From: Hyphomicrobium sp.
Lineage (GTDB): Bacteria > Pseudomonadota > Alphaproteobacteria > Rhizobiales > Hyphomicrobiaceae
Direction: 5' to 3'
NCBI RefSeq assembly: GCF_019753045.1
Contig: NZ_JAIELN010000006.1
Coordinates: forward strand, 62,001-126,000
DNA: 64,000 bases
Shown: positions 1-64,000 of the stretch, one piece after another
How the letters are laid out: each line of letters opens with the position of its first letter
Numbering within the stretch: position 1 is the first letter of the stretch
Made by a program: the position numbers and the translations under genes
The notes under the pieces: generated by a model
The model's database searches: none
What the model was told of the DNA's origin: nothing
Seen by the model: the letters and a program-made list of their open reading frames with translations, nothing else

Positions 1-336
1 CGGTTCGAACGCAAGACCGGCCGCGTCATGACGGAGCGCGATTATTCCGCCTGGCTTGCCGTGCGCACCTTCGGCGAAGCGGTGACGCGCACCAACTCGG
101 CGGATCCGGGCGTGCTCCGGTCATACCTGCTGTCGGACAAATTCGAGGTCGCCGGGTTCAAATCGCAAGGCATGAATTTCCGGCGATGGGATCGTCAGTT
201 GCGCCAGCCGGTCCTGCTGGCGGGGCCGCGGGCACTGGTTTCGATATCGCCACAGGAAGGCTTCCTGCATCCCAAATACCTCACCGACACGCTCGGCTAC
301 GACGAACCGGAATCGAAATGCCGACAGCGAAACTAA
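1..336 (+). CDS. ABC-type periplasmic binding protein of PQQ-alcohol dehydrogenase system (C-terminal part, copy 1)
   Basis: The reading frame is open from base 1, so only the last 111 codons are visible and the gene begins upstream of the window. The visible part closely matches the C-terminus of the complete gene at 7523-8728: both carry MTERDY, FGEAVTR, QGM(N/S)FR, WDRQLRQP and SPQEGFLH in the same order. By that match it is the TIGR03863-type binding protein found with PQQ-dependent alcohol dehydrogenases. It is followed after 22 bases by a beta-propeller gene, the same order as in the second copy. Ligand unknown. Family assignment is from memory of the family and from the internal paralogue. 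Confidence 0.85.
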   Translation, partial: RFERKTGRVMTERDYSAWLAVRTFGEAVTRTNSADPGVLRSYLLSDKFEVAGFKSQGMNFRRWDRQLRQPVLLAGPRALVSISPQEGFLHPKYLTDTLGYDEPESKCRQRN

Positions 337-358
337 GGCCAACGATCATAGGCGTTGA

Positions 359-1327
359 ATGATGCGATTAGGTTGGAAACTGGCGATTATTTCGTTCTGT
401 ATGGCTCACCCGGCACTCGCGGGCACAGCCTTCATCAGCAACGAAAAAGACAACACCATTACCATGCTCGATACGGGTACGCTGAAAGTGGTCAAGACCG
501 TTCCCGTCGGAAAGCGGCCGCGCGGAATGGTGCTCTCTCCTGATTACAAAACGCTCTTCATCTGTGCGGGTGACGACAATCGCCTCGATGTGATGGATAC
601 GACGACATTTGAAATCACCAGCACACACGAGACATCAGGTCCAGATCCCGAACTGCTCGACATCGATCACGCCGGCAAGTTCATTTACATCGCCAACGAA
701 GACGACGGCATGGTGACGGTGATAAGCGCTGCCGACGGGGCCGTGCGCGGAGAGATTCAGATCGGCGTCGAGCCCGAAGGTATGGCGGTGTCCCCGGATG
801 ATACCATCGTGGTTGCGACATCGGAATCGACCAGCATGGCGCATTTCATCGATATCAAATCGATGACGGTTATCGCCAACGTGCTGGTCGATACGCGCCC
901 GCGGGTTGCCCGTTACACGCCCGATGGAAAAGAGGTCTGGGTCACTGCGGAAGTCGGCGGCACCGTATCGGTGATCGACGCGGATCAACGCAAGATCAAG
1001 CAAAGACTGACGTTCGATATCCCGGGGGTCCGGCCGGAGTTGATCCAGCCGATGGGCGTGAAGTTCACACCCGACGGCAAGCGCGCGTTCGTTGCCCTAG
1101 GCCGGGCCAATCGTATCGCGGTCATAGACACCGCCACATACAAGACGTTGAGCCTTATCCTCGTTGGCCAGCGCCCCTGGCATATGGACTTCAACGCGGA
1201 TCACACGAAGCTCTTCACCGCCAACGGCCTCTCGAACGATGTCACTGTAATCGATGTCGCCAGCCTGAAGGCGGAGAAATCAGTCCCCGTTGGCCGCCTC
1301 CCTTGGGGCCTTGTCATCAAACCCTGA
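359..1327 (+). CDS. YVTN-type beta-propeller protein, PQQ-dependent catabolism associated (copy 1)
   Basis: A 322-residue exported protein. An N-terminal hydrophobic stretch ends near residue 21 (ALAG) and looks like a signal peptide. It is followed by about seven repeats of roughly 42 residues with the patterns VxVGKRPRGM, SPDxK, VxVIDxxS and DxRPR typical of YVTN/cytochrome-cd1-like propellers. It fits TIGR03866, a periplasmic propeller found next to quinoprotein alcohol dehydrogenases; its molecular role is not established. It starts 22 bases after the binding-protein gene. A close paralogue lies at 8758-9741. The stop overlaps the region just upstream of the kinase gene, suggesting one transcript. 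Confidence 0.9.
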   Translation: MMRLGWKLAIISFCMAHPALAGTAFISNEKDNTITMLDTGTLKVVKTVPVGKRPRGMVLSPDYKTLFICAGDDNRLDVMDTTTFEITSTHETSGPDPELLDIDHAGKFIYIANEDDGMVTVISAADGAVRGEIQIGVEPEGMAVSPDDTIVVATSESTSMAHFIDIKSMTVIANVLVDTRPRVARYTPDGKEVWVTAEVGGTVSVIDADQRKIKQRLTFDIPGVRPELIQPMGVKFTPDGKRAFVALGRANRIAVIDTATYKTLSLILVGQRPWHMDFNADHTKLFTANGLSNDVTVIDVASLKAEKSVPVGRLPWGLVIKP

Positions 1328-1337
1328 TGTTTGCGTC

Positions 1338-2693
1338 ATGTCGCTCCGTCAACGCCTCCTAATGAACGTCGCGCTCGTCCTGGCTCTAAGCCTGTTGATC
1401 GGAGCGTTCATGTCCTACTGGCGTGCCGCAGCAAAGATAGAGACCGAGCTGCATTCCGCATTCGTGGTCGGTGAACAGGTGCTGGAGGACGGAGTAAACG
1501 GGCTGAAGAGTTCTCCGAACCCCTATCAGAAATTGAGCGGCATCATTGAGCAGTTTAACAATGGACGCCATTTACGTGTGTCGCTTCTCGACATGAGCGG
1601 CGCCCGGGTCGTGCAATCGCATCTTGAGACGCCCGATGATCCGGCACCGGCCTGGTTTTACAAACTGCTCGGAGGTTCCCCCGAATCTGCACGGGTTCCG
1701 ACGCCGCCGAATATTCAGGACTATTCTGCGTTCTTGATCGAGGCGGAGCCCCGCAACGAAGTGCAGGAGGTTTGGGAAGATCTTGCGAACAGCCTGTTCC
1801 TTGCGGCGATACTCGCCGGGCTTGTTTCAGCGCTGATCTACTGGACCGTTGAGCGCGAATTGAAGCCGCTCGATCAGTTGCGCCATGCCATCGCCAGAGT
1901 AGCGCAGCGCGATTTCAATTTGCGGCTCGTTGAAAGCGGTCCTCGCGATCTCAGGGCGGTTACGAGCGGCTTCAACCACATGGTGGGCCAACTCGAGCAG
2001 GCCGAGGCCTCGAAAACGTTGCTCGAAGAGCAGCTGTCGACCGTGCAGGATGAAGAGCGGGCGGAGCTGGCTCGCGATCTTCATGACGAAATCGGACCGC
2101 TTTTGTTTTCCGTCGGCCTCGATGCGGCGGCGGTGCAGAAGGCGCTCGGAGACAGCGCAAACCGCGACGTGGTCGAGCGCCTCGATTCCATTCGCGAAGC
2201 GGTGGGCCTTAGTCAGAGGCGCGTCCTTCAAATTCTCGGCAGGCTGAGAACCGGAACAGTCGAAGACCTCGGACTTGAAGCGGCCGTCCAGCGTTTGGTC
2301 GAATTCTGGACCTCCCGGCATCCGGGCTTGAATGTGCGCACGATTATTCCGGAGGGCGGCGTCAGCGCCGAACTCGATTCCGTCGTCTACCGCATCATTC
2401 AGGAGAGCATGAGCAATGCTGTTCGTCACGGCGATACATCGGTGATCGACGCCGCTGTTGCGCTGGAGGGCGACAGTGTCCGCGTATGGGTCGTCGACGA
2501 TGGAGGCGGCTTGAAGTCAAATCGTTCGGGACACGGACTGACGGGCATGCGCGAGCGGGTCGCCGCGCGCAACGGCACTTTCAACATCGGGAATCGCCCA
2601 GACGGCCGCGGCACGCTGGTCGAAGCGCACTTCCCTTATCTTTCTACGACAGCGAGCGCACCGGAATCCTTGAGAACAGGCACGGGGATATGA
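1338..2693 (+). CDS. Membrane sensor histidine kinase, NarX/UhpB type
   Basis: A 451-residue kinase. Two membrane helices (about residues 8-28 and 155-178) enclose a periplasmic sensor region of about 125 residues. A HAMP linker, a HisKA_3 dimerisation segment with RDLHDEIG (phospho-accepting His249), and an HATPase_c domain with an N-box near NAVRHG and a G-box GHGLTGMRER follow. The ATG at 1338 is preferred over an in-frame upstream start at 1290, which lies inside the preceding gene and would put a polar extension before the first helix. It overlaps the response regulator by ATGA. Placed between propeller gene and xoxF, it resembles Paracoccus FlhS in type and setting; control of xoxF is inferred. 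The sensed signal is unknown. Confidence 0.88.
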   Translation: MSLRQRLLMNVALVLALSLLIGAFMSYWRAAAKIETELHSAFVVGEQVLEDGVNGLKSSPNPYQKLSGIIEQFNNGRHLRVSLLDMSGARVVQSHLETPDDPAPAWFYKLLGGSPESARVPTPPNIQDYSAFLIEAEPRNEVQEVWEDLANSLFLAAILAGLVSALIYWTVERELKPLDQLRHAIARVAQRDFNLRLVESGPRDLRAVTSGFNHMVGQLEQAEASKTLLEEQLSTVQDEERAELARDLHDEIGPLLFSVGLDAAAVQKALGDSANRDVVERLDSIREAVGLSQRRVLQILGRLRTGTVEDLGLEAAVQRLVEFWTSRHPGLNVRTIIPEGGVSAELDSVVYRIIQESMSNAVRHGDTSVIDAAVALEGDSVRVWVVDDGGGLKSNRSGHGLTGMRERVAARNGTFNIGNRPDGRGTLVEAHFPYLSTTASAPESLRTGTGI

Positions 2694-3313
2694 TGAAGAT
2701 CCTATTGGTCGATGATCACGTTCTGGTCCGCCAAGGCGTCCGCCGCCTTCTCTCGGCGATTCCGAGTGCGGACATTTATGAAGCAGCAACGAGTTATGAG
2801 GCGCTCACGGTATTTCGCCAGCAGAGCCCCGATGTCGTTGTGCTTGACATCAGTCTTGCCGGATCGAGCGGCCTCGAACTTCTGAAGCGCTTTCTTATCG
2901 AAAACCCCAACGCCAAGGTCTTGATGCTCAGCATGCATGCCGAAGCGATCTATGCCGCGCGCGCCGTGCAGACAGGCGCTCGGGGTTATATTTCGAAAGG
3001 CGCGTCCGCCGAGGAGCTGGTAACCGCGGTGCTACGCGTCGGCGAAGGCAAGCGCTATGTAGAGCGGGAAATCGCAACGGACCTCGCTATGAAGCAGTTT
3101 TCCGGCGACGGCGATCTTCTTGAGCGCCTGACCATGCGCGAAATCGAAATTCTGAGGTTGCTCGGAGAGGGCAAGAGCCTTTCAGCGATCGCGTCGACCC
3201 TCAACGTCGCCTACAAGACCGTCGCCAATGCGTGCAGTCTGATGAAGAACAAGCTCGCGGTCGAGAGAACCGCTGATCTCATCAGAATGGCGCTTGAAAT
3301 GCGCAAGAATTAG
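2690..3313 (+). CDS. NarL/FixJ-family response regulator
   Basis: A 207-residue two-domain regulator. The receiver domain has the acidic pair DD (residues 7-8 region), phospho-acceptor Asp53 in VVLDIS, the switch Ser/Thr in LMLSMH and a lysine in YISKGA. A C-terminal LuxR-type helix-turn-helix follows, beginning LTMREIEILRLLGEGKS. The start at 2690 overlaps the kinase stop (ATGA) and is translationally coupled to it; a longer in-frame ORF runs through the kinase gene and is rejected. A second ATG one codon on is equally possible. Its recognition helix region (VAYKTVANACSLMKNKL) carries a cysteine. The likely targets are the neighbouring xoxF and PQQ-associated genes, by position only. Confidence 0.9.
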   Translation: MMKILLVDDHVLVRQGVRRLLSAIPSADIYEAATSYEALTVFRQQSPDVVVLDISLAGSSGLELLKRFLIENPNAKVLMLSMHAEAIYAARAVQTGARGYISKGASAEELVTAVLRVGEGKRYVEREIATDLAMKQFSGDGDLLERLTMREIEILRLLGEGKSLSAIASTLNVAYKTVANACSLMKNKLAVERTADLIRMALEMRKN

Positions 3314-3663
3314 AAGCGCGGCTCGAGCTGAGCAATCCCGATCGCAATGGGAATGCAGACAAAAAACATCGGGAAATCATCCCGTGGTGGCCTGGAGGAC
3401 TGACACCTAGTGTCCGGTTGCCACGCTTGCGGTGGGGTGGTGTGAAAGCCCGGTCCTCCAGGCTCTCTCGCCATCCTCCGCACTTTTGTCGGACGATGGT
3501 CTTGCTGCAAGTCTAACTCGCTTGTTTCGCCACCGGCCGACGCCAAAAGTTGCAACGTAAATTGCTCTCGCTCGTGTGGCCGCAAATTCGAAGCGAACCG
3601 GCGTCGAAAGACAACGGTGGGGCAGGGCATGCGTCTGCATCGAACTGATGGAGAGGAAAACCC
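3314..3663 (+). promoter_or_regulatory. Structured xoxF upstream/leader region
   Basis: No gene is seen in these 350 bases. A perfect 10-bp inverted repeat has arms at 3391-3400 and 3453-3462. Its 52-base spacer contains two smaller hairpins, GACAC-CTA-GTGTC (3402-3414) and CCAC/GTGG (3421-3424 with 3432-3435). Together these could fold as a three-way junction. A short CGGGA/TCCCG hairpin (3370-3384) lies just downstream of the regulator gene and may end its transcript. No convincing -35/-10 pair was assigned. The junction could be a 5' leader element, a small RNA or the remnant of a mobile element. Confidence 0.4.
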
Positions 3664-5559
3664 ATGAGCTTCAGGAAATCATTCCTGTTGGCGGGCGGGC
3701 TTGCGGTGGCGCTCCTTTGCGGCGCGGCAGTGCCAAGCTTTGCCAACGAGCAGATCGAACAAGCGGCAAAAAATCCGGATCTATGGCCTGCGCCGGGTCG
3801 CGACAATCAGCTCACCCGCCACTCGCCGCTTGCCGATATCAACACCGGCAACATCGATAAACTGCAGCTCGCGTGGTCGCAATCGACCGGTGCGTTGCGT
3901 GGCCATGAAGGTCAGCCGATTGTCGTCATCCATAACGGCAAGCCGATGATGTATTTCTCGTCCGGTTGCCCGAACATGGCACAGTGCAACATCCTGCAGG
4001 CGCTTGACCTGACCGATCCGGACAACCCCGTGCAAGTCTGGAACTACGTCAAGAAGACAGACCGCGACGAGACCGCCGTTCCGCGCGCCTGCTGCGATAC
4101 TGTTCATCGCGGCGTCAACTATGCGGATGGCAAAGTCATCTATCACACACTTGACGGGTTCGTGATTGCGCTTGATGCGACGACGGGCAAGGAAGTCTGG
4201 GTCGTCAAGCATGCGTATCCTGAAAAGGGCGAAACGATCACCGGCCCGACGCTGATCGCCGAGAACCTCGTTATTGCAGGTTTTGGCGGCGACGAATTCG
4301 CAGCTCGCGGACGATTGACGGCATACGACATCAAGACCGGTAAGGTCGTGTGGAAGTGCCATTCGACCGGCCCCGACAAGGACGTATGCCTGACGAAAGA
4401 CACCAACAAAGCGCACCCTGAATACGGCACGGCCGGCTCCGATATCGGCGTATCGAGCTATCCGTCGACGAACGGTGGCGAATGGAAAATCGGCGGCGGG
4501 TCGTATTGGGCCTGGGGCAGCTACGACCCCAAGCGCAAGCTCGTCTACTGGTCGACCGGTAACCCGGGCCACTGGAGCCCGTCGTATCGCTGCGGTGCCA
4601 AGACCCATGACGAGTGCAACGACGGCAAGTGGGACAACAAGTGGTCGATGACCATTTTCGCCCGTCATGTCGAAGATGGCTCGGTCGCCTGGGCCTATCA
4701 GATGACACCGTTCGATCAGTGGGACTATGACGGCGTCAACGAGAACATCCTCGTGGACAATCTCGATGTCGATGGCAAGAAGCAGGACGTTCTCGTTCAC
4801 TTCGACCGTAACGGCTTCAACTACGTTCTCAATCGCGATGACGGCACGCTGTTGCGCGCCAACAAGTTCGTGACAGTGAACTGGGCCGAGAAGGTCGATC
4901 TCAAGACCGGTCGTCCGATCAAGGTCTATGAGCACTCGCCGTTCGAGAAGCATCGTAACGTCCAGGCTTGCCCGTCGGCGATGGGTGGCAAGGATCAGCA
5001 GCCTTGCTCGGTCGATCCGAAAGAGCCGAACAAGTTCTATTGCCCGACCAACAACTGGTGCATGGAAGACGAACCGCAGGATCGTACGCATACCCAGCAG
5101 GGTACCGTGTACGTCTTCGCCAACGTCTATATGTATCCTGAGAAGCCGGGCGTTACTGGCAAGATCAAGAAGTTCGACATTCTGACCGGCACGGCGGACT
5201 GGGAAATTCCCGATCCCTATCCGAACTGGTCGGGTACGCTCAACACCGACGGCGGTCTGATGTTCTACGGTTCGAACAGCGGCCACTTCCGTGCGGTTGA
5301 TCGCAACACCGGCAAGGTGCTTTGGGAACGCAAGCTTGCTTCCGGCATCATCGGTAACCCGATCGCTTACAAAGTGGACGGCAAAGAGTACATCTCCGTC
5401 TTCCAAGGTCTGGGCGGGTGGATCGGCATCCCGGTTACCGCAGGCCTCGACATGGACGACAAGTTCGGCGCGATCGGTGCGACGGCCATGGCGAAAGCCT
5501 CGGGCCTCGACAAGATCCCGCAGGGCGGCGTGCTCTCGACCTTCCGGGTCTATCCGTAA
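3664..5559 (+). CDS. xoxF: Lanthanide-type PQQ-dependent methanol dehydrogenase (XoxF-like)
   Basis: A 631-residue periplasmic quinoprotein that would oxidise methanol to formaldehyde or formate with PQQ and pass electrons to a c-type cytochrome. Signal peptide residues 1-27 (AVPSFA). The vicinal disulfide next to PQQ is Cys143-Cys144. Metal and catalytic ligands by family comparison are Glu211 (GGDEFA), Asn300 (TGNPG) and catalytic Asp354. Asp356 in WDYDGVN is the extra aspartate that marks lanthanide-dependent enzymes; calcium MxaF enzymes have Ala there. Tryptophan-docking propeller repeats run throughout. The set lacks an obvious xoxG cytochrome next door; the next gene is a XoxJ-like fusion. 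The ATG follows GGAGAGGAAA. Exact XoxF clade not assigned. Confidence 0.93.
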   Translation: MSFRKSFLLAGGLAVALLCGAAVPSFANEQIEQAAKNPDLWPAPGRDNQLTRHSPLADINTGNIDKLQLAWSQSTGALRGHEGQPIVVIHNGKPMMYFSSGCPNMAQCNILQALDLTDPDNPVQVWNYVKKTDRDETAVPRACCDTVHRGVNYADGKVIYHTLDGFVIALDATTGKEVWVVKHAYPEKGETITGPTLIAENLVIAGFGGDEFAARGRLTAYDIKTGKVVWKCHSTGPDKDVCLTKDTNKAHPEYGTAGSDIGVSSYPSTNGGEWKIGGGSYWAWGSYDPKRKLVYWSTGNPGHWSPSYRCGAKTHDECNDGKWDNKWSMTIFARHVEDGSVAWAYQMTPFDQWDYDGVNENILVDNLDVDGKKQDVLVHFDRNGFNYVLNRDDGTLLRANKFVTVNWAEKVDLKTGRPIKVYEHSPFEKHRNVQACPSAMGGKDQQPCSVDPKEPNKFYCPTNNWCMEDEPQDRTHTQQGTVYVFANVYMYPEKPGVTGKIKKFDILTGTADWEIPDPYPNWSGTLNTDGGLMFYGSNSGHFRAVDRNTGKVLWERKLASGIIGNPIAYKVDGKEYISVFQGLGGWIGIPVTAGLDMDDKFGAIGATAMAKASGLDKIPQGGVLSTFRVYP

Positions 5560-5580
5560 GGATGATGTAACTGCAAAGGC

Positions 5581-5616
5581 GGCGTCCGGACCTCGAACAG
5601 GCCGGACGCCATTTCC
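5581..5616 (+). terminator. Hairpin after xoxF
   Basis: A perfect 9-bp stem, GGCGTCCGG (5581-5589) with CCGGACGCC (5602-5610), lies 21 bases after the xoxF stop and is followed by a weakly T-rich stretch (ATTTCCGTTT). It could terminate or stabilise the abundant xoxF message and lower expression of the downstream gene. Confidence 0.6.
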
Positions 5617-5707
5617 GTTTACTGCACCGATGTGTGCGCGACATGCGGCCGAGCGGGCTTCGCGGGCTGAACCGAAATTCAACGCAACCCAAAAAGGTCA
5701 AAGAATA

Positions 5708-7516
5708 ATGCGTGGCCTGAAGCTTCTTCTTATCAGCGCAGCATTCGCGGCAACGACTACGCCCAGCTTCAGCCGCGACTTGAGCTATCTGAAATCGAAG
5801 CCGTTCGATCAGCTCACTTCCGCCGAGCTGTCTGCAGCCAAAGAAGAAGCCAAGAATTTGAAGCTGACGCGCCTGGTTGCCTGCGCCGATCCGGGCAACT
5901 TGCCGCTGTCCGACAACAAGAGAGAAGGTTTCGAGAACAAGATCGCGGAAGCCGTCGGCCGCAAGCTCGGTGTCGATATCGCGTTTTTCTGGCGCCCTTA
6001 CTTGGAGCGCGGTCTGACGCGTGAGACGTTCGATAACCACGAGTGCCAGGTCCTGCTCGGGATGCCGACGGATTACCCCGATCTTCTCACCACCGTGCCC
6101 ATCTACCGCACGACCTACGTTCTTGCTTATCGCTCGGATAAAGGTCTCGACATCAAGAGCATGGACGATCCTGCCCTCCATCAGCTCAATGTCGGCGTAT
6201 TCCAGCAGTCGGCGATGCGACAGGTTCTCGCCGATCACGACATCAAGGAAAACGTCGACCTGCAGATCGTGAGCGCCGACGCCGATCTTGAGCCCGAGAA
6301 GCAACCTTGGCGGCAGGTCCAGCGCGTCGCCGATGGCAAGATCGACATCGCCGCGGTATGGGGGCCGTTCGCTGGCTGGCTGAAGAAGAAAGGCGAGCCT
6401 CTCACCATTCAGCCCGTCAACATGATGGTCGACAATGTTCCTCTTGAGTTTTCTCTCGGATGGGGCGTCCAAAACACTGACGTCGTCCTGAAGCTCAAGA
6501 TCGACATGGCGATGGAGGACGCCAAAGACGAGATCGCCAAAATTCTGGAAGACTACGGCGTGCCGCTTGTCCAGTGCTCGAACTGCATCATCGAAGGCAG
6601 CCTGCCGTCCCACGGTGTCATCCAGGAGACCCAGGGCGCGGCTTATGAGGATCGTTATCTCAAAGTTCAGGAGACCAGCAAGCGGAGTGCGAAAGCGGCA
6701 CCCGATCAGATCGTCTCGCGCGAACGCCTTGAGGCGTGGCTGAAAGAGGGTGTCGACGTCAACACCGAGTTGATGAACGCCGTCGTTGGCGCAGACGCCG
6801 AGCGACTGAAATTCCTCATCGAGAAGGGCGCCGACGTCAATAAGCGAGATCAGCTTGGCGCCTTGCCGCTTGGCTCTGCAGCTAGCATCCGAAGGACGGA
6901 CCTTATGGAGATCCTGCTCGATGCCGGAGCCAAGGCCGATGCGCAAGATAGTGACGGCATGACCGCGCTTCGTCACGCGATCAACGTCAATCACGTGCCG
7001 TCCATCGAACTGCTTGCCAAACGTGGCGCGGACATCGAAAGGGGCACGGAGAAAGGCTACACAGCGCTTGAAGTCGCCCTTGCGGACGGCAAATTTTTCG
7101 CAGCGAAGGCCCTCATCGATGCCGGAGCCAAGGTCAACGTCGGCGGCGGTGCCGAGAAGCTGACGCCGTTGATGGTCTGCGCGACACAGCTGCAACCGCA
7201 ACAGCGTCTCAATCAGCTCGCACACGGACCGACGCCTCTCGTCATAGCCGAGGAACTCATCAAACGCGGCGCGGACGTCAACTCAGCTTCCACCGATGGC
7301 GTGACAGCTGTCATGATCGCTGCCGGACAGAACAGCGCGCCGATGATTGGCCTTCTCCTTAGGTCGGGGGCTGATCCAAAAATGAAATCGGCGGCGGGAA
7401 AAACCGCCCTCGACATAGCAACTGGCGCGGGCAATGAAGCTGCAGTCGGCGCGTTGAAGTTTCTTACTGGCTCGGGGACCGGGACGCCGGCCAACGAAGT
7501 CAAGACAACTCAGTGA
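5708..7516 (+). CDS. XoxJ/MxaJ-like periplasmic binding protein fused to ankyrin repeats
   Basis: A 602-residue exported protein. Signal peptide residues 1-22 (TPSFS). Residues about 45-300 form a type 2 periplasmic solute-binding fold of the MxaJ/XoxJ kind (LVACADPGNLPLS near the start, LLGMPTDYPD, WGPFAGW). From about residue 340 to 595 there are six or seven ankyrin-type repeats (LIEKGADVNKRD, LLDAGAKADAQDSDG, LIDAGAKVNVGGG, LIKRGADVN, LLRSGADPK). Ordinary XoxJ proteins end where the repeats begin. XoxJ is thought to activate XoxF, so the repeats may add a partner-binding surface in the periplasm (inference). The ATG at 5708 is chosen because the in-frame upstream part overlaps xoxF and would hide the signal peptide. 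Residues near 296-299 hold a Cys-x2-Cys. Confidence 0.88.
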   Translation: MRGLKLLLISAAFAATTTPSFSRDLSYLKSKPFDQLTSAELSAAKEEAKNLKLTRLVACADPGNLPLSDNKREGFENKIAEAVGRKLGVDIAFFWRPYLERGLTRETFDNHECQVLLGMPTDYPDLLTTVPIYRTTYVLAYRSDKGLDIKSMDDPALHQLNVGVFQQSAMRQVLADHDIKENVDLQIVSADADLEPEKQPWRQVQRVADGKIDIAAVWGPFAGWLKKKGEPLTIQPVNMMVDNVPLEFSLGWGVQNTDVVLKLKIDMAMEDAKDEIAKILEDYGVPLVQCSNCIIEGSLPSHGVIQETQGAAYEDRYLKVQETSKRSAKAAPDQIVSRERLEAWLKEGVDVNTELMNAVVGADAERLKFLIEKGADVNKRDQLGALPLGSAASIRRTDLMEILLDAGAKADAQDSDGMTALRHAINVNHVPSIELLAKRGADIERGTEKGYTALEVALADGKFFAAKALIDAGAKVNVGGGAEKLTPLMVCATQLQPQQRLNQLAHGPTPLVIAEELIKRGADVNSASTDGVTAVMIAAGQNSAPMIGLLLRSGADPKMKSAAGKTALDIATGAGNEAAVGALKFLTGSGTGTPANEVKTTQ

Positions 7517-7522
7517 CATTCC

Positions 7523-8728
7523 GTGAAAGCGACAGTTCGACGTTTTGTGTGCCTGCTGCCGTTTGTTTTGGCGTTTGCGGCCGGCGCAAGTTCTAACCCC
7601 GCGATACCGCTTCAAGTCGAGATCGGATATCTTGGCCGCGACTATCCGGAGCCGCTGCCGATCTCGCTGGTTGAGCCGGTCATCACCGATCAGGGCGTCC
7701 AAGGAGCACGGCTTGGCGTCAGCGACAATCTCGCAACCGGTCGATTCCTCAATCAGTCGTATCATCTCGACGAACAGATCACGCCGAAAGATGGCGACAT
7801 CGTCGCTGACGCCAAGGCGTTGCTGCAGTCGACGCGTCTGCTCCTAGCCGATCTAGAACCGGAGGATCTTCTCCGTCTCGCAGATCTCCCCGAAGCACGT
7901 GATGCAGTCATCATCAACGTGCGCACGAGCGACGATGATCTCAGAGGCGTTAATTGCCGCCGGAATGTTTTCCACGTCGCGCCGAGCTGGGCCATGCGCG
8001 CAGACGCGCTGGCGCAATACATGGCGTGGAAGCGGTGGAACACCTGGTTTCTTCTGCGGGGCGCCACAAAGGAGGACATTCACTACGCCAATGCAATGAA
8101 GCGCGCGGCGAAGAAATTCGGCAGCACCATTGCCGAAGAGAGAACGATCACATTCGATCCGGGTAATCGGCGCTCTGAAACCGGACACCAACAGATTCAA
8201 GCGCAAATTCCGATGTTGACGCAGTCTCCGCCGCCGCACGACATCGTTTTCGCCGCCGATACCGACGAGACGTTCGGAGAGTATCTACTCTGGCGAACTT
8301 CGGTGCCGAAGCCGGTCGCTGGCACGCACGGGCTCGTCGCCGTCGCTTGGCATCGCGCCTACGAGCAATACGGCGGCGTTCAGCTTCAGAACCGGTTTCT
8401 AGCAATGGCCAAAAGACAGATGACGGAGCGCGATTATATGGCGTGGCTCGCGGCGCGCGTTTTTGGCGAGGCGGTTACGCGCAGCGGGAAGGCCGATATC
8501 TCGAGTTTGCGCGCGTATTTGCTGTCGAAAGACTTTCAGGTCGCGGGCTTCAAGGGCCAGGGTATGTCGTTCCGCTCATGGGACAGGCAACTCCGTCAAC
8601 CCATCATCCTGACCGGACCACGCTCTCTCGTCTCGATGTCTCCGCAGGAAGGCTTCCTGCACCAAAAGCATCTGACTGACACACTCGGGATCGATGCGCC
8701 GGAAACAGCTTGCAAACTTCCAGGATGA
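7523..8728 (+). CDS. ABC-type periplasmic binding protein of PQQ-alcohol dehydrogenase system (copy 2)
   Basis: A 401-residue exported binding protein starting with GTG 6 bases after the fusion gene, so almost certainly co-transcribed. The signal peptide ends near residue 23. The body resembles the branched-chain-amino-acid type binding proteins (Peripla_BP_6) in the TIGR03863 branch seen with quinoprotein alcohol dehydrogenases: VEIGYLGRDYPEP at the mature N-terminus, LLADLEPEDLL, and the C-terminal WDRQLRQP/SPQEGFLH block shared with the partial gene at the start of the window. No matching permease or ATPase is in the window, so the transporter part must lie elsewhere or be upstream. Confidence 0.85.
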   Translation: MKATVRRFVCLLPFVLAFAAGASSNPAIPLQVEIGYLGRDYPEPLPISLVEPVITDQGVQGARLGVSDNLATGRFLNQSYHLDEQITPKDGDIVADAKALLQSTRLLLADLEPEDLLRLADLPEARDAVIINVRTSDDDLRGVNCRRNVFHVAPSWAMRADALAQYMAWKRWNTWFLLRGATKEDIHYANAMKRAAKKFGSTIAEERTITFDPGNRRSETGHQQIQAQIPMLTQSPPPHDIVFAADTDETFGEYLLWRTSVPKPVAGTHGLVAVAWHRAYEQYGGVQLQNRFLAMAKRQMTERDYMAWLAARVFGEAVTRSGKADISSLRAYLLSKDFQVAGFKGQGMSFRSWDRQLRQPIILTGPRSLVSMSPQEGFLHQKHLTDTLGIDAPETACKLPG

Positions 8729-8757
8729 ATCGATCAACGCATTGGAGGATGACGACT

Positions 8758-9741
8758 ATGAACAAAGCTGCGACGCGGGCGTTGTGCGCCACGCTGATGC
8801 TAAGCGCCGCGCCATCCGCCTTTGCCGATAAGATCTTCGTTTCGAACGAGCGCGATAACACTGTGACTGTCGTCAACAGCGAGACGCTCGAGATCATCAA
8901 GAGCATTCCGACAGGAAAGCGGCCGCGCGGTATCGTCATCACGCCGGATTACAAAGAACTGATCGTATGCGTCGGCGACGACAACCGCCTCGATGTCATC
9001 GATACCGAAAAGCTCGAGGTTACAAAATCCTATCCGGCGTCCGGTCCAGACCCGGAGCTTCTTGATATCAATCATAAGGGTGATCGCATTTATGTCGCGA
9101 ATGAAGACGACGGGCTGGTCACTGTCATTGACAGGTTCACGGGCCAAGCAATCACCGAGATTCCTGTCGGCGTAGAGCCGGAGGGAATGGCGGTCTCGCC
9201 GGATGACGGCCTCGTCGTGAATACGTCAGAACAGACGAGCATGGCGCATTTTATCGATGCGAAGACCAATCAGGTCTTGGCCAACATCCTCGTCGATACC
9301 CGGCCGAGGGAGGCGACATTCACCAAAGACGGCAGCGAGGTCTGGGTTTCGGCGGAGGTGGGTGGCACGGTCTCCATCATCGACACAAAGTCGTTCCAGA
9401 TCAAAAAGAAGCTCACGTTTGATGTGTCCGGTATTCGCCCCGAACTGATGCAGCCAATAGGCATTCGCTTCACAAACGACGGCAAAACGGCATTTGTTGC
9501 GCTCGGACCGTCGAACAGGGTCGCCGTCGTCGATGTGGCGACGCATGAAATCAAAAGCTACATCCTCGTCGGACAGCGGCCTTGGCATCTCGCCCTGAAG
9601 CCTGACGGTACCAAGCTTTACGTCGCCAATGGCATGACGAACGACGTGACGGTTATCGATGTAGCGACGCTCAAGGCGGAAAAGTCGGTTCGCGTCGGGC
9701 GCCTCCCGTGGGGCGTCGCTGTCAAGCCGGATGCGAAATAG
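8758..9741 (+). CDS. YVTN-type beta-propeller protein, PQQ-dependent catabolism associated (copy 2)
   Basis: A 327-residue exported propeller, the paralogue of 359-1327: both share KRPRG, SGPDPELLDI, NEDDG, GVEPEGMAVSPDD, SMAHFID, VGQRPWH and KAEKSV-GRLPWG at equivalent positions. Signal peptide about residues 1-21 (SAFA). The ATG at 8758 has GGAGG at 8744-8748, nine bases away, so it is preferred to the start at 8710 inside the preceding gene. It closes the forward-running xoxF block. Copy 2 has kept the binding-protein partner upstream, as copy 1 has. Confidence 0.9.
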   Translation: MNKAATRALCATLMLSAAPSAFADKIFVSNERDNTVTVVNSETLEIIKSIPTGKRPRGIVITPDYKELIVCVGDDNRLDVIDTEKLEVTKSYPASGPDPELLDINHKGDRIYVANEDDGLVTVIDRFTGQAITEIPVGVEPEGMAVSPDDGLVVNTSEQTSMAHFIDAKTNQVLANILVDTRPREATFTKDGSEVWVSAEVGGTVSIIDTKSFQIKKKLTFDVSGIRPELMQPIGIRFTNDGKTAFVALGPSNRVAVVDVATHEIKSYILVGQRPWHLALKPDGTKLYVANGMTNDVTVIDVATLKAEKSVRVGRLPWGVAVKPDAK

Positions 9742-9819
9742 GCGTTTTTGCCGACTCGACGCCTTCGTCTTCGCACGAAAAAGAAAAGCGGCGGCCGTTG
9801 CCGAGCCACCGCTTGCTAC

Positions 9820-9850
9820 TCAATCGAGAGACGGGTTTGTACTCGATTGA
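9820..9850 (+). terminator. Hairpin at the end of the xoxF locus
   Basis: A perfect 9-bp inverted repeat, TCAATCGAG (9820-9828) with CTCGATTGA (9842-9850), spacer 13 bases. It lies between the forward-running propeller gene and the reverse-running receptor relic. It lacks a proper T-tract, so a bidirectional terminator is only a suggestion. Confidence 0.45.
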
Positions 9851-9895
9851 TAGAATGCTATCGAGACGCCCGCCGAAGCCGGCGCCTGTCTGCGA

Positions 9896-10704
9896 TCAGA
9901 ACCTGACCTTCACGCCGCCATAGGCCGCGAAGGGAATGGCTGGTGTGATCGTCCGTGCGTTGTCTGGATCATATTTCAAGCCTTTGAGAGAGGGGTCAGG
10001 CCCACCTGAACCACCTTCGCCGGGTCCAGCTTCTTGAGCGAGCTCAGTATTGAAGTATGTCCCATAGACGCCGTACTGCTGATCGAACAGGTTCTCGATC
10101 AGTCCGTAGACCTGGATATGGTCGGTGACGTCGTAGGACGTATGTAGGTTGACTTTGACGCAGCCTGGCAGCGGCCGGTCATGGTTGCCTTCGTCGCCGT
10201 AGAAGATCTGGTCGCTGGCAGCGATCAGGTCAGAGCCGAAGGTCCACTTAGGCGTCAGCTTATAGTCGAAGCCGGCCTTGAAGCGATGGCGCGGAACGCC
10301 GGGCATACGGTTGCCGGGCCGGATGGTGAGGCAAGTGGGAATCTCATCATCGATCTCGCTAGGGTCTATAGGGCAGGGCGTTTCCTCATGCGGACAGCGA
10401 AGACCGGACCTGTCGGCGCTGCGCCATCTTCCGCGACCGCCGGCTCCGTGCCAGGGGCAGGTGGCGGCCCCGCCTGTTGAACGGGTTGCTGCTTGGCTTT
10501 CCGCGCGGCCTTCTTTGGCTTCGCAGTTGTTTTCTGCTGCTGCTGCTGGATAACCTCCACATCGGGAAGTTTTTGCCCCGGCTGAGATTCGTTGGCAGCG
10601 GGCGGCGGCTGTGGCGTTGCGCTTCCTGCATCCTGAGCCATGGCGCCGGGTGCAGAGAGGCACGCAAGCGTTGCCGTCGCGACACATATTTTTAATGACT
10701 TCAT
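9896..10704 (-). pseudogene. TonB-dependent receptor, internally deleted remnant
   Basis: Two pieces of an outer-membrane receptor in different reading frames. From 10704 downward (112 codons) there is a start, a signal peptide (ending GAMA) and a Pro/Gln/Lys-rich N-terminus with LPDVEVIQ, the usual lead-in to a plug domain. From about 10360 to 9896 another frame encodes a barrel end: RHRFKAGFDYKLTP, NLHTSYDVTDHIQVYGLIENLFDQQYG and a C-terminal Phe (GGVKVRF). The plug and most of the barrel, about 500 residues, are missing, and a frameshift lies near 10370-10400. Beside xoxF it may once have taken up a lanthanide-chelator complex, but this is guesswork from position. Confidence 0.8.
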
Positions 10705-10982
10705 CGGTCCTTCCCCCGCGATACTCTCCCCCAGAGTTCCCTTTCCGGCGCGATCACGGCATTGCCGGTTGATCAGGCGCTTTCGGAAAGGGGTGCGAGA
10801 TCAGATATTTGGCGTTTTTATTGCGCCTTATGCTGAAGTCGCATGCATAGGGTCGGCAATTCCACTCACGGGATGGAATTCCAAAGAATGCCGAAAGGTC
10901 GGGATTTGCTCCCGCCGAGATGGGCTAAAACGGAAGCGCCGTCTGTTTGTGGAAGTGAGCGCGCGCTCGTTTCAGGCGCCAA

Positions 10983-11219
10983 ATGTACGCATGCTGCGGC
11001 CGAAGGTTCTACGTCCTTTGCCTGATTGCGTTTGGGTCGATCACTTTCGGCACGCTCCGCATGGAGAGCGTCCTTCTCGATGTCGATCCACAACGCGGGC
11101 AGCCCTTCGTGCAACTGTCCGATGGATCGGTTCGAAACGACTTCACCTTCGACGACGCTAAATGGGACGGAGTGTCATGGACGCCCGAGATCTCATCTTT
11201 CTCAACAAAAAAACCTTAG
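10983..11219 (+). pseudogene. Possible ccoG-like fragment
   Basis: Within the 510 bases between the receptor relic and the MetF-like gene, one short frame encodes a hydrophobic stretch (LCLIAFGSITFG) followed by QPFVQLSDGSVRNDFTF. This resembles the junction of the last membrane helix and C-terminal domain of CcoG, the cytochrome cbb3 oxidase assembly ferredoxin, where RNPLFVxLSDGSxRNGYT is typical. Nothing of the 4Fe-4S part is present. Either a decayed ccoG tail or a chance resemblance. The rest of the interval (10705-10980) holds nothing recognisable. Confidence 0.35.
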
Positions 11220-12100
11220 CCGGCTGGATCGTTTCGATCTGGAAGGTTCTGCGGCACGCGCTGATTCATCCAGTGGACGCCGTCTAAAATCCCACCAAAG
11301 GGATAGAGATGATAGTGGATCGCTCCCAGATCTTGATCCTTGATGCCAGTAGTGAGGTCTTTCCAGTAGCGGTCAGCGACAGAGCGGCGAAGCAAGTGGG
11401 ACAATGACTGGCCATATCGCCTCGCTATCAGTGAGGATGTCGCCACTCCAAACTGCCTGGCAAACCGAAGGAGTGTGGAAACATCTGCGGGGCCGGGGAC
11501 GCCGATACGTACAAGCGCTTCGATGCCTTCAGTGCGCAGCTGTCCGATCCATCGAACGACCGCATCGGTATCGAACCCAAATTGCGTCGTTATCTCCACA
11601 GTGCAGCCTGCATCCCGGAGAAAGGCGTACTTCCATTTGAGGGACTTCTGAAGGGTATCGGCATCAATCTTCGAGTGCCCTTCGGGATATCCTACGATCC
11701 CGACATGGCGAATACCGTAACGTTGCACCACACCGCTTCGAAGAATGGCTAATGCATCTTGGAACGGACCTGCCGGGCTAGAGGGGTCGCCGCCCACGAA
11801 GATGAAGCGTGATGGACGGGCTTCGGTGATCAGCCTTTCAAGCAGGGTATTGAGGTCATTCTCGGATCGCAGACGGCGCGACGAGATGATCGGGACGGGC
11901 TCGAATCCGCAGGCTCGTATTATCCGGGCCGCATTCACACGTTGCGAATGATTTTCATTTCCCAGGAATGCAATGTTGATCGGCGTTCCCGCTGGAATCA
12001 CCGATGCTGACATCTCTACCTGTCTGATGTCCTTGCCAGTAACCTCCAGCGCGTACACCTCTGCTTTTTGCTGATTGCTCCTGTGCCTTGCATCAAGCAT
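11216..12100 (-). CDS. Methylenetetrahydrofolate reductase-like protein (MetF family)
   Basis: A 294-residue protein close in length to bacterial MetF (about 296). It has a TIM-barrel flavin reductase pattern: ARIIRACGFEPVPIISSRRL, FIFVGGDPSSPAGPF, HVGIVGYPEGHSKID, TQFGFD and VGVPGPAD-like (RIGVPGPADV), followed by YPFGGI near the end. These match the FAD/folate-binding segments of MetF. The ATG at 12100 is chosen; the ORF extends 27 codons upstream without family resemblance. It lies in an accessory-looking block beside a MocR regulator and not beside methionine genes, so it may serve a C1 or demethylation pathway instead of methionine synthesis. Confidence 0.75.
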   Translation of the reverse strand: MLDARHRSNQQKAEVYALEVTGKDIRQVEMSASVIPAGTPINIAFLGNENHSQRVNAARIIRACGFEPVPIISSRRLRSENDLNTLLERLITEARPSRFIFVGGDPSSPAGPFQDALAILRSGVVQRYGIRHVGIVGYPEGHSKIDADTLQKSLKWKYAFLRDAGCTVEITTQFGFDTDAVVRWIGQLRTEGIEALVRIGVPGPADVSTLLRFARQFGVATSSLIARRYGQSLSHLLRRSVADRYWKDLTTGIKDQDLGAIHYHLYPFGGILDGVHWMNQRVPQNLPDRNDPAG

Positions 12101-12415
12101 CGCTATCGCCTGAATTCTCCGAAAATTAGTCCCGCAACTTGTTGAGCACGCTGTCGAACGCACCCGCATCGGCACGAGCATTTAGCCCGGCCCATTTCCG
12201 CCGCCGCAGTCGTTACATTCGTTGGGATGGATCAGGAGCATCGGGGAAGGCATTCACGCAATCCATGCAGTTCTCGGTGAGGGCTTAGTCATGCGTTCGC
12301 ACCCCTGAAGCGCGTCGCATTGGGGAGGAAAATAAAGGTTTGAATTTCGCCGATTTGCGCCGGTGCCCTTTGGCGGAGGTCATCCAAACTGACATCCCCC
12401 ACTTTTCATTATATG

Positions 12416-12454
12416 CATACATTCTATATGGATTGTATGTCAATAAACCATACA
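12416..12454 (+). promoter_or_regulatory. Candidate MocR operator: three CATACA half-sites
   Basis: The AT-rich interval upstream of the MocR gene has CATACA at 12416-12421, its inverse TGTATG at 12434-12439 and CATACA again at 12449-12454 (within ACCATACA). MocR/GabR-type regulators are known to bind repeated ATACCA-like half-sites next to their own gene. The last site ends 15 bases before the start codon, fitting autoregulation, and the divergent MetF-like gene could share it. The rest of 12101-12410 shows nothing clear. Confidence 0.5.
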
Positions 12455-12469
12455 GCTTGAGGGGCTTGG

Positions 12470-13843
12470 ATGTGGAAGCCGAGGCTGATCGAGACTGCTC
12501 GGATGAAATATCTGGGCATTGTCGAGGCGTTGGAGGCAGATGTCCGGTCAGGCCGCGTTGCGCGGGGTGACCGCTTGCCGGCCCAGCGTGTCATCGCCGA
12601 AGCCTTGGGGGTCGACCTCACCACCGTAACGCGAGCTTTTACCGAGGCGCGTCGTCGGGGGTTGGTCGAAGCGCAAGCGGGTCGCGGAACCTTTATCAGC
12701 CGGACGCTCGATGGCGAGGCTGGTGCCCAGCCTCAGCCGTCGCTCGATCTGAGCATGAACATACCGCCCCCGCCGGCTTCGATCGATTTCCGAAGCATCA
12801 TCCCGAAAGCGATAGCGGAAGTTCTAGGAAGTTCAAAAGGACTGCTAAATCTCAACTATCAGGAAAGTACGGGTGCGGAACCCGATCGCGTGGCTGCTGC
12901 CAACTGGCTTGCTCCGCGGATCAAGACAACATCCGATCGAATCGTAGTGACGGGTGGAGCGCAATACGCTCTTTTCGGGATTTGCGAGTTGCTACTGTCG
13001 CGAGACGACGTCGTCGCCGCAGGTGGGATGACCTTTCCAGGCCTGAAGGCGATCGGTTTTCATAAGGGGCTCGCTCTTGAGCCCTTGGAAATGGATGAGC
13101 AGGGCATCATTCCGGGGTCTTTCGAAAAAGTCTGCCGGGAGAATACACCGAAAGCCCTCTATGTCGTTCCAAACCTCGACAACCCGACAACCTCTACTTT
13201 ACCGGAAGATCGACGCAGGGCTCTCGTCGAGATCGCTCGAAAGCACCGTGTGATTATTATTGAAGATGACCCCTATGGCCCACTGATGGCTGAAAGCAGG
13301 GTCACGCTGGCGGAACTTGCGCCTGATATCACATGGCATATCGAAACACTCTCGAAATGCGCTACGCCTGCCTTCCGCGTGGCCTATGTCGTCGCGCCGA
13401 GCGCCACATTGGCATTGCGTTTTGCCGGCATACAGCGCGCCACCATCATGATGGCGCCTCCCCTGATGTCCGCGCTGGCCAGCCGTTGGATCGCTGAAGG
13501 CGTTCTGGAGGACATCGCAGCGTCAATCCGGACAGAGAGCGTCGAGCGACAAAAGTTGGCGTCGGCAATTTTTAAAGGACTCGATTTCGCTGCCGACCCC
13601 AATGGTTATCACCTCTGGATGCGCCTGCCGGATCACTGGCGTGCTCCCGATTTCGCCGAATATGCTGATCGCGTGGGGGTTTCGATCGTGCCAAGCTCCG
13701 CCTTCGCGATCGTCTCCAACCCAATTGAAGCTGTTCGAATTTCTTTGGGCGTCGCGCCTGACCGTGGCGATCTCGAGGATGGTCTGACCCTGCTCGCAAA
13801 TCTGATTTCACAACCATCGCTTGGTGCAAAAGCCGTTGTGTAG
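12470..13843 (+). CDS. MocR/GabR-type regulator (GntR HTH fused to PLP aminotransferase fold)
   Basis: A 457-residue fusion. Residues about 10-75 are a GntR-type winged helix ([38 protein letters not shown]). Residues about 100-450 are an aminotransferase class I/II fold. The PLP-binding lysine is Lys296 ([10 protein letters not shown]), with the aspartate in EDDPYG and the asparagine in PNLDNPT also present, so PLP binding looks intact. It is separated by 20 bases from the nitrilase gene and probably controls it. MocR proteins respond to amino compounds or PLP itself; the effector here is not evident. Confidence 0.9.
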
Positions 13844-13863
13844 TTGTTTGAAAGATTATTCCG

Positions 13864-14865
13864 ATGTCCACGATCATCAAAGCGGCTGTCGTTCAAGCTG
13901 CACCTGTCCTCTTCGATACACCGAAAACTCTCTCCAAGCTCGCCAACCTCACACGCGAGGCAGCCGGTAAGGGGGCGGAACTGGTGGTGTTCCCCGAAGC
14001 ATTCGTCGGTGGATATCCGAAGGGCCTCGATTTCGGGGCTCGGTTGGGAATGAGAAGCCTAGAGGGCCGGGAGGATTTCCGGCGCTACCACGAGAGCGCA
14101 ATCGATCTTCCGGGGCCTGAAGCCGCCCGTCTCGGCGAAATCGCCCGCGACAACCGGATCCATCTCGTCGTCGGCATTATTGAGCGCGATGGCGGGACGC
14201 TCTATTGCACCGCAGTGACGTATGCTCCTTCGGGTGAACTTATCTCCAGGCATCGCAAACTGATGCCGACGGCACTCGAACGATTGGTCTGGGGTTTCGG
14301 GGATGGTTCGACAATCGGCGTCGTGGATACGCCTCTCGGGCGCATAGGCAGCGTCATCTGCTGGGAGAACTACATGCCGCTCTTGCGTACGGCTATGTAC
14401 GCCCAGGGTATCGAGCTTTACTGTGCACCAACAGTCGACGATCGTGACACTTGGCTGCCGACCATGCGCACGATCGCACTGGAAGGGCGGTGTTTCGTGA
14501 TCTCCGCATGCCAGTATTTTACGCGGGGCGACGGACCACCAGATTACCGACCCATCCACGGAGACAACCCGGAGACCGTCCTTATTCGGGGCGGCTCCTG
14601 CATCGTCGACCCTCTCGGCAATATTCTTGTCGAACCCGATTTCACTGGAGAAACAATCCAGGTCGCGGAACTGGACCGGCGGATCATTGCGCGTGGCAAG
14701 TACGATCTTGACGTCGTAGGCCACTATGCCCGTCCTGATATTTTCCGGCTCTCCGTCGACACCAGGGCCAAGCCCGTCGTCGCTTTCACACGGTCTCCTA
14801 ACCCTTCCATGGATGAAGCCGGGACAGAGCCTGACGTGCCCGAGGCGTCGAAATGTTCGGACTAA
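13864..14865 (+). CDS. Nitrilase (carbon-nitrogen hydrolase family)
   Basis: A 333-residue cytoplasmic C-N hydrolase. The catalytic triad is visible: Glu45 (FPEAF), Lys132 (HRKLMPT) and Cys166 (VICWENYMP). Length and the CWEN context fit true nitrilases, which turn nitriles into carboxylates and ammonia, better than amidases or beta-ureidopropionases. Substrate not predictable. It directly follows the MocR gene, suggesting induction by a nitrile-derived or amino compound. The C-terminal 20 residues are acidic and Pro-rich, as in many nitrilases. Confidence 0.9.
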   Translation: MSTIIKAAVVQAAPVLFDTPKTLSKLANLTREAAGKGAELVVFPEAFVGGYPKGLDFGARLGMRSLEGREDFRRYHESAIDLPGPEAARLGEIARDNRIHLVVGIIERDGGTLYCTAVTYAPSGELISRHRKLMPTALERLVWGFGDGSTIGVVDTPLGRIGSVICWENYMPLLRTAMYAQGIELYCAPTVDDRDTWLPTMRTIALEGRCFVISACQYFTRGDGPPDYRPIHGDNPETVLIRGGSCIVDPLGNILVEPDFTGETIQVAELDRRIIARGKYDLDVVGHYARPDIFRLSVDTRAKPVVAFTRSPNPSMDEAGTEPDVPEASKCSD

Positions 14866-15047
14866 CTGCTCTCGAGCTGGCACGCGTCCAGCCGCGCCGC
14901 GTCGGCTGGCTCCTGGTTCACAGTGCGGGACGATCTATTCCTCGTCTCGGCCTTTGCGCGCCTTAAGGTTGGCACCAAAGATGATCGTGCTCTCTGACAA
15001 TCTTGTCGAAGTCGCGTTGGCGAACTATGCAGCGGGTACGGAGTGTG

Positions 15048-15076
15048 AGACTCGCGGGGAATTTTCCCGCGAGTCT
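15048..15076 (+). terminator. Strong hairpin between convergent nitrilase and aspartoacylase-like genes
   Basis: A perfect 11-bp stem, AGACTCGCGGG (15048-15058) with CCCGCGAGTCT (15066-15076), and a 7-base loop containing TTTT. It sits in the 281-base gap between two convergent genes, the place expected for a bidirectional terminator, though no T-run follows. Confidence 0.55.
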
Positions 15077-15146
15077 GGAAGATCAGCCATCCTTTGCACC
15101 GCCCCCACCCTGCTAAACGCAAGCCATAAAGAGACCGGCGGAGCCA

Positions 15147-16349
15147 TTACTCGGGGTAAGACTTTTCGCTGTATTGCTGCGCGCCGCTACGTACGGGCGT
15201 ACCGGGCCGGCTGAATAGGATGAATGCCAGAACGTTGCCGGGATCCGACGAAGCGTCAGTGCGATGGGCTGCCAATCTGCCACTCACTTCGGTGGTATAT
15301 TCTGCGACCACCTCGCCAAACATGTTTCGCTGTACGGCGATCGTCTGACCGGCTTTGACGTCATCGTCGAGCTTTGCATGAAACTCAACCAAGCCGCCAT
15401 GCGTCGCGATGATCGGAAACGCGGCGTCGCCGATGAGCATGTTTGCGTCCGCCGCAGTACGGCCAATGGGCCCGCTTAGCACCCCGTAGTGTTTCAGTAC
15501 ATTCAACGTGCCTTCAACAAACAGGGCGATCATATCTCTATCAAGGACACGGGCCGCGCCAACTTCAGGCGTGAAGCACGGGATGCCGACATCGACAAAC
15601 GCATTGTGTAGAACGCCTGGATAAGCTGGATCATCCCACATCAACCCAACGGGAAAGAGGTCCGCCATGGTCTTCACGTCGGGTAACCGGCGATCGCCGA
15701 TGATAAAGGCGGCAACTTCCAGACCGGTCGTCCCGGTGTGGAAGTCAATCGCGAAGTCAGAGTTCGGCCTCAAGAGGCGGTTGAACAATAGGCCTGCGTG
15801 ACGGTTTGTGGCACTCGCGCCATTCTCGTCTCCCGGCCACTCCCGATTCATATCGATGAGATCGGTACCGCGCCCCGAATTCGGCCACCGGCGCTGCATG
15901 CTTTCTATCGCCGGGCGCGCAATGTCTAGAACTGCCATGACAGTCCCGGACATCTGCGTGGGATCGAGCCGATCGATCACGGTTTGGACCGTTTGGATCG
16001 AACTCATCTCGTCGCCGTGAACGCCACTGGTCAGCGTGAATCGCTTTCCGGGTCGAATGCCCCTGGCAACGGCGACCGAAACATACCAAGGCTGGCCGCC
16101 GGGCGTCTGCACGCCCTGAAAATAGAGAAAATGTTTTGTGCCAGGCTCAAGGTCGGTGACGTTCAGTCGACTGACAACTTTCTTTCCCTGGACAGACTCA
16201 CCTGTGTAAACGGTTCCTGTCGCTGAGCCACGCGTCTCCGTTTTCTCTTTGTGATCCGCACTGCCAGATTCACTGGCTAGGATGGTGGTCGTGCCAACGG
16301 CAATCGAACTCGTCATAAAATCGCGACGATCAATCTTGTCAGGCGACAT
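15147..16349 (-). CDS. Tat-exported succinylglutamate desuccinylase/aspartoacylase-family zinc hydrolase
   Basis: A 400-residue protein. The N-terminus has a twin-arginine motif (DRRDFM) and a hydrophobic stretch, so export by Tat is likely. The M14-like zinc site is visible: H and E in SGVHGDEMSS and H in DFHTG, with NREWPGDEN between. A C-terminal beta-rich segment (GGLVEFHAKLDDDVKAGQTI) resembles a biotinyl/lipoyl-like barrel common in this family. Members cleave N-acyl amino acids or related amides. Convergent to the nitrilase; whether they act on one compound is unknown. The 226 bases upstream of it (16350-16575) hold no gene. Confidence 0.82.
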   Translation of the reverse strand: MSPDKIDRRDFMTSSIAVGTTTILASESGSADHKEKTETRGSATGTVYTGESVQGKKVVSRLNVTDLEPGTKHFLYFQGVQTPGGQPWYVSVAVARGIRPGKRFTLTSGVHGDEMSSIQTVQTVIDRLDPTQMSGTVMAVLDIARPAIESMQRRWPNSGRGTDLIDMNREWPGDENGASATNRHAGLLFNRLLRPNSDFAIDFHTGTTGLEVAAFIIGDRRLPDVKTMADLFPVGLMWDDPAYPGVLHNAFVDVGIPCFTPEVGAARVLDRDMIALFVEGTLNVLKHYGVLSGPIGRTAADANMLIGDAAFPIIATHGGLVEFHAKLDDDVKAGQTIAVQRNMFGEVVAEYTTEVSGRLAAHRTDASSDPGNVLAFILFSRPGTPVRSGAQQYSEKSYPE

Positions 16350-16575
16350 AGCAGCGGCCTTTCATTGATGGATGCGATAGTCAAATGGCCGACCATTCTC
16401 GGGTGGCGATGGCGGAGCAATTATGAATAACAGGTGCCAAGCAATTTTTTGCATGGCGCGCATTATCAAGATTAACCGGCTGTGAAACGGGTATCCATCC
16501 AGCGGGCAAATCGAGTCCGTTATCCGGAACCCGGTGATGATAAGCGAGGTGCCCCAGGCCTCGCGATCGCTCTTT

Positions 16576-17364
16576 TTACAAGCCGATCGCGGGAAGACTT
16601 TTCCAGATCATGTATGCTGCGACCACGAAGATGAGTGCAGCGAATACGGTCGTCAGCATGCCGCGCTCTTTCGCTAGGTGAGTGGCAACGCGGGTGCCGG
16701 CCCATCCTCCGGCGATGCCGCCTGCGATGAATACGAGTGCGAGCGGCCAGTCGATGAGACCGGAATAGGCATAATTTATCGCGGTCGTGAGTCCGAACGC
16801 GGTGACGGCAATCAGCGATGTGCCTATAGCATTCAGTATCGGCATCCCCGTCGAACCGACGAGACCCGGCACGATGAGAAAGCCGCCGCCGATCCCGAAG
16901 AATCCGGAGAAGAGTCCGGTGCCAAGGCCGTAGCTGAGAACCTTCGGAGCTTTTTCACGATTGCATTCGGCGCCAGGGTTACCTGGATTGCCACGCCCCT
17001 TCAGCATCAGAACACCGATGAGCACCATGACCATCGCAAACAGAATGAGGAGCTTGTGGCCGTCCACCGCCTTGCCCATGGTCGAACCGAGCAGTGCGCC
17101 GATCACGCCGGAGGCCGCATACATTCCGCCGCAGCGCCATTTCACAGTGTGCGCGCGGGTATGACCTATGAGTCCTGTTGCTGCATTTACGGCGACGGCG
17201 AACGCGCTCGTTCCAATGGCGATGTGCGGGTTGGAAACGCCCACGAGGTAAACGATCAGTGGCACAGCGAGTATGGATCCACCGCCACCGACAAGAGCAA
17301 GCGTGAAGCCGACCACTGATCCCGAAGCGGCGCCGAGGAAATATTGCAGAGGCTCGAGCGTCAC
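16576..17364 (-). CDS. Sulfite exporter TauE/SafE-family membrane protein
   Basis: A 262-residue membrane protein with about eight hydrophobic helices and two related halves, with the glycine-rich motifs GGGGSILAVPL and GIGGGFLIVPGL typical of TauE/SafE. It would export sulfite or another sulfur anion. The GTG at 17364 overlaps the preceding stop (GTGA) and is preferred; the longer frame reads a hydrophilic 45-codon extension through the neighbouring gene. Last gene of the reverse-running sulfide operon, so it probably exports the sulfite made by the persulfide dioxygenase-like enzyme. Confidence 0.9.
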   Translation of the reverse strand: MTLEPLQYFLGAASGSVVGFTLALVGGGGSILAVPLIVYLVGVSNPHIAIGTSAFAVAVNAATGLIGHTRAHTVKWRCGGMYAASGVIGALLGSTMGKAVDGHKLLILFAMVMVLIGVLMLKGRGNPGNPGAECNREKAPKVLSYGLGTGLFSGFFGIGGGFLIVPGLVGSTGMPILNAIGTSLIAVTAFGLTTAINYAYSGLIDWPLALVFIAGGIAGGWAGTRVATHLAKERGMLTTVFAALIFVVAAYMIWKSLPAIGL

Positions 17365-19028
17365 GCCGGCTCCTCGATGAGGTGCGGATGAACCATCCAT
17401 TCGCGCCCCTTGAGCATCCCGCGCCAATAGATCGGCGGCAGAAGTCTCTCTTTGAGGAACCATGCGGTACGGCTCGGGCGCGTGCCGTCGATCAGCCAAG
17501 TCGGGAAACTTGGAAGCAGCTTGCCGCCATATCCAAATTCCGCGAGCACGATCTTGCCGCGTTCGACTGTGAGAGGGCAGGAGCCATAGCCATTGTAATC
17601 TGCGACTGGCTCTTTGCCCTCAAGCACTGCCAGCGCGTTGACCGCAACCACGGGCGCTTGTTTGCGGGCTGCGGCGGCTGTCTTCGCATTGCTCGTTCCT
17701 GCCGCGTCGCCCAAGGCAAAGATGTTTGGATAGCGAACGTGCTGCAACGTCGCCTGATCGACTTCGATGAAGCCACTGGGACCTGCAAGTGGGCTGTTGG
17801 CAACGAACTCGGGCGCCACTTGGGGCGGTACGGCATGAAGCAGGTCGAATGATCGCTCGATGCGCTGAACGGAGCCATCGGCGGTCTTGCTTTCGAGGGT
17901 CGCTATTTTCCTTTGGCCATCGACCGCAACCAGCTTTGATTCCAGGCGCAGGTCTATGCCGTATCGTTCGATGTAGTTTTTGAGCGCCGGCACATAGGCT
18001 GGAACGCCGAAAAGCACCGTGCCGGCGTTATGAAATTCGACGTCGATATCCTGAAGTACGCGGGCGTCACTCCAGATGTCGCAAGACAGGTACATCGCCT
18101 TTTGCGGTGCGCCGGCGCATTTGATCGGCATCGGCGGTTGAGTGAACAGCGCGCGACCGCGGCGGAATTCTCGCACCAGCCGATAGGTGTAAGGCGCCAG
18201 ATCGTAGCGATAGTTGGACGTCACGCCGTTGGAGCCGAGCGCTTCAGCAAGACCCGGTATGGCGTCCCAGGCGAGCTTGATGCCCGGGGCGGCGACGAGC
18301 ACGTGATATTTCACGATGCCTCCATCGGCGAGCTGGACCTGGTTTTGCTCAGGCAGGAACCCGGTGACGGCCGCCTGAATCCATTCGACGCCTTTCGGAA
18401 TGACGCTCGCTTCGCTGTGCCGCGTCTGCTCGGGCGAGAACACGCCGGCACCGACCAACGTCCAGCCCGGCTGATAGTAATGGGTCTCTGCAGGATCGAT
18501 GACGGCGATGGAGATTTTCCGGTTGCGCTTGCGCAAGCTCGCCGCTGTAGCAATTCCAGCCGATCCGCCGCCGACGATGAGAATGTCGTAGGTCATCGCG
18601 CTGGCTGCTTTAGCGCGTCGCTCGAGCGCCGGCATGATGGAGCTTAGGTCGTAGCCTGCGCGCTTCGCGGCTTCGATCGCGGCTACAGGCTCTTTCGGAT
18701 CGGAATCGGCTAACGCCCACAGCGTCGCCGAACGCGTGCCGCTTCGGCAGAAAGCCAATACCGGGCGAGGGAGATGCGCGAGTGCATCCCGCATCGCGTC
18801 GGCATCGTTGCTCGTGATCTGCCCCGCGACGACAGGCACATGCGCGAACGCCATGCCTTTGCTTTCGGCAAGGCGGGACATGTCCGACGCCGTGGGTTGT
18901 CCTTTCTCTTCGCCATCGGGCCGATTGCATACGATCGAGCGGAAGCCCATCTTTGCGGCGTCGGCAATGTCTGCTTCCGTCAATTGCGGCGCGACCGAGA
19001 ACGACGGGCTGAGTTCCTTGAAGGACAT
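17361..19028 (-). CDS. DUF442 phosphatase-like domain fused to sulfide:quinone oxidoreductase-like flavoprotein
   Basis: A 555-residue fusion. Residues 1-135 are a DUF442/BLH-type domain with a CX5R loop at Cys94-Arg99 (FCRSGTRS), the rhodanese/tyrosine-phosphatase-like active site. Residues 146-555 are a two-dinucleotide-fold flavoprotein with FAD motif GGGSAG (153-158), PIKCAGAPQKA (the conserved cysteine of SQR) and a C-terminal ALGDAAGTSNAKTAAA. The usual second SQR cysteine, expected in the GDC position, is alanine here. It would oxidise sulfide to persulfide and reduce quinone, with the DUF442 domain perhaps transferring sulfane sulfur. The ATG at 19028 is preferred; the 68 upstream codons read into the next gene. 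Confidence 0.88.
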   Translation of the reverse strand: MSFKELSPSFSVAPQLTEADIADAAKMGFRSIVCNRPDGEEKGQPTASDMSRLAESKGMAFAHVPVVAGQITSNDADAMRDALAHLPRPVLAFCRSGTRSATLWALADSDPKEPVAAIEAAKRAGYDLSSIMPALERRAKAASAMTYDILIVGGGSAGIATAASLRKRNRKISIAVIDPAETHYYQPGWTLVGAGVFSPEQTRHSEASVIPKGVEWIQAAVTGFLPEQNQVQLADGGIVKYHVLVAAPGIKLAWDAIPGLAEALGSNGVTSNYRYDLAPYTYRLVREFRRGRALFTQPPMPIKCAGAPQKAMYLSCDIWSDARVLQDIDVEFHNAGTVLFGVPAYVPALKNYIERYGIDLRLESKLVAVDGQRKIATLESKTADGSVQRIERSFDLLHAVPPQVAPEFVANSPLAGPSGFIEVDQATLQHVRYPNIFALGDAAGTSNAKTAAAARKQAPVVAVNALAVLEGKEPVADYNGYGSCPLTVERGKIVLAEFGYGGKLLPSFPTWLIDGTRPSRTAWFLKERLLPPIYWRGMLKGREWMVHPHLIEEPA

Positions 19029-19045
19029 GAAAAAAATCTCCTGAC

Positions 19046-19474
19046 TTACGCTCGGCTCGCGCTTCGCGCTGGAAAAATGAGGCTGTGAATTCGCATGCCC
19101 ACAGCCATGGCTAATACAAAGAGGAGCGCCGACATCGGCTGGACCGCGAGGGCTGCTACGCCGGGGCCAGGGCAAATGCCGCCAATACCCCAACCGATTC
19201 CGAAAATCGCCGCACCGCTGATCAATCGCCAATCGACGTTGCTCGTCGAAGGAAAGCTATTCGAAGCGAGCGTCTTTGGGCTGCGCTTCAATATCTGCCA
19301 AGCAATTGCCATCGGCAGCAGCGCGCCGCCCATGACGAAGGCCAAGGTGGGATCCCAATTGCCGGTCACGTCGAGAAACGCGCGGACTCTCGCCGGATCG
19401 ATCATTCCGGATATCGCGAGACCCGCGCCAAAGAGTACGCCGCTGAGCAAGGCGAGTAGGTTCTCTCTCGTCAT
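19046..19474 (-). CDS. YeeE/YedE-family membrane protein (DUF6691-like half)
   Basis: A 142-residue protein with four hydrophobic helices and the family signatures FGAGLAISGMIDPARVRAFLD and GWGIGGICPGPG, the latter with the conserved cysteine thought to relay thiosulfate or sulfane sulfur. It overlaps the companion gene by 4 bases. The two short proteins correspond to the two halves of longer TsuA/YeeE transporters and to the PmpAB pair of BigR operons. Confidence 0.88.
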   Translation of the reverse strand: MTRENLLALLSGVLFGAGLAISGMIDPARVRAFLDVTGNWDPTLAFVMGGALLPMAIAWQILKRSPKTLASNSFPSTSNVDWRLISGAAIFGIGWGIGGICPGPGVAALAVQPMSALLFVLAMAVGMRIHSLIFPARSASRA

Positions 19475-19908
19475 GGGGATAATCCTAGCAGTCGCATCAT
19501 CGTGACCGTGATCACGCCTGCGCTCATGAAGGTGAGCGTCGCGAAGATGGAGCGTTTAGAAAGCCGGGAAAGGCCGCAAATGCCATGCCCGCTCGTGCAA
19601 CCCGATCCGAGCTGCGTGCCGAAGCCGACGATCGCACCTGCAATGAGCAGATAGGCCGGAGCGGGGAAGTTGGCGTTCACGCCGACGACAAGTTCAACCA
19701 ATCCGGCCCCAATGGGCAAGCCGATGATGAAGGCCAACGCGAGCTGTCGCGGCGTTTGACCGGGCGATATGCCGAGTGCCCGTGCGAACAGTCCGCTGAC
19801 GCCGGCGATGCGCCCGTTGCCGAGCAACATGATTGCGGCGGCGAGGCCGATGAGAAGTCCGCCGACGAGGCCCTCTACGGGGGCAGCCTGAGGAAAGCCT
19901 GGCATCAC
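19471..19908 (-). CDS. YeeE/YedE-family membrane protein (second half-size subunit)
   Basis: A 145-residue membrane protein, partner of the gene at 19046. Four helices and the motifs GGLLIGLAAA, NGRIAGVSGL and GFGTQLGSGCTSGHGICGLSR, in which two cysteines sit at the pore-like loop as in YeeE. Overlaps both neighbours by 4 bases, so the operon is translationally coupled. Likely imports or moves a sulfur species for the SQR fusion; direction not determinable from sequence. Confidence 0.88.
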   Translation of the reverse strand: MMPGFPQAAPVEGLVGGLLIGLAAAIMLLGNGRIAGVSGLFARALGISPGQTPRQLALAFIIGLPIGAGLVELVVGVNANFPAPAYLLIAGAIVGFGTQLGSGCTSGHGICGLSRLSKRSIFATLTFMSAGVITVTMMRLLGLSP

Positions 19909-20825
19909 AGCACGTTCAGCGGGAGCTTCAGATAGCGAGTGCCGTTCTCCTCAGCCTCTGGAAGGCGCCCGCCGCGCATGTTGACTTGGACCGAAGGCAG
20001 AATGAGCTTGGGCATCGCGAGCGTCGCGTCGCGGGTTGTCCGCATGGTCACGAATTCGTCTTCGCTCACGCCTTCGTGCACGTGGATGTTGCCGGTTCGC
20101 TCGGCGCTGACCGTCGTTTCCCAGGCATATTTATCCCGCCCCTGAGCCTTGTAGTCGTGGCAGAGGAAAAGACGCGTCTCTCCCGGCAGCTGCAAGAGCC
20201 GGCGTATCGATTGATAAAGCTGATGGGCATCGCCGCCGGGGAAATCCGCGCGGGCGGTGCCGTAATCGGGCATGAACAACGTGTCGCCCGTGAAGACCGC
20301 GTCGCCGATGACATACGCCATGTCGGCCGGCGTGTGTCCCGGTACGTGGAGCGCAATGGCCTCGATCTCTCCGATCTGAAAGCGGTCGCCATCGGCGAAC
20401 AGTCGATCGAACTCCGATCCGTCGCGTTCGAACTCAGTCCCGACGTTGAAGATTTTGCCGAAGACGTTCTGGACGCGAATGATCTCGCGTCCGATCGCCA
20501 GTTTGCCTCCGAGCACATTCTGCAGATACGGCGCGGCCGAGAGGTGATCGGCGTGCGCGTGCGTTTCCAGCAGCCACTCGACCTTCAACCCGGTGGCGCG
20601 GACATAGGCAATGATCGCATCCGCTGACTTCGTATCCGTACGGCCAGCCGCTTGGTCGAAATCCAATACGCTGTCGATGATCGCCGCTGCACGGGTGGCA
20701 GGATCATGCACGACGTAGCTCACCGTGTTCGTCGGTTCGTCGAAGAAGGCCTGGATAGCGGGTTTCACTGCGGATTCGCGTAAACTGCGGATCAAGGCGT
20801 CGGCTTGACTGACAACGGGGTCCAT
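19905..20825 (-). CDS. Persulfide dioxygenase-like metallo-beta-lactamase-fold hydrolase (ETHE1/BLH type)
   Basis: A 306-residue MBL-fold protein. The metal ligands are clear: HAHADH, a histidine in VPGHTP, the bridging Asp in TGDTLFMPDYGTARADFPGG, and a late HDY. The DxGTxRxDFPGG signature is that of ETHE1-type iron persulfide dioxygenases, which turn glutathione persulfide plus oxygen into sulfite. The order MBL, two YeeE/YedE subunits, DUF442-SQR, TauE matches bigR-type sulfide detoxification operons. It is divergent from the peroxiredoxin-ArsR pair with an 84-base shared control region. Confidence 0.9.
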   Translation of the reverse strand: MDPVVSQADALIRSLRESAVKPAIQAFFDEPTNTVSYVVHDPATRAAAIIDSVLDFDQAAGRTDTKSADAIIAYVRATGLKVEWLLETHAHADHLSAAPYLQNVLGGKLAIGREIIRVQNVFGKIFNVGTEFERDGSEFDRLFADGDRFQIGEIEAIALHVPGHTPADMAYVIGDAVFTGDTLFMPDYGTARADFPGGDAHQLYQSIRRLLQLPGETRLFLCHDYKAQGRDKYAWETTVSAERTGNIHVHEGVSEDEFVTMRTTRDATLAMPKLILPSVQVNMRGGRLPEAEENGTRYLKLPLNVL

Positions 20826-20842
20826 GGGCTATAGCTCCTACG

Positions 20843-20862
20843 AATTCATAATTTATGTAATT
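20843..20862 (+). promoter_or_regulatory. Candidate ArsR-family operator in the divergent sulfur control region
   Basis: AATTCATAATTTATGTAATT contains the perfect 11-base palindrome CATAA-T-TTATG (20847-20857) with partly matching flanks. It is the only AT-rich symmetrical element in the 84 bases between the MBL gene and the peroxiredoxin gene, and AT-rich palindromes in this position are what BigR-type repressors bind. It would control both directions. Confidence 0.55.
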
Positions 20863-20909
20863 GTGTATTTTGCTTGCGTCAAGTGGGTGTGCTGTGGCAA
20901 GGAGGCGCC

Positions 20910-21544
20910 ATGGAAAACACAGTGACGACGGGCGATAGGCCTCTTCGAATTGGAGATTTGGCGCCCAATTTCCGGGCGCGCACGACCCAAGGCGAGGTGA
21001 CCCTCGATCAGTTTCGCGGAAGATGGGTGGTGTTCTTCTCACACCCCGCCGATTTCACGCCGGTGTGCACGAGCGAATTCGTGGCCTTGGCCAAGGCGGC
21101 GCCGCGGTTTGCCGAGATGGACTGCGCCTTGCTCGGGTTGTCGGTTGATAGTCTGTTCTCTCATGTCGCGTGGTTGAATGCGATCAGGGAGCTATCCGGT
21201 GTCGAGGTTCCGTTTCCTGTCGTCGAAGATCCGTCGATGGCGATCGGGCGTGCTTACGGGATGCTCGATGAAAAGGCGGCGGATTCGTCTGCCGTTCGCG
21301 CGGTCTATTTCATCGATCCCAAAGGGGTTATTCGCGCCATGAACTGGTATCCGATGAGCGTCGGACGATCGGTCGACGAGATGCTGCGTATGGTGGCTGC
21401 GCTTCGGCGCTCGCAGAGCGGAGACGCGCTTACTCCTGCCGATTGGCAGCCCGGCGACGATGTTTTGGTGCCGCCCGTCGTTCCCCAGGGCCGCCTGACG
21501 GCGGCTCTACCGCACGACTGGTTCTATCGTTTGAAAGCAGACAG

Positions 21545-21548
<4 letters not shown>
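20910..21548 (+). CDS. Peroxiredoxin, Prx6/1-Cys type
   Basis: A 212-residue peroxiredoxin. The peroxidatic Cys53 lies in DFTPVCTSE. The long C-terminal arm with PADWQPGDDVLVPP, and WYPMSVGRSVDEMLR, are typical of the Prx6 group, which reduces hydrogen peroxide and organic peroxides. A second cysteine (Cys72, MDCAL) is present but is not the usual resolving position. The ATG at 20910 follows AAGGAGG at a good distance and beats a TTG at 20874. Overlaps the ArsR gene by ATGA. Its link to sulfide genes suggests reduction of peroxides or persulfides during sulfide stress. Confidence 0.9.
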
Positions 21549-24213
<2,665 letters not shown>

Positions 24214-24352
24214 AGGCATCGCACGGTTGTTACCACCATGAAGACCTCGACAAAGGCCGCCGTACGCGCGCAGGAAGTTGGCCTCGAGGTGACGTCTTAG
24301 ATGCCGGCGGAAATTGATCTCGTCTAAGATCAGATCCGAAATCATCAAAAGA

Positions 24353-24387
24353 AGCGGTCGACACCTACTCGTCGGCCGCTTTTTTTG
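24353..24387 (+). terminator. Intrinsic terminator of katG
   Basis: An AGCGG-T-CGAC / GTCG-G-CCGCT stem (24353-24362 with 24371-24380) with an 8-base loop, followed by seven T residues, 140 bases after the katG stop. A standard rho-independent terminator. Confidence 0.85.
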
Positions 24388-24893
24388 TGGGAGCGCTGGG
24401 TCCGAATCTACGATTTGGCGACGCCCTTGCGGCGACTGACCGGAACCGCCAGAAATTCGTCCTTCGACTGAGTTCTCCGTAGACTTGGGCGGGCGGGTCG
24501 AAGAGTCCGTCAGCCCATCTCGACACGTCGTTCCAGTCGGTGAATTCTGAAAATTGGACCAACGAAACAGAGTGTGGTCGGGCGGCGAGGATGGCTCCGC
24601 GTTGGCTTTTTGCGGCGTCAGGTCAAAAACGACTCATCGCATAATGACGATTGGTCACGCGACATAGGCTGCTTGAACACCACTCGATGTCGTCGGCATC
24701 GAGTGCTGCACGATGTCAAAAATCCTTTATTTTATCGGAACAATTTGATGCTTTGATCTGTCGTCGGCTTCCCGTTTTTCATCGCGAGCCAGAAGATCCA
24801 AGTCCTTCCATCTGCGGCAATCGTGATCGCTAGCGCCCGATTCTAAGCACATTCTGATGTTGAACGTGCAAGAAACCACGGGGGATTTCTCTA
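24388..24893. other. Gene-poor interval
   Basis: The 506 bases between the katG terminator and the HExxH gene carry no ORF that looks coding. The interval becomes AT-richer from about 24640 (for example TCCTTTATTTTATCGGAAC), which may hold the promoter of the following secreted protein. No tRNA or repeat was recognised. Confidence 0.5.
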
Positions 24894-25406
24894 GTGAAAC
24901 ATCGATTTGTGCTGATTTTCATGGCTGCAGCCATGGCGACTATCTGTGTGCATCGCGCCGACGCGGCGTCTATCAAAATTGCTGGGCAGTCGATGATCTG
25001 CGGCGCAACGCCTGTGTTTTCGGATTCCAACCTTCCGATGGAAGGACGGTTCGTGCCTGGCAGGGGAATCTATATTAACCACACGCTCATGCAGAAGCAG
25101 CCGGCTGCCGTGCGCATGTTCGTGTTCAAGCACGAATGCGCCCACAAGTCCGTTGGCGGAAATGAGCTCGCCGCAGACTGTGGCGCTGCCCAAGCGGGTG
25201 CGCGCGAAAAATGGCTGACGCCGGAGGGTGTCGATACGGTGTGCAAAGCATTGGCTGGCGAGCGCGCGGGCGGAGGCTATCCGTCCGGAGCTGCGCGATG
25301 CGCAAACATACGAAAGTGCTACGCGAATTCGTCCGAAAAAATCGTCTTTCAAAAATCCAATACGCAAAAGGCGTCCGGCAGCGGACGTTTGCGGTCCGGA
25401 TATTGA
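24894..25406 (+). CDS. Secreted protein with HExxH metalloprotease-like motif
   Basis: A 170-residue protein not recognised as a named family. Signal peptide residues 1-24 (ADA). Residues 80-84 read HECAH, an HExxH zinc motif, and Glu91 in NELAADC is a plausible third ligand, so a small zincin-like peptidase is possible. Seven cysteines in the mature part, several paired by position, suggest disulfides. The C-terminus is Ser/Gly-rich and basic. It faces the Gly/Trp-rich protein convergently, with no clear terminator in the 57 bases between. Confidence 0.7.
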   Translation: MKHRFVLIFMAAAMATICVHRADAASIKIAGQSMICGATPVFSDSNLPMEGRFVPGRGIYINHTLMQKQPAAVRMFVFKHECAHKSVGGNELAADCGAAQAGAREKWLTPEGVDTVCKALAGERAGGGYPSGAARCANIRKCYANSSEKIVFQKSNTQKASGSGRLRSGY

Positions 25407-25463
25407 AATCAACATACAGAAGTGGCGGACGGAATGTTTTCTGTCCGCCACTTCAATTTCGAT

Positions 25464-25991
25464 TTAGCGTCTGAGGCCGCCTCGGAACCCGCCTCTGAAG
25501 CCACCACCAAAGCCAGCACGGTGGAAGCCGGCGCCTCTCCAGCCAACACCTCCGCGCCACCCGGCGCCCCTCCAGCCCCAGCCTCTACGGAAGCCCAAGC
25601 CAGCGCCTCTCCAGCCCCACCCGGCGCCTCTCCAGCCCCAACCAGCTCTCCAGCCCCAGGGTCTGCGCCAACCCCAGCCAGGGCCTCTCCAACCCCAGCC
25701 AGCTCTCCAGCCCCAAGGTCTACGCCAACCCCAACCGGCATTCCAACCCCATGGTCTGCGCCAACCCCAGCCCCAGCCAGCAGCAACCGGATAAGTTGAT
25801 CTCCAGCCATAGCCAGCGCCCCAACCCCAGGGTCTCCGCCAGCCATAACCGGCAGCAGCTACCGGAGCCGCACCGCTCCAGCCCCAGCCTAGACCGCATG
25901 CTTCTGCTGACGTTGTGAGGGTGCCGCCGCCAATCGCGAGCGCCATTGCACATATGGCAATTTTTATTTTTGATGCAGTTCTGATAGCCAT
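25464..25991 (-). CDS. Secreted Gly-Trp-Arg-rich tandem-repeat protein
   Basis: A 175-residue exported protein of unusual composition. Signal peptide to about residue 30 (TSAEA). The rest consists of imperfect repeats such as GWGWRRPWGW and RAGWGWRGPG, ending in GGGFRGGFRGG. Trp, Gly and Arg make up most of it, with few other residue types. The ATG at 25991 places the start directly before the hydrophobic core; an upstream in-frame start adds a polar 16 residues. No known function. Arg/Trp-rich repeats might bind anionic polymers or self-associate at the cell surface (inference). The opposite-strand Pro/Ser/Ala frame is a shadow. Confidence 0.75.
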   Translation of the reverse strand: MAIRTASKIKIAICAMALAIGGGTLTTSAEACGLGWGWSGAAPVAAAGYGWRRPWGWGAGYGWRSTYPVAAGWGWGWRRPWGWNAGWGWRRPWGWRAGWGWRGPGWGWRRPWGWRAGWGWRGAGWGWRGAGLGFRRGWGWRGAGWRGGVGWRGAGFHRAGFGGGFRGGFRGGLRR

Positions 25992-26237
25992 TGATTTGCT
26001 CCTTAAGCTACCCGAGGGCCTTTGCCGCTCTTCGCGCAAACCGGCGCTCTACGGCGCAGTTCCCGCGTTCTTTTTTTTATGCTTAACCAATAGAATGCTC
26101 ATCAATTTGCGGCAGCGCTCTTGCTGCGTAGACGTTCAAGAAAGATCGATTTTGTTGGGGTTTTAAGCGATTGCGCGCGTTCTCGTCCGACGTTGGCGGA
26201 GGCATGCAAAAGCTGACGTATGAAGCGGGCTTCGGCG

Positions 26238-27260
26238 CTACTGATCGAACGCGAAAATCCGTTTCCAATCATTCTTCATGCTGACAACGATCCAGCCGTT
26301 GCTCTTGGCCTCGTCCATCAATGCGTCAGTGAATGTTCCGACTTTTGATTCCGGCCCGTAAGCGTATTCACGTTCGGCGTCGTCGTGATGCACGAGCAGC
26401 ATCAAGCGAGCGCCGCCGCCTGCCTGGGTGTATTCCAGCATCTCTCTGTCGCCGATCGAGTTGCCAAAGGCTGCAACGGGGCGCTGCCCGATGACGAAGT
26501 GGATGCCTTCGGGTTTGCCGGCTTTGTCATCATTGAGCAGCAGCTTGGGCACCTTGGTGAGGACCGGCTTACCAGCTGTGTCGTAGCCGAATTCCGTCGC
26601 GCCCGCGCTGCCGACCACCTGTTCCGGCGGGACGCCATAAACCCTCTGGGCGTAGACGCGCACGAAATCCTGGCCACCGCCGGTAACGAAATAGGTCTTG
26701 TAGCCATTGTCACGGAAGAGGCGCATCACTTCGAGCATCGGCTGATAGGTGAGATCCGTGTACAGCCGCTTGAAACGGGGGTGTTTGGCCTCTTCGATCC
26801 ACGTCTTCACTTCGGCGTTGAAAGCTTCGACCGTCATTCCGGAGAGAGTAGCGCCGAGGATCTTCATCAGATCCTCTTTCGGCAACTTCGCCATTGCTTC
26901 CCGGTCGCCGGACAGCACGGTCTTGAAGGGTTCGACGGATTTCAGTTCCGGCTTTTTCTCCACCAGTGCCGGGACACGGTCGAGGCAGTACATCACCTGC
27001 GCGTACATTGGCTGCTCGACCCACGTCGTACCGTCCTGATCGAACGTAGCGATCCGCGCATCGGGCGATACGAACTTGGGGTTCGCCGGGTCGGTTGTGG
27101 CTTTTACGAATTCAATTATCGCCGTTTTGGCTGGACCGTCGTTCCACGATGGTAGCGGGTCGACCGCCTGTGCCAACGACACGTACGGCAGCAGCAGGAT
27201 CCCGACGAGCGTGCCGAGGGCCAGTAGGGCACTACGCAAGCGGTGATCATTACGCTGCAT
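26238..27260 (-). CDS. Exported HAD-superfamily phosphatase-like hydrolase
   Basis: A 340-residue protein. Signal peptide to about residue 31 (SLAQA). HAD motif I is ATFDQDGTTW (nucleophile and acid/base aspartates DxD), motif II is in YFVTGGGQDF, a lysine lies in KPEGIHF, and motif IV is in AFGNSIGDREML. This arrangement is that of class I HAD phosphatases carried to the periplasm. Members of this exported group are often annotated as haloacid dehalogenase-like hydrolases without known substrate. The ATG at 27260 is chosen because 29 upstream codons are polar and precede the signal peptide. Confidence 0.85.
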   Translation of the reverse strand: MQRNDHRLRSALLALGTLVGILLLPYVSLAQAVDPLPSWNDGPAKTAIIEFVKATTDPANPKFVSPDARIATFDQDGTTWVEQPMYAQVMYCLDRVPALVEKKPELKSVEPFKTVLSGDREAMAKLPKEDLMKILGATLSGMTVEAFNAEVKTWIEEAKHPRFKRLYTDLTYQPMLEVMRLFRDNGYKTYFVTGGGQDFVRVYAQRVYGVPPEQVVGSAGATEFGYDTAGKPVLTKVPKLLLNDDKAGKPEGIHFVIGQRPVAAFGNSIGDREMLEYTQAGGGARLMLLVHHDDAEREYAYGPESKVGTFTDALMDEAKSNGWIVVSMKNDWKRIFAFDQ

Positions 27261-27409
27261 GATGATGATCTCCGATCTCTGATGACGGCCGCTAGCAGCC
27301 GATTCTGAGAAACGTGAGATCGTAATCGTTGCAGCGTGCAGTCGCACGATGAAGAGCGATTGTTTCGTTAATGAAACTGCAATCCGCGCGACCTGCCGAC
27401 AGGGCTTTC

Positions 27410-28330
27410 TCAGAAATGCAAGGTCGCGCCTATGACCGGACCTTGCTGGAGGACATTGAATTGGTATTCGGTGTTTCCAGAGCCTTGCGAATAATCAACC
27501 GACAGTGCGCGATAGCCGAGATAGCCATCGACGACGTGACCGTCCGCCGTGCACATTTTCCAATTATAGGTAGCGAGAACTTGCCAAGTTGGATCGCTGC
27601 CGACACCGAACCCTCCGACGTCGGCGCGAACCATGAGTTCTTGTCCCGGCGCGATCTGATTGCGCAGTCGCCCTCCGATAAACGGATCGACCCAGTCGAC
27701 CGACCCTGATCGCGCCGTGACCCGATTGCCGGAGACAGAAAGGTCCCCGATATTCGCGCTCGCAGAGACGTTAGCGGTGACATCCGCAGCCTGATGCCAG
27801 TAGCGGCCGCCGGCAAGAAGATCGAGCGCAGTAGATCCCGTCAGCACCGGATTGCGGCCGGTCCAGACTTCGTAGGCACCGCCGAATTCAACGATCACCT
27901 CCTGGTAATCCACCGAAACGGCGCCTCCGAGCGAGGAGTCGATTATTTGGCGATCGGATGCACGAGCAAAACTCTTCGCGCCGCTGATGTTTGCGTACAC
28001 AATGTCATTGAAGAGACTTACCGGGCCGTTGCGCGCTTCTGCGTAGCTCATCCAAGCCGGCAGCGTCGACCAATCGAGATGGCTGATAATTTCGCCTGCG
28101 GTAGCATTCACATCGAAGGTGCGTCCCCTGACTGCCATGTTTCCCGACAGCCAAGGTATCCAGCCGTAGGTCGTGAAAACGAAGGTCCATTCGCTCGTTG
28201 GAGGAGGCGGCTCTGTGAGGCGGCGTTGTTCCACGCTTCCGAGGTCGGAAGCGAGGGCGGGGCCGGAGTAGGCGGAAGCCAGAAGAGATAGAGAAGCGGC
28301 CAATAATATATTCGTTCGGATGAAATTCAT
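27410..28330 (-). CDS. Outer-membrane beta-barrel protein, unknown function
   Basis: A 306-residue exported protein. Signal peptide to about residue 27 (PALA). The mature part has alternating beta strands rich in aromatic residues and Gly, for example TFVFTTYGWIPWLSG, EVIVEFGGAYEVW and YQFNVLQQGPVIG, and ends in Phe (ATLHF), the outer-membrane insertion signal. Its start (WTFVFTTYGWIPWLSGN) resembles a widespread family of hypothetical alphaproteobacterial outer-membrane proteins. The 224 bases upstream hold no gene. Confidence 0.8.
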   Translation of the reverse strand: MNFIRTNILLAASLSLLASAYSGPALASDLGSVEQRRLTEPPPPTSEWTFVFTTYGWIPWLSGNMAVRGRTFDVNATAGEIISHLDWSTLPAWMSYAEARNGPVSLFNDIVYANISGAKSFARASDRQIIDSSLGGAVSVDYQEVIVEFGGAYEVWTGRNPVLTGSTALDLLAGGRYWHQAADVTANVSASANIGDLSVSGNRVTARSGSVDWVDPFIGGRLRNQIAPGQELMVRADVGGFGVGSDPTWQVLATYNWKMCTADGHVVDGYLGYRALSVDYSQGSGNTEYQFNVLQQGPVIGATLHF

Positions 28331-28554
28331 TTGTCCGACCTGTGCAAAATCGAAATTTTCAAATCAATATCCGAACTATACCATCAGCGTGCGGAGCGAA
28401 CGTCACCGCTCCGCCACAGCCATTGCGTCCGATGCAATAAATCAAGGTCAAGGAACAGATTCGGTTGATCTTCGCCGCGAGCCGAAACGATGCGAATATC
28501 CTCATCCGCGAACTCAACGCGACGATGATAATCGTGCGGGTCAGGATGCAGCGT

Positions 28555-29142
28555 TCAAGCGAGGCCCTCTTGCCTCAGCGCGATGTCCACGGTGGGGCGC
28601 GCGCGCATGTGTTCGGCAAGTGTCTTCAGCGGCTTCGGCACGTCTATTCCGATCTTCTCAGCCCAAAGTAGCGTGACGAAAAGATACGCGTCGGCGACGG
28701 TTGCGTGCTCGCCGAAGATGTAAGGCCCCTTAATGCGAGTAGCCGCGTAGTCGAATCTCTTGCGGATCGCGTCGAGGGATTTCGCTTTGTTCTTCTCAGT
28801 CGTGGCGGGATTGAAAAAGGGCCCAAAGGATTTATGAATTTCGCTCGAGATGAAGGAGAGCATCTCAAGAAGTCTGTAACGGCCGAACTGGCCAGGCGCC
28901 ATGAGAGCGGGGTATTTGTCGGCAATGTAACTCAGAATGGCGATGTTCTCGGTGAGGACCTCGCCGTCATCGAATTGAAGCGCCGGGACGTAGCCCTTTG
29001 GATTGATATCGAGGTACGAGCGGCCATCGTCGACCTTGTGGGTTTTGAGATCGACTTTCGCGAGATCGAACTTCATTCCGGCTTCGATCAAGGCGATGTG
29101 GTCTGAGAGACTGCAGGCTCCGGGCGAGTAATAGAGGATCAT
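28555..29142 (-). CDS. Glutathione S-transferase, beta-class-like
   Basis: A 195-residue GST. The thioredoxin-fold N-terminal domain has YYSPGACSLS with Cys10, the residue that replaces Ser/Tyr in bacterial beta-class enzymes, followed by NPKGYVPAL with the cis-proline and DGEVLTENIAI with the glutathione-binding Glu. An all-helical C-terminal domain follows with GEHATVADAYLF. The ATG at 29142 is chosen over one 31 codons upstream. Function: conjugation or reduction with glutathione; substrate unknown. Confidence 0.9.
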   Translation of the reverse strand: MILYYSPGACSLSDHIALIEAGMKFDLAKVDLKTHKVDDGRSYLDINPKGYVPALQFDDGEVLTENIAILSYIADKYPALMAPGQFGRYRLLEMLSFISSEIHKSFGPFFNPATTEKNKAKSLDAIRKRFDYAATRIKGPYIFGEHATVADAYLFVTLLWAEKIGIDVPKPLKTLAEHMRARPTVDIALRQEGLA

Positions 29143-29313
29143 GGATTTGCTCCTTGGTCGACAAACCCGCTCTAGCGGGTAGCCGTTCCAGGCATCCTTA
29201 CAGCGGGGGCTCAAATTTAATTGGCGCCTAACCAAGAACTGCGACGGGGCTCGTCGTTTCCAAACTGCGGCTTAGTCTCGCTGAATTGTTGGGTGTCTAA
29301 AGGAGTTTTTCGC

Positions 29314-29529
29314 ATGTCAAAGCATTCAATTTTTGCAGTTGTAATTGGTCTTTCTGCACTGGCTGCGCCAGTCGCGGCGGATGCTCATTGCCTCGGCCTC
29401 GATGGGGTGGGGAGGGGCGTCTCCGGGGTATTCGATCGCACCACGGGCTTCGTGCGCGGGGTCGGCTACCGGACTCAAAGATTGGGCGATCGCATGTTTG
29501 GTTGGCTGAACTGCGGTCGGGTTCTGTGA
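29314..29529 (+). CDS. Small secreted protein, unknown
   Basis: A 71-residue protein with a strong ribosome site (AAAGGAG, 29299-29305) before the ATG at 29314. Signal peptide to about residue 23 (ADA), leaving a mature peptide of about 48 residues with two cysteines (AHCLGL near the start, LNCGRVL at the end) that could form one disulfide, and several Gly/Arg. Not recognised. The hairpin just after its stop supports it being a real, separately transcribed gene. Confidence 0.65.
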   Translation: MSKHSIFAVVIGLSALAAPVAADAHCLGLDGVGRGVSGVFDRTTGFVRGVGYRTQRLGDRMFGWLNCGRVL

Positions 29530-29543
29530 GCCCTATAGAAATA

Positions 29544-29572
29544 CGGCGGCCTCATTGATTTTGAGGCCGCCG
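29544..29572 (+). terminator. Hairpin after the small secreted protein
   Basis: A perfect 11-bp stem CGGCGGCCTCA (29544-29554) / TGAGGCCGCCG (29562-29572) with a 7-base loop lies 14 bases past the stop. The T-rich side is on the left, so it reads better for the reverse strand, and could serve both converging transcripts. Confidence 0.6.
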
Positions 29573-29686
29573 ATTAAAGGCGGGGCTGGAGATGAGCTTC
29601 AGAAATCTTCAGCGAGAAATTTCATCGCGTCGTCTGTCATCCCATCAGTTTATACGCGCTGTGATCAGCAACGACGGGGTGGATGT

Positions 29687-30391
29687 TCAGTTGATTGGCG
29701 GCACGGTCAGCTGGGTGCTCTGGCGATCCAGTTTCGGATCGAGGGCTGAGGCAGTTTTGAAATCTCGATCTGCCGACTTGAGGTCTCCCGCGTCGATATA
29801 GGTGTCGGCGCGCACGAAGTACGCCAGAGCGTATTTCGGGTTGAGCGATACGGCGGCGCTGAAATCGTCAATGGCGGCGGCATAATTGCCCTGCATTTTT
29901 AAAGCAACGCCGCGATTGAAATATACGACCGATTCTTTCGGGTTAATTTTTATTTCGCGCGTATAGTCCGATATGGCGGCATTAAGATCCCCCTTTTTGC
30001 GGAAACAATTCCCCCGGTTGTTATACACGCGAGGATAAAGTGGCTCCAATTCAATTGCCTGGTTATAGTCGTCTATCGCGTGGTCGCAATCTCCGATGGC
30101 GGCGTACACGATGCCCCGTCCTACGTAGTAATAGGGTTCAGGGCTGATCTTTGCTGCGCTCGAGAAGTCCGCGATTGCGTGTTGAAAGTCGCGTTTTGCG
30201 AAGTATCCCAACGCGCGGTTGCCATAATATATTGCGAGATTGCGCGGGTTTGACGATTGAGACTCGATCATCACCGTGCAGCCCGCGATATGGGCGTCTG
30301 GGCTTGTCCCATTGTCGCAATCAAACGCTGCGTCTGCAAAGGCGGGGCCGCATAAAATGAAAAATAGCAATGTAATCGCAATATAGCGCAT
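29687..30391 (-). CDS. Exported TPR-repeat protein
   Basis: A 234-residue protein. Signal peptide residues 1-19 (GPAFA). Residues about 45-220 contain five or six tetratricopeptide repeats, for example ALGYFAKRDFQHAIADFSSA, YNNRGNCFRKKGDLNAAISD and YFNRGVALKMQGNYAAAIDD. An N-terminal cysteine pair (DCDNGTSPDAHIAGC) resembles that of periplasmic Sel1/TPR proteins in rhizobia. Probably a periplasmic scaffold; partner unknown. The start at 30391 removes eight polar residues before the signal peptide. The 280 bases upstream (30392-30671) show no gene or clear signal. Confidence 0.85.
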   Translation of the reverse strand: MRYIAITLLFFILCGPAFADAAFDCDNGTSPDAHIAGCTVMIESQSSNPRNLAIYYGNRALGYFAKRDFQHAIADFSSAAKISPEPYYYVGRGIVYAAIGDCDHAIDDYNQAIELEPLYPRVYNNRGNCFRKKGDLNAAISDYTREIKINPKESVVYFNRGVALKMQGNYAAAIDDFSAAVSLNPKYALAYFVRADTYIDAGDLKSADRDFKTASALDPKLDRQSTQLTVPPIN

Positions 30392-30671
30392 GTTGTTTTC
30401 CTCAAAACGAGGCAAAGGCGAAAGCAGTATTTTCCGAAAATATTCGAATATAATTTCTGGCGAAATCGCGCCGGATGGAATCAGAAGATACGCGATATGC
30501 GAGTCATATCAATATCGAATATGAGATCTCCCCAGGCTTAAGTGCAACCGCGGTGAAAGCGAACCGTTTCCCGTAACGGTCCGCATACTGCTCATCCGGC
30601 CAGGTGCTTAGTGGGAGCCGCTTGGATTAAAACGGGTGGGGGATCGGGCGATCCGAGCTCGAAATGCATAA

Positions 30672-31457
30672 ATGCGGCGTTACGTTCAGATAGTTGGTCG
30701 GAAGTTTATGAAGCAGCGCGTCTGGCTCGGGGGCCGAGATCTGGAATTCGAGGGTGAGCAGGGAGATATCTATTTTGCGAATATCGCCGCTTTGGCTCAG
30801 GGCGGCGGCGAGCGTCATCTGGCGAGATTTGCAGCGCGGCATCTGCATGCGGCGAGTGTATGTTTGGACATCGGCGCGAATATAGGGCTGACGACTGCGA
30901 GCTTAGCGTTGGCCTGTCCAAAGGCCCATGTTTATGCTTTTGAGCCTTCTACGAGGAAGGCGATGCGTTTGCGCAGCAATCTCTCGGCCAACCGTTTGTC
31001 AAATGCGACCGTCGTCGAGTGTCCGGCCACCGCCGAGAGCGGAAGCCGCGCGGTGATGGATACAATCGATAACTGGTCCGCCTCGGTCTCCTCACCGGTC
31101 GATTTCATAAGATTGAATGTCGAGGGGAATGAAGCGAAAGTTTTGGCGGGGGCCGCCGAGACGCTCGTTCGAGATCGTCCTGTGATTTTCATGGAGTTCA
31201 ATTCCGTCGCGATTGCCTTCGAAGCGAGGCGGAGCCCGCTCTCCTTTGCCGAGACGATCTGGGGATTGTTCGATGTCTTCGTGGTCGATGAAGACGGAAG
31301 ACTATGGGAGCGCGATGCGCGTGCATTTGTTCTCGATAACATGCTGCGCCATAACTGCATCGACGACATCGTTCTGGATCTTAAGCCCGATCAGGATGCG
31401 CGGTCGATAAGGGATGCCTTGGCAGTTGAGTTTCGCGCAGAATGTGCGGCCGCTTGA
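30672..31457 (+). CDS. FkbM-family methyltransferase
   Basis: A 261-residue SAM-dependent methyltransferase. The SAM-binding motif I is VCLDIGANIGLTTASLA, followed by YAFEPS (acidic loop), and the FkbM signature is in FIRLNVEGNEAKVLAGA. The family O-methylates sugars, peptides or lipids. The region between motif I and the FkbM core is shorter than usual. Start uncertain: ATG at 30672 or at 30708 (MKQRVWLGG), the latter with GGAAG nearby. No glycan or peptide genes are adjacent, so no substrate can be suggested. Ends in a strong shared terminator. Confidence 0.8.
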   Translation: MRRYVQIVGRKFMKQRVWLGGRDLEFEGEQGDIYFANIAALAQGGGERHLARFAARHLHAASVCLDIGANIGLTTASLALACPKAHVYAFEPSTRKAMRLRSNLSANRLSNATVVECPATAESGSRAVMDTIDNWSASVSSPVDFIRLNVEGNEAKVLAGAAETLVRDRPVIFMEFNSVAIAFEARRSPLSFAETIWGLFDVFVVDEDGRLWERDARAFVLDNMLRHNCIDDIVLDLKPDQDARSIRDALAVEFRAECAAA

Positions 31458-31476
31458 GATCTCCTCATAACGAGGT

Positions 31477-31504
31477 GCGCCACCGACTAGCTTGTCGGTG
31501 GCGC
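31477..31504. terminator. Bidirectional terminator
   Basis: A perfect 11-bp stem GCGCCACCGAC (31477-31487) / GTCGGTGGCGC (31494-31504) with a 6-base loop, followed by GTTTG. It lies between the converging methyltransferase gene and the end of the eight-gene LysR-controlled operon. Confidence 0.75.
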
Positions 31505-31557
31505 GTTTGCTCAGTGATTGATGACAGCGAAGCGGAACGTGTGCGCTTCAGCGGCAA

Positions 31558-32448
31558 TCAAAGCGGATCACGCTGCAGGGCCTGGCAAAGACAATGCGGT
31601 CCGCCGCCGCCCAATGTGAACATGGAGAGATCCGGATCGTAGACTTCGATCCCGAGCGCGCGCATGCGTGCGTTGAGGTCTTTGTTAGCGGCTGTCGAGA
31701 GAACGCGATCATTTCCGAGGGCGACGATGTTCGTGCCGAGCTGCGTGGAGTCATGATAGGAGACGGGCAGGATTTCGTAGCCCTTGGATTTGAGGAGATC
31801 CAGGAACCACCGCTGATGTGCATCCGGCGCGACGGCAACCAGCTTCTCGTTGATGAAGCCGACCGAAACATCGAGGTGCACGAAGTGCGGCGGGAATGGA
31901 ACGGGATGAGCTTCCCACCCTTCGGCGGTAAACCACTCGCACATCTGCTCCGCTCCTTCTTTTTCGGAGCGCTCGCCACCATAGCCGCATAAAACGAAGC
32001 CCGGCTCGACGACCATGAAGTCGCCGCCCTCGAAATGGCCGGCTGTGATCATGTTCCAGATTGGAATTCCGGCTTCCTGGTAGAACTTGAATGTCAGAGC
32101 GTAATCGCCGCGGCGAAAGCGCGTCTGCGGCATGGTGATGACGGCGCCGAAAGGCGTCATCACGCTCGAATCCCGGGCAAATACGCCATACTTGAGTTCC
32201 GGCCGTGCATCGAGCCAATGGCAGGTTACGCCGGCGCTCTCATAGACATCGACCATTGCGCGATGCTGCGACATGGCGAGCTGCGCGTCGAAGCGTAAGC
32301 CGAGCGCCAGCGTTTGCCGCGCGACGGCGCTGACGGGGCGCCACTCAAAGTAATCGGGCTTTCCGAGAAGGACGTGCCGCAGCACTCCGGTCTCGGAATT
32401 CAATCCCCAGGGAACGGTGTTGGCAACGGAAGGTGCGATCAAGCTCAT
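31558..32448 (-). CDS. Amidinotransferase-fold hydrolase (dimethylarginine dimethylaminohydrolase/arginine deiminase-like)
   Basis: A 296-residue guanidino-group-modifying enzyme. The catalytic residues of the pentein fold are present: Asp in FARDSS, Glu in HFEGGDF, His in HFVHLDVS and the nucleophile Cys near the end in GGPHCLCQ. Size fits DDAH-like hydrolases rather than arginine deiminase (about 400). It would hydrolyse or transfer a guanidino or amidino group; the natural substrate is unknown. The ATG at 32448 overlaps the DUF1989 gene by 4 bases. Last gene of the operon. Confidence 0.85.
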   Translation of the reverse strand: MSLIAPSVANTVPWGLNSETGVLRHVLLGKPDYFEWRPVSAVARQTLALGLRFDAQLAMSQHRAMVDVYESAGVTCHWLDARPELKYGVFARDSSVMTPFGAVITMPQTRFRRGDYALTFKFYQEAGIPIWNMITAGHFEGGDFMVVEPGFVLCGYGGERSEKEGAEQMCEWFTAEGWEAHPVPFPPHFVHLDVSVGFINEKLVAVAPDAHQRWFLDLLKSKGYEILPVSYHDSTQLGTNIVALGNDRVLSTAANKDLNARMRALGIEVYDPDLSMFTLGGGGPHCLCQALQRDPL

Positions 32449-33038
32449 GCCAGGACCTCGTAATGCGCGTCGGTCGGTGCGCCGGCATTTATGCGGACGA
32501 TGTCCTGCGGGCAGGCAGACATCGCGACGATGCAATCCATCTCGGCCTTGAGCACGACATAGTCGCCGGGCTTCGAGACCGGTTCTTCCCAGCCGATAGA
32601 GCCATCAGTTTTGATCGGAATGTTCATCCAAAGATTGAGCGGCGAGGGAACCTCGGACGGCGTCAAGCCGAGGCCCGCCATTCCAGCGCGGAGATTGTCG
32701 GCGCAATTTTCGTGATATGCCGTGCAGCCCAGGCCCTGGTAACGATAGATGTCGCAAGCGGCGATGAAGGTGTCGTGGATGCCCGGCGAAGAATCCGCTT
32801 CCAAGGACAGTATCGGCCGGCGCTTATTTGTCACGAGCTTGTCGCCAGGTTTTGGGCTGATCCTGTCGATCGCTGCACGCATATGTTCCATGGAGAGAAA
32901 TTCGCCAAGGTCATGCGCGTTGAAGGCCCAGGTATCGACGACCTGATGGCCATGGGTGTTCACAATTCGGATCGATTGTCCCGCTTTCAGAGCAACGGCG
33001 CGACCCTGTCGCGCGGGAAGCTGTTGGAGTTCGCTCAT
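32445..33038 (-). CDS. Urea carboxylase-associated family protein (DUF1989)
   Basis: A 197-residue member of the DUF1989 family, with VNTHGHQVVDTWAFN near the start, LGLTPSEVPSPLNLWMNIP and SKPGDYVVLKAEMDC. These proteins are often next to urea/guanidine carboxylase genes and have a cupin-like metal site (CTAYHENCADN). Here the partner carboxylase is absent; instead it sits between a creatininase and an amidinotransferase-fold hydrolase with 4-base overlaps on both sides. Reaction not established; carboxy-guanidine or amide hydrolysis is plausible by context. Confidence 0.85.
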   Translation of the reverse strand: MSELQQLPARQGRAVALKAGQSIRIVNTHGHQVVDTWAFNAHDLGEFLSMEHMRAAIDRISPKPGDKLVTNKRRPILSLEADSSPGIHDTFIAACDIYRYQGLGCTAYHENCADNLRAGMAGLGLTPSEVPSPLNLWMNIPIKTDGSIGWEEPVSKPGDYVVLKAEMDCIVAMSACPQDIVRINAGAPTDAHYEVLA

Positions 33039-33835
33039 GCCATCACCTGTGTCTTCGTCTTTACATTCGGGAATTCTTTGCGGATTGCGTCCGTGACGCC
33101 GATTGCATAATCGGCGGCGAGCAACTTTCCTTTCTCAGCCGCACAGCCGGTGGCCGGCGACAGCACGCCCGAGCACGGGACCCAGCCGGTTCGCGTCGGA
33201 TAGACATCGTAAGCGGGGAAGTCGGCCGGCTTGTCAGTGGGCAGCGCCGCCATGTCGACGAGTTCGGGATGATGGTAGAGCATCAGAGACGTCTCCATCA
33301 CGGCTGCATGTTCGAGAGCGAAGCCCGGGAAACCGTCTGGAAAAATCTTCTCGATTGTTTCCGTGCGCGTGAAATCCCAATACTCGAGCCGCAGCACTTC
33401 GAAATCGCGAATGCCCATGTATGAGAGTTCACGCATCGCAAGGTCGATGCCTTCGATCGAAAACATCATGTTTTCGTAGTGGCCGTTGATGAGGACGAGC
33501 CGGCGCGCACCGTGGCGCGCGAATTCCTTGATCACGTCCCGCAGAACGTGCGCGAGCGTATCGGCATCGAGGCTGGTGGTTCCGCAGTAATGATTGCCAC
33601 CGCCCATTTTCGGCTGCGACTTGTAGCCGAAGGCGACGGCCGGAGCGACGATGGCATCGAGCTGCTTTGCAACGTCGACGGCCACCGCCGTCGCCAGCAT
33701 CACATCAGTTCCCATCGGCAAGTGCGGTCCGTGCTGCTCGGTGGCTCCTACCGGCAACAGAATGAGAGCGCCACCTTCAATCCGCTTTTGGTAGGTGGTC
33801 CAGCTCATCTCGTTCATAAAAAGTCGGTCGCTCAT
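33035..33835 (-). CDS. Creatininase-family amidohydrolase
   Basis: A 266-residue metal-dependent amidohydrolase. The metal ligands of the family are visible: Glu and His in GATEQHGPH, Asp in PMGTD, His and Glu in INGHYEN, and a late Glu in VMETSL. The family opens cyclic amides (creatinine) or removes formyl/amide groups. The substrate here is unknown, but the adjacent DUF1989 and guanidino-hydrolase genes point to a guanidino- or urea-like compound. Starts 12 bases after the preceding SDR stop. Confidence 0.88.
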   Translation of the reverse strand: MSDRLFMNEMSWTTYQKRIEGGALILLPVGATEQHGPHLPMGTDVMLATAVAVDVAKQLDAIVAPAVAFGYKSQPKMGGGNHYCGTTSLDADTLAHVLRDVIKEFARHGARRLVLINGHYENMMFSIEGIDLAMRELSYMGIRDFEVLRLEYWDFTRTETIEKIFPDGFPGFALEHAAVMETSLMLYHHPELVDMAALPTDKPADFPAYDVYPTRTGWVPCSGVLSPATGCAAEKGKLLAADYAIGVTDAIRKEFPNVKTKTQVMA

Positions 33836-33847
33836 GTTTTCCTTCTT

Positions 33848-34564
33848 TCAAACCATCGAGGCGCCGCCGTTGACGCCAATTACCTGTCCCGTCATGAAGC
33901 TCGAGCCGGGGCCCGCGAGAAACAGCGCGGCTTCGGCGATCTCTTCCGGCTTGCCGATGCGGCGAAGCGGATTGGCCGTTTCGAGCGCCTTCCAGTCCGG
34001 CGGCATGTTGTCGAAGTCGAGCAGCGGCGTGTCGGTCGGTCCGGGAGCGACCGCATTGACGAGTATGTTCGGGCCGAATTCCTTCGCCCAACAACGCACC
34101 ATGGCGCTGATGCCTGCTTTCGACGCGCAGTAGGCAGCATGTTCTTCGCGGCCAAGCTGAGCGAGCTCAGAGCTGAACAGGATGATCCTGCCGCCGTTGC
34201 CGTGCTTCTGCATGGCGCGCACCGACTCACGAACCATGAGCAACGTGCCGATCAGATTGACGTCGAGAACTTTGCGCGCGTCGGCGATGGGCGTTTCGAG
34301 CAAAGGTGACATCAGAAAAATCGCCGCCGTATTGATCATGACGTCAATACCGCCGAGGGCTTCGTCTGCTGCCTTCACCGCCTCCACGACTTGCGCTTCA
34401 TCCGTGATGTCGAGCGTGAAAGACGGGCCAGCGCCGGCGGAGATAGGGCTTAGATCAAATCTCGCGATGCGAGCGCCTTGGGCTTCGAAGAGATTGGCGA
34501 TGGCGAGACCTATGCCGCTCGCCGCGCCGGAGACGATAACTTTTTTGTTTTCGAGCATGCTCAT
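33848..34564 (-). CDS. Short-chain dehydrogenase/reductase (second of pair)
   Basis: A 238-residue SDR. Cofactor motif VSGAASGIGLAIA; after the second strand there is an Asp/Arg (IARFDLS), which favours NAD. Active site Ser (LFSSEL), Tyr-x3-Lys as YCASK. The C-terminal GQVIGVNGGASM is that of classical SDRs. It overlaps the other SDR by 4 bases. Paired SDRs often oxidise an alcohol to a ketone in successive steps or with different stereospecificity. Substrate unknown. Confidence 0.88.
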   Translation of the reverse strand: MSMLENKKVIVSGAASGIGLAIANLFEAQGARIARFDLSPISAGAGPSFTLDITDEAQVVEAVKAADEALGGIDVMINTAAIFLMSPLLETPIADARKVLDVNLIGTLLMVRESVRAMQKHGNGGRIILFSSELAQLGREEHAAYCASKAGISAMVRCWAKEFGPNILVNAVAPGPTDTPLLDFDNMPPDWKALETANPLRRIGKPEEIAEAALFLAGPGSSFMTGQVIGVNGGASMV

Positions 34565-35331
34565 CCGAGAAATTCCCCGCGGTCGACGCCGATCGCTTGA
34601 CCAGTGATGTTGTTTGACAGGTCGCTTGCGAGGAAAAGATAGAGGCCGGCGACATCGGCGGGTTCCATCAAGCCGGGCAGCGCCTGCGCCGCGACGACGT
34701 CGGCGAAAATATCGGCTTCGCTTCGCTCTGAACGTTCAGCCATGGTTTTGGCGGAGCGTACGGAGGCGACGGTTCGTACCCACCCGGGACACACAGCATT
34801 GACAGCAATGCCGTGCGGTCCGAGTTCACGCGCGAACGTGCGCGTCAAGCCGACGACAGCGTGCTTCGATGCGATGTAGGCGGCGAATTCACCGACGGCG
34901 CTTTTAGCCCAGACCGATGCCGTATTGATGATACGTGCGCCGGGCTTCAGAAGAGGCAGTGCGGCGCGCGTGACGTTCCAAGTGCCGCGCACGTTGATGT
35001 CGATAATCCGCGCAAAGGTGGCGTCGACTTCGTCGCTTGGATCCGTCAGCGGCGTGATGAGTTCGAGTCCGGCGTTGTTCACCAGAACGTCGAGTGTTGA
35101 GATCGAAGCAAATACGGTTTGCAACGCAGTCTTGTCGGTGATGTCGGTGAAGAAAGCCCGGACCGGGCGTCCGCACGCATCCGACAGGCGCAATGCCGCA
35201 TCGGTAACGAGATCATCGTTTGCGAGGATCGCGACGTCGGCGCCTGCAATCGCGAACGCTTCCGCGACCGCAAAGCCGATGCCTCGACTGGCGCCCGTGA
35301 TGAGCACCGACTTATTTTGAAGGTTGATCAA
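34561..35331 (-). CDS. Short-chain dehydrogenase/reductase (first of pair)
   Basis: A 256-residue SDR with GASRGIGFAVA, LVNNAGLELI, active site Ser in NTASVW and YIASK, and the C-terminal GQAIGVDRGEFLG. It is 45% like its neighbour at a guess and probably arose by duplication, but this is not measured. It is upstream of the second SDR and 16 bases downstream of the ABC ATPase gene. Within this operon it likely oxidises or reduces the imported compound. Confidence 0.85.
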   Translation of the reverse strand: MINLQNKSVLITGASRGIGFAVAEAFAIAGADVAILANDDLVTDAALRLSDACGRPVRAFFTDITDKTALQTVFASISTLDVLVNNAGLELITPLTDPSDEVDATFARIIDINVRGTWNVTRAALPLLKPGARIINTASVWAKSAVGEFAAYIASKHAVVGLTRTFARELGPHGIAVNAVCPGWVRTVASVRSAKTMAERSERSEADIFADVVAAQALPGLMEPADVAGLYLFLASDLSNNITGQAIGVDRGEFLG

Positions 35332-35347
35332 GCTCTTCCTCAGGGTC

Positions 35348-36133
35348 CTATACTTTTTCTTCTTCCCCGGTCGCAGCGCGCACCATTCTAAGGATGCGCG
35401 TTCGAAGTTTGAAAAATTGCTCGCTGTCGCGCAGTGCGATCGTGCGATCCGGGCCCAGCTCCGCCGATATATCGACGTCTTCGAGCATGCGTGCGGGCCG
35501 CTTCGAGAAGACGACGATCCGGTCTGCGAGAAACACGGCTTCGTCCACGTCGTGGGTCACGAAAATAATGGTCTTCGCGTCCTGGCGATGGATGCGGCGC
35601 AACTCGAGTTGCAATCCTTCCCGCCGCTGGGCGTCGAGCGCGCCGAAGGGTTCGTCCATCAGGAGAACTTCGGAGCCGGCCGCAAGCGTGCGAGCAATGG
35701 CAATGCGCTGCCGCATGCCGCCCGAAACTTTGTTCGGATAGAAGTCGGCGAAGTCGGTCAAGCCAACGAGCTCGAGATAGTGATCGAGCCGCTTCTTCTT
35801 GCGCTCCGGCGTCATGTCGTGCCGGTACTTCATGCCGTAGGCGACGTTTTCCGAAACGGTCAACCACGGAAAAGAAGAGTATGATTGGAAGACCATGCCG
35901 CGCTCGCGATCGGGGGCGCCGATCGGCAGTCCATCCAGGCGTATTTCGCCGACGCTCGGTGTTTCGAGGCCGCCGACCATCCGCATCAACGTGGTCTTGC
36001 CGGAGCCGGATGGGCCGAGGAAGACGACGAATTCGTTGCGTTTGATGGTGAGGTTGAAGAATGGAGCGACGACTTCGAGATCGCCGAAGTATTTGGCGAC
36101 GCCATCGAAAACAAGATACGGAGCGGGAGCCAC
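35348..36133 (-). CDS. ABC transporter ATP-binding protein (nitrate/sulfonate/NMT1 type)
   Basis: A 261-residue ATPase. Walker A is GPSGSGKTTLM, the Q-loop follows in MVFQSYSSFPWLTV, the signature is VSGGMRQRIA and Walker B is VLLMDEPFGALD with the H-loop in FVTHDVDEA. This arrangement belongs to the TauB/SsuB/NrtD group. It pairs with the permease and binding protein upstream for import of a small solute. ATPase-specific features give no clue to the solute. Confidence 0.93.
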   Translation of the reverse strand: MAPAPYLVFDGVAKYFGDLEVVAPFFNLTIKRNEFVVFLGPSGSGKTTLMRMVGGLETPSVGEIRLDGLPIGAPDRERGMVFQSYSSFPWLTVSENVAYGMKYRHDMTPERKKKRLDHYLELVGLTDFADFYPNKVSGGMRQRIAIARTLAAGSEVLLMDEPFGALDAQRREGLQLELRRIHRQDAKTIIFVTHDVDEAVFLADRIVVFSKRPARMLEDVDISAELGPDRTIALRDSEQFFKLRTRILRMVRAATGEEEKV

Positions 36134-36143
36134 TTTGCGCCTC

Positions 36144-37016
36144 TCAAAGATAGCGGAACAAGCGCTTGTGAACGAGGCGCAGAATCTGGTCGGTGACTAG
36201 GCCGATCAATCCGATCGCCACCACTCCCGCCATGACTTCCGAAGTGTTCATGTAGCGGCGCGCTGCCCAGATGACGAAGCCGAGGCCGGTGTCGGCAGCA
36301 ACGATTTCCGCGATGATGAGGTAGGTCCAGCACCAGCCGAGCGTGATGCGCAGATTGTCGAACAGGCTCGGCAGCATCGCCCGGAAGGCGACGTCCGTTA
36401 GCATCTGCCTCGGCCGTGCGCCGACTGTATAGGAAATCTCGACGTATTCCTGGGGTACGCGGCGCATGTCGTCAGCGACGAGCAGCACGAGCTGAAAGAA
36501 TGTGCCGAGCCAGAGTAGGAAGATTTTCGTCGTCTCGCCGACGCCGAACCAAATGATGCTGAGAGGCACGAGCGCCGGGACCGGCAAGTAGCGGATGAAA
36601 TCCACGATCGGCTCGAGTGCGGCGCCCACGCCGCGGAAGCTTGACATTGCGATGCCGATGGGAACCGCCATGATGACGGCTAGCGCAAATGCAACCCATA
36701 TGCGCAGCGTCGAGATACCTGCATGCATCAGCAGGTTCTTGTGAAGGATCATGTTCCACAGCGTCTCGAGCGTGACGCTCGGCGGCGGGAGGAAGGTTGC
36801 GTTGATCAATCCGAGGCGGGTCGAAAGTTCCCACACGGCCAAGACGAACAGGGTCGAGCCGATGGCGGTGAGGATCTGTGCGCGTTTCGAAAGCGTTCCG
36901 CGAAATGCGAAGAACTGATTGCGTGGAGGATTTCTTCGCAGAGGACGCGGCGTGGATGCCGCGTTCGCGGCCGGCGCGTGAGGCGCCGCAGACACTGTCG
37001 CTTTGATGATGGTCAC
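36144..37016 (-). CDS. ABC transporter permease (nitrate/sulfonate/NMT1 type)
   Basis: A permease of about 290 residues (from GTG at 37016) with a basic N-terminal tail, then six hydrophobic helices and the coupling loop EYVEISYTVGARPRQML. It matches the SsuC/TauC/NMT1 class. Start uncertain: the frame is open to 37094 through a run of nine G residues (37059-37067) and the intergenic space. The next possible start codon, an ATG at residue 92 in the first helix, is too far in. Eleven bases separate it from the ATPase gene. Confidence 0.85.
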   Translation of the reverse strand: MTIIKATVSAAPHAPAANAASTPRPLRRNPPRNQFFAFRGTLSKRAQILTAIGSTLFVLAVWELSTRLGLINATFLPPPSVTLETLWNMILHKNLLMHAGISTLRIWVAFALAVIMAVPIGIAMSSFRGVGAALEPIVDFIRYLPVPALVPLSIIWFGVGETTKIFLLWLGTFFQLVLLVADDMRRVPQEYVEISYTVGARPRQMLTDVAFRAMLPSLFDNLRITLGWCWTYLIIAEIVAADTGLGFVIWAARRYMNTSEVMAGVVAIGLIGLVTDQILRLVHKRLFRYL

Positions 37017-37103
37017 GCGATGATCCCGGAGACGGCTCTGTTGACTGTTGATTGCGCCGGGGGGGGGCGCTCCGTGGAGCGTTCCGCCCGGCACCGACTT
37101 AGT

Positions 37104-38138
37104 CTACTTCAGATCGGCTTCGGTGATACCGGCGACAATCGAATTATCGATCTGCTCGGCGGCTTTGAGGTTGTTCTCGGCAGCGCCATTCTCGATATTG
37201 AGCTGCATCACCTCATCGAAGGTTCCGTACAGCGTGCCGGGAGCGCCGGGCTTGCCGAAATAGCCGGCGTTTTCCTTGTGCCCGGTATAGACCAAGCTGC
37301 CTTCGATCGAGGCCGCGAACTCGTCTGGCGTCAAGTTGAAGTGCGGGGCCGCGAGCTTGATGAAGTCGGCCTTGTTCGTGTTGAAATATTCGACCGCCTT
37401 GAGGATGCCGATCATGAACTTCTTGTACTTCTCGGGATTGGCTTTGAGATCGTCCTGACGGGCGGTGATAATATCGACGATGATGCCCGGGTATTGCGCC
37501 GACGAGACCAGAATGTGGGGCTTGCGGCCCGGGACCTTATCGACGGCCTGGGACAGGTACGGCTGGTAGGATACGACCGCGTCAATCGACGAATCCGTCA
37601 GGATGGCGACGGTGTCGGCGGTCGCGATCTGTTTGACGACGAGATCGGACAGGGAGATGCCCTTCTTCTTCAATGCCATCTGGAGCAGCAAGCGCCCCGG
37701 AATGTTGGGCTCCGATGCAACGGTCTTGCCCTTCAGCTGTTCGACGGACGTGATTTCACCCGGGGTGATGACGCCGTCGCCGCCAAGCGATTCGTCGATG
37801 GTGCCGATGATGATGCCGGGGGTTTGGGCGTCACGCGGCTTGCCCTGATACTCGCCGACCGTGCGCATATCCATTTCGATGTCGCCGCGCGCCATGGCTG
37901 CCATGACGTTCGCGCGTTCATCTTCGAACTTGATGCTGACGTTGATGCCGAGCTTCTTGAAGTATCCGAGGTCCTGCGCCACGAAAACGGGGGCGAAGCC
38001 ACTCCACGTCGGGCAGAGAATCCGGATGGTTTCGTCGGCCCGCGCCGCAGTCGCGGCCAGCGACACGCTCAATCCCAAGGCCATCGCAAATCCGGCCCCG
38101 GCAACTCGCCGGACGTTCATCGTCATGTGCATCGGCAT
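37104..38138 (-). CDS. ABC transporter substrate-binding protein, NMT1/SsuA-like
   Basis: A 344-residue exported binding protein. Signal peptide to about residue 34 (ARA). The NMT1-like fold is shown by IRILCPTWSGFAPVFVAQDLGYFKKLGINV, ARGDIEMDMRTVGEY and LKGKTVASEP. Such proteins bind thiamine-pyrimidine, sulfonate, nitrate, taurine or other small solutes; the ligand here is not deducible. It is the first gene of an eight-gene operon and is divergent from a LysR regulator, so it probably defines the inducer or substrate. Confidence 0.9.
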   Translation of the reverse strand: MPMHMTMNVRRVAGAGFAMALGLSVSLAATAARADETIRILCPTWSGFAPVFVAQDLGYFKKLGINVSIKFEDERANVMAAMARGDIEMDMRTVGEYQGKPRDAQTPGIIIGTIDESLGGDGVITPGEITSVEQLKGKTVASEPNIPGRLLLQMALKKKGISLSDLVVKQIATADTVAILTDSSIDAVVSYQPYLSQAVDKVPGRKPHILVSSAQYPGIIVDIITARQDDLKANPEKYKKFMIGILKAVEYFNTNKADFIKLAAPHFNLTPDEFAASIEGSLVYTGHKENAGYFGKPGAPGTLYGTFDEVMQLNIENGAAENNLKAAEQIDNSIVAGITEADLK

Positions 38139-38268
38139 ACCCCTAAATGATCAGACCACCCGTGGTGATGAAATCTCGGGTAAATTTACATCGAAACCAA
38201 TATTGATTATTGGAAGGATACATCGAAAACTGCCGATGTAATGATCGCAGGTGGTTGGAGAGGGAAGG

Positions 38269-39201
38269 ATGCGCCGGCTCGACAATATCGATATTCGCCT
38301 GCTCCGAGTGTTCGCGACGCTGGTGGAGGCGGGCGGGTTCGGCGATGCACAAATTGCGCTCAACCTGTCTCAGCCGACGCTCAGCACGCATCTGGCGGCG
38401 CTGGAGCGCAAACTCGGGGCGCCGCTCTGTATCAGGGGGCGGCGTGGCTTTCAGCTGACGCCGTTCGGTGAAGCGACCTATCTCGCAACGCAAAAACTAT
38501 TCGCCGATATCAGCTCGTTCGAAGAGCGGGTCAGCAAGCACAACGGGCAGCTCGTCGGGCGCCTGCGCGTGGGCATCGTCGACGGTGTCGTGACAAATCC
38601 CTATCTCGGTTTGCAGCACGTCATCGGCCGCTTCATGGAGAACGCCGAAAACGTCTTCATCGACCTGGAACTCGGCACGCCCCAGTTGCTCGAACAGGCC
38701 ATCGCGGACGGCCGCCGCGATGTCGTCATCGGGCCGATGTCGCAAAAGGTGCCCGGCGTCACCTATGTCGCCATTCATCGGGAGCCGCACGGACTTTACT
38801 GCGGCAAGGGCCATTCACTCTTCGATATGCCGCCTGCAGCGATTACGCGGGAAGCCATCGGGGAGTCGCTCTTCTCCGTCCGCGGCTATCGCCATCTCGA
38901 CGATCTTTATCGCGCCGATCATCCGCGCGCGACGGGTCAGGTGGTGCAGATGGAGGCTCAGGTGATGATGATCCTGTCAGGCCGCTTCATCGGCTTTCTG
39001 CCGCGCCATGTTGCCGAGGGCTGGGTGCGGCAGGGTCTCATGCGGGAGCTGAAGCCCCAGGCTTATCAGTTTCTGTCGAGCCATTTTGCCGCCTACCGCA
39101 AGAGCGACGACGACCGGCCCATTGTCCGCAGTTTCGTGCGCTTTCTCAGCCGGCACGCAAGTCAATTGCGCAAGCCGGCCGGCGCCGCGAAGACGGCTTG
39201 A
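38269..39201 (+). CDS. LysR-family transcriptional regulator
   Basis: A 310-residue LysR regulator. Residues about 5-64 form the winged helix (IDIRLLRVFATLVEAGGFGDAQ, LSQPTLSTHLAALERKLG). The rest is the periplasmic-binding-like effector domain (VGIVDGVVTN, VIGPMSQKVPGV). The ATG at 38269 follows GGAGAGGGAAGG; a GTG at 38251 is weaker. It is divergent from the ABC-SDR-creatininase operon with a 130-base AT-rich control region, the normal layout for a LysR activator of the neighbouring operon. Effector unknown. Confidence 0.92.
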   Translation: MRRLDNIDIRLLRVFATLVEAGGFGDAQIALNLSQPTLSTHLAALERKLGAPLCIRGRRGFQLTPFGEATYLATQKLFADISSFEERVSKHNGQLVGRLRVGIVDGVVTNPYLGLQHVIGRFMENAENVFIDLELGTPQLLEQAIADGRRDVVIGPMSQKVPGVTYVAIHREPHGLYCGKGHSLFDMPPAAITREAIGESLFSVRGYRHLDDLYRADHPRATGQVVQMEAQVMMILSGRFIGFLPRHVAEGWVRQGLMRELKPQAYQFLSSHFAAYRKSDDDRPIVRSFVRFLSRHASQLRKPAGAAKTA

Positions 39202-39223
39202 ACGAAGGGGCGTCCCTTGCGTT

Positions 39224-39970
39224 CTAGCTCTGCTTGGCGAGGGCGACGAGGACGGGCCGGAGTTCCTGCGCCGATTTCAGCGGATCGTCGAACCAGAGCC
39301 TGGCAACATCGTCTCCGCACGTCATATCAAGGCCTTCGGGGTCGATGGTCGCGAGACGCCAGCCTTCGGGGGAGGTCGCCCCAGATTTGACGGCGTAGCG
39401 CCCGACGGCGTCGGCGTGGTCGGCATTCATGTGCTCAACTGCGCCTTCTTCAGATTCGCTGAGCGATTGGAGGGCGTCGGCCGGCACTGCGAGGTCGCTC
39501 GCCGCCAATGCGTAAGCTCGGCCAAAGCCGCCGTTCAGCGAAGCGCGCGATGTTGCAAACTTCCAAAATGCAAAATCGGGGAAGTCGGCGTACAATGCGG
39601 CTTTCGGATTGCGCCTGAGAAATCGGCTTTTGACCGGCGCGCGTTCGGGACCCTGGCCAAGATTTTCGGCTGTTCCGATCAACGTCATGCGGGGATAAGC
39701 GAGTGGGTCGCCCTTGCCGGGCTCGCCGACCAGCAGCGAGCATCTGGGATCTGCCTCGAGGTTCGCAAAATGGCTCGAAAGCCGCGAGATGAGAAACACC
39801 GGCGAGCCGTCCATGGCGGTTGCGAGGCTCACGCGACTGACGGAGGGCGAGCCGTCAAGCGGATCTATGGTTGCCAGCGAAGCGTAACGGGCGGTGCGTA
39901 CGAGCGTTTTTGCCTGGCGCCGTGCCGCGTCATCGACGGGCTGCAGGACATCTTTCTTTTTCTCTGTCAT
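39224..39970 (-). CDS. HugZ-family heme oxygenase-like/pyridoxamine-phosphate-oxidase-fold protein
   Basis: A 248-residue protein with an N-terminal FMN-binding split-barrel (AARRQAKTLVRTARYASLAT, SPVFLISRLSSHFANL) and a C-terminal DUF2470-like segment with EEGAVEHMNADHADAV. This pair is the HugZ heme-degrading architecture; other family members have unknown oxidoreductase activity. The ATG at 39970 is chosen because the ORF upstream is poorly conserved and polar. No heme uptake genes are adjacent, so heme cleavage is a family-based guess. Confidence 0.82.
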   Translation of the reverse strand: MTEKKKDVLQPVDDAARRQAKTLVRTARYASLATIDPLDGSPSVSRVSLATAMDGSPVFLISRLSSHFANLEADPRCSLLVGEPGKGDPLAYPRMTLIGTAENLGQGPERAPVKSRFLRRNPKAALYADFPDFAFWKFATSRASLNGGFGRAYALAASDLAVPADALQSLSESEEGAVEHMNADHADAVGRYAVKSGATSPEGWRLATIDPEGLDMTCGDDVARLWFDDPLKSAQELRPVLVALAKQS

Positions 39971-40119
39971 TTTTTGTTGCCTAGCTCGTTTAAATGAAAC
40001 AGGGCGCTTGGCTAAGCTCGAACAAGCTTTTTGAATGGCTGCAGCGAAATCGATTTGATCCGCAAACCCTGGAGCCGGTTTTGTCACGAACAACGACCAG
40101 AAGAAAGGAGTGATTTCAA

Positions 40120-40605
40120 ATGGCTACTTCGCCAGATCTCACGTGCCGAGTTATTCGTGCGGCGGATACATATGATGGGAAGCAGGGTCTGACGTACTTC
40201 TGCGGAATTGCCTCCGAGACCGTTGGGTCGAAGGGCATCTGCATGCATCTCTTGACTGTCCCTGCTGGCGCGCGGGCCAAGGTGCACCTCCATGAAAATC
40301 ATGAGACGGCAATTTATATGCTGGATGGCGAGGTCTTGACGCTTTTTGGGCATCAGCTGGAGCACTGCATCCCGACGCGGGCTGGCGACCTCGTTTATAT
40401 TCCCGCGGGCATCCCTCATCTGCCGGTGAACCTCAGCGATAAGCCTGCGTCCGCGGTGATTGCGCGTACAGATCCCAACGAGCAAGAGAGCGTCGTTCTG
40501 CTCCCGGAACTCGAGGCCCTCGCCGAGGAGAAGATCGTGTCGCTGAAGAACTCGGGTGTCGGGCAGTCCCCGTTGCCCTCGGGTGCCGCGCAGGTGCAGT
40601 CATAA
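40120..40605 (+). CDS. Cupin-domain protein
   Basis: A 161-residue single cupin. Metal-binding residues: two His in HLHENHE and Glu, and a late His in IPAGIPHLPVN. AAAGGAG (40105-40110) stands before the ATG at 40120. The C-terminal 35 residues are helical (LLPELEALAEEK). Small cupins act as isomerases, dioxygenases or ligand-binding sensors; no specific function can be given. Confidence 0.85.
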   Translation: MATSPDLTCRVIRAADTYDGKQGLTYFCGIASETVGSKGICMHLLTVPAGARAKVHLHENHETAIYMLDGEVLTLFGHQLEHCIPTRAGDLVYIPAGIPHLPVNLSDKPASAVIARTDPNEQESVVLLPELEALAEEKIVSLKNSGVGQSPLPSGAAQVQS

Positions 40606-40712
40606 TCGCTCCAGTCATTCGCGACTTGACCTGCGGTTGGCCGGGGTGAAGGTGGGGCCGCTCTCGACGAAGATCGTCGCTCAAGCCGCCGGTTGATTTT
40701 GGGGAAGATGAA

Positions 40713-41570
40713 ATGCTCCGGATTTTGGCGCTCCTGGTGCTGTGGACTTTCGGTGCCGGTCACTGCGCCGCGACCGAGCGCGTTCTCACGCTCACTTTCG
40801 GCGGCGAGGCGCGACGCGTTACGGCTTCCGAACTTTTGGCCAGGCCGGATACAACTTTCCTGACCGTTCCAAAGGACGCCGCATATCACCGCGAAATGAA
40901 GTATCGCGCGGTGCCGTTGCTCGCGCTTTTGGGGTCAGCGTTGAATGGTGACTTCGATACGATCGAAGCGCGGGCCAGCGACGGATATGCATCGCAAATT
41001 CCGCGTGCGCTGGTGATGAAGAGTTCCGCGGGCGGCGCTGTGGCCTGGATTGCCGTCGAGGACCCGGCTGCGCCGTGGCCAAAGCTTCCGGGGCAGGCGG
41101 TCAGCGCCGGTCCTTTCTATCTGGTCTGGGAAAATCCCGAGCGTTCCGGGGTCGGCGATGCGCAATGGCCGTTTTCGCTGGTGTCACTGTCAGGGGGCGA
41201 AGATCCACTCAAGCGCTGGCCGCAAATGGCCGTCGATAGCTCGGTCGCCGCCGCCGCGCCTGAGCGGCGGGGACAGATCGTGTTCGCCAAGATCTGCATG
41301 TCGTGCCATCGCATCGAGGGTGCAGGAGACGGCGAGATGGGGCCTGACCTCGGTCAACCTATGAACGTCACCGAATACATTACCCCCAAGGGGATCCGCG
41401 GCATTATTCGCGATCCGAAGTCGGTGCGCACGTGGCCGCAGCAGCAGATGGAGGCCTTCGACGAGGCGGCGATTTCAAATGGCGACGTCGACGCGGTCAT
41501 CGCCTATCTCGCGTATATGGGTAAGCGCAAGTCCGCGCGAGACGCCACGCTTTCCAAACCGGCGCCGTGA
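40713..41570 (+). CDS. Exported cytochrome c fused to a molybdopterin-oxidoreductase-like N-domain
   Basis: A 285-residue exported protein. Signal peptide to about residue 20 (HCAA). Residues about 25-160 resemble the sulfite-oxidase-like molybdopterin domain in its outer segments (RRVTASELLA, KYRAVPLLALLG, GYASQIPR) but contain no clear cysteine ligand. Residues about 180-275 are a class I cytochrome c with the heme motif CMSCH at 195-199 and a methionine ligand candidate near QPMNVTEY. Similar proteins act as electron carriers for periplasmic dehydrogenases. Ends just before the lon gene, convergently. Confidence 0.85.
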   Translation: MLRILALLVLWTFGAGHCAATERVLTLTFGGEARRVTASELLARPDTTFLTVPKDAAYHREMKYRAVPLLALLGSALNGDFDTIEARASDGYASQIPRALVMKSSAGGAVAWIAVEDPAAPWPKLPGQAVSAGPFYLVWENPERSGVGDAQWPFSLVSLSGGEDPLKRWPQMAVDSSVAAAAPERRGQIVFAKICMSCHRIEGAGDGEMGPDLGQPMNVTEYITPKGIRGIIRDPKSVRTWPQQQMEAFDEAAISNGDVDAVIAYLAYMGKRKSARDATLSKPAP

Positions 41571-41576
41571 GTTGCG

Positions 41577-44000
<2,424 letters not shown>

Positions 44001-44010
44001 TGAAATTACC

Positions 44011-44418
44011 TCAACCTGCCTTGGTCAGCGAGAATACCAAACAGCCATTCGATACGAATTGGCGGACGCCGTACCGGCCGGCCGGCAACTGCACGCGACG
44101 CTCGAAGCGGCCTTGCGGAAGTTCGAGGCGATGGATCACGGCGTTGCGAAGCTGTGGCGGGACAACGCGGCGGCCCGATACGATGAGAATGCCGTCCTCG
44201 ATCGAGGCTTCGACCATTTCCGGATCGACGCCCGGAAGAGCGACAAAGACGAGAATTTCCCGCTCCGTCTCCAGCACATCAATTGGAGGTTCCCAAGCAG
44301 GCTCGTTCCTGGCTTCGGATCGCTGCAGAGAAAAAATCTGCCGGTGCATACGCTCCGCGCGCGTCAAGGTTTCCACGGCTTCGGCCAACATCCAGGTCAT
44401 TGGATCTCTGTTCGACAT
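44011..44418 (-). CDS. Hsp20-family small heat-shock protein
   Basis: A 135-residue small heat-shock protein. The alpha-crystallin domain spans about residues 40-130 with EILVFVALPGVDPEMVEASIEDGILIVSG and the basic RRVVPPQL, ending QFVSNGCLVFSLTKAG, where the C-terminal I-x-I motif is absent. It would hold unfolding proteins for refolding or for Lon, which follows after 10 bases. No clear sigma-32 promoter was found in the 146 bases upstream. Confidence 0.92.
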   Translation of the reverse strand: MSNRDPMTWMLAEAVETLTRAERMHRQIFSLQRSEARNEPAWEPPIDVLETEREILVFVALPGVDPEMVEASIEDGILIVSGRRVVPPQLRNAVIHRLELPQGRFERRVQLPAGRYGVRQFVSNGCLVFSLTKAG

Positions 44419-44564
44419 GAATACTCTTTCGCTTGCGGCATGATCCGTCGAGAAAGTCGTTCCGTGAGGAGACTACCGTCATAAGATCGATCTGTCGCCA
44501 AGGAGGGCGTTCGATCCGGTCAGGTCCATTGATTGCAGCGTCCCGTCGGGTGATTATTTTTTAG

Positions 44565-44966
44565 TTACTGGACGCGCGGCGGTTCCATGTGATCGTCTTT
44601 GAAGAACCTGCGTGCGAGCGCCAGAATCTCGCCGTCTGACGGATGATCGACTGTTTCCACCCCTCGTATTTTGGACTTGAGCGCAGGTGCGCGACGGTCG
44701 ATATGGTTCATGAGAGCGAGCTTTTCGGTCGCCGGGCCAAGGACAAGTATCGCTCCGGCGTCGGCCAGTGCGTCCGTTACGCGTTGCAAGAAATCGGGAT
44801 CTTCGGGCGCGTGGCCGCTGCCGATGGTATTCGCCTTGTGGTGGATATGGCGCGTGGGATCTTTCGGACGGACCACGATCTCGTTTGCATCCGATAGGCT
44901 GAAATAGAAGATGCGGGCCTCGTGGTGGTCGATCCAGACGACGGCGTGAAAATGATGCTCTGACAT
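44565..44966 (-). CDS. Uncharacterised 133-residue protein (eRF1-fold 'translational machinery' type)
   Basis: A soluble 133-residue protein rich in His and Asp: HHFHAVVWIDHHEARIFYF, KDPTRHIHHKANTIG and DHPSDGEILALARRFF. The pattern (VVWIDHHEARIF, GPATEKLALMNHI) resembles a small family of uncharacterised alphaproteobacterial proteins sometimes labelled translational machinery protein, related to the eRF1 domain used in ribosome rescue. No experimental role. It lies upstream of the Hsp20-Lon operon and may share a stress theme. Confidence 0.6.
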   Translation of the reverse strand: MSEHHFHAVVWIDHHEARIFYFSLSDANEIVVRPKDPTRHIHHKANTIGSGHAPEDPDFLQRVTDALADAGAILVLGPATEKLALMNHIDRRAPALKSKIRGVETVDHPSDGEILALARRFFKDDHMEPPRVQ

Positions 44967-45044
44967 GAGATCTCCGTAAGAATGAGTGGCCTCGTAACGT
45001 CGCTTGCCCCAGGCATCCCCGGGGCCGGTATTTTTTAATGTTTC

Positions 45045-45875
45045 TCAGGGAGCCTGTTCTTCAGGGACCTTCTTCGCCTTCGTCACTTTCTTCACCGTTT
45101 TGTTGGGGCTAGCTTTCGCCGTGCTTGGCTTTGCGCCGGCAGGCTTCGTCACAGACTTTTTGTTTTTGGCGGTCAAGGCTTTTTTGCCGGCATTTTTTTG
45201 GAGTGCTGGCAACTTCGCTTCGCGGAGATGGCCGCCAGCGCCGGAACTTGCTGCTTTCTTCGTCTTCTTGACGTTCTTGTCCGCTGTCTTGACCGGTTTC
45301 ACCGGCGGCGGCGCTTTGGCGCCGGTCTTTGCCTTCTTTGAAACCTTCTTCGTGTTTGCCGGATCTGCAGCGATTTTCGTCTTCGCGATCTTTGGCTTCT
45401 TCTGGGCGGTCTTTTTGCTTACGTCCTTAGGGTCGTCGGTGGCTTTGGCGCCGGTGTTGTCGGCAACGTTCTTGGCTGAGCTCTTGCCGCCTATCCCGGC
45501 GTTGTGCCGTTCGACATCCTCCTTGGTGATTTCCCCTTCCTGCACGAGTGCTACGAGGCAAGGGGTCGATAAGCCGTCGCCGACTTTCCGCATGCACTGG
45601 CGAAGCTCTTCCGTGCCGACCGAGTACTGACTGCAGTGCTGATAGTAATCATCTCTACACGCCTGTCTGACGCTGTCGCTTACCGCATAGGCATGAGCGC
45701 TCGACAGAACGGAAAATCCAAAGGCGGCTGCCGCGAAAACGCAGCTTCTTTGAGGGCGCCAACTTCGAAAAATTGCGATGCGGCTTACCGGTACAATACG
45801 TTTTCGCAATCTAATAAACCCAGGTCGGATCTGAATTACGCTCGCGGACAATAATGACTGTGCCGACGACCGCAA
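45045..45875 (-). CDS. Cys-rich-repeat secreted protein with a long Lys/Ala-rich tail
   Basis: A protein of up to 276 residues. No ATG exists near the start: the frame opens with TTG at 45875 and a second TTG lies at 45809, so the start is uncertain. After a hydrophobic export signal (AAAAFGFSVLSSAHA) comes a four-cysteine block, VRQACRDDYYQHCSQYS then ELRQCMRKVG and LSTPC, matching the cysteine-rich GLG1-type repeat. Residues from about 130 onward are a histone-H1-like tail of Lys, Ala, Thr and Pro (KKTAQKKPKIAKTK). The same cysteine block without the tail recurs in the gene at 46090. The tail could bind DNA or anionic envelope polymers. Confidence 0.7.
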   Translation of the reverse strand: MRSSAQSLLSASVIQIRPGFIRLRKRIVPVSRIAIFRSWRPQRSCVFAAAAFGFSVLSSAHAYAVSDSVRQACRDDYYQHCSQYSVGTEELRQCMRKVGDGLSTPCLVALVQEGEITKEDVERHNAGIGGKSSAKNVADNTGAKATDDPKDVSKKTAQKKPKIAKTKIAADPANTKKVSKKAKTGAKAPPPVKPVKTADKNVKKTKKAASSGAGGHLREAKLPALQKNAGKKALTAKNKKSVTKPAGAKPSTAKASPNKTVKKVTKAKKVPEEQAP

Positions 45876-46089
45876 CCCGGCCGCTATTTGGCCTCTAGAA
45901 CATGGTTATCAATAAACTGGTTGCAAGGATCGGTGATTGCTTGCAGGAAAGGCCCGTTACGTCGCCGGAGGCATATGTGCAACATCGTGCTCTATTTGCT
46001 TGAAATTCGCGCCACGTAACTCAATGTCGTGGCATTGGCGGATGCGTATTTACAATAAGGGGTGGGCCGCTCAGGTCCGAATGGCAGCG

Positions 46090-46350
46090 ATGAAGACGAT
46101 AAAAATAGTTCAAACAATTGTAATTTCCGCAGCAGCGCTGACGTTCTTCGGAATGCCGGGCCAGGCCTACACCCGGAAGGTCAAGGACGCATGCTCCGCC
46201 GACTACAGCAGCCTCTGTGGAAAGTACAAGCAGGGAAGTTCCGAGCTGCGTAGATGTTTCGAGAGCAATCGCAGGGTGCTTTCGAGAGACTGCATCGAGG
46301 CACTTGTCAATGCTGGAGATGTGCCCGCGCGATATCTCAGACAGCGGTAG
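46090..46350 (+). CDS. Small secreted Cys-rich-repeat protein
   Basis: An 86-residue protein. Signal peptide to about residue 28 (PGQAYT), then one four-cysteine block KDACSADYSSLCGKY, ELRRCFESN and LSRDCIEA with the spacing of the gene at 45045. A second ATG at 46081 is also possible. The two genes lie head to head, 214 bases apart, so they may be products of one duplication. Role unknown. Confidence 0.72.
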   Translation: MKTIKIVQTIVISAAALTFFGMPGQAYTRKVKDACSADYSSLCGKYKQGSSELRRCFESNRRVLSRDCIEALVNAGDVPARYLRQR

Positions 46351-46518
46351 TCGCATACTTGTCTCGGATTTGAGCGCGGAGATTGCCGAGGCGCGACACG
46401 CATATCGTATAAAGTGAGTGATTGATCGCAACGGCAGAAGCCGCAGGCCTTCTTGCGCAGCGAGGCCGTGATATCCACTTTCCCCGAGCGCCGACAATCA
46501 GGTGCGAGGGAGAAAGTG

Positions 46519-46983
46519 ATGAAATATTTTCCGGCCGCTATCGTCTTTTTGATGCTTTCGGCTTGGGGCGCCAGGGCGGATGACATTGCCTGCGTCAGCA
46601 CGACATTTCGAATCGTCGGTGCAAACGATAAAGTCTGTGTAAGCGGCTTCGATGATCCGAAGGCGCCGGGCGTCGCGTGCCATATCAGTCAGGCGCGAAC
46701 GGGCGGTCTCAAAGGGACGTTCGGCTTGGCCGAAGATCCTTCGATGTTTTCCATCGCGTGCCGGCAGGTCGGACCGATCAGCGCCGACATTTCGAAACTT
46801 CCCGATCAAGCCGAAGTGTATTCGGCGAGCACGTCGCTTTTCTTTAAGCACACTCACGTGTTCCGGACGGTGGACAGGAAGCGCAATACGCTCGTTTACG
46901 TGGCGATCAGCGATCGGTTAATCGAAGGCTCACCCTATAACGCTATTTCGACCGTCCCCGTCATGCCGTGGGGCGCGCACTAG
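46519..46983 (+). CDS. creA: CreA-family periplasmic protein
   Basis: A 154-residue exported protein of the CreA family, found next to catabolite-response genes in Escherichia coli but of unknown function. Signal peptide to about residue 21 (GARA). Family segments DKVCVSGFDDPKAPGVACHISQA and SLFFKHTHVFR are present. The ATG at 46519 follows AGGGAGAAAG; upstream in-frame sequence is not signal-like. Several conserved cysteines suggest disulfides. Confidence 0.85.
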   Translation: MKYFPAAIVFLMLSAWGARADDIACVSTTFRIVGANDKVCVSGFDDPKAPGVACHISQARTGGLKGTFGLAEDPSMFSIACRQVGPISADISKLPDQAEVYSASTSLFFKHTHVFRTVDRKRNTLVYVAISDRLIEGSPYNAISTVPVMPWGAH

Positions 46984-47049
46984 CCGGACTTGTGGAACCT
47001 GAGGGCCGAGCATGGGTTTTTGCCAGATGGGCGAACCCAGGAGGATGCT

Positions 47050-47265
47050 ATGGCCGTTACACCCGAGAAGATCGAAGGGCAATCGGAGCGTGCTTCCTCG
47101 CCGCGCGTCCGATTTCCATGGCTTCTGGCGCTTGTTGTCGTCGCCGGTATTGCCGCTGTTGCCTACAGCTTCCACAGCGACAGAAGCCTGTCGGAGCGCA
47201 CAGGCGTGTTGTCCGGAACGGATGTCGACAACGACGTCATCCCGAGTCTCTCACCCCGCAATTAG
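47050..47265 (+). CDS. Small single-span membrane protein
   Basis: A 71-residue protein preceded by AGGAGG (47038-47043). A basic N-terminal part is followed by one hydrophobic helix (LLALVVVAGIAAVAYSF, about residues 23-41) and a short polar C-terminus. Not recognised. It sits after creA in the same direction and shares its stop region with the convergent gene at 47266. Confidence 0.55.
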   Translation: MAVTPEKIEGQSERASSPRVRFPWLLALVVVAGIAAVAYSFHSDRSLSERTGVLSGTDVDNDVIPSLSPRN

Positions 47266-47526
47266 TTAGCAGACTGAGATCGTTTCGGAACGGCTCCGAC
47301 GAGATGTTTCGACGCCGAGAGGCTTAGCGCGAAGATACAGGCGCACGGCTTTCTCCAGCAGACGATTGACGTCGCTGTACCTATTTCCGATCGAGAGAAT
47401 GCAAGCGGCTAGCCGCTCTATTTCGCCGGGGCGCGTGCCGTCGAGGCGGAGTTCCTTTGCGGCGCGCGCGAGGACCAGGGTCATACGTTCGAGGGCTTCG
47501 GGCTGGTAGGCGTGAGAAGAGTCCAT
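47266..47526 (-). CDS. Hypothetical small helical protein
   Basis: An 86-residue protein with GGAGG (47530-47534) before the ATG at 47526. It reads as a helix-rich soluble protein (ALERMTLVLARAAKELRL, GEIERLAACILSIGNRYSD) with a basic C-terminus. The sequence resembles small proteins of unknown function in Bradyrhizobium and relatives. Converges on the preceding membrane-protein gene with no intergenic space. Confidence 0.5.
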   Translation of the reverse strand: MDSSHAYQPEALERMTLVLARAAKELRLDGTRPGEIERLAACILSIGNRYSDVNRLLEKAVRLYLRAKPLGVETSRRSRSETISVC

Positions 47527-47695
47527 CGGTGCCTCCGAATGTTCTCCCCCACTTGCAACGTTGTAGCACATGTACGTGTCAGATCGAAGAAGGAGCGGCA
47601 TCGGACATAAGCAATGCTCAAAGCATATGCCGATCAGCCGAGGTTGAAGGGAAGACCGTGCGTAACGTGAGAAAGTGCCGTCGTTAAGGCAGCAT

Positions 47696-48016
47696 TCATT
47701 GTGTTCCTGTCGCACGCGACAAGAGGTGCAGACCTTGCTCGCTCAATGCGAGTTCGGTGCGTTGCGTGCGCGGATTTCGCCCGACGACGGTAACAAGCCC
47801 GAGGTCGCCGGAAAGCGCCGTGATCTCGCGAAGTGCAAGTGCGTGCGCGATGTCGAATTTTCTGGAAAAAGTTCTGGTGTCGTTGGCGATGCCGAAATGC
47901 AGGGCCGCGAGTATTGCGGCCCCCAAGGGGGATAGCGCCGCCTCTTCGGATCTCAAGGCCGAGACGGCCTCGAGAATCGTTTCTTCCGTGATTTCGTCTT
48001 CGCCGTCCGCGCTCAT
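47696..48016 (-). CDS. Small helical partner of the FdhF/YdeP-type oxidoreductase
   Basis: A 106-residue acidic protein overlapping the upstream molybdoenzyme gene by 4 bases (ATGA), so it is translated from the same message. It looks helical (EETILEAVSALRSEEAALSPLGAAILAALHFGIA) with the motif AHALALREITALSGDLGLVTV that resembles a winged-helix segment. It may be a regulator or an assembly chaperone for the enzyme. Not recognised as a known family. Confidence 0.6.
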   Translation of the reverse strand: MSADGEDEITEETILEAVSALRSEEAALSPLGAAILAALHFGIANDTRTFSRKFDIAHALALREITALSGDLGLVTVVGRNPRTQRTELALSEQGLHLLSRATGTQ

Positions 48017-50343
48017 GCGGCCTTAGCTTGCCCGGAGAGGCGGAACGACACCAGCACCGATTTCGAAGTCGGCGTATCGCTCTCGGCACCGGCGATCGAC
48101 AGCGGGACGAGCACGTTCAGCTCGGGATAATAACCGGCGACCGAGCCGCGCGGGAGTTCATAGGGAACGACGCGGAAGCTTTCCGCGATCCGCTCGACGC
48201 CGTCATCATGCCGTCCGATGATGTCGACGCGATCGCCGGCTTCGGCACCGATTTCCGCGAGGTCCGTCGGATTGACGAAGACCACGCGGCGCTCTCCGTA
48301 GACGCCGCGGTAGCGATCATCGAGGCCATAGACAGTCGTATTATATTGATCGTGCGAGCGGAACGTCTGGAGGACGAACGTGCCTTGCTCGGCGATCGCG
48401 AGCTGGTGCTCGGTCCGGTCGGGAAGCTCTGCGCTCGAGAAGGTCGCTTTCTGCGACGGTGTATGCCAGATGCGTTCCGCGGCGCCGTTGGGCAGGCGGA
48501 AGCCACGCGGGCGGCGAACACGCTTGTTGTAATCGTGGAAGCCAGGAATGGTGCGTGCGATCAGATCGCGGATGCGGTCGTAGTGATGCGCAAGGCCCTT
48601 CCAATCAACGGTCGCCGATCCAACCGTTGCTTCCGCGATGCCGGCGATGATGCCGATTTCGGAGCGAAGCTCGGGCGAAGCCGGCCGGTTGATGCCGCCC
48701 GATCCGTGTACCATGCTCATCGAGTCTTCGACGGTCACGATTTGCGCGACGCCGTCGGCATTGCGATCGATTTCGGTGCGTCCGAGGCAGGGCAGAATAT
48801 AGCTGACCTTACCCGGAAGCAGATGCGAATGATTGAGCTTCGTCGCAATATTGACGGTGAGCTTCTGGTTCATCAGCGCTTTGGCGATCAACGGGCTGTC
48901 GGGCGTCGCGCGGGCGAAATTACCGCCGAGAGCGATGAAGGCCTGTGCTGATCCATCGAGCATCGCGCCGATTGCTGCCAGGACGTTGTGGCCGTTACGG
49001 CGCGGCATTGAAACGCCGAGTTCCTTTTCGAGTGCATCGAGGAATTGGCGCGGCGGCTTCTCGTTTATGCCGACCGTGCGATCGCCCTGAACGTTCGAGT
49101 GGCCGCGCACCGGACACAGCCCCGTGCCCGGCCGTCCGATGTTGCCACGCAGGAACATGAAGTTCGCAATTTCGCGGATGGTGGCGACCGAGTGGCGATG
49201 CTGCGTCGCGCCCATCGCCCACGTGCAGATCGTTCTGTTCGATCCGATATAGATTTGCGCGAGCTCTTCGAGCTGTGCTCGCGACAGGCCGGATTGACTT
49301 TCGATCTGGTCCCACGTCGTTGCGTCGACGCTCGCCTTATAGAATTCAAATCCCGATGTGTGCTGCTTCAGGAAGCTGTGATCGAGGACCGACGGGCGTC
49401 CCGCAGCGAGTGCCGCGTCATCTGCAGCGAAGACGGCCTTCGCCATACCGCGTACCGCGGCCATGTCGCCGCCGACGCGGACTTGAAAGTATTCGCTGGC
49501 GATCGGCGTCGAGCCGCCCGTGATCATTTCCAGCTTGTCCTGAGGGTCGGCGAAGCGTTCGAGGCCTTTCTCGCGCACCGGGTTGAAGACGGCGATGCGG
49601 GCACCGCGGAGGGCCGCACGGCGGAGATCGCCGAGCATGCGCGGATGGTTCGTGCCGGGGTTCTGTCCGATGACGAAGATCGCGTCGGCCTTCTCGAAAT
49701 CCTCGAGCATGACCGTGCCTTTGCCGATGCCGACGGCCTGGTCGAGCGCGACGCCGCTCGCCTCGTGGCACATGTTCGAGCAGTCAGGAAAATTGTTCGT
49801 GCCGTAGAGGCGCACGAAGAGCTGATAGATGAAGGCGGCTTCGTTCGACGCGCGGCCGGAGGTGTAGAATTCAGCGCGGTCGGGGCTGTCGAGGCTATTC
49901 AGGACGCCGGCTATTTCACCGAAGGCTTCGTCCCAGCCGGCTTGCACGTAGCGGTCGGTCGCAGCGTCGTAGCGCATCGGATGGGTCAAGCGGCCTTCGC
50001 GCTCGAGGTCGTAGTCGGTCCAGGTGCGAAGCTCGCTGACCGTGTGCTTCTTGAAGAAGTCCGGCTTGACGCGTTTGTCGGTCGATTCCCAGGCGACGGC
50101 TTTCACGCCGTTTTCGCAGAACTCGAATGATGAGCCGTGCTCGGGGTCGCCCCAGGCGCAGCCAGGGCAGTCAAAGCCATCCGGCTGATTGGCTTTCAGC
50201 ATCGTCACGGCGCCGGAAAGCGGTGTGCCGCTCGCGAGCAGCTTCTTTCCGCAGCTCTTCAGCGCGCCCCAGCCACCGGCCGCTTTCGACTTCTTGCCAA
50301 TAAATTCAGGTTTGCCCATCGCACCTTCACTCGCGTTTGCCAT
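48013..50343 (-). CDS. FdhF/YdeP-family molybdopterin oxidoreductase
   Basis: A protein of about 776 residues (ATG at 50343; ATG at 50319 with AAGG nearby is also possible) of the formate-dehydrogenase-H-like YdeP group. N-terminal FDCPGCAWGDP is the family hallmark. Molybdopterin-binding segments include ASNEAAFIYQLFVRLYGTNN, SNMCHEASGVAL (the position of the Mo ligand region), GQNPGTNHPRM and the C-terminal dinucleotide domain VFVNPTDLAEIGAEAGD. No Fe-S cluster motif typical of full FDHs is visible. The family includes acid-resistance protein YdeP; the electron donor and acceptor are unknown. Confidence 0.85.
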   Translation of the reverse strand: MANASEGAMGKPEFIGKKSKAAGGWGALKSCGKKLLASGTPLSGAVTMLKANQPDGFDCPGCAWGDPEHGSSFEFCENGVKAVAWESTDKRVKPDFFKKHTVSELRTWTDYDLEREGRLTHPMRYDAATDRYVQAGWDEAFGEIAGVLNSLDSPDRAEFYTSGRASNEAAFIYQLFVRLYGTNNFPDCSNMCHEASGVALDQAVGIGKGTVMLEDFEKADAIFVIGQNPGTNHPRMLGDLRRAALRGARIAVFNPVREKGLERFADPQDKLEMITGGSTPIASEYFQVRVGGDMAAVRGMAKAVFAADDAALAAGRPSVLDHSFLKQHTSGFEFYKASVDATTWDQIESQSGLSRAQLEELAQIYIGSNRTICTWAMGATQHRHSVATIREIANFMFLRGNIGRPGTGLCPVRGHSNVQGDRTVGINEKPPRQFLDALEKELGVSMPRRNGHNVLAAIGAMLDGSAQAFIALGGNFARATPDSPLIAKALMNQKLTVNIATKLNHSHLLPGKVSYILPCLGRTEIDRNADGVAQIVTVEDSMSMVHGSGGINRPASPELRSEIGIIAGIAEATVGSATVDWKGLAHHYDRIRDLIARTIPGFHDYNKRVRRPRGFRLPNGAAERIWHTPSQKATFSSAELPDRTEHQLAIAEQGTFVLQTFRSHDQYNTTVYGLDDRYRGVYGERRVVFVNPTDLAEIGAEAGDRVDIIGRHDDGVERIAESFRVVPYELPRGSVAGYYPELNVLVPLSIAGAESDTPTSKSVLVSFRLSGQAKAA

Positions 50344-50481
50344 CCCGGCACTCGTTGTGCATGTGCGAAATGATGGGTGTCCGCAACGCACGGGCAAGGA
50401 ATAACCGTTATGCGGAAACGGAATATCACTAGATTTTTCATAGTTTTACTGCACCGCAAACGCGACGGCTCGGGCGGTGCC

Positions 50482-52212
50482 TCAAAAGGCCGCTCTGCCG
50501 ACGACGCGCTCGTCCACGTCCTCAATGGAGGCAAGGAGACTTGCCGGGAGATCGCGGCCGCGCGGGATCGCGACGATCTCGAGGGGTTCGCTGACGCCGC
50601 GAATATCCACTTTGGAGAGGAGTTCGGGAGCGGGCGTCCACCCGGCGAGCCTTGCGACCTCGCGGGATATGACGACCTGGGCGCCCTTGTCTTTGGCGAC
50701 GGCTTCGAGGCGGCTCGCGACGTTCACGGCACTGCCGATCACAGTCATGTCGACGTTCGGGCCGAAGCCAATCCGTCCCATTAATAGCGGACCGGCCTCG
50801 ATGCCAATGCCGACGCGAAGGGGCCGTCCGAATTCAGCTTCCATCTTGGCATTGATGTGGTCCAGTGCGAGATCGATGTCTCGCGCGGCTCTGAGCGCCT
50901 GGCGGCAGCCGATTTCAATGCCATGCTTTTCGCCGAACACAGCGAGCAGCCCGTCGCCGATAAACTTATCGATCCAACCATCGTGGACGGCGATGGCGCT
51001 ACCTGCCGCGGCGAAGACTTCGTTCAGCATAAAGACGATGTCGTGAGGCATTTTCTTCTGTGAGAGCCGCGTGAAATCGCGCAAGTCGAGCACGAAAGCG
51101 GCTAGCGGCTTTTCGATGCCCTCGGAACCGCGCTCCGCTTCATCTGCATCCGCAGGACTTGCCGTGGATGGCCTGAGCAACCTTGTGACCGTCATTGGGC
51201 CGCGCGGTCTCACCTGGCAGGCGAGGCGCACGTTCTGGGGCGCTCCGATGCTCGCAAGCGTGACTGCTTCGGGAAACGTTGCCGGAGGAATAGCGTCGAT
51301 GCCTTCCTCGACCCGGACCCTGCATGTGGAACAGCGGGCGCGGCCACCACAAACGGATGCGTGCGGGATGCCGTTCATCCGGCTGATTTCGAGCAACGTC
51401 GGTCCGAATGTGCAGTTCGCAGAACCACCGCCGACGTAATTGATAATGAAGTGCGGCCAGTAGCGGCGTTGGATTGCCGGCCAGATGAGAAGACCGAGAG
51501 CCGCTGTCAGCATCGCTGCGAAGACGATGCGAACGATCAGGCGCATGGCAGCCAAGCGGTCGGCGTTATCGGGGCTTGGCCAATGAGAAAGCTGCTTCAC
51601 CTCTTCAAACGTTTTCGGATCGGCGATCATCTGCGCGACGGCGCGGCCGCCGACCATGAAGCCGCCAAGCGCCGCGATCGGAATGGCGATGGCGATCAAC
51701 AGCAGGAGCGGCTGGAATTTCCGGTATGGCGCGTAAAGACGCAGCCAGAAATGAATTCCCATGCACCCGTGTATCCAAACGACCAGCAGGAGCGTGCTTT
51801 GCAGCACGGCACTGTCCGGCCAGAGCCGCGCGAGCTCGTAGAGGTAGGTATCGTTCACTCCGAAGATGTCGCGCGCAAAGCGTGTGTTGACGATGTGCGG
51901 CAGAAGCAGAAATGGAATGGCGAGGCCTAGGGTGAGCTGGATGAATTCCCACGCCGGAAGGCGCAGAGTGGCGCGGTCGGAAAGCTTGTCGAGCGCAAGC
52001 ACGATGTGTGTGAGGAGCGCGGCGGCGAGGATGATCGTGCCCGGCCACGAGCGCGTTACGATCCAGCGCCATTGCTGGACTTCGTACATCGTTTGCAGAT
52101 CGAATAGCGCGAGGGCGTGATTGAGGAAGTGGGTCGTCGCAAAGGCAAACAGGATCAGCCCTGAAATGAGGCGGAGCCTTTGTCTCCAGTCTCCTCGCAG
52201 AAGGATCTGCAT
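50482..52212 (-). CDS. Membrane-anchored ferredoxin-type [2Fe-2S] / class III adenylate-guanylate cyclase fusion
   Basis: A 576-residue three-part protein. Residues 1-250 contain six hydrophobic helices with conserved histidines (THFLNHALAL, LLTHIVLALDKL, LLPHIVNT, WIHGCMGIHFW), which look like a b-type heme anchor related to succinate dehydrogenase. Residues about 262-345 are a plant-type ferredoxin with Cys288, Cys294, Cys297 and Cys332. Residues about 370-560 are a class III cyclase with metal-binding Asp376 and Asp379 (FVLDLRDF) and FIGDGLLAVFG. Such proteins would link the electron-transport state to cAMP (inference). The 84 bases upstream of the molybdoenzyme separate it from that gene. 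Confidence 0.88.
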   Translation of the reverse strand: MQILLRGDWRQRLRLISGLILFAFATTHFLNHALALFDLQTMYEVQQWRWIVTRSWPGTIILAAALLTHIVLALDKLSDRATLRLPAWEFIQLTLGLAIPFLLLPHIVNTRFARDIFGVNDTYLYELARLWPDSAVLQSTLLLVVWIHGCMGIHFWLRLYAPYRKFQPLLLLIAIAIPIAALGGFMVGGRAVAQMIADPKTFEEVKQLSHWPSPDNADRLAAMRLIVRIVFAAMLTAALGLLIWPAIQRRYWPHFIINYVGGGSANCTFGPTLLEISRMNGIPHASVCGGRARCSTCRVRVEEGIDAIPPATFPEAVTLASIGAPQNVRLACQVRPRGPMTVTRLLRPSTASPADADEAERGSEGIEKPLAAFVLDLRDFTRLSQKKMPHDIVFMLNEVFAAAGSAIAVHDGWIDKFIGDGLLAVFGEKHGIEIGCRQALRAARDIDLALDHINAKMEAEFGRPLRVGIGIEAGPLLMGRIGFGPNVDMTVIGSAVNVASRLEAVAKDKGAQVVISREVARLAGWTPAPELLSKVDIRGVSEPLEIVAIPRGRDLPASLLASIEDVDERVVGRAAF

Positions 52213-52399
52213 GGCGTCTCCGGTGAAGGGATTCCCCGCATCGCCGTGCTATTTCTCTTGGCGTTGGTCAAGCTAATTGTGCGCCGAAAAGATCCTCTTC
52301 GCGAGATATTATGTGGCGTGCTGCTCTAATGCGCCGCCCGAAGAGGAACGGGCACGGGGAGGGGGCGAATTTTCCCCGGCTTCCTCGCGTTCGAGCCGA

Positions 52400-54025
52400 T
52401 CAGAAGATAAAGTCCGTGTTGATGAAGTTGCTGTCGTGGTCGCGGACGATCTTGTTCAATATGCGTTTTGAATCGTCCGTCTGCTTCGCGGCAACCATGG
52501 AGCGGATTGAGAACGATCTCAATGCGTCCGTCACCGACAGCGTTCCTTCGGCTGAATCCTTGCGTCCCGTGAACGGGAAGACATCCGGTCCGCGCTGGCA
52601 TTGGCAATTGACGTTCACGCGGCACACCTGATTGACGAGCGGATCGACAAGCTTGCCGATGGTTTCTGGATTTTCACTGAAGATCGACACCTGCTGTCCG
52701 TGCTCGGACGTGATGACGTATTCAAGTGCGGTTTCCAAATCGTCGAAAGACATGACAGGCACGATCGGGCCGAACTGTTCCTCCCGATACAGGAGCATGT
52801 TTTCCTTGACCGGGTAGACGACGGCCGGCGCAAAGAGCGTTCCGCATACCGTTCCGCCGCCCTCATTGAGAACGCGCGCGCCTTTCGATTTTGCGTCTTC
52901 GACGAGCCGCGTCATGTGCCGAACTTTGGAAAGGTCGGGGAGCGGGGTTATCACCACGCGCTTTTCCCAAGGCATTCCGATCTTGAGCTTCTCGACTTCC
53001 GCGACGAGGCGCTCAGTGAAGGTGTCGACGATGTCGCGATGGACGATCAACATCTTGAGGGCCGTGCAACGCTGTCCGTTGAACGAAAGCGCACCCGTCA
53101 CGCATTCCTTCACGGCGAGGTTCATGTCGGCGTCAGGAAGCACGATTGCCGCGTTCTTTGCGTCGAGGCCGAGGATGGCGCGAAGGCGGTTCACCTTCGG
53201 ATGCATCTTCTTCAGGTGGTCCGCGACCTTGCTCGAGCCAATCAATGTGAGGACGTTGATTTTTCCGGATTCGAGCAGTGCGGGGACGATTTCCTCGCCC
53301 TTGCCGTAAACGGTGTTGATGACGCCCGGCGGGAACGCTTTCTTGAAGGCCTGGAGCAGGGGATTGAACAGAAGCACGCCATATGTCGGCGGTTTGAAGA
53401 CGACGGAATTGCCCATGATCATCGCAGGGATGAGCGTCGCGAACGTTTCGTTCACCGGATAATTATAGGGGCCCATGCAGAGCACAACACCGAGCGGCGT
53501 TCGGCGGATTTGGCCGATCGTTCCTTCGACCACCAAAAAGCGCGAGTTGGCGTTGTCGAGTTCCTTCAGCGCTTCGATAGTCGCCTTGATGTAGTCGATG
53601 GTGCGGTCGAACTCCTTTTCGGAATCGACGCGGCTCTTGCCGATCTCCCACATGATGAGTTCGACGATCGTGGCTCGGCTCTCCATCATCAGCCGCGTGA
53701 ATTCCTGCATGCAGGCGATGCGCTCGGAGACTGCCATCGTAGGCCATTCGCCCCGGCCGTCGTCGTAGGCTTCAACGGCTGCAGCTAGCGCTTCCATCGC
53801 CTCCGGAATTCCCGCCGTCGGATAGCTTCCCAGCGGGATCTGTTCGAGAGTTCCATCAGGTTTGCGCGCGCAGATCGCGGAGCGGACGGGAATGGTTTCG
53901 CCGGTCCAGCGCTTGAGTGCGCCGTCGACCAGTATATCGCGCTGATCGATGGGGGCGGGCGGGGAATGGGCCTTGAGGTTTGCAGCTTCGGGAAAGAGCG
54001 CTCGCAATTGGTCCGTGGTGACCAT
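52400..54025 (-). CDS. NADP-dependent glyceraldehyde-3-phosphate dehydrogenase-like aldehyde dehydrogenase (GapN group)
   Basis: A 541-residue aldehyde dehydrogenase. The nucleophile Cys is in FNGQRCTALK, as in GapN, which converts glyceraldehyde 3-phosphate to 3-phosphoglycerate without phosphate. The cofactor turn is GSSKVADH. The usual general-base motif LELGGK reads LGLDAK here, so the canonical Glu is not at its place. The C-terminus extends past usual ALDH length, including SNFINTDFIF. The ATG at 54025 is preferred over one 13 codons earlier. Overall length fits the bacterial GapN-like group more than plant-type enzymes. Confidence 0.82.
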   Translation of the reverse strand: MVTTDQLRALFPEAANLKAHSPPAPIDQRDILVDGALKRWTGETIPVRSAICARKPDGTLEQIPLGSYPTAGIPEAMEALAAAVEAYDDGRGEWPTMAVSERIACMQEFTRLMMESRATIVELIMWEIGKSRVDSEKEFDRTIDYIKATIEALKELDNANSRFLVVEGTIGQIRRTPLGVVLCMGPYNYPVNETFATLIPAMIMGNSVVFKPPTYGVLLFNPLLQAFKKAFPPGVINTVYGKGEEIVPALLESGKINVLTLIGSSKVADHLKKMHPKVNRLRAILGLDAKNAAIVLPDADMNLAVKECVTGALSFNGQRCTALKMLIVHRDIVDTFTERLVAEVEKLKIGMPWEKRVVITPLPDLSKVRHMTRLVEDAKSKGARVLNEGGGTVCGTLFAPAVVYPVKENMLLYREEQFGPIVPVMSFDDLETALEYVITSEHGQQVSIFSENPETIGKLVDPLVNQVCRVNVNCQCQRGPDVFPFTGRKDSAEGTLSVTDALRSFSIRSMVAAKQTDDSKRILNKIVRDHDSNFINTDFIF

Positions 54026-54195
54026 GTGCAGCCGATGCCTCCGATCGCTAGACGAGGAGATCATTGCGGAGAAAGGCGGAAGCGCATGCTTCCGGCCCCC
54101 ACGACACTGAACCTCGCTGCGGGGCGATCGTTCCGCGCGTTCTCTCTAAAGGCCTTTAAAGACGATCTTAGCCGACGACGTGGTGCACGACCCCG

Positions 54196-55764
54196 TCAGG
54201 GGAAAGCCTGATAGAGCCAGGTTTCGCTCAGCGCTTCCCCCTTCTTCGCAAGGAAAGCGCGGAGATCGGCGGGCTGGCCGTCGAGGTCGCCCAAGTCGAA
54301 CATCATGCGCCAGCGCTTGGTGCCGACAACGGGAAATGCTTCGACGCCGCTGATCGTGCCGTGGGATGTCGTGACGATCGTCTCCAGGCCGCCGTAGCGA
54401 ACCTCGTCCTCCAAGGTCTTGCCTTCCACGTCGATCATGAATTTCCGCGAGCCCGGCTTGGTGTGGCGGAGATCGAGGTCGCGTCCGCCGAGACCGCCGA
54501 TGCCTACGCGTGTGGCGACGATGCGGGCGACGTCGCCGGTCGGCGGCGAATCCAGACCCCAATACAACCGATAGCGCGCGTTGATGACCGATCCGGCCAC
54601 GATCGGTTGTTCGGGATTCCAGAAGGCGACAATGTTGTCTTCGGTTTCGTTCGGCGTCGGCAACTGCACGAGCTTGATGGCGCCTTTGCCCCAGCCAGAT
54701 AACGGCTCGACCCACATGCTTGGCCGCCTGTCATAGAATAGGCTGTCGTCCTGGTAGTTCTCGAAGTTGCGGTCGCGCTGGATCAGCCCGTAACCCTTGG
54801 GATTGTCGTCGAGGAAGCTATTGGTGACGATGCGGGGCGGATTGGAAAGCGGCCGCCAGATGCGTTCACCGCGGCCGGTCCACATGGAGAGGCCGTCGCA
54901 ATCGTGAACCTCCGGGCGCCAGTCGCCCCGGAAATGCCCGGAATTTTCGCCGTACCAGAACATGCCGGTCAACGGGGCGATGCCGAGCAAACGAACGGGA
55001 GCGCGGAAATAGAGCTCGCACTCGATGTCCTGGATAGCGCCGCCCTGGCCCCCTTCGATGCGCCGGCTGTCCATCCGGTAGGCGCCGGTCACGCTCTTGC
55101 TCTCGAGCAGGGCGTAGATGGTCATGCCGCTGCCATTGGGCTCCAGCCAGAAGTTGGTGAAGCGCGGGAATTCTTCGGGCTCGCCGGTGTTGATGGCCAA
55201 TCCTCGCGCCGATCCGCCATACTGGTCGTAGGGGTCGGAGGCGCGGAAATAGGAAGCGCCGAGATAGGCGAGCCAATCGCTCTGGCCGCCCCGGCTCATC
55301 AATCGAAAACCGGCAAAACCCGCCGACTTCAATTTTCTGAGCGGATGATCCGCCGGCATATTGAAGTAGTCGGGGTTGTAAACCACCTCGCGGGCCGAGC
55401 CATTCTCGAGCACGTAGATGCCGACTGGCTCCGCGTAGAACCGCCCTTGAGGGAAGAGCCGCACGGTCTGGGCGCCCGGCACGTCCCGCCAGAGCTCCAT
55501 TTCCGGCTTGTAGACTGCCTGGGCGAACGTATCGAAAGTCATGCCCCGCAGCGGATCGCCGGCGTCCGGCTGGGGCGGAGGGGCGTAGGGGGCCTGAGAT
55601 AAGGTTTTCGCTCTTTGCTTCAGGTCGTCGAAAGAAAACGGCTGCGGCGATCCGAGGACGGCGGCGCCAATCGGTGCATCGCTCATTGCGGAGCTGCTCC
55701 ATCCCACCGCGGCGCTGGTTAAGGCGCCAGCCAAGACGTGTCGACGGTCAAGCATCAAGGGCAT
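54196..55764 (-). CDS. opgD: Periplasmic glucan biosynthesis protein, MdoG/OpgD type
   Basis: A 522-residue protein of the MdoG family that shapes osmoregulated periplasmic glucans. The N-terminus has DRRHVLAGA, a twin-arginine signal, which favours OpgD (Tat-exported) over OpgG (Sec). Family segments include SYFRASDPYDQYGGSARGLA, FPRFTNFWLE, HDCDGLSMW and QRDRNFENYQDD. No glucan synthase (OpgH) gene is next to it in the window, so it may be an orphan. Confidence 0.9.
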   Translation of the reverse strand: MPLMLDRRHVLAGALTSAAVGWSSSAMSDAPIGAAVLGSPQPFSFDDLKQRAKTLSQAPYAPPPQPDAGDPLRGMTFDTFAQAVYKPEMELWRDVPGAQTVRLFPQGRFYAEPVGIYVLENGSAREVVYNPDYFNMPADHPLRKLKSAGFAGFRLMSRGGQSDWLAYLGASYFRASDPYDQYGGSARGLAINTGEPEEFPRFTNFWLEPNGSGMTIYALLESKSVTGAYRMDSRRIEGGQGGAIQDIECELYFRAPVRLLGIAPLTGMFWYGENSGHFRGDWRPEVHDCDGLSMWTGRGERIWRPLSNPPRIVTNSFLDDNPKGYGLIQRDRNFENYQDDSLFYDRRPSMWVEPLSGWGKGAIKLVQLPTPNETEDNIVAFWNPEQPIVAGSVINARYRLYWGLDSPPTGDVARIVATRVGIGGLGGRDLDLRHTKPGSRKFMIDVEGKTLEDEVRYGGLETIVTTSHGTISGVEAFPVVGTKRWRMMFDLGDLDGQPADLRAFLAKKGEALSETWLYQAFP

Positions 55765-56285
55765 GTTATTCCGGTGTGACCTAGGTGGGTGGGAAATAAC
55801 GGTGTGGCGTCGCCTATATCTGCTAGGAATGGGGATATTTCAACTAGGCGCGCGAGAGGCCCTCCGGCGGGGTCAGACTGTTCTGCCGGATGGTCATCCA
55901 AGACCCGGATCATGCCCCGGCGGCGAGACCTGAATTTGACGATATTTGGGCTGCGGCGTCCTACCGCTATAGCTTCCCTTTCTCACTCCGTCCGCGAACT
56001 CGGCGCGGGGTATCAGCGACGGATTTGGGAACCCCTTCCGCCGGCGTTAATGTTTCGTTTGCGATGATGCCGAGCAGCGGTGATATCGGTCGGCGGGGCG
56101 TTTCAATTCGGCACCGATCGGCAAAGGCTTGTTAGCCAAATTGTCGATTTCATCTCTGATGGTACTCGCAAAAACATAGGTGGACTTCAGATTAAACTCT
56201 CCGCAACTTTTTCTTTACATACCGGTCAGAGTGCTCGTGTCCTACAGGTAGATGTCGTGCGACGCCTCAGAGAAATTGCCGAGCC
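55765..56285. other. Non-coding interval between opgD and the GAF-GGDEF-EAL gene
   Basis: These 521 bases hold short frames but none that looks coding. The last 120 bases (from about 56160) turn AT-rich and probably contain the promoter of the signalling gene at 56286. No tRNA, repeat or terminator was recognised. Confidence 0.5.
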
Positions 56286-58157
56286 ATGATGTTGAGCGGC
56301 GCCCCGCTTGCAAATGCTGATTACGTCAAGGAGAGGCTGCAAACTCTTCAACGGGAGATGCTTGTCGGAATTGCATCCGGCGAAAGCCTCCTGAACGTGA
56401 TGACCATGCTTTGCCATGAAGTCGAAGCGCTCGCTCCCGAAGTCATCTGTTCCGTTATCAGCGTCGACGACGACGGCCGCCTCAGCTTCATTGCAGGCCC
56501 GAGCCTCCCCGGAGCCGGCGGATGGGTGGACGGGATTACCATCGGGCCCAATGTCGGCTCCTGCGGTACGGCAATTTTCCGGAGGGAGGCGGTTGAAGTT
56601 CAGGACATTCAAACCGATCCACTTTGGGAAGATTTCAAGAATCACGCGTTGCACCACGGGCTGCGTGCTTGTTGGTCGAGTCCCATCGAGGCGCCCGACG
56701 GACGGGTGCTCGGGGCTTTCGCATTTTATTTTCGCAAATCGCGCGGAGCGAGCGACCTCGAGCGTCTGATCGTTTCCAAGTGCGTGAACATCTGCGCAAT
56801 GGCGATCGAGAGCACGGATGCGCGATCGCAGCTCAACGAGCTAGCGTTTTTCGATCCTTTGACGGGACTCGGCAATCGCGCGACGCTTCGGAAGCGGCTT
56901 ACGCTGGCGCTGCAGCGGGCTTCGGAAATGGAGCGGTCCGTCGGCATTTTCCATGTCGACCTCGCCGATTTCAGGGCGATCAACGATCTTCACGGGCATT
57001 CGGTCGGAGACATCGTGCTCAGGAAAGTTGCCGATCGTCTCAGATCGGTTGCATCCGAGTCCGATTTGATCGTCCGTCTGGGCGGCGATGAGTTTCTGGT
57101 TGCCAAGACGGTCGACCCAGAGGATGGCGCATGCAAAGAGTTCGCCCGCCAGATCGTTGAGGGCTTGAGCGGCCGCTACGACCTTGAGAGCGGCGAGCGG
57201 ATTTCCGTCGAAGCGGTCGTCGGCGTTTCTAATTTCCCTGCAGACGGAAAGGATCAGGATGCTCTGCTAGCGCATGCCGAGACGGCACGGCGCTGCGTCA
57301 AGAGAGGTGGATGCGGGTACGCGCTCTTTGAGTCGGCGATGCAGCGCGAGCAGCATCGGCGCCGCATCATGCAGCGTGACGTGGGGCTCGCTATCGACAA
57401 GGGTGAGCTGTCGATCGTTTTCCAGCCACAGGTCGATGCCCGAACGGTCGCGGTCGGCGGCTTCGAAGCTCTGCTCCGGTGGAACCATCCGGAGCACGGT
57501 TCGATATCTCCCGCGGATTTCATTCCGGCCGCCGAAGCGAGTGGCGCCATCATTCCCATGGGCGCCTTCGTGCTGCGTGAAGCCTGCAGGGAAGCCGCGC
57601 GCTGGACGGCGCAGCTCAGAGTTGCGGTCAACGTTTCAGCGGCTCAGATCGTCCAGGCCGATTTCGCGCAGCTCGTGAAGGACGTGCTGTCAGAAACGGG
57701 TCTTGCACCGGAACGTCTCGAGGTCGAGGTGACCGAGAGCCTTTTCATCCAGGACCTGGCGACGGCCAAGATGACGTTGCGCGAGATCAAGGATCTCGGT
57801 GTCAGCGTCGCCATCGACGATTTCGGGACCGGATATTCGTCGCTCAGTACGCTCAGGGCATTTCCGTTCGACCGGATCAAAGTCGACCGCAGTTTCGTGT
57901 CCGACATGACCAACAATTCGGATGCGGGCGCGATCGTCAATTCCGTCATTGGGCTCGGGCGCGCCATGGGATTGCGCGTCGTGGCGGAAGGCGTGGAATC
58001 GGACGAGCAGGTTGCGATGCTCCGGCTTGTTCGCTGCCACGAGCTGCAAGGCTATCTTTTCGGCAAGCCGATGCCGATCTCAGCCTATGCGCATCTGACC
58101 GGCCCGAAGCATCCGCGAACGTATTCGAGCGCTCTGCCTAGGCTTCGCGAGATTTAG
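56286..58157 (+). CDS. GAF-GGDEF-EAL bifunctional cyclic-di-GMP signalling protein
   Basis: A 623-residue cytoplasmic protein. A GAF sensor occupies residues about 25-165 (GPNVGSCGTAIFRREAV, CWSSPIEAPDGRVLGAFAFY). GGDEF follows (about 175-335) with an intact RLGGDEF at 266-270, so diguanylate cyclase activity is possible; an upstream RxxD inhibitory site was not identified. EAL follows (about 365-605) with E394-A-L, DDFGTGYSSL and KVDRSFV, so phosphodiesterase activity is possible too. The start codon is one of two consecutive ATGs. It converges on a CoA transferase gene with overlapping stops. Confidence 0.93.
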   Translation: MMLSGAPLANADYVKERLQTLQREMLVGIASGESLLNVMTMLCHEVEALAPEVICSVISVDDDGRLSFIAGPSLPGAGGWVDGITIGPNVGSCGTAIFRREAVEVQDIQTDPLWEDFKNHALHHGLRACWSSPIEAPDGRVLGAFAFYFRKSRGASDLERLIVSKCVNICAMAIESTDARSQLNELAFFDPLTGLGNRATLRKRLTLALQRASEMERSVGIFHVDLADFRAINDLHGHSVGDIVLRKVADRLRSVASESDLIVRLGGDEFLVAKTVDPEDGACKEFARQIVEGLSGRYDLESGERISVEAVVGVSNFPADGKDQDALLAHAETARRCVKRGGCGYALFESAMQREQHRRRIMQRDVGLAIDKGELSIVFQPQVDARTVAVGGFEALLRWNHPEHGSISPADFIPAAEASGAIIPMGAFVLREACREAARWTAQLRVAVNVSAAQIVQADFAQLVKDVLSETGLAPERLEVEVTESLFIQDLATAKMTLREIKDLGVSVAIDDFGTGYSSLSTLRAFPFDRIKVDRSFVSDMTNNSDAGAIVNSVIGLGRAMGLRVVAEGVESDEQVAMLRLVRCHELQGYLFGKPMPISAYAHLTGPKHPRTYSSALPRLREI

Positions 58158-59368
58158 CCGGCCTCTTTCGGGAAGGCGGTCCATGGATCGCTTCCTTCGG
58201 CCAGCAAATCCAAGATATCCGACGTGTGCTCGCCAAGCTCAGGGCTCGGAACGGTTGCGACGCAGGGTTCGCCATTCATGACGATCGGGCTGCGGATTGC
58301 CGGGACCGATGTTCCGTCGGCCCGGGTCAGGTCCTGGCGTAGTTGGCGCGCGATGACCTGCGGATCGGCGAACGTCTGATCGAGCCGGTTCACGGGTCCC
58401 GCAGGCACGCCAGCCGCCTCTAAGGCTGCCAACAGATCGACGGATGATCTCTTCACCGTTTCAGCTTCGATGAGTGGAATGAGAGCCGCGCGGTTGGTAA
58501 CGCGGCGTGCGTTCGTGTTGAAGCGTTCGTCGGCTTCGAGGCCCGACAGACCCAGTACTTCGCAGACGCGAGCGAATTGTCCGTCGTTGCCTGCCGCGAT
58601 GATAATTGGACGGTCCGCCGCGTTGAACACCTGATAGGGGACGATATTCGGATGCGCGTTGCCGAGGCGACGCGGCGGTTTTCCGGAAACGAGATAGTTC
58701 ATTCCTTGGTTGGCGAGCACGGACACCTGCGTATCGAGGAGCGCCATGTCGATGTAGGCACCTTCGCCGGTCGCGTTGCGGGAATTGAGCGCGGCGAGGA
58801 TGCCGACTGTCGAGTAGACGCCGGCAAAAATATCAGCGAACGCGACGCCGATTTTTTGCGGTTCGCCGTCCGGCGCGCCGGTCAGATCCATGATCCCGCC
58901 CATGCCCTGCACGATGTAATCGTAGCCTGCGCGGGGTGCGTAAGGGCCGGTCTGGCCGAAGCCAGTGATCGAGCAATAAATGACGCGAGGATTGATTTTC
59001 TTTATCGCGGCGTAGTCGAGGCCGTACTTCGCCAAGCCGCCGACTTTGAAATTCTCGATAATGACGTCGGCGTCTTTCGCGAGCGCCAGCACCGCATTCA
59101 GGCCAGCGGGCTGATCAAAACTGAGCGCGATCGATTTCTTGCCGCGGTTCGTTGCGTGGAAATATGCGGCTGAGGCGCTGCCTTTGTTACTCTCGACGAA
59201 GGGCGGACCCCACGTTCGCGTTTCATCGCCGCCCTCGGGCCGCTCGACCTTGATTACATGCGCGCCGAGATCGGCGAGCGTTTGTCCGGCCCAGGGGCCC
59301 GCGAGGACCCGCGCAAGCTCGAGGACGCGCAGTCCCGCGAGCGGCTTCGTACCTGCTGATGCCGTCAT
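58154..59368 (-). CDS. Class III CoA transferase (CaiB/BaiF), probable glutarate-CoA transferase
   Basis: A 404-residue family III CoA transferase. It begins [39 protein letters not shown], and the catalytic Asp is in [24 protein letters not shown]. It overlaps the downstream-encoded glutaryl-CoA dehydrogenase by 4 bases (ATGA), and such pairs activate glutarate with a CoA donor such as succinyl-CoA before its oxidation. The donor is not deducible from sequence. Confidence 0.87.
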
Positions 59369-60552
59369 GCGAATGCCTGCAGGCCGGTGATGGCGCGGCC
59401 GAGGATCAATGCGTGAATGTCATGCGTGCCTTCATAGGTGTTGACCGTTTCGAGGTTCAACATGTGGCGCATGACCTGGAACTCTTCCGATATGCCGTTG
59501 CCGCCATGCATGTCGCGGGCCGCGCGCGCGATGTCGAGCGCCTTCCCGCAATTGTTGCGCTTGATGAGCGAGATCATCTCTGGCGCCATTTGCCCATCGT
59601 CGAAAAGGCGGCCGACGCGGAGCGCGGCCTGCAGGCCTAGCGTGATCTCGGTCTCCATGTCGGCGAGCTTTTTCTGTATGAGCTGCGTGGCGGCGAGAGG
59701 CTTGCCGAACTGCTTGCGGTCGAGCGTGTACTGCCGCGCGGCGTGAAAGCAGAATTCCGCTGCTCCCATCACGCCCCAAGCAATGCCGTAGCGCGCGCGG
59801 TTGAGGCAGCCGAACGGTCCGGCGAGGCCGGAGGCATTCGGCAACAACGCGTCTTCGGGCACGTCGACGCCGTCCATGACGATCTCGCCGGTGACGGACG
59901 CGCGCAAAGAAAGCTTGCCGGAGATCTTCGGCGCCGAAAGGCCTTTCATGCCTTTTTCGAGAATGAAGCCGCGGATGCTGCCGCCGTGTTCGGCCGATTT
60001 GGCCCAGACGACGAAGACGTCGGCGATCGGAGAATTGGTGATCCACATCTTGGATCCGGTGAGGCGGTAGCCGCCTGAAATCTTCTCGGCTCTCGTTCGC
60101 ATGCCGCCGGGGTCCGATCCGGCGTCGGGCTCGGTCAGGCCGAAGCAGCCGATCCATTCGCCGCTTGCAAGTTTCGGGAGATATTTCTGGCGCTGCTCTT
60201 CGCTGCCGTAGGCATGGATCGGATACATCACAAGCGACGACTGCACGCTCATCATCGAGCGATAACCGGAATCGACACGTTCGATTTCGCGGGCGATCAG
60301 GCCGTAGGAGACGTAGCTCGATGCGGAGCCGCCGTATTCGGCGGGCAGAGTGCAGCCGAGGAGACCAAGATCTCCCAATTCGCGAAAAATGCCGGGGTCG
60401 GTCTTTTCCTGGGCATAGGCTTCGATGACGTGGGGCTGCAGCTTTCGCGCTGCGAACGATCTCGCGGTATCGCGGATCAGCTTTTCATCCTCGGTCAGCT
60501 GGGCATCCAGCAACAGCGGATCTTCCCATGCGAAACTTGAGCCTGCGGCCAC
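59365..60552 (-). CDS. gcdH: Glutaryl-CoA dehydrogenase
   Basis: A 395-residue acyl-CoA dehydrogenase. The catalytic Glu is in [20 protein letters not shown], the segment typical of glutaryl-CoA dehydrogenase, and [16 protein letters not shown] and [16 protein letters not shown] bind FAD and acyl-CoA. It oxidises and decarboxylates glutaryl-CoA to crotonyl-CoA in lysine, tryptophan or glutarate breakdown. The start is GTG at 60552. Transcribed ahead of the CoA transferase, with which it overlaps. Confidence 0.92.
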
Positions 60553-60818
60553 TTTGGACTCCTAGATCGGCTTATCGTTGCCGCACTCTATATTGGGTCG
60601 GCTGTGCGTTGGGAAATGGGGAAGATAAATCTCAGTTATGCAACAGCGGGGGGATTCGCTATGTGCCCGGCGACACGCGTTCCGCGTGCCGGCCGCCGGT
60701 CACGGGATTGCCCGATTGCCCGGGCGGTGGTATCGGGCCGGTCGATAACGATGCCTGCCGGGATTTCGACCTCGATGCATCCGGCAGACGTTCTGGCGAT
60801 GTTGAAGGATAGCGGATC

Positions 60819-61595
60819 ATGTCCCGTCGGCCTCTCGTTGGCGTCATTTGCTGCACACGCATGCCGGAAGACCCGGTACAGGGCGTTGCCGAGCGCTACC
60901 TTCGCGCAGCGCCGTTCGTCGGCGCGGACTTCGTGCTGGTGCCCTCGCTGCCGGATATTTCGAACGCGGCATCCATTCTGAGCAGGCTGGACGGCGTGCT
61001 GCTGACGGGAAGTCCTTCCAACGTCGCCCCTCACCTTTACCGGAGCGCGGACGAGGGGGATGGGCCATTCGATCCCCGGCGTGACGAGATGGCGTTCCGG
61101 CTCATTTCAGAATCGGTAGAGCAGGATCGGCCGGTGCTCGGGATCTGCCGCGGCTTCCAGGAAATCGCGGTTGCCTATGGCGCGACGCTCAGGCGCGATC
61201 TCGGGGAAGCGCAGCGGGCGCAAATTCACCATACCCCGTTGGGGCTGCCGATCGCGGACATGTTCAAGTTGGAGCATCGCGTCGATCTCACGTCAGGCGG
61301 CATCCTGGAACGCGCGCTGGGAGGATCGTCGATCGTCGTCAACTCGGCGCACTTTCAGGGCGTGAACGATCTCGGGAATAAGCTCGCCGTTGAAGCGACG
61401 AGCGCTGACGGCGTTATCGAGGGCATTCGCCCGGCCGGTGGCGAACGCGTTCTTGCCGTGCAGTGGCACCCGGAATGGCGGGTTGCCGAGAATCCGATTT
61501 CGCGCGAGCTGTTCGCGTGGTTCGGGCTGCTGCTCAAAGGCGCGAGCATGCGCGAAGCGGCCGATCTCGTCGCCGAAAAGGCTACGCTCGGCTAG
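60819..61595 (+). CDS. Class I glutamine amidotransferase-like gamma-glutamyl hydrolase (PuuD/GuaA-like fold)
   Basis: A 258-residue protein of the gamma-glutamyl-GABA hydrolase family. Nucleophile Cys110 in GICRGFQE, and the His/Glu pair in VQWHPEW. PuuD removes the glutamyl group from gamma-glutamyl-GABA in putrescine breakdown; no other puu genes are nearby, so the substrate may be another gamma-glutamyl amide. Preceded by a 266-base gap without a gene. The stop overlaps that of the convergent MarC gene. Confidence 0.88.
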   Translation: MSRRPLVGVICCTRMPEDPVQGVAERYLRAAPFVGADFVLVPSLPDISNAASILSRLDGVLLTGSPSNVAPHLYRSADEGDGPFDPRRDEMAFRLISESVEQDRPVLGICRGFQEIAVAYGATLRRDLGEAQRAQIHHTPLGLPIADMFKLEHRVDLTSGGILERALGGSSIVVNSAHFQGVNDLGNKLAVEATSADGVIEGIRPAGGERVLAVQWHPEWRVAENPISRELFAWFGLLLKGASMREAADLVAEKATLG

Positions 61596-62275
61596 TGTTT
61601 CGCGGCGATGACGTGCTCCAGCGCTCCCTGGACGCCGGTAAGCAGAACCTGCACGCCGATGCAGAGCAGCAGGAACGCAGACAGCCGGGTGAGAATGCGC
61701 GCGCGCGCGGGCCCTAGCAAATCGACAACGCGCTCGGCGTAAGCGTAACAAATGCCGACGAGCAAAGCGATGGCGAGCGCGGCGCCGCAGACGCCGGCAT
61801 AGAAGGGCAACAGCTCGGCGACAGGTGACGTGGGACGCGTGGCGCTCAAAGCGATCGCGACCGAGATTGTTCCGGGGCCCGTCGTGAACGGCATCGTCAG
61901 CGGGAAAAAGGCAACGTCGCTGCCCCATGCGCGAGCCTTATCGGCCGTCGCGTGATCTTGCTTGCGATCTTCGGTTTCCTGCGGATTGTACAACATGCGC
62001 CAGCCGCTGACGGCGACGACTGTGCCGCCTGCAACCCGCAGCGCATCGATACTGACGCCGAAAAAGCTCATCAGCGTGGCGCCGATCAAAAGTGAAACGA
62101 GCATGACAATCGCCGAGTAGAAGGCGACGCGCCACGCGAGCCATGTTCGTTCTGACACAGGCCGGCCGATCGTGATTTGGCTATAGATCAGCGCTCCGCC
62201 CAGCGGGTTCACAATCGAAAACAGCGCGGGGAACGCAATGAGGAAGTTTGCGGTGATCGCGCTCCAAAATTCCAT
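61592..62275 (-). CDS. MarC-family integral membrane protein
   Basis: A 227-residue protein with six hydrophobic helices and family segments FPALFSIVNPLGGALIY, GGTVVAVSGWRMLYNP and FPLTMPFTTGPGTISVA. MarC proteins are membrane transporters or exporters of unknown substrate; the old link to multidrug resistance is not supported. The ATG at 62275 is used; a TTG five codons upstream is weaker. Converges on the amidotransferase gene. Confidence 0.88.
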   Translation of the reverse strand: MEFWSAITANFLIAFPALFSIVNPLGGALIYSQITIGRPVSERTWLAWRVAFYSAIVMLVSLLIGATLMSFFGVSIDALRVAGGTVVAVSGWRMLYNPQETEDRKQDHATADKARAWGSDVAFFPLTMPFTTGPGTISVAIALSATRPTSPVAELLPFYAGVCGAALAIALLVGICYAYAERVVDLLGPARARILTRLSAFLLLCIGVQVLLTGVQGALEHVIAAKH

Positions 62276-62389
62276 GGGTGTGTTTATCAAAGGTTGCGCT
62301 TATCAATAAGGGGTGGGCAGATTGTAATTCTGTGGGCCGGTCTTTCTAGCGTCGAAAATTTGACAGCGATAGCCTCGCCGGGGCGATGG

Positions 62390-62830
62390 CTACCATGCGG
62401 ATGATTGCTCGCCTTTGCCGAAGACTTCCTTCAGCCGTTGCGACGCCCCCGGCGACAGGAGTTCTGGTAGTGCGTTGAGCGCATAGAAGCCGTGCTCGGC
62501 GATTTCGGCGTTCGGGGGCGGGATCCTTTCGCGTCGCCAATGGTCGATCTTGAAAAGGACGATGTGATCGCCCGGATAGTCGTCGAAATGCGAGTAAATG
62601 CCGATGAGGCTTGGCGGTTTTGAGATGATGACGCCCGTTTCTTCGAGCAGCTCGCGCGCAATCGCCGTTTCGATTTCCTCGCCGCGTTCCACGCCGCCGC
62701 CCGGGAAATGCCAGCCGGCGCGATAGCCGTGGCGAACGAGGAGCACGCGCGATGCCTCATCGACAACGATCCCCTGAACGCCGAGCGTCACGGTGTCGTT
62801 GCGTTTCGGCAGAAGAGACGGCCATCGCAT
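62390..62830 (-). CDS. NUDIX hydrolase
   Basis: A 146-residue NUDIX protein. The Nudix box is intact: GGGVERGEEIETAIARELLEE-like, with GVERGEE and RELLEETG giving the metal-binding glutamates. Preceded by the aromatic GWHFPGGG. It hydrolyses nucleoside-diphosphate-linked compounds; substrate unknown. The ATG at 62830 overlaps the stop of the monooxygenase gene, so both are translated from one message. Confidence 0.9.
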   Translation of the reverse strand: MRWPSLLPKRNDTVTLGVQGIVVDEASRVLLVRHGYRAGWHFPGGGVERGEEIETAIARELLEETGVIISKPPSLIGIYSHFDDYPGDHIVLFKIDHWRRERIPPPNAEIAEHGFYALNALPELLSPGASQRLKEVFGKGEQSSAW

Positions 62831-64000
62831 CAGCACGGTCCCGGTTTCCAGCCGTAGAGCCAGTCGAAGCCGGCCATGACACGATTTGGGGACGCGAGCT
62901 TCATCGTTGCGTTGCGTGCGAGCGCCATCGCGCCTTGCATGTGATAGATGCGGCCGTTTCGCTCGGAAGCTTCAGCTACCTTTGCGACGCGCGTGCGGCG
63001 AGCCTGTTCGTATTCGGCGAGCGCTGTTTCGATTTCGCCTTTTCGGGAGGCGATAGAGCGCGCCAAGGTCACCGCATCCTCGAGCGCCATGACGGCGCCT
63101 TGTGCGAGGAACGGCAATACGGGATGCGCGGCGTCGCCCAGCAGTGCGGCGCGGCCGGATGTCCAACGGTCGAGCGGCGGCATACGGTAGAGCGACCAGC
63201 TCCTCCAATTGGCCGCCCCGTTGACAAGTGTGCGGAGCGGTTCGGCGAAGAGGCGAACTTTCAATTTCACAGCGTCGGCGACGGCGGGAGAATCCCAGCC
63301 TTCAACGCGTAATGGGTCATCAGCGATAACGACGAGTGCGATGTCGCGGCCACCATTGACCGGGTAGTGAACCGCGTGCGCGCCCGGCGAGAGCCAAATA
63401 TGCACGGCATTGGGTACAAGGTCTGACGGCAAATCCTCGGCTGGTGCGACGCTCCGAAAGGCGGTTTTACCGACCGGGATCAAAGCGGCTTTGCTGCCGT
63501 TGATCTCATCGCGGAGTGCCGACCAGAGGCCGTCGGCGCCGACGAGAAGCCCCGCGTCCAGAGTTTCACCGTGAGCGGTGATCGCGCGAACACCGGCGCG
63601 TTCGCTGGCGAAGGAGACGATCTCCGTTCCGCGTGTGACGGTGATGCGCGGCTCGGCTGCGGCGCGCGCTCTCAGGGCGATATGCAAGTCGCGGCGATGG
63701 GCTGTCCAGTAGGGCGCACCGTGGCGTTCCGCGATCCAGCGGCCAAGCGGGAGGCGGGTCAGCTCGCGGCCGGTTGCGCCGTCGCGGACGCTCAATACGT
63801 CCGGAGTCGCGATGGCTTTTTCCAGGAACTCGGCGACGCCGAGGTCGCGGAGAATCCGCGCACCGTTCGGTCCGATCTGGATACCGGCGCCTTCTTCGGG
63901 GAATTCGGAACGGCGCTCGCAGACTTGGACGTCGATGCCGTTCCGGGCGAGCGCAATTGCTGCAGCAAGTCCGCCGATGCCGGCGCCGGCGACGACGGCG
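62830..64000 (-). CDS. FAD-dependent aromatic monooxygenase (5' part beyond the window edge)
   Basis: The frame is open to the window edge and ends at 62830, so only the first few codons are missing. Visible is the FAD-binding GAGIGGLAAAIAL, ERRSEFPEEGAGIQIGPNG, a middle AdGLWSALRDE-type block (VGADGLWSALRDEING) and the late motif LLGDAAHPVLPFLAQGAVMALED, typical of salicylate/3-hydroxybenzoate hydroxylases. It would hydroxylate an aromatic acid with NAD(P)H and oxygen. Ends 320 residues after its second methionine-equivalent codon (63795). Downstream is the NUDIX gene. Confidence 0.87.
   Translation of the reverse strand, partial: AVVAGAGIGGLAAAIALARNGIDVQVCERRSEFPEEGAGIQIGPNGARILRDLGVAEFLEKAIATPDVLSVRDGATGRELTRLPLGRWIAERHGAPYWTAHRRDLHIALRARAAAEPRITVTRGTEIVSFASERAGVRAITAHGETLDAGLLVGADGLWSALRDEINGSKAALIPVGKTAFRSVAPAEDLPSDLVPNAVHIWLSPGAHAVHYPVNGGRDIALVVIADDPLRVEGWDSPAVADAVKLKVRLFAEPLRTLVNGAANWRSWSLYRMPPLDRWTSGRAALLGDAAHPVLPFLAQGAVMALEDAVTLARSIASRKGEIETALAEYEQARRTRVAKVAEASERNGRIYHMQGAMALARNATMKLASPNRVMAGFDWLYGWKPGPC

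Follow-up and report, generated by a model that had tools for sequence, protein, structure and literature searches.

Creatinine degradation relies on a lactam hydrolase of the creatininase family and an M24 creatinase, and genes for an ABC importer and a LysR regulator are common in such loci. The guanidine carboxylase pathway comprises a carboxylase, a pair of DUF1989 proteins (CgdA and CgdB), an allophanate hydrolase and the uca transporter, while Guanidine-I riboswitches sense free guanidine. Members of the pentein and ureohydrolase families act on guanidino carbons; relevant examples are arginine deiminase and dimethylargininase on the one hand, and GpuA, which serves 3-guanidinopropionate use and works on the acid alone, on the other. 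Methylguanidine demethylation (MgdH/MgdL; PMC12508155) employs a dioxygenase and a lyase placed under guanidine riboswitches.

In this study, an operon located within a 64-kb stretch of DNA (the window) from a soil bacterium of the methylotroph type was compared with these systems. It consists of eight genes on the minus strand (coordinates include stop codons), which in transcription order encode: the NMT1/THI5-family periplasmic binding protein of an importer (37104..38138; Pfam PF09084), an ABC permease (36144..37019; PF00528), an ABC ATPase (35348..36133; PF00005), the short-chain dehydrogenases SDR1 (34561..35331) and SDR2 (33848..34564; both PF13561/PF00106), a creatininase-like amidohydrolase (33035..33835; PF02633), a DUF1989 metalloprotein (32445..33038; PF09347) and, as the last gene, a pentein of the ADI/DDAH fold (31558..32448; PF02274, PF19420). 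A LysR-type regulator is encoded divergently (38251..39201, plus strand; PF00126, PF03466). The operon, its gene families and the divergent regulator had all been proposed in an earlier note made from the DNA alone, and each is borne out by the Pfam and comparative results; the note had, however, given four joints with 4-base overlaps, whereas three of the seven were counted (SDR1/SDR2, creatininase/DUF1989 and DUF1989/hydrolase). The remaining joints are gaps of 84, 10, 16 and 12 bases, the first of which shrinks to 9 if the permease begins at the GTG at 37094. Between the regulator and the operon lies an inverted repeat (TACATCG-N8-CGATGTA, 38219..38240) recognized as a pattern in the sequence, while promoter- and terminator-like patterns in the window were no commoner than in shuffled sequence.

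The full gene order was found again in five of the 80 loci scanned (L052-L056), and dN/dS values of the nine genes, calculated against two orthologous loci, ranged from 0.05 to 0.15, which indicates purifying selection. The recurrence of the whole order together with these ratios places the operon far beyond chance: an accidental adjacency of the genes is ruled out by the former and a decaying operon by the latter. A copy that is 96–98% identical is present in the type strain Hyphomicrobium facile DSM 1565. The LysR gene stays adjacent to the operon in L052-L056, G746 and L222, and the inverted repeat, which is partly conserved when the upstream regions of these loci (L052-L056, G746) are aligned, is likely the LysR operator. 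SDR2 adjoins SDR1 in 8 of the 13 SDR1 places read and, judged from these gene neighbourhoods, the SDR pair usually forms the core of the related loci. The best solved relative of SDR1 is dihydroanticapsin 7-dehydrogenase (122 bits).

The creatininase-like protein passes the NCBI creatininase model TIGR04448 (383 bits, cutoff 235) and retains all the metal ligands (E34, H36, D45, H120 and E122), as a creatininase-family lactam hydrolase of creatinine degradation would. Both facts agree with a reading in which creatinine itself is degraded, with the creatininase yielding creatine, the pentein replacing creatinase and the SDRs handling a side product. The substrate-binding residues tell a different story: in the alignment of creatininase-family sequences, the flap residue Trp174 occurs in none of the 21 SDR-linked rows and in all 12 creatinase-linked ones, and the latter sequences form a clade (support 100/99) from which the window protein is excluded. 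Phe at this position does not by itself exclude creatininase activity, since a solved creatininase (3a6e) likewise has Phe at 174. The operon, however, has an SDR pair, a DUF1989 gene and a pentein in place of a creatinase; no M24 creatinase was found in it with Pfam, and the best match in its own genome reached only 25% (E 4e-12). Creatinine degradation proper was rejected on these three grounds (Trp174, the clade and the lack of a close creatinase in the genome), and the variant with a pentein, which also fails to account for the two SDRs or for the guanidine riboswitches found in the sister operons (see below), is quite unlikely. The key enzyme of the operon is probably mislabelled as creatinine-degrading. 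The creatininase label spans a boundary in substrate-binding residues and would mislead annotation of nitrogen metabolism. The SDR-linked sequences were themselves split in the tree, although a single clade was not rejected by the AU test (p 0.446). Before the counts, L258 (creatinase adjacent) and L234 (a lone 30% SDR match) were relabelled by hand; L054 was omitted from the tree, as it comes from the same genome as L042, and long branches were those of L259, L058, L230, L234 and L245.

The pentein shares the fold and catalytic residues of arginine deiminase and dimethylargininase. Residues D93, E140, H191, D193 and C286, matched to arginine deiminase, are invariant in 33 sequences, and the predicted structure is closest to arginine deiminases; against the curated models, however, the protein scores far below the cutoffs (at most 69 bits versus at least 300). 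By sequence comparison, the enzymes are replaced by unrelated proteins at two steps of the related operons, namely the ring opener (a creatininase-like protein or a PuuE-like, i.e. allantoinase-like, deacetylase) and the N-C-N hydrolase (the pentein, a 3-guanidinopropionase-like ureohydrolase or a biuret-hydrolase-like protein). In L231 and L237-L241 the SDR pair is accompanied by the deacetylase instead of the creatininase-like gene; in L044 and L051 the same exchange is seen along with a pentein. No pentein was found in G746, where a ureohydrolase fills its place that scores best as 3-guanidinopropionase (GpuA; 444 bits, versus 316 for guanidinobutyrase); relatives of this protein (60–71%) come after the module in L222, L224, L226 and L229. 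The window operon differs from 3-guanidinopropionate use in having no ureohydrolase (the best relatives in its genome, at 41% and 37%, lie on other contigs), and operons of this kind add oxidation and ring opening to the hydrolysis of the acid. In L057, where SDR1 is missing from the cluster and the creatininase-like gene from the whole genome, an M20 carbamoylase-type gene follows the pentein, which fits a ureido product of the latter.

A further link to guanidine comes from regulation and transport. A Guanidine-I riboswitch heads the operon in all four loci of the biuret-hydrolase type (L217-L220), the genomes of which carry only 2–3 such riboswitches each. These operons contain SDRs and a creatininase-like gene (L219 without SDR1), their hydrolase is closest to biuret hydrolase, and neither a pentein nor a ureohydrolase was detected in them, so that they may act on ureido instead of guanidino groups. 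Extended to the window, this would make the substrate a ureido or hydantoin compound, broken down in the manner of purines, a view with which the PuuE allantoinase among the relatives of the deacetylase-type ring opener also agrees. It is nevertheless rather unlikely, given the families to which the pentein and the ureohydrolases belong, the riboswitches of L217-L220 themselves and the binding protein of the uca (guanidine) system encoded in L057, L058 and L230 (383–407 bits, cutoff 334). The riboswitches in four of four sister operons, the uca binding proteins and the 3-guanidinopropionase-like replacement of the pentein narrow the choice: of the guanidino, urea or cyclic-amide substrates proposed in the earlier note, the first is favoured, and the substrate is quite probably a guanidino compound, a cyclic amide being kept as a likely intermediate.

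The riboswitch ligand also raises the prospect that the operon feeds the free-guanidine pathway by releasing guanidine from a larger compound, with a DUF1989 protein that acts like a carboxyguanidine deiminase. The two systems have a DUF1989 protein in common, and sister operons hold uca binding proteins and the Guanidine-I riboswitch. In the own genome of the window, one riboswitch precedes a DUF1989 pair at a distance of about 3 kb, and in G746 the neighbour of the operon is a second operon, headed by a riboswitch, that encodes the uca transporter and a DUF1989 protein. Against this, ORF and profile searches found no carboxylase, CgdA/CgdB pair or allophanate hydrolase in the window operon, which has one DUF1989 gene instead of two and in which oxidation would come first; moreover, no guanidine would be released by a pentein or a ureohydrolase, as either would break up the guanidino group. 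This route therefore has a low probability. Some observations speak against the guanidino reading: the Rfam scan of the 64-kb window gave no match at threshold, and hence none ahead of the operon, the binding protein falls far short of the uca cutoff, and among 18 other related loci a Guanidine-I riboswitch was found only in L202, where it heads a neighbouring operon. The genes missing from L219 and L057 and the biuret-hydrolase-like enzymes of L217-L220 weigh in the same direction.

The DUF1989 protein stays well below the UAAP models (107 and 68 bits, cutoffs 285 and 206). Its residues C95, H109, C112, C176 and D179 are shared without exception by 13 relatives and by TMAO demethylase, for which three zinc cysteines, a histidine and an aspartate are named (PMC12560246). 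Among 40 stretches with DUF1989 relatives, many of them on short contigs, a creatininase-like gene is also present only in G746 (L181), and 16 contain genes from a cluster of which the member scanned is an acyl-CoA dehydrogenase.

The binding protein belongs to the NMT1/THI5 family and matches yeast THI5 weakly (29 bits), which might suggest salvage of a thiamine pyrimidine or a similar heterocycle. Yet the same broad family also takes in uca/guanidine binding proteins (the window protein reaches a weak 54 bits with the uca model, cutoff 334) and the comparative links lead to guanidine; a TPP-type riboswitch was not found, as the window gave no Rfam match of any kind, and the thiamine-pyrimidine candidate was rejected as very improbable. 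The structure model of the binding protein has a pLDDT of 36.

Taken together, these data are consistent with a catabolic operon that is under LysR control and serves the breakdown of a guanidino compound; with the order of steps given here, this model is assigned a probability of about 0.5. The ABC importer would take up a substituted guanidine with a hydroxyl or aldehyde group, which SDR1 and SDR2 would oxidise with NAD(P), each performing one of the two oxidations. By chemical analogy, the resulting guanidino-aldehyde might close on itself to a cyclic hemiaminal, whose oxidation would yield a cyclic acylguanidine, a lactam resembling creatinine. The creatininase-like enzyme would open this lactam to a guanidino acid, the pentein would act hydrolytically at the guanidino carbon, with ammonia and a ureido acid, or else an amine, as products, and a further C-N bond of this series may be cut by the DUF1989 protein. 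The earlier suggestion of uptake followed by oxidation and hydrolysis in steps fits everything found, the functions being predicted from protein families. In the MgdH/MgdL system, too, oxidation of a guanidine derivative precedes the core pathway, but the enzymes there are a dioxygenase and a lyase (PMC12508155), whereas the window operon has SDRs and a lactam hydrolase. No described pathway with such a gene set emerged from the literature search, in line with the earlier note; most subscription papers lay outside its reach.

More tentatively, the related operons may represent a new modular proteobacterial pathway in which substituted guanidines are converted to cyclic acylguanidines and these are opened, with the "creatininase" subfamily as its lactamase and part of the operons in the Guanidine-I regulon. 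If so, membership in this regulon would suggest that some naturally occurring guanidine derivative serves as a nutrient without having been recognised as one. The natural sources and fates of guanidine and its derivatives are an open question raised by guanidine riboswitches, for which this operon family supplies a specific set of genes, a connection to riboswitches and a testable order of steps in a named type strain. Among the plasmid records, gene neighbourhoods were read for 7 of the 34 with a pentein match, 14 of the 33 with a creatininase-like match and 9 of the 16 with an SDR1 match.

We consider a guanidino compound the probable substrate class of the operon (31558-38138, reverse strand), at a probability of about 0.8. 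The operon comprises eight genes, for a binding protein (NMT1/THI5 family), a permease, an ATPase, two short-chain dehydrogenases (SDR1 and SDR2), a creatininase-family protein, a DUF1989 protein and a pentein (an ADI/DDAH-fold hydrolase), and a LysR gene is divergent from it. Gene and family analysis of the window agreed with the earlier note on all these families; the 4-base overlaps that it had placed at four joints were measured at three of seven, and the other four joints are gaps of 10-84 bases. Between the LysR and binding-protein genes lies an inverted repeat, TACATCG-N8-CGATGTA (38219-38240), which is kept in part in loci L052-L056 and in the distant alphaproteobacterium G746 and is a putative LysR operator. 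An Rfam scan of the whole 64-kb window gave no element at threshold. The neighbours of the operon (26238-31457 and 39224-44000) look unrelated to it: a HAD-like protein, a GST, a TPR protein and a FkbM methyltransferase on one flank, and a CREG/PNPOx-like protein with DUF2470, a cupin, a cytochrome c and a Lon-like protease (the last by eye) on the other.

A pentein-profile scan, with one genome per species, detected 97 relatives, and the top 80 served as loci. Conservation had been named in the earlier note as a check, and the whole nine-gene order recurs unchanged in five of these 80 (L052-L056), among them that of Hyphomicrobium facile DSM 1565, the closest named record (L052; 96-98% identity for all nine genes). 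L057 holds LysR, SDR2, DUF1989 and pentein genes, and L058 all five enzymes in a changed order. The remaining 73 loci, with penteins 50-55% identical, showed no creatininase-like or DUF1989 gene in their flanks (E 1e-6), some of which end at contig ends. The dN/dS ratios of the nine genes against L053 and L055 were 0.05-0.15. The same-genus genome G368 carries an operon scar (L045, 9335-9871), in which the LysR tail runs into pentein pieces 87-88% identical to the window and the rest of the operon is lost. The creatininase-like match contains one stop codon in G399 (L056) and two in G1089 (L226), which may reflect either assembly errors or decay. The window's own genome has a second pentein cluster (L044, 7885-16318), composed of LysR, a pentein (51% identical), a polyamine-type ABC importer, SDR1-like (48%) and SDR2-like (33%) genes and, on the opposite strand, a deacetylase-type gene.

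The substrate would be imported and oxidised twice by the SDR pair, giving a creatinine-like lactam; on chemical grounds, a guanidino-aldehyde would cyclise to a hemiaminal, a possible substrate for SDR oxidation. Pyridoxal 4-dehydrogenase, to which we liken this step, forms a lactone. The lactam ring would then be opened and the guanidino group hydrolysed. We give this order of steps an even chance. The literature searched contained no paper combining creatininase, guanidine and riboswitch, or DUF1989 and creatininase; DUF1989 itself occurred in three of the papers searched.

In 33 sequences, the pentein residues D93, E140, H191, D193 and C286 (by alignment, the arginine deiminase catalytic set) are invariant, as are arginines 112, 113 and 160. 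The closest structures to its model (pLDDT 75) were arginine deiminases, followed by an entry named nnhA, DDAH and amidinotransferases. An M20 carbamoylase-type gene follows the pentein gene in L057, which is consistent with formation of a ureido compound. The carbamoylase family is represented by one strong member in the window's own genome, at another site.

Judged from its residues and phylogeny, the window's CREATININASE-like protein is apparently not the usual CREATININASE, and it passes the NCBI creatininase model (383 bits, cutoff 235). We compared 37 creatininase-family rows, classed by neighbour genes (L054 is a second copy from one genome; L258 and L234 were relabelled by hand before counting). 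Creatinase is an M24 protein, and the label "creatinase" was given to M24-family genes adjoining creatininase genes. Trp174, Ser78 and H-G-G occur in all 12 creatinase-linked rows, among them the solved structure 1J2T. Trp174 is found in none of the 21 SDR-linked rows (Phe, Tyr, Met, Thr or Ile stands there) and in all four others (L223, L234, L256 and L259). A tree of 36 rows placed all 12 creatinase-linked ones in a single clade (100/99); the SDR-linked rows fall outside this clade and are divided among at least two branches. Phe alone does not exclude creatininase activity, because the solved entry 3a6e likewise has Phe at place 174. The best match to creatinase in the own genome was 25%, with no close one found.

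A search of 398 genomes of the phylum with the creatininase-like protein gave 13 places in 12 genomes, with SDR2 as neighbour in 10 (8 of these also with SDR1), creatinase in two and neither in one. With SDR1, 13 places in 9 of 385 genomes of the class were found; SDR2 adjoins it in eight but not in the other five, one of which has a deacetylase gene instead. The ring opener is either a creatininase-like or a polysaccharide-deacetylase-family protein, the latter closest among solved proteins to an uncharacterised deacetylase (200 bits; PuuE allantoinase, 65 bits). The N-C-N hydrolase is a pentein, a ureohydrolase or an isochorismatase-family cysteine hydrolase; none of the three was detected in L225, where the module is present, or in L230. 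The deacetylase accompanies a pentein in L044 and L051; in L231 and L237-L241 its companion is a SpeB-like gene, and these six loci each form a compact run (SpeB-like, SDR1, SDR2, deacetylase) carried by plasmids from rhizobia and rhodobacteria, one of them under the label Roseateles. On a Salipiger plasmid (L230, 3856-10233), a uca-type importer, an NtaA/DmoA-type FMN monooxygenase, a creatininase-like gene (Asn replacing the metal ligand His120) and the SDR pair form one run.

The uca system transports guanidine, and its binding protein lies inside the clusters of L057, L058 and L230 (383-407 bits, cutoff 334). G746 (one contig, 99% complete) has LysR, importer, SDR1, SDR2 and creatininase-like genes; a genome-wide search at E 1e-10 found no pentein, and the next gene encodes a ureohydrolase (3-guanidinopropionase 444 bits, guanidinobutyrase 316, proclavaminate amidinohydrolase 276), relatives of which (60-71%) also stand after the module in L222, L224, L226 and L229. 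A three-carbon acid is hinted at by the relatedness of this ureohydrolase to 3-guanidinopropionase. The SpeB-like gene of the deacetylase-type loci is different, being closest to agmatinase 1WOG (189 bits). Within six genes of the 73 pentein relatives, a member of the ureohydrolase cluster occurs in 12 cases and one of the cluster containing the scanned ProX-type binding protein in 24.

Four operons (L217-L220) encode a binding protein, a fatty-acid-desaturase-family protein, SDR1 (lacking in L219), SDR2, a creatininase-like protein, a cysteine hydrolase and one more protein, whose family is unclear; L217-L219 also showed permease and ATPase genes. A Guanidine-I riboswitch scoring 76-82 bits (gathering score 63) heads each operon, its end lying 44-56 bases before the binding-protein start (extrapolated in L220), and each of the genomes contains 2-3 such riboswitches. 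We know of no description of this operon type as a riboswitch target. Among 18 other related loci scanned, the sole Guanidine-I riboswitch (L202, the G746 locus) heads an adjoining operon with a DUF1989 gene and a uca transporter; the own genome has one, on a different contig, where a DUF1989 pair follows approximately 3 kb downstream. For the cysteine hydrolase, biuret hydrolase is the nearest relative (247 bits against a cutoff of 370; solved biuret hydrolase, 217 bits). Guanylurea hydrolase, according to PMC12625717, belongs to the same superfamily, and by this analogy the riboswitch-type operons may release guanidine.

The window's DUF1989 protein retains the three Zn cysteines, His and Asp of the TMAO demethylase domain, as named in PMC12560246. 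Relatives of DUF1989 (~48-64%) co-occur with acyl-CoA-dehydrogenase-cluster genes (L163, L164, L166, L167, L175-L177, L179, L182, L184, L188, L190, L193, L194, L196 and L197), in several cases together with SDR and carboxyltransferase-like genes.
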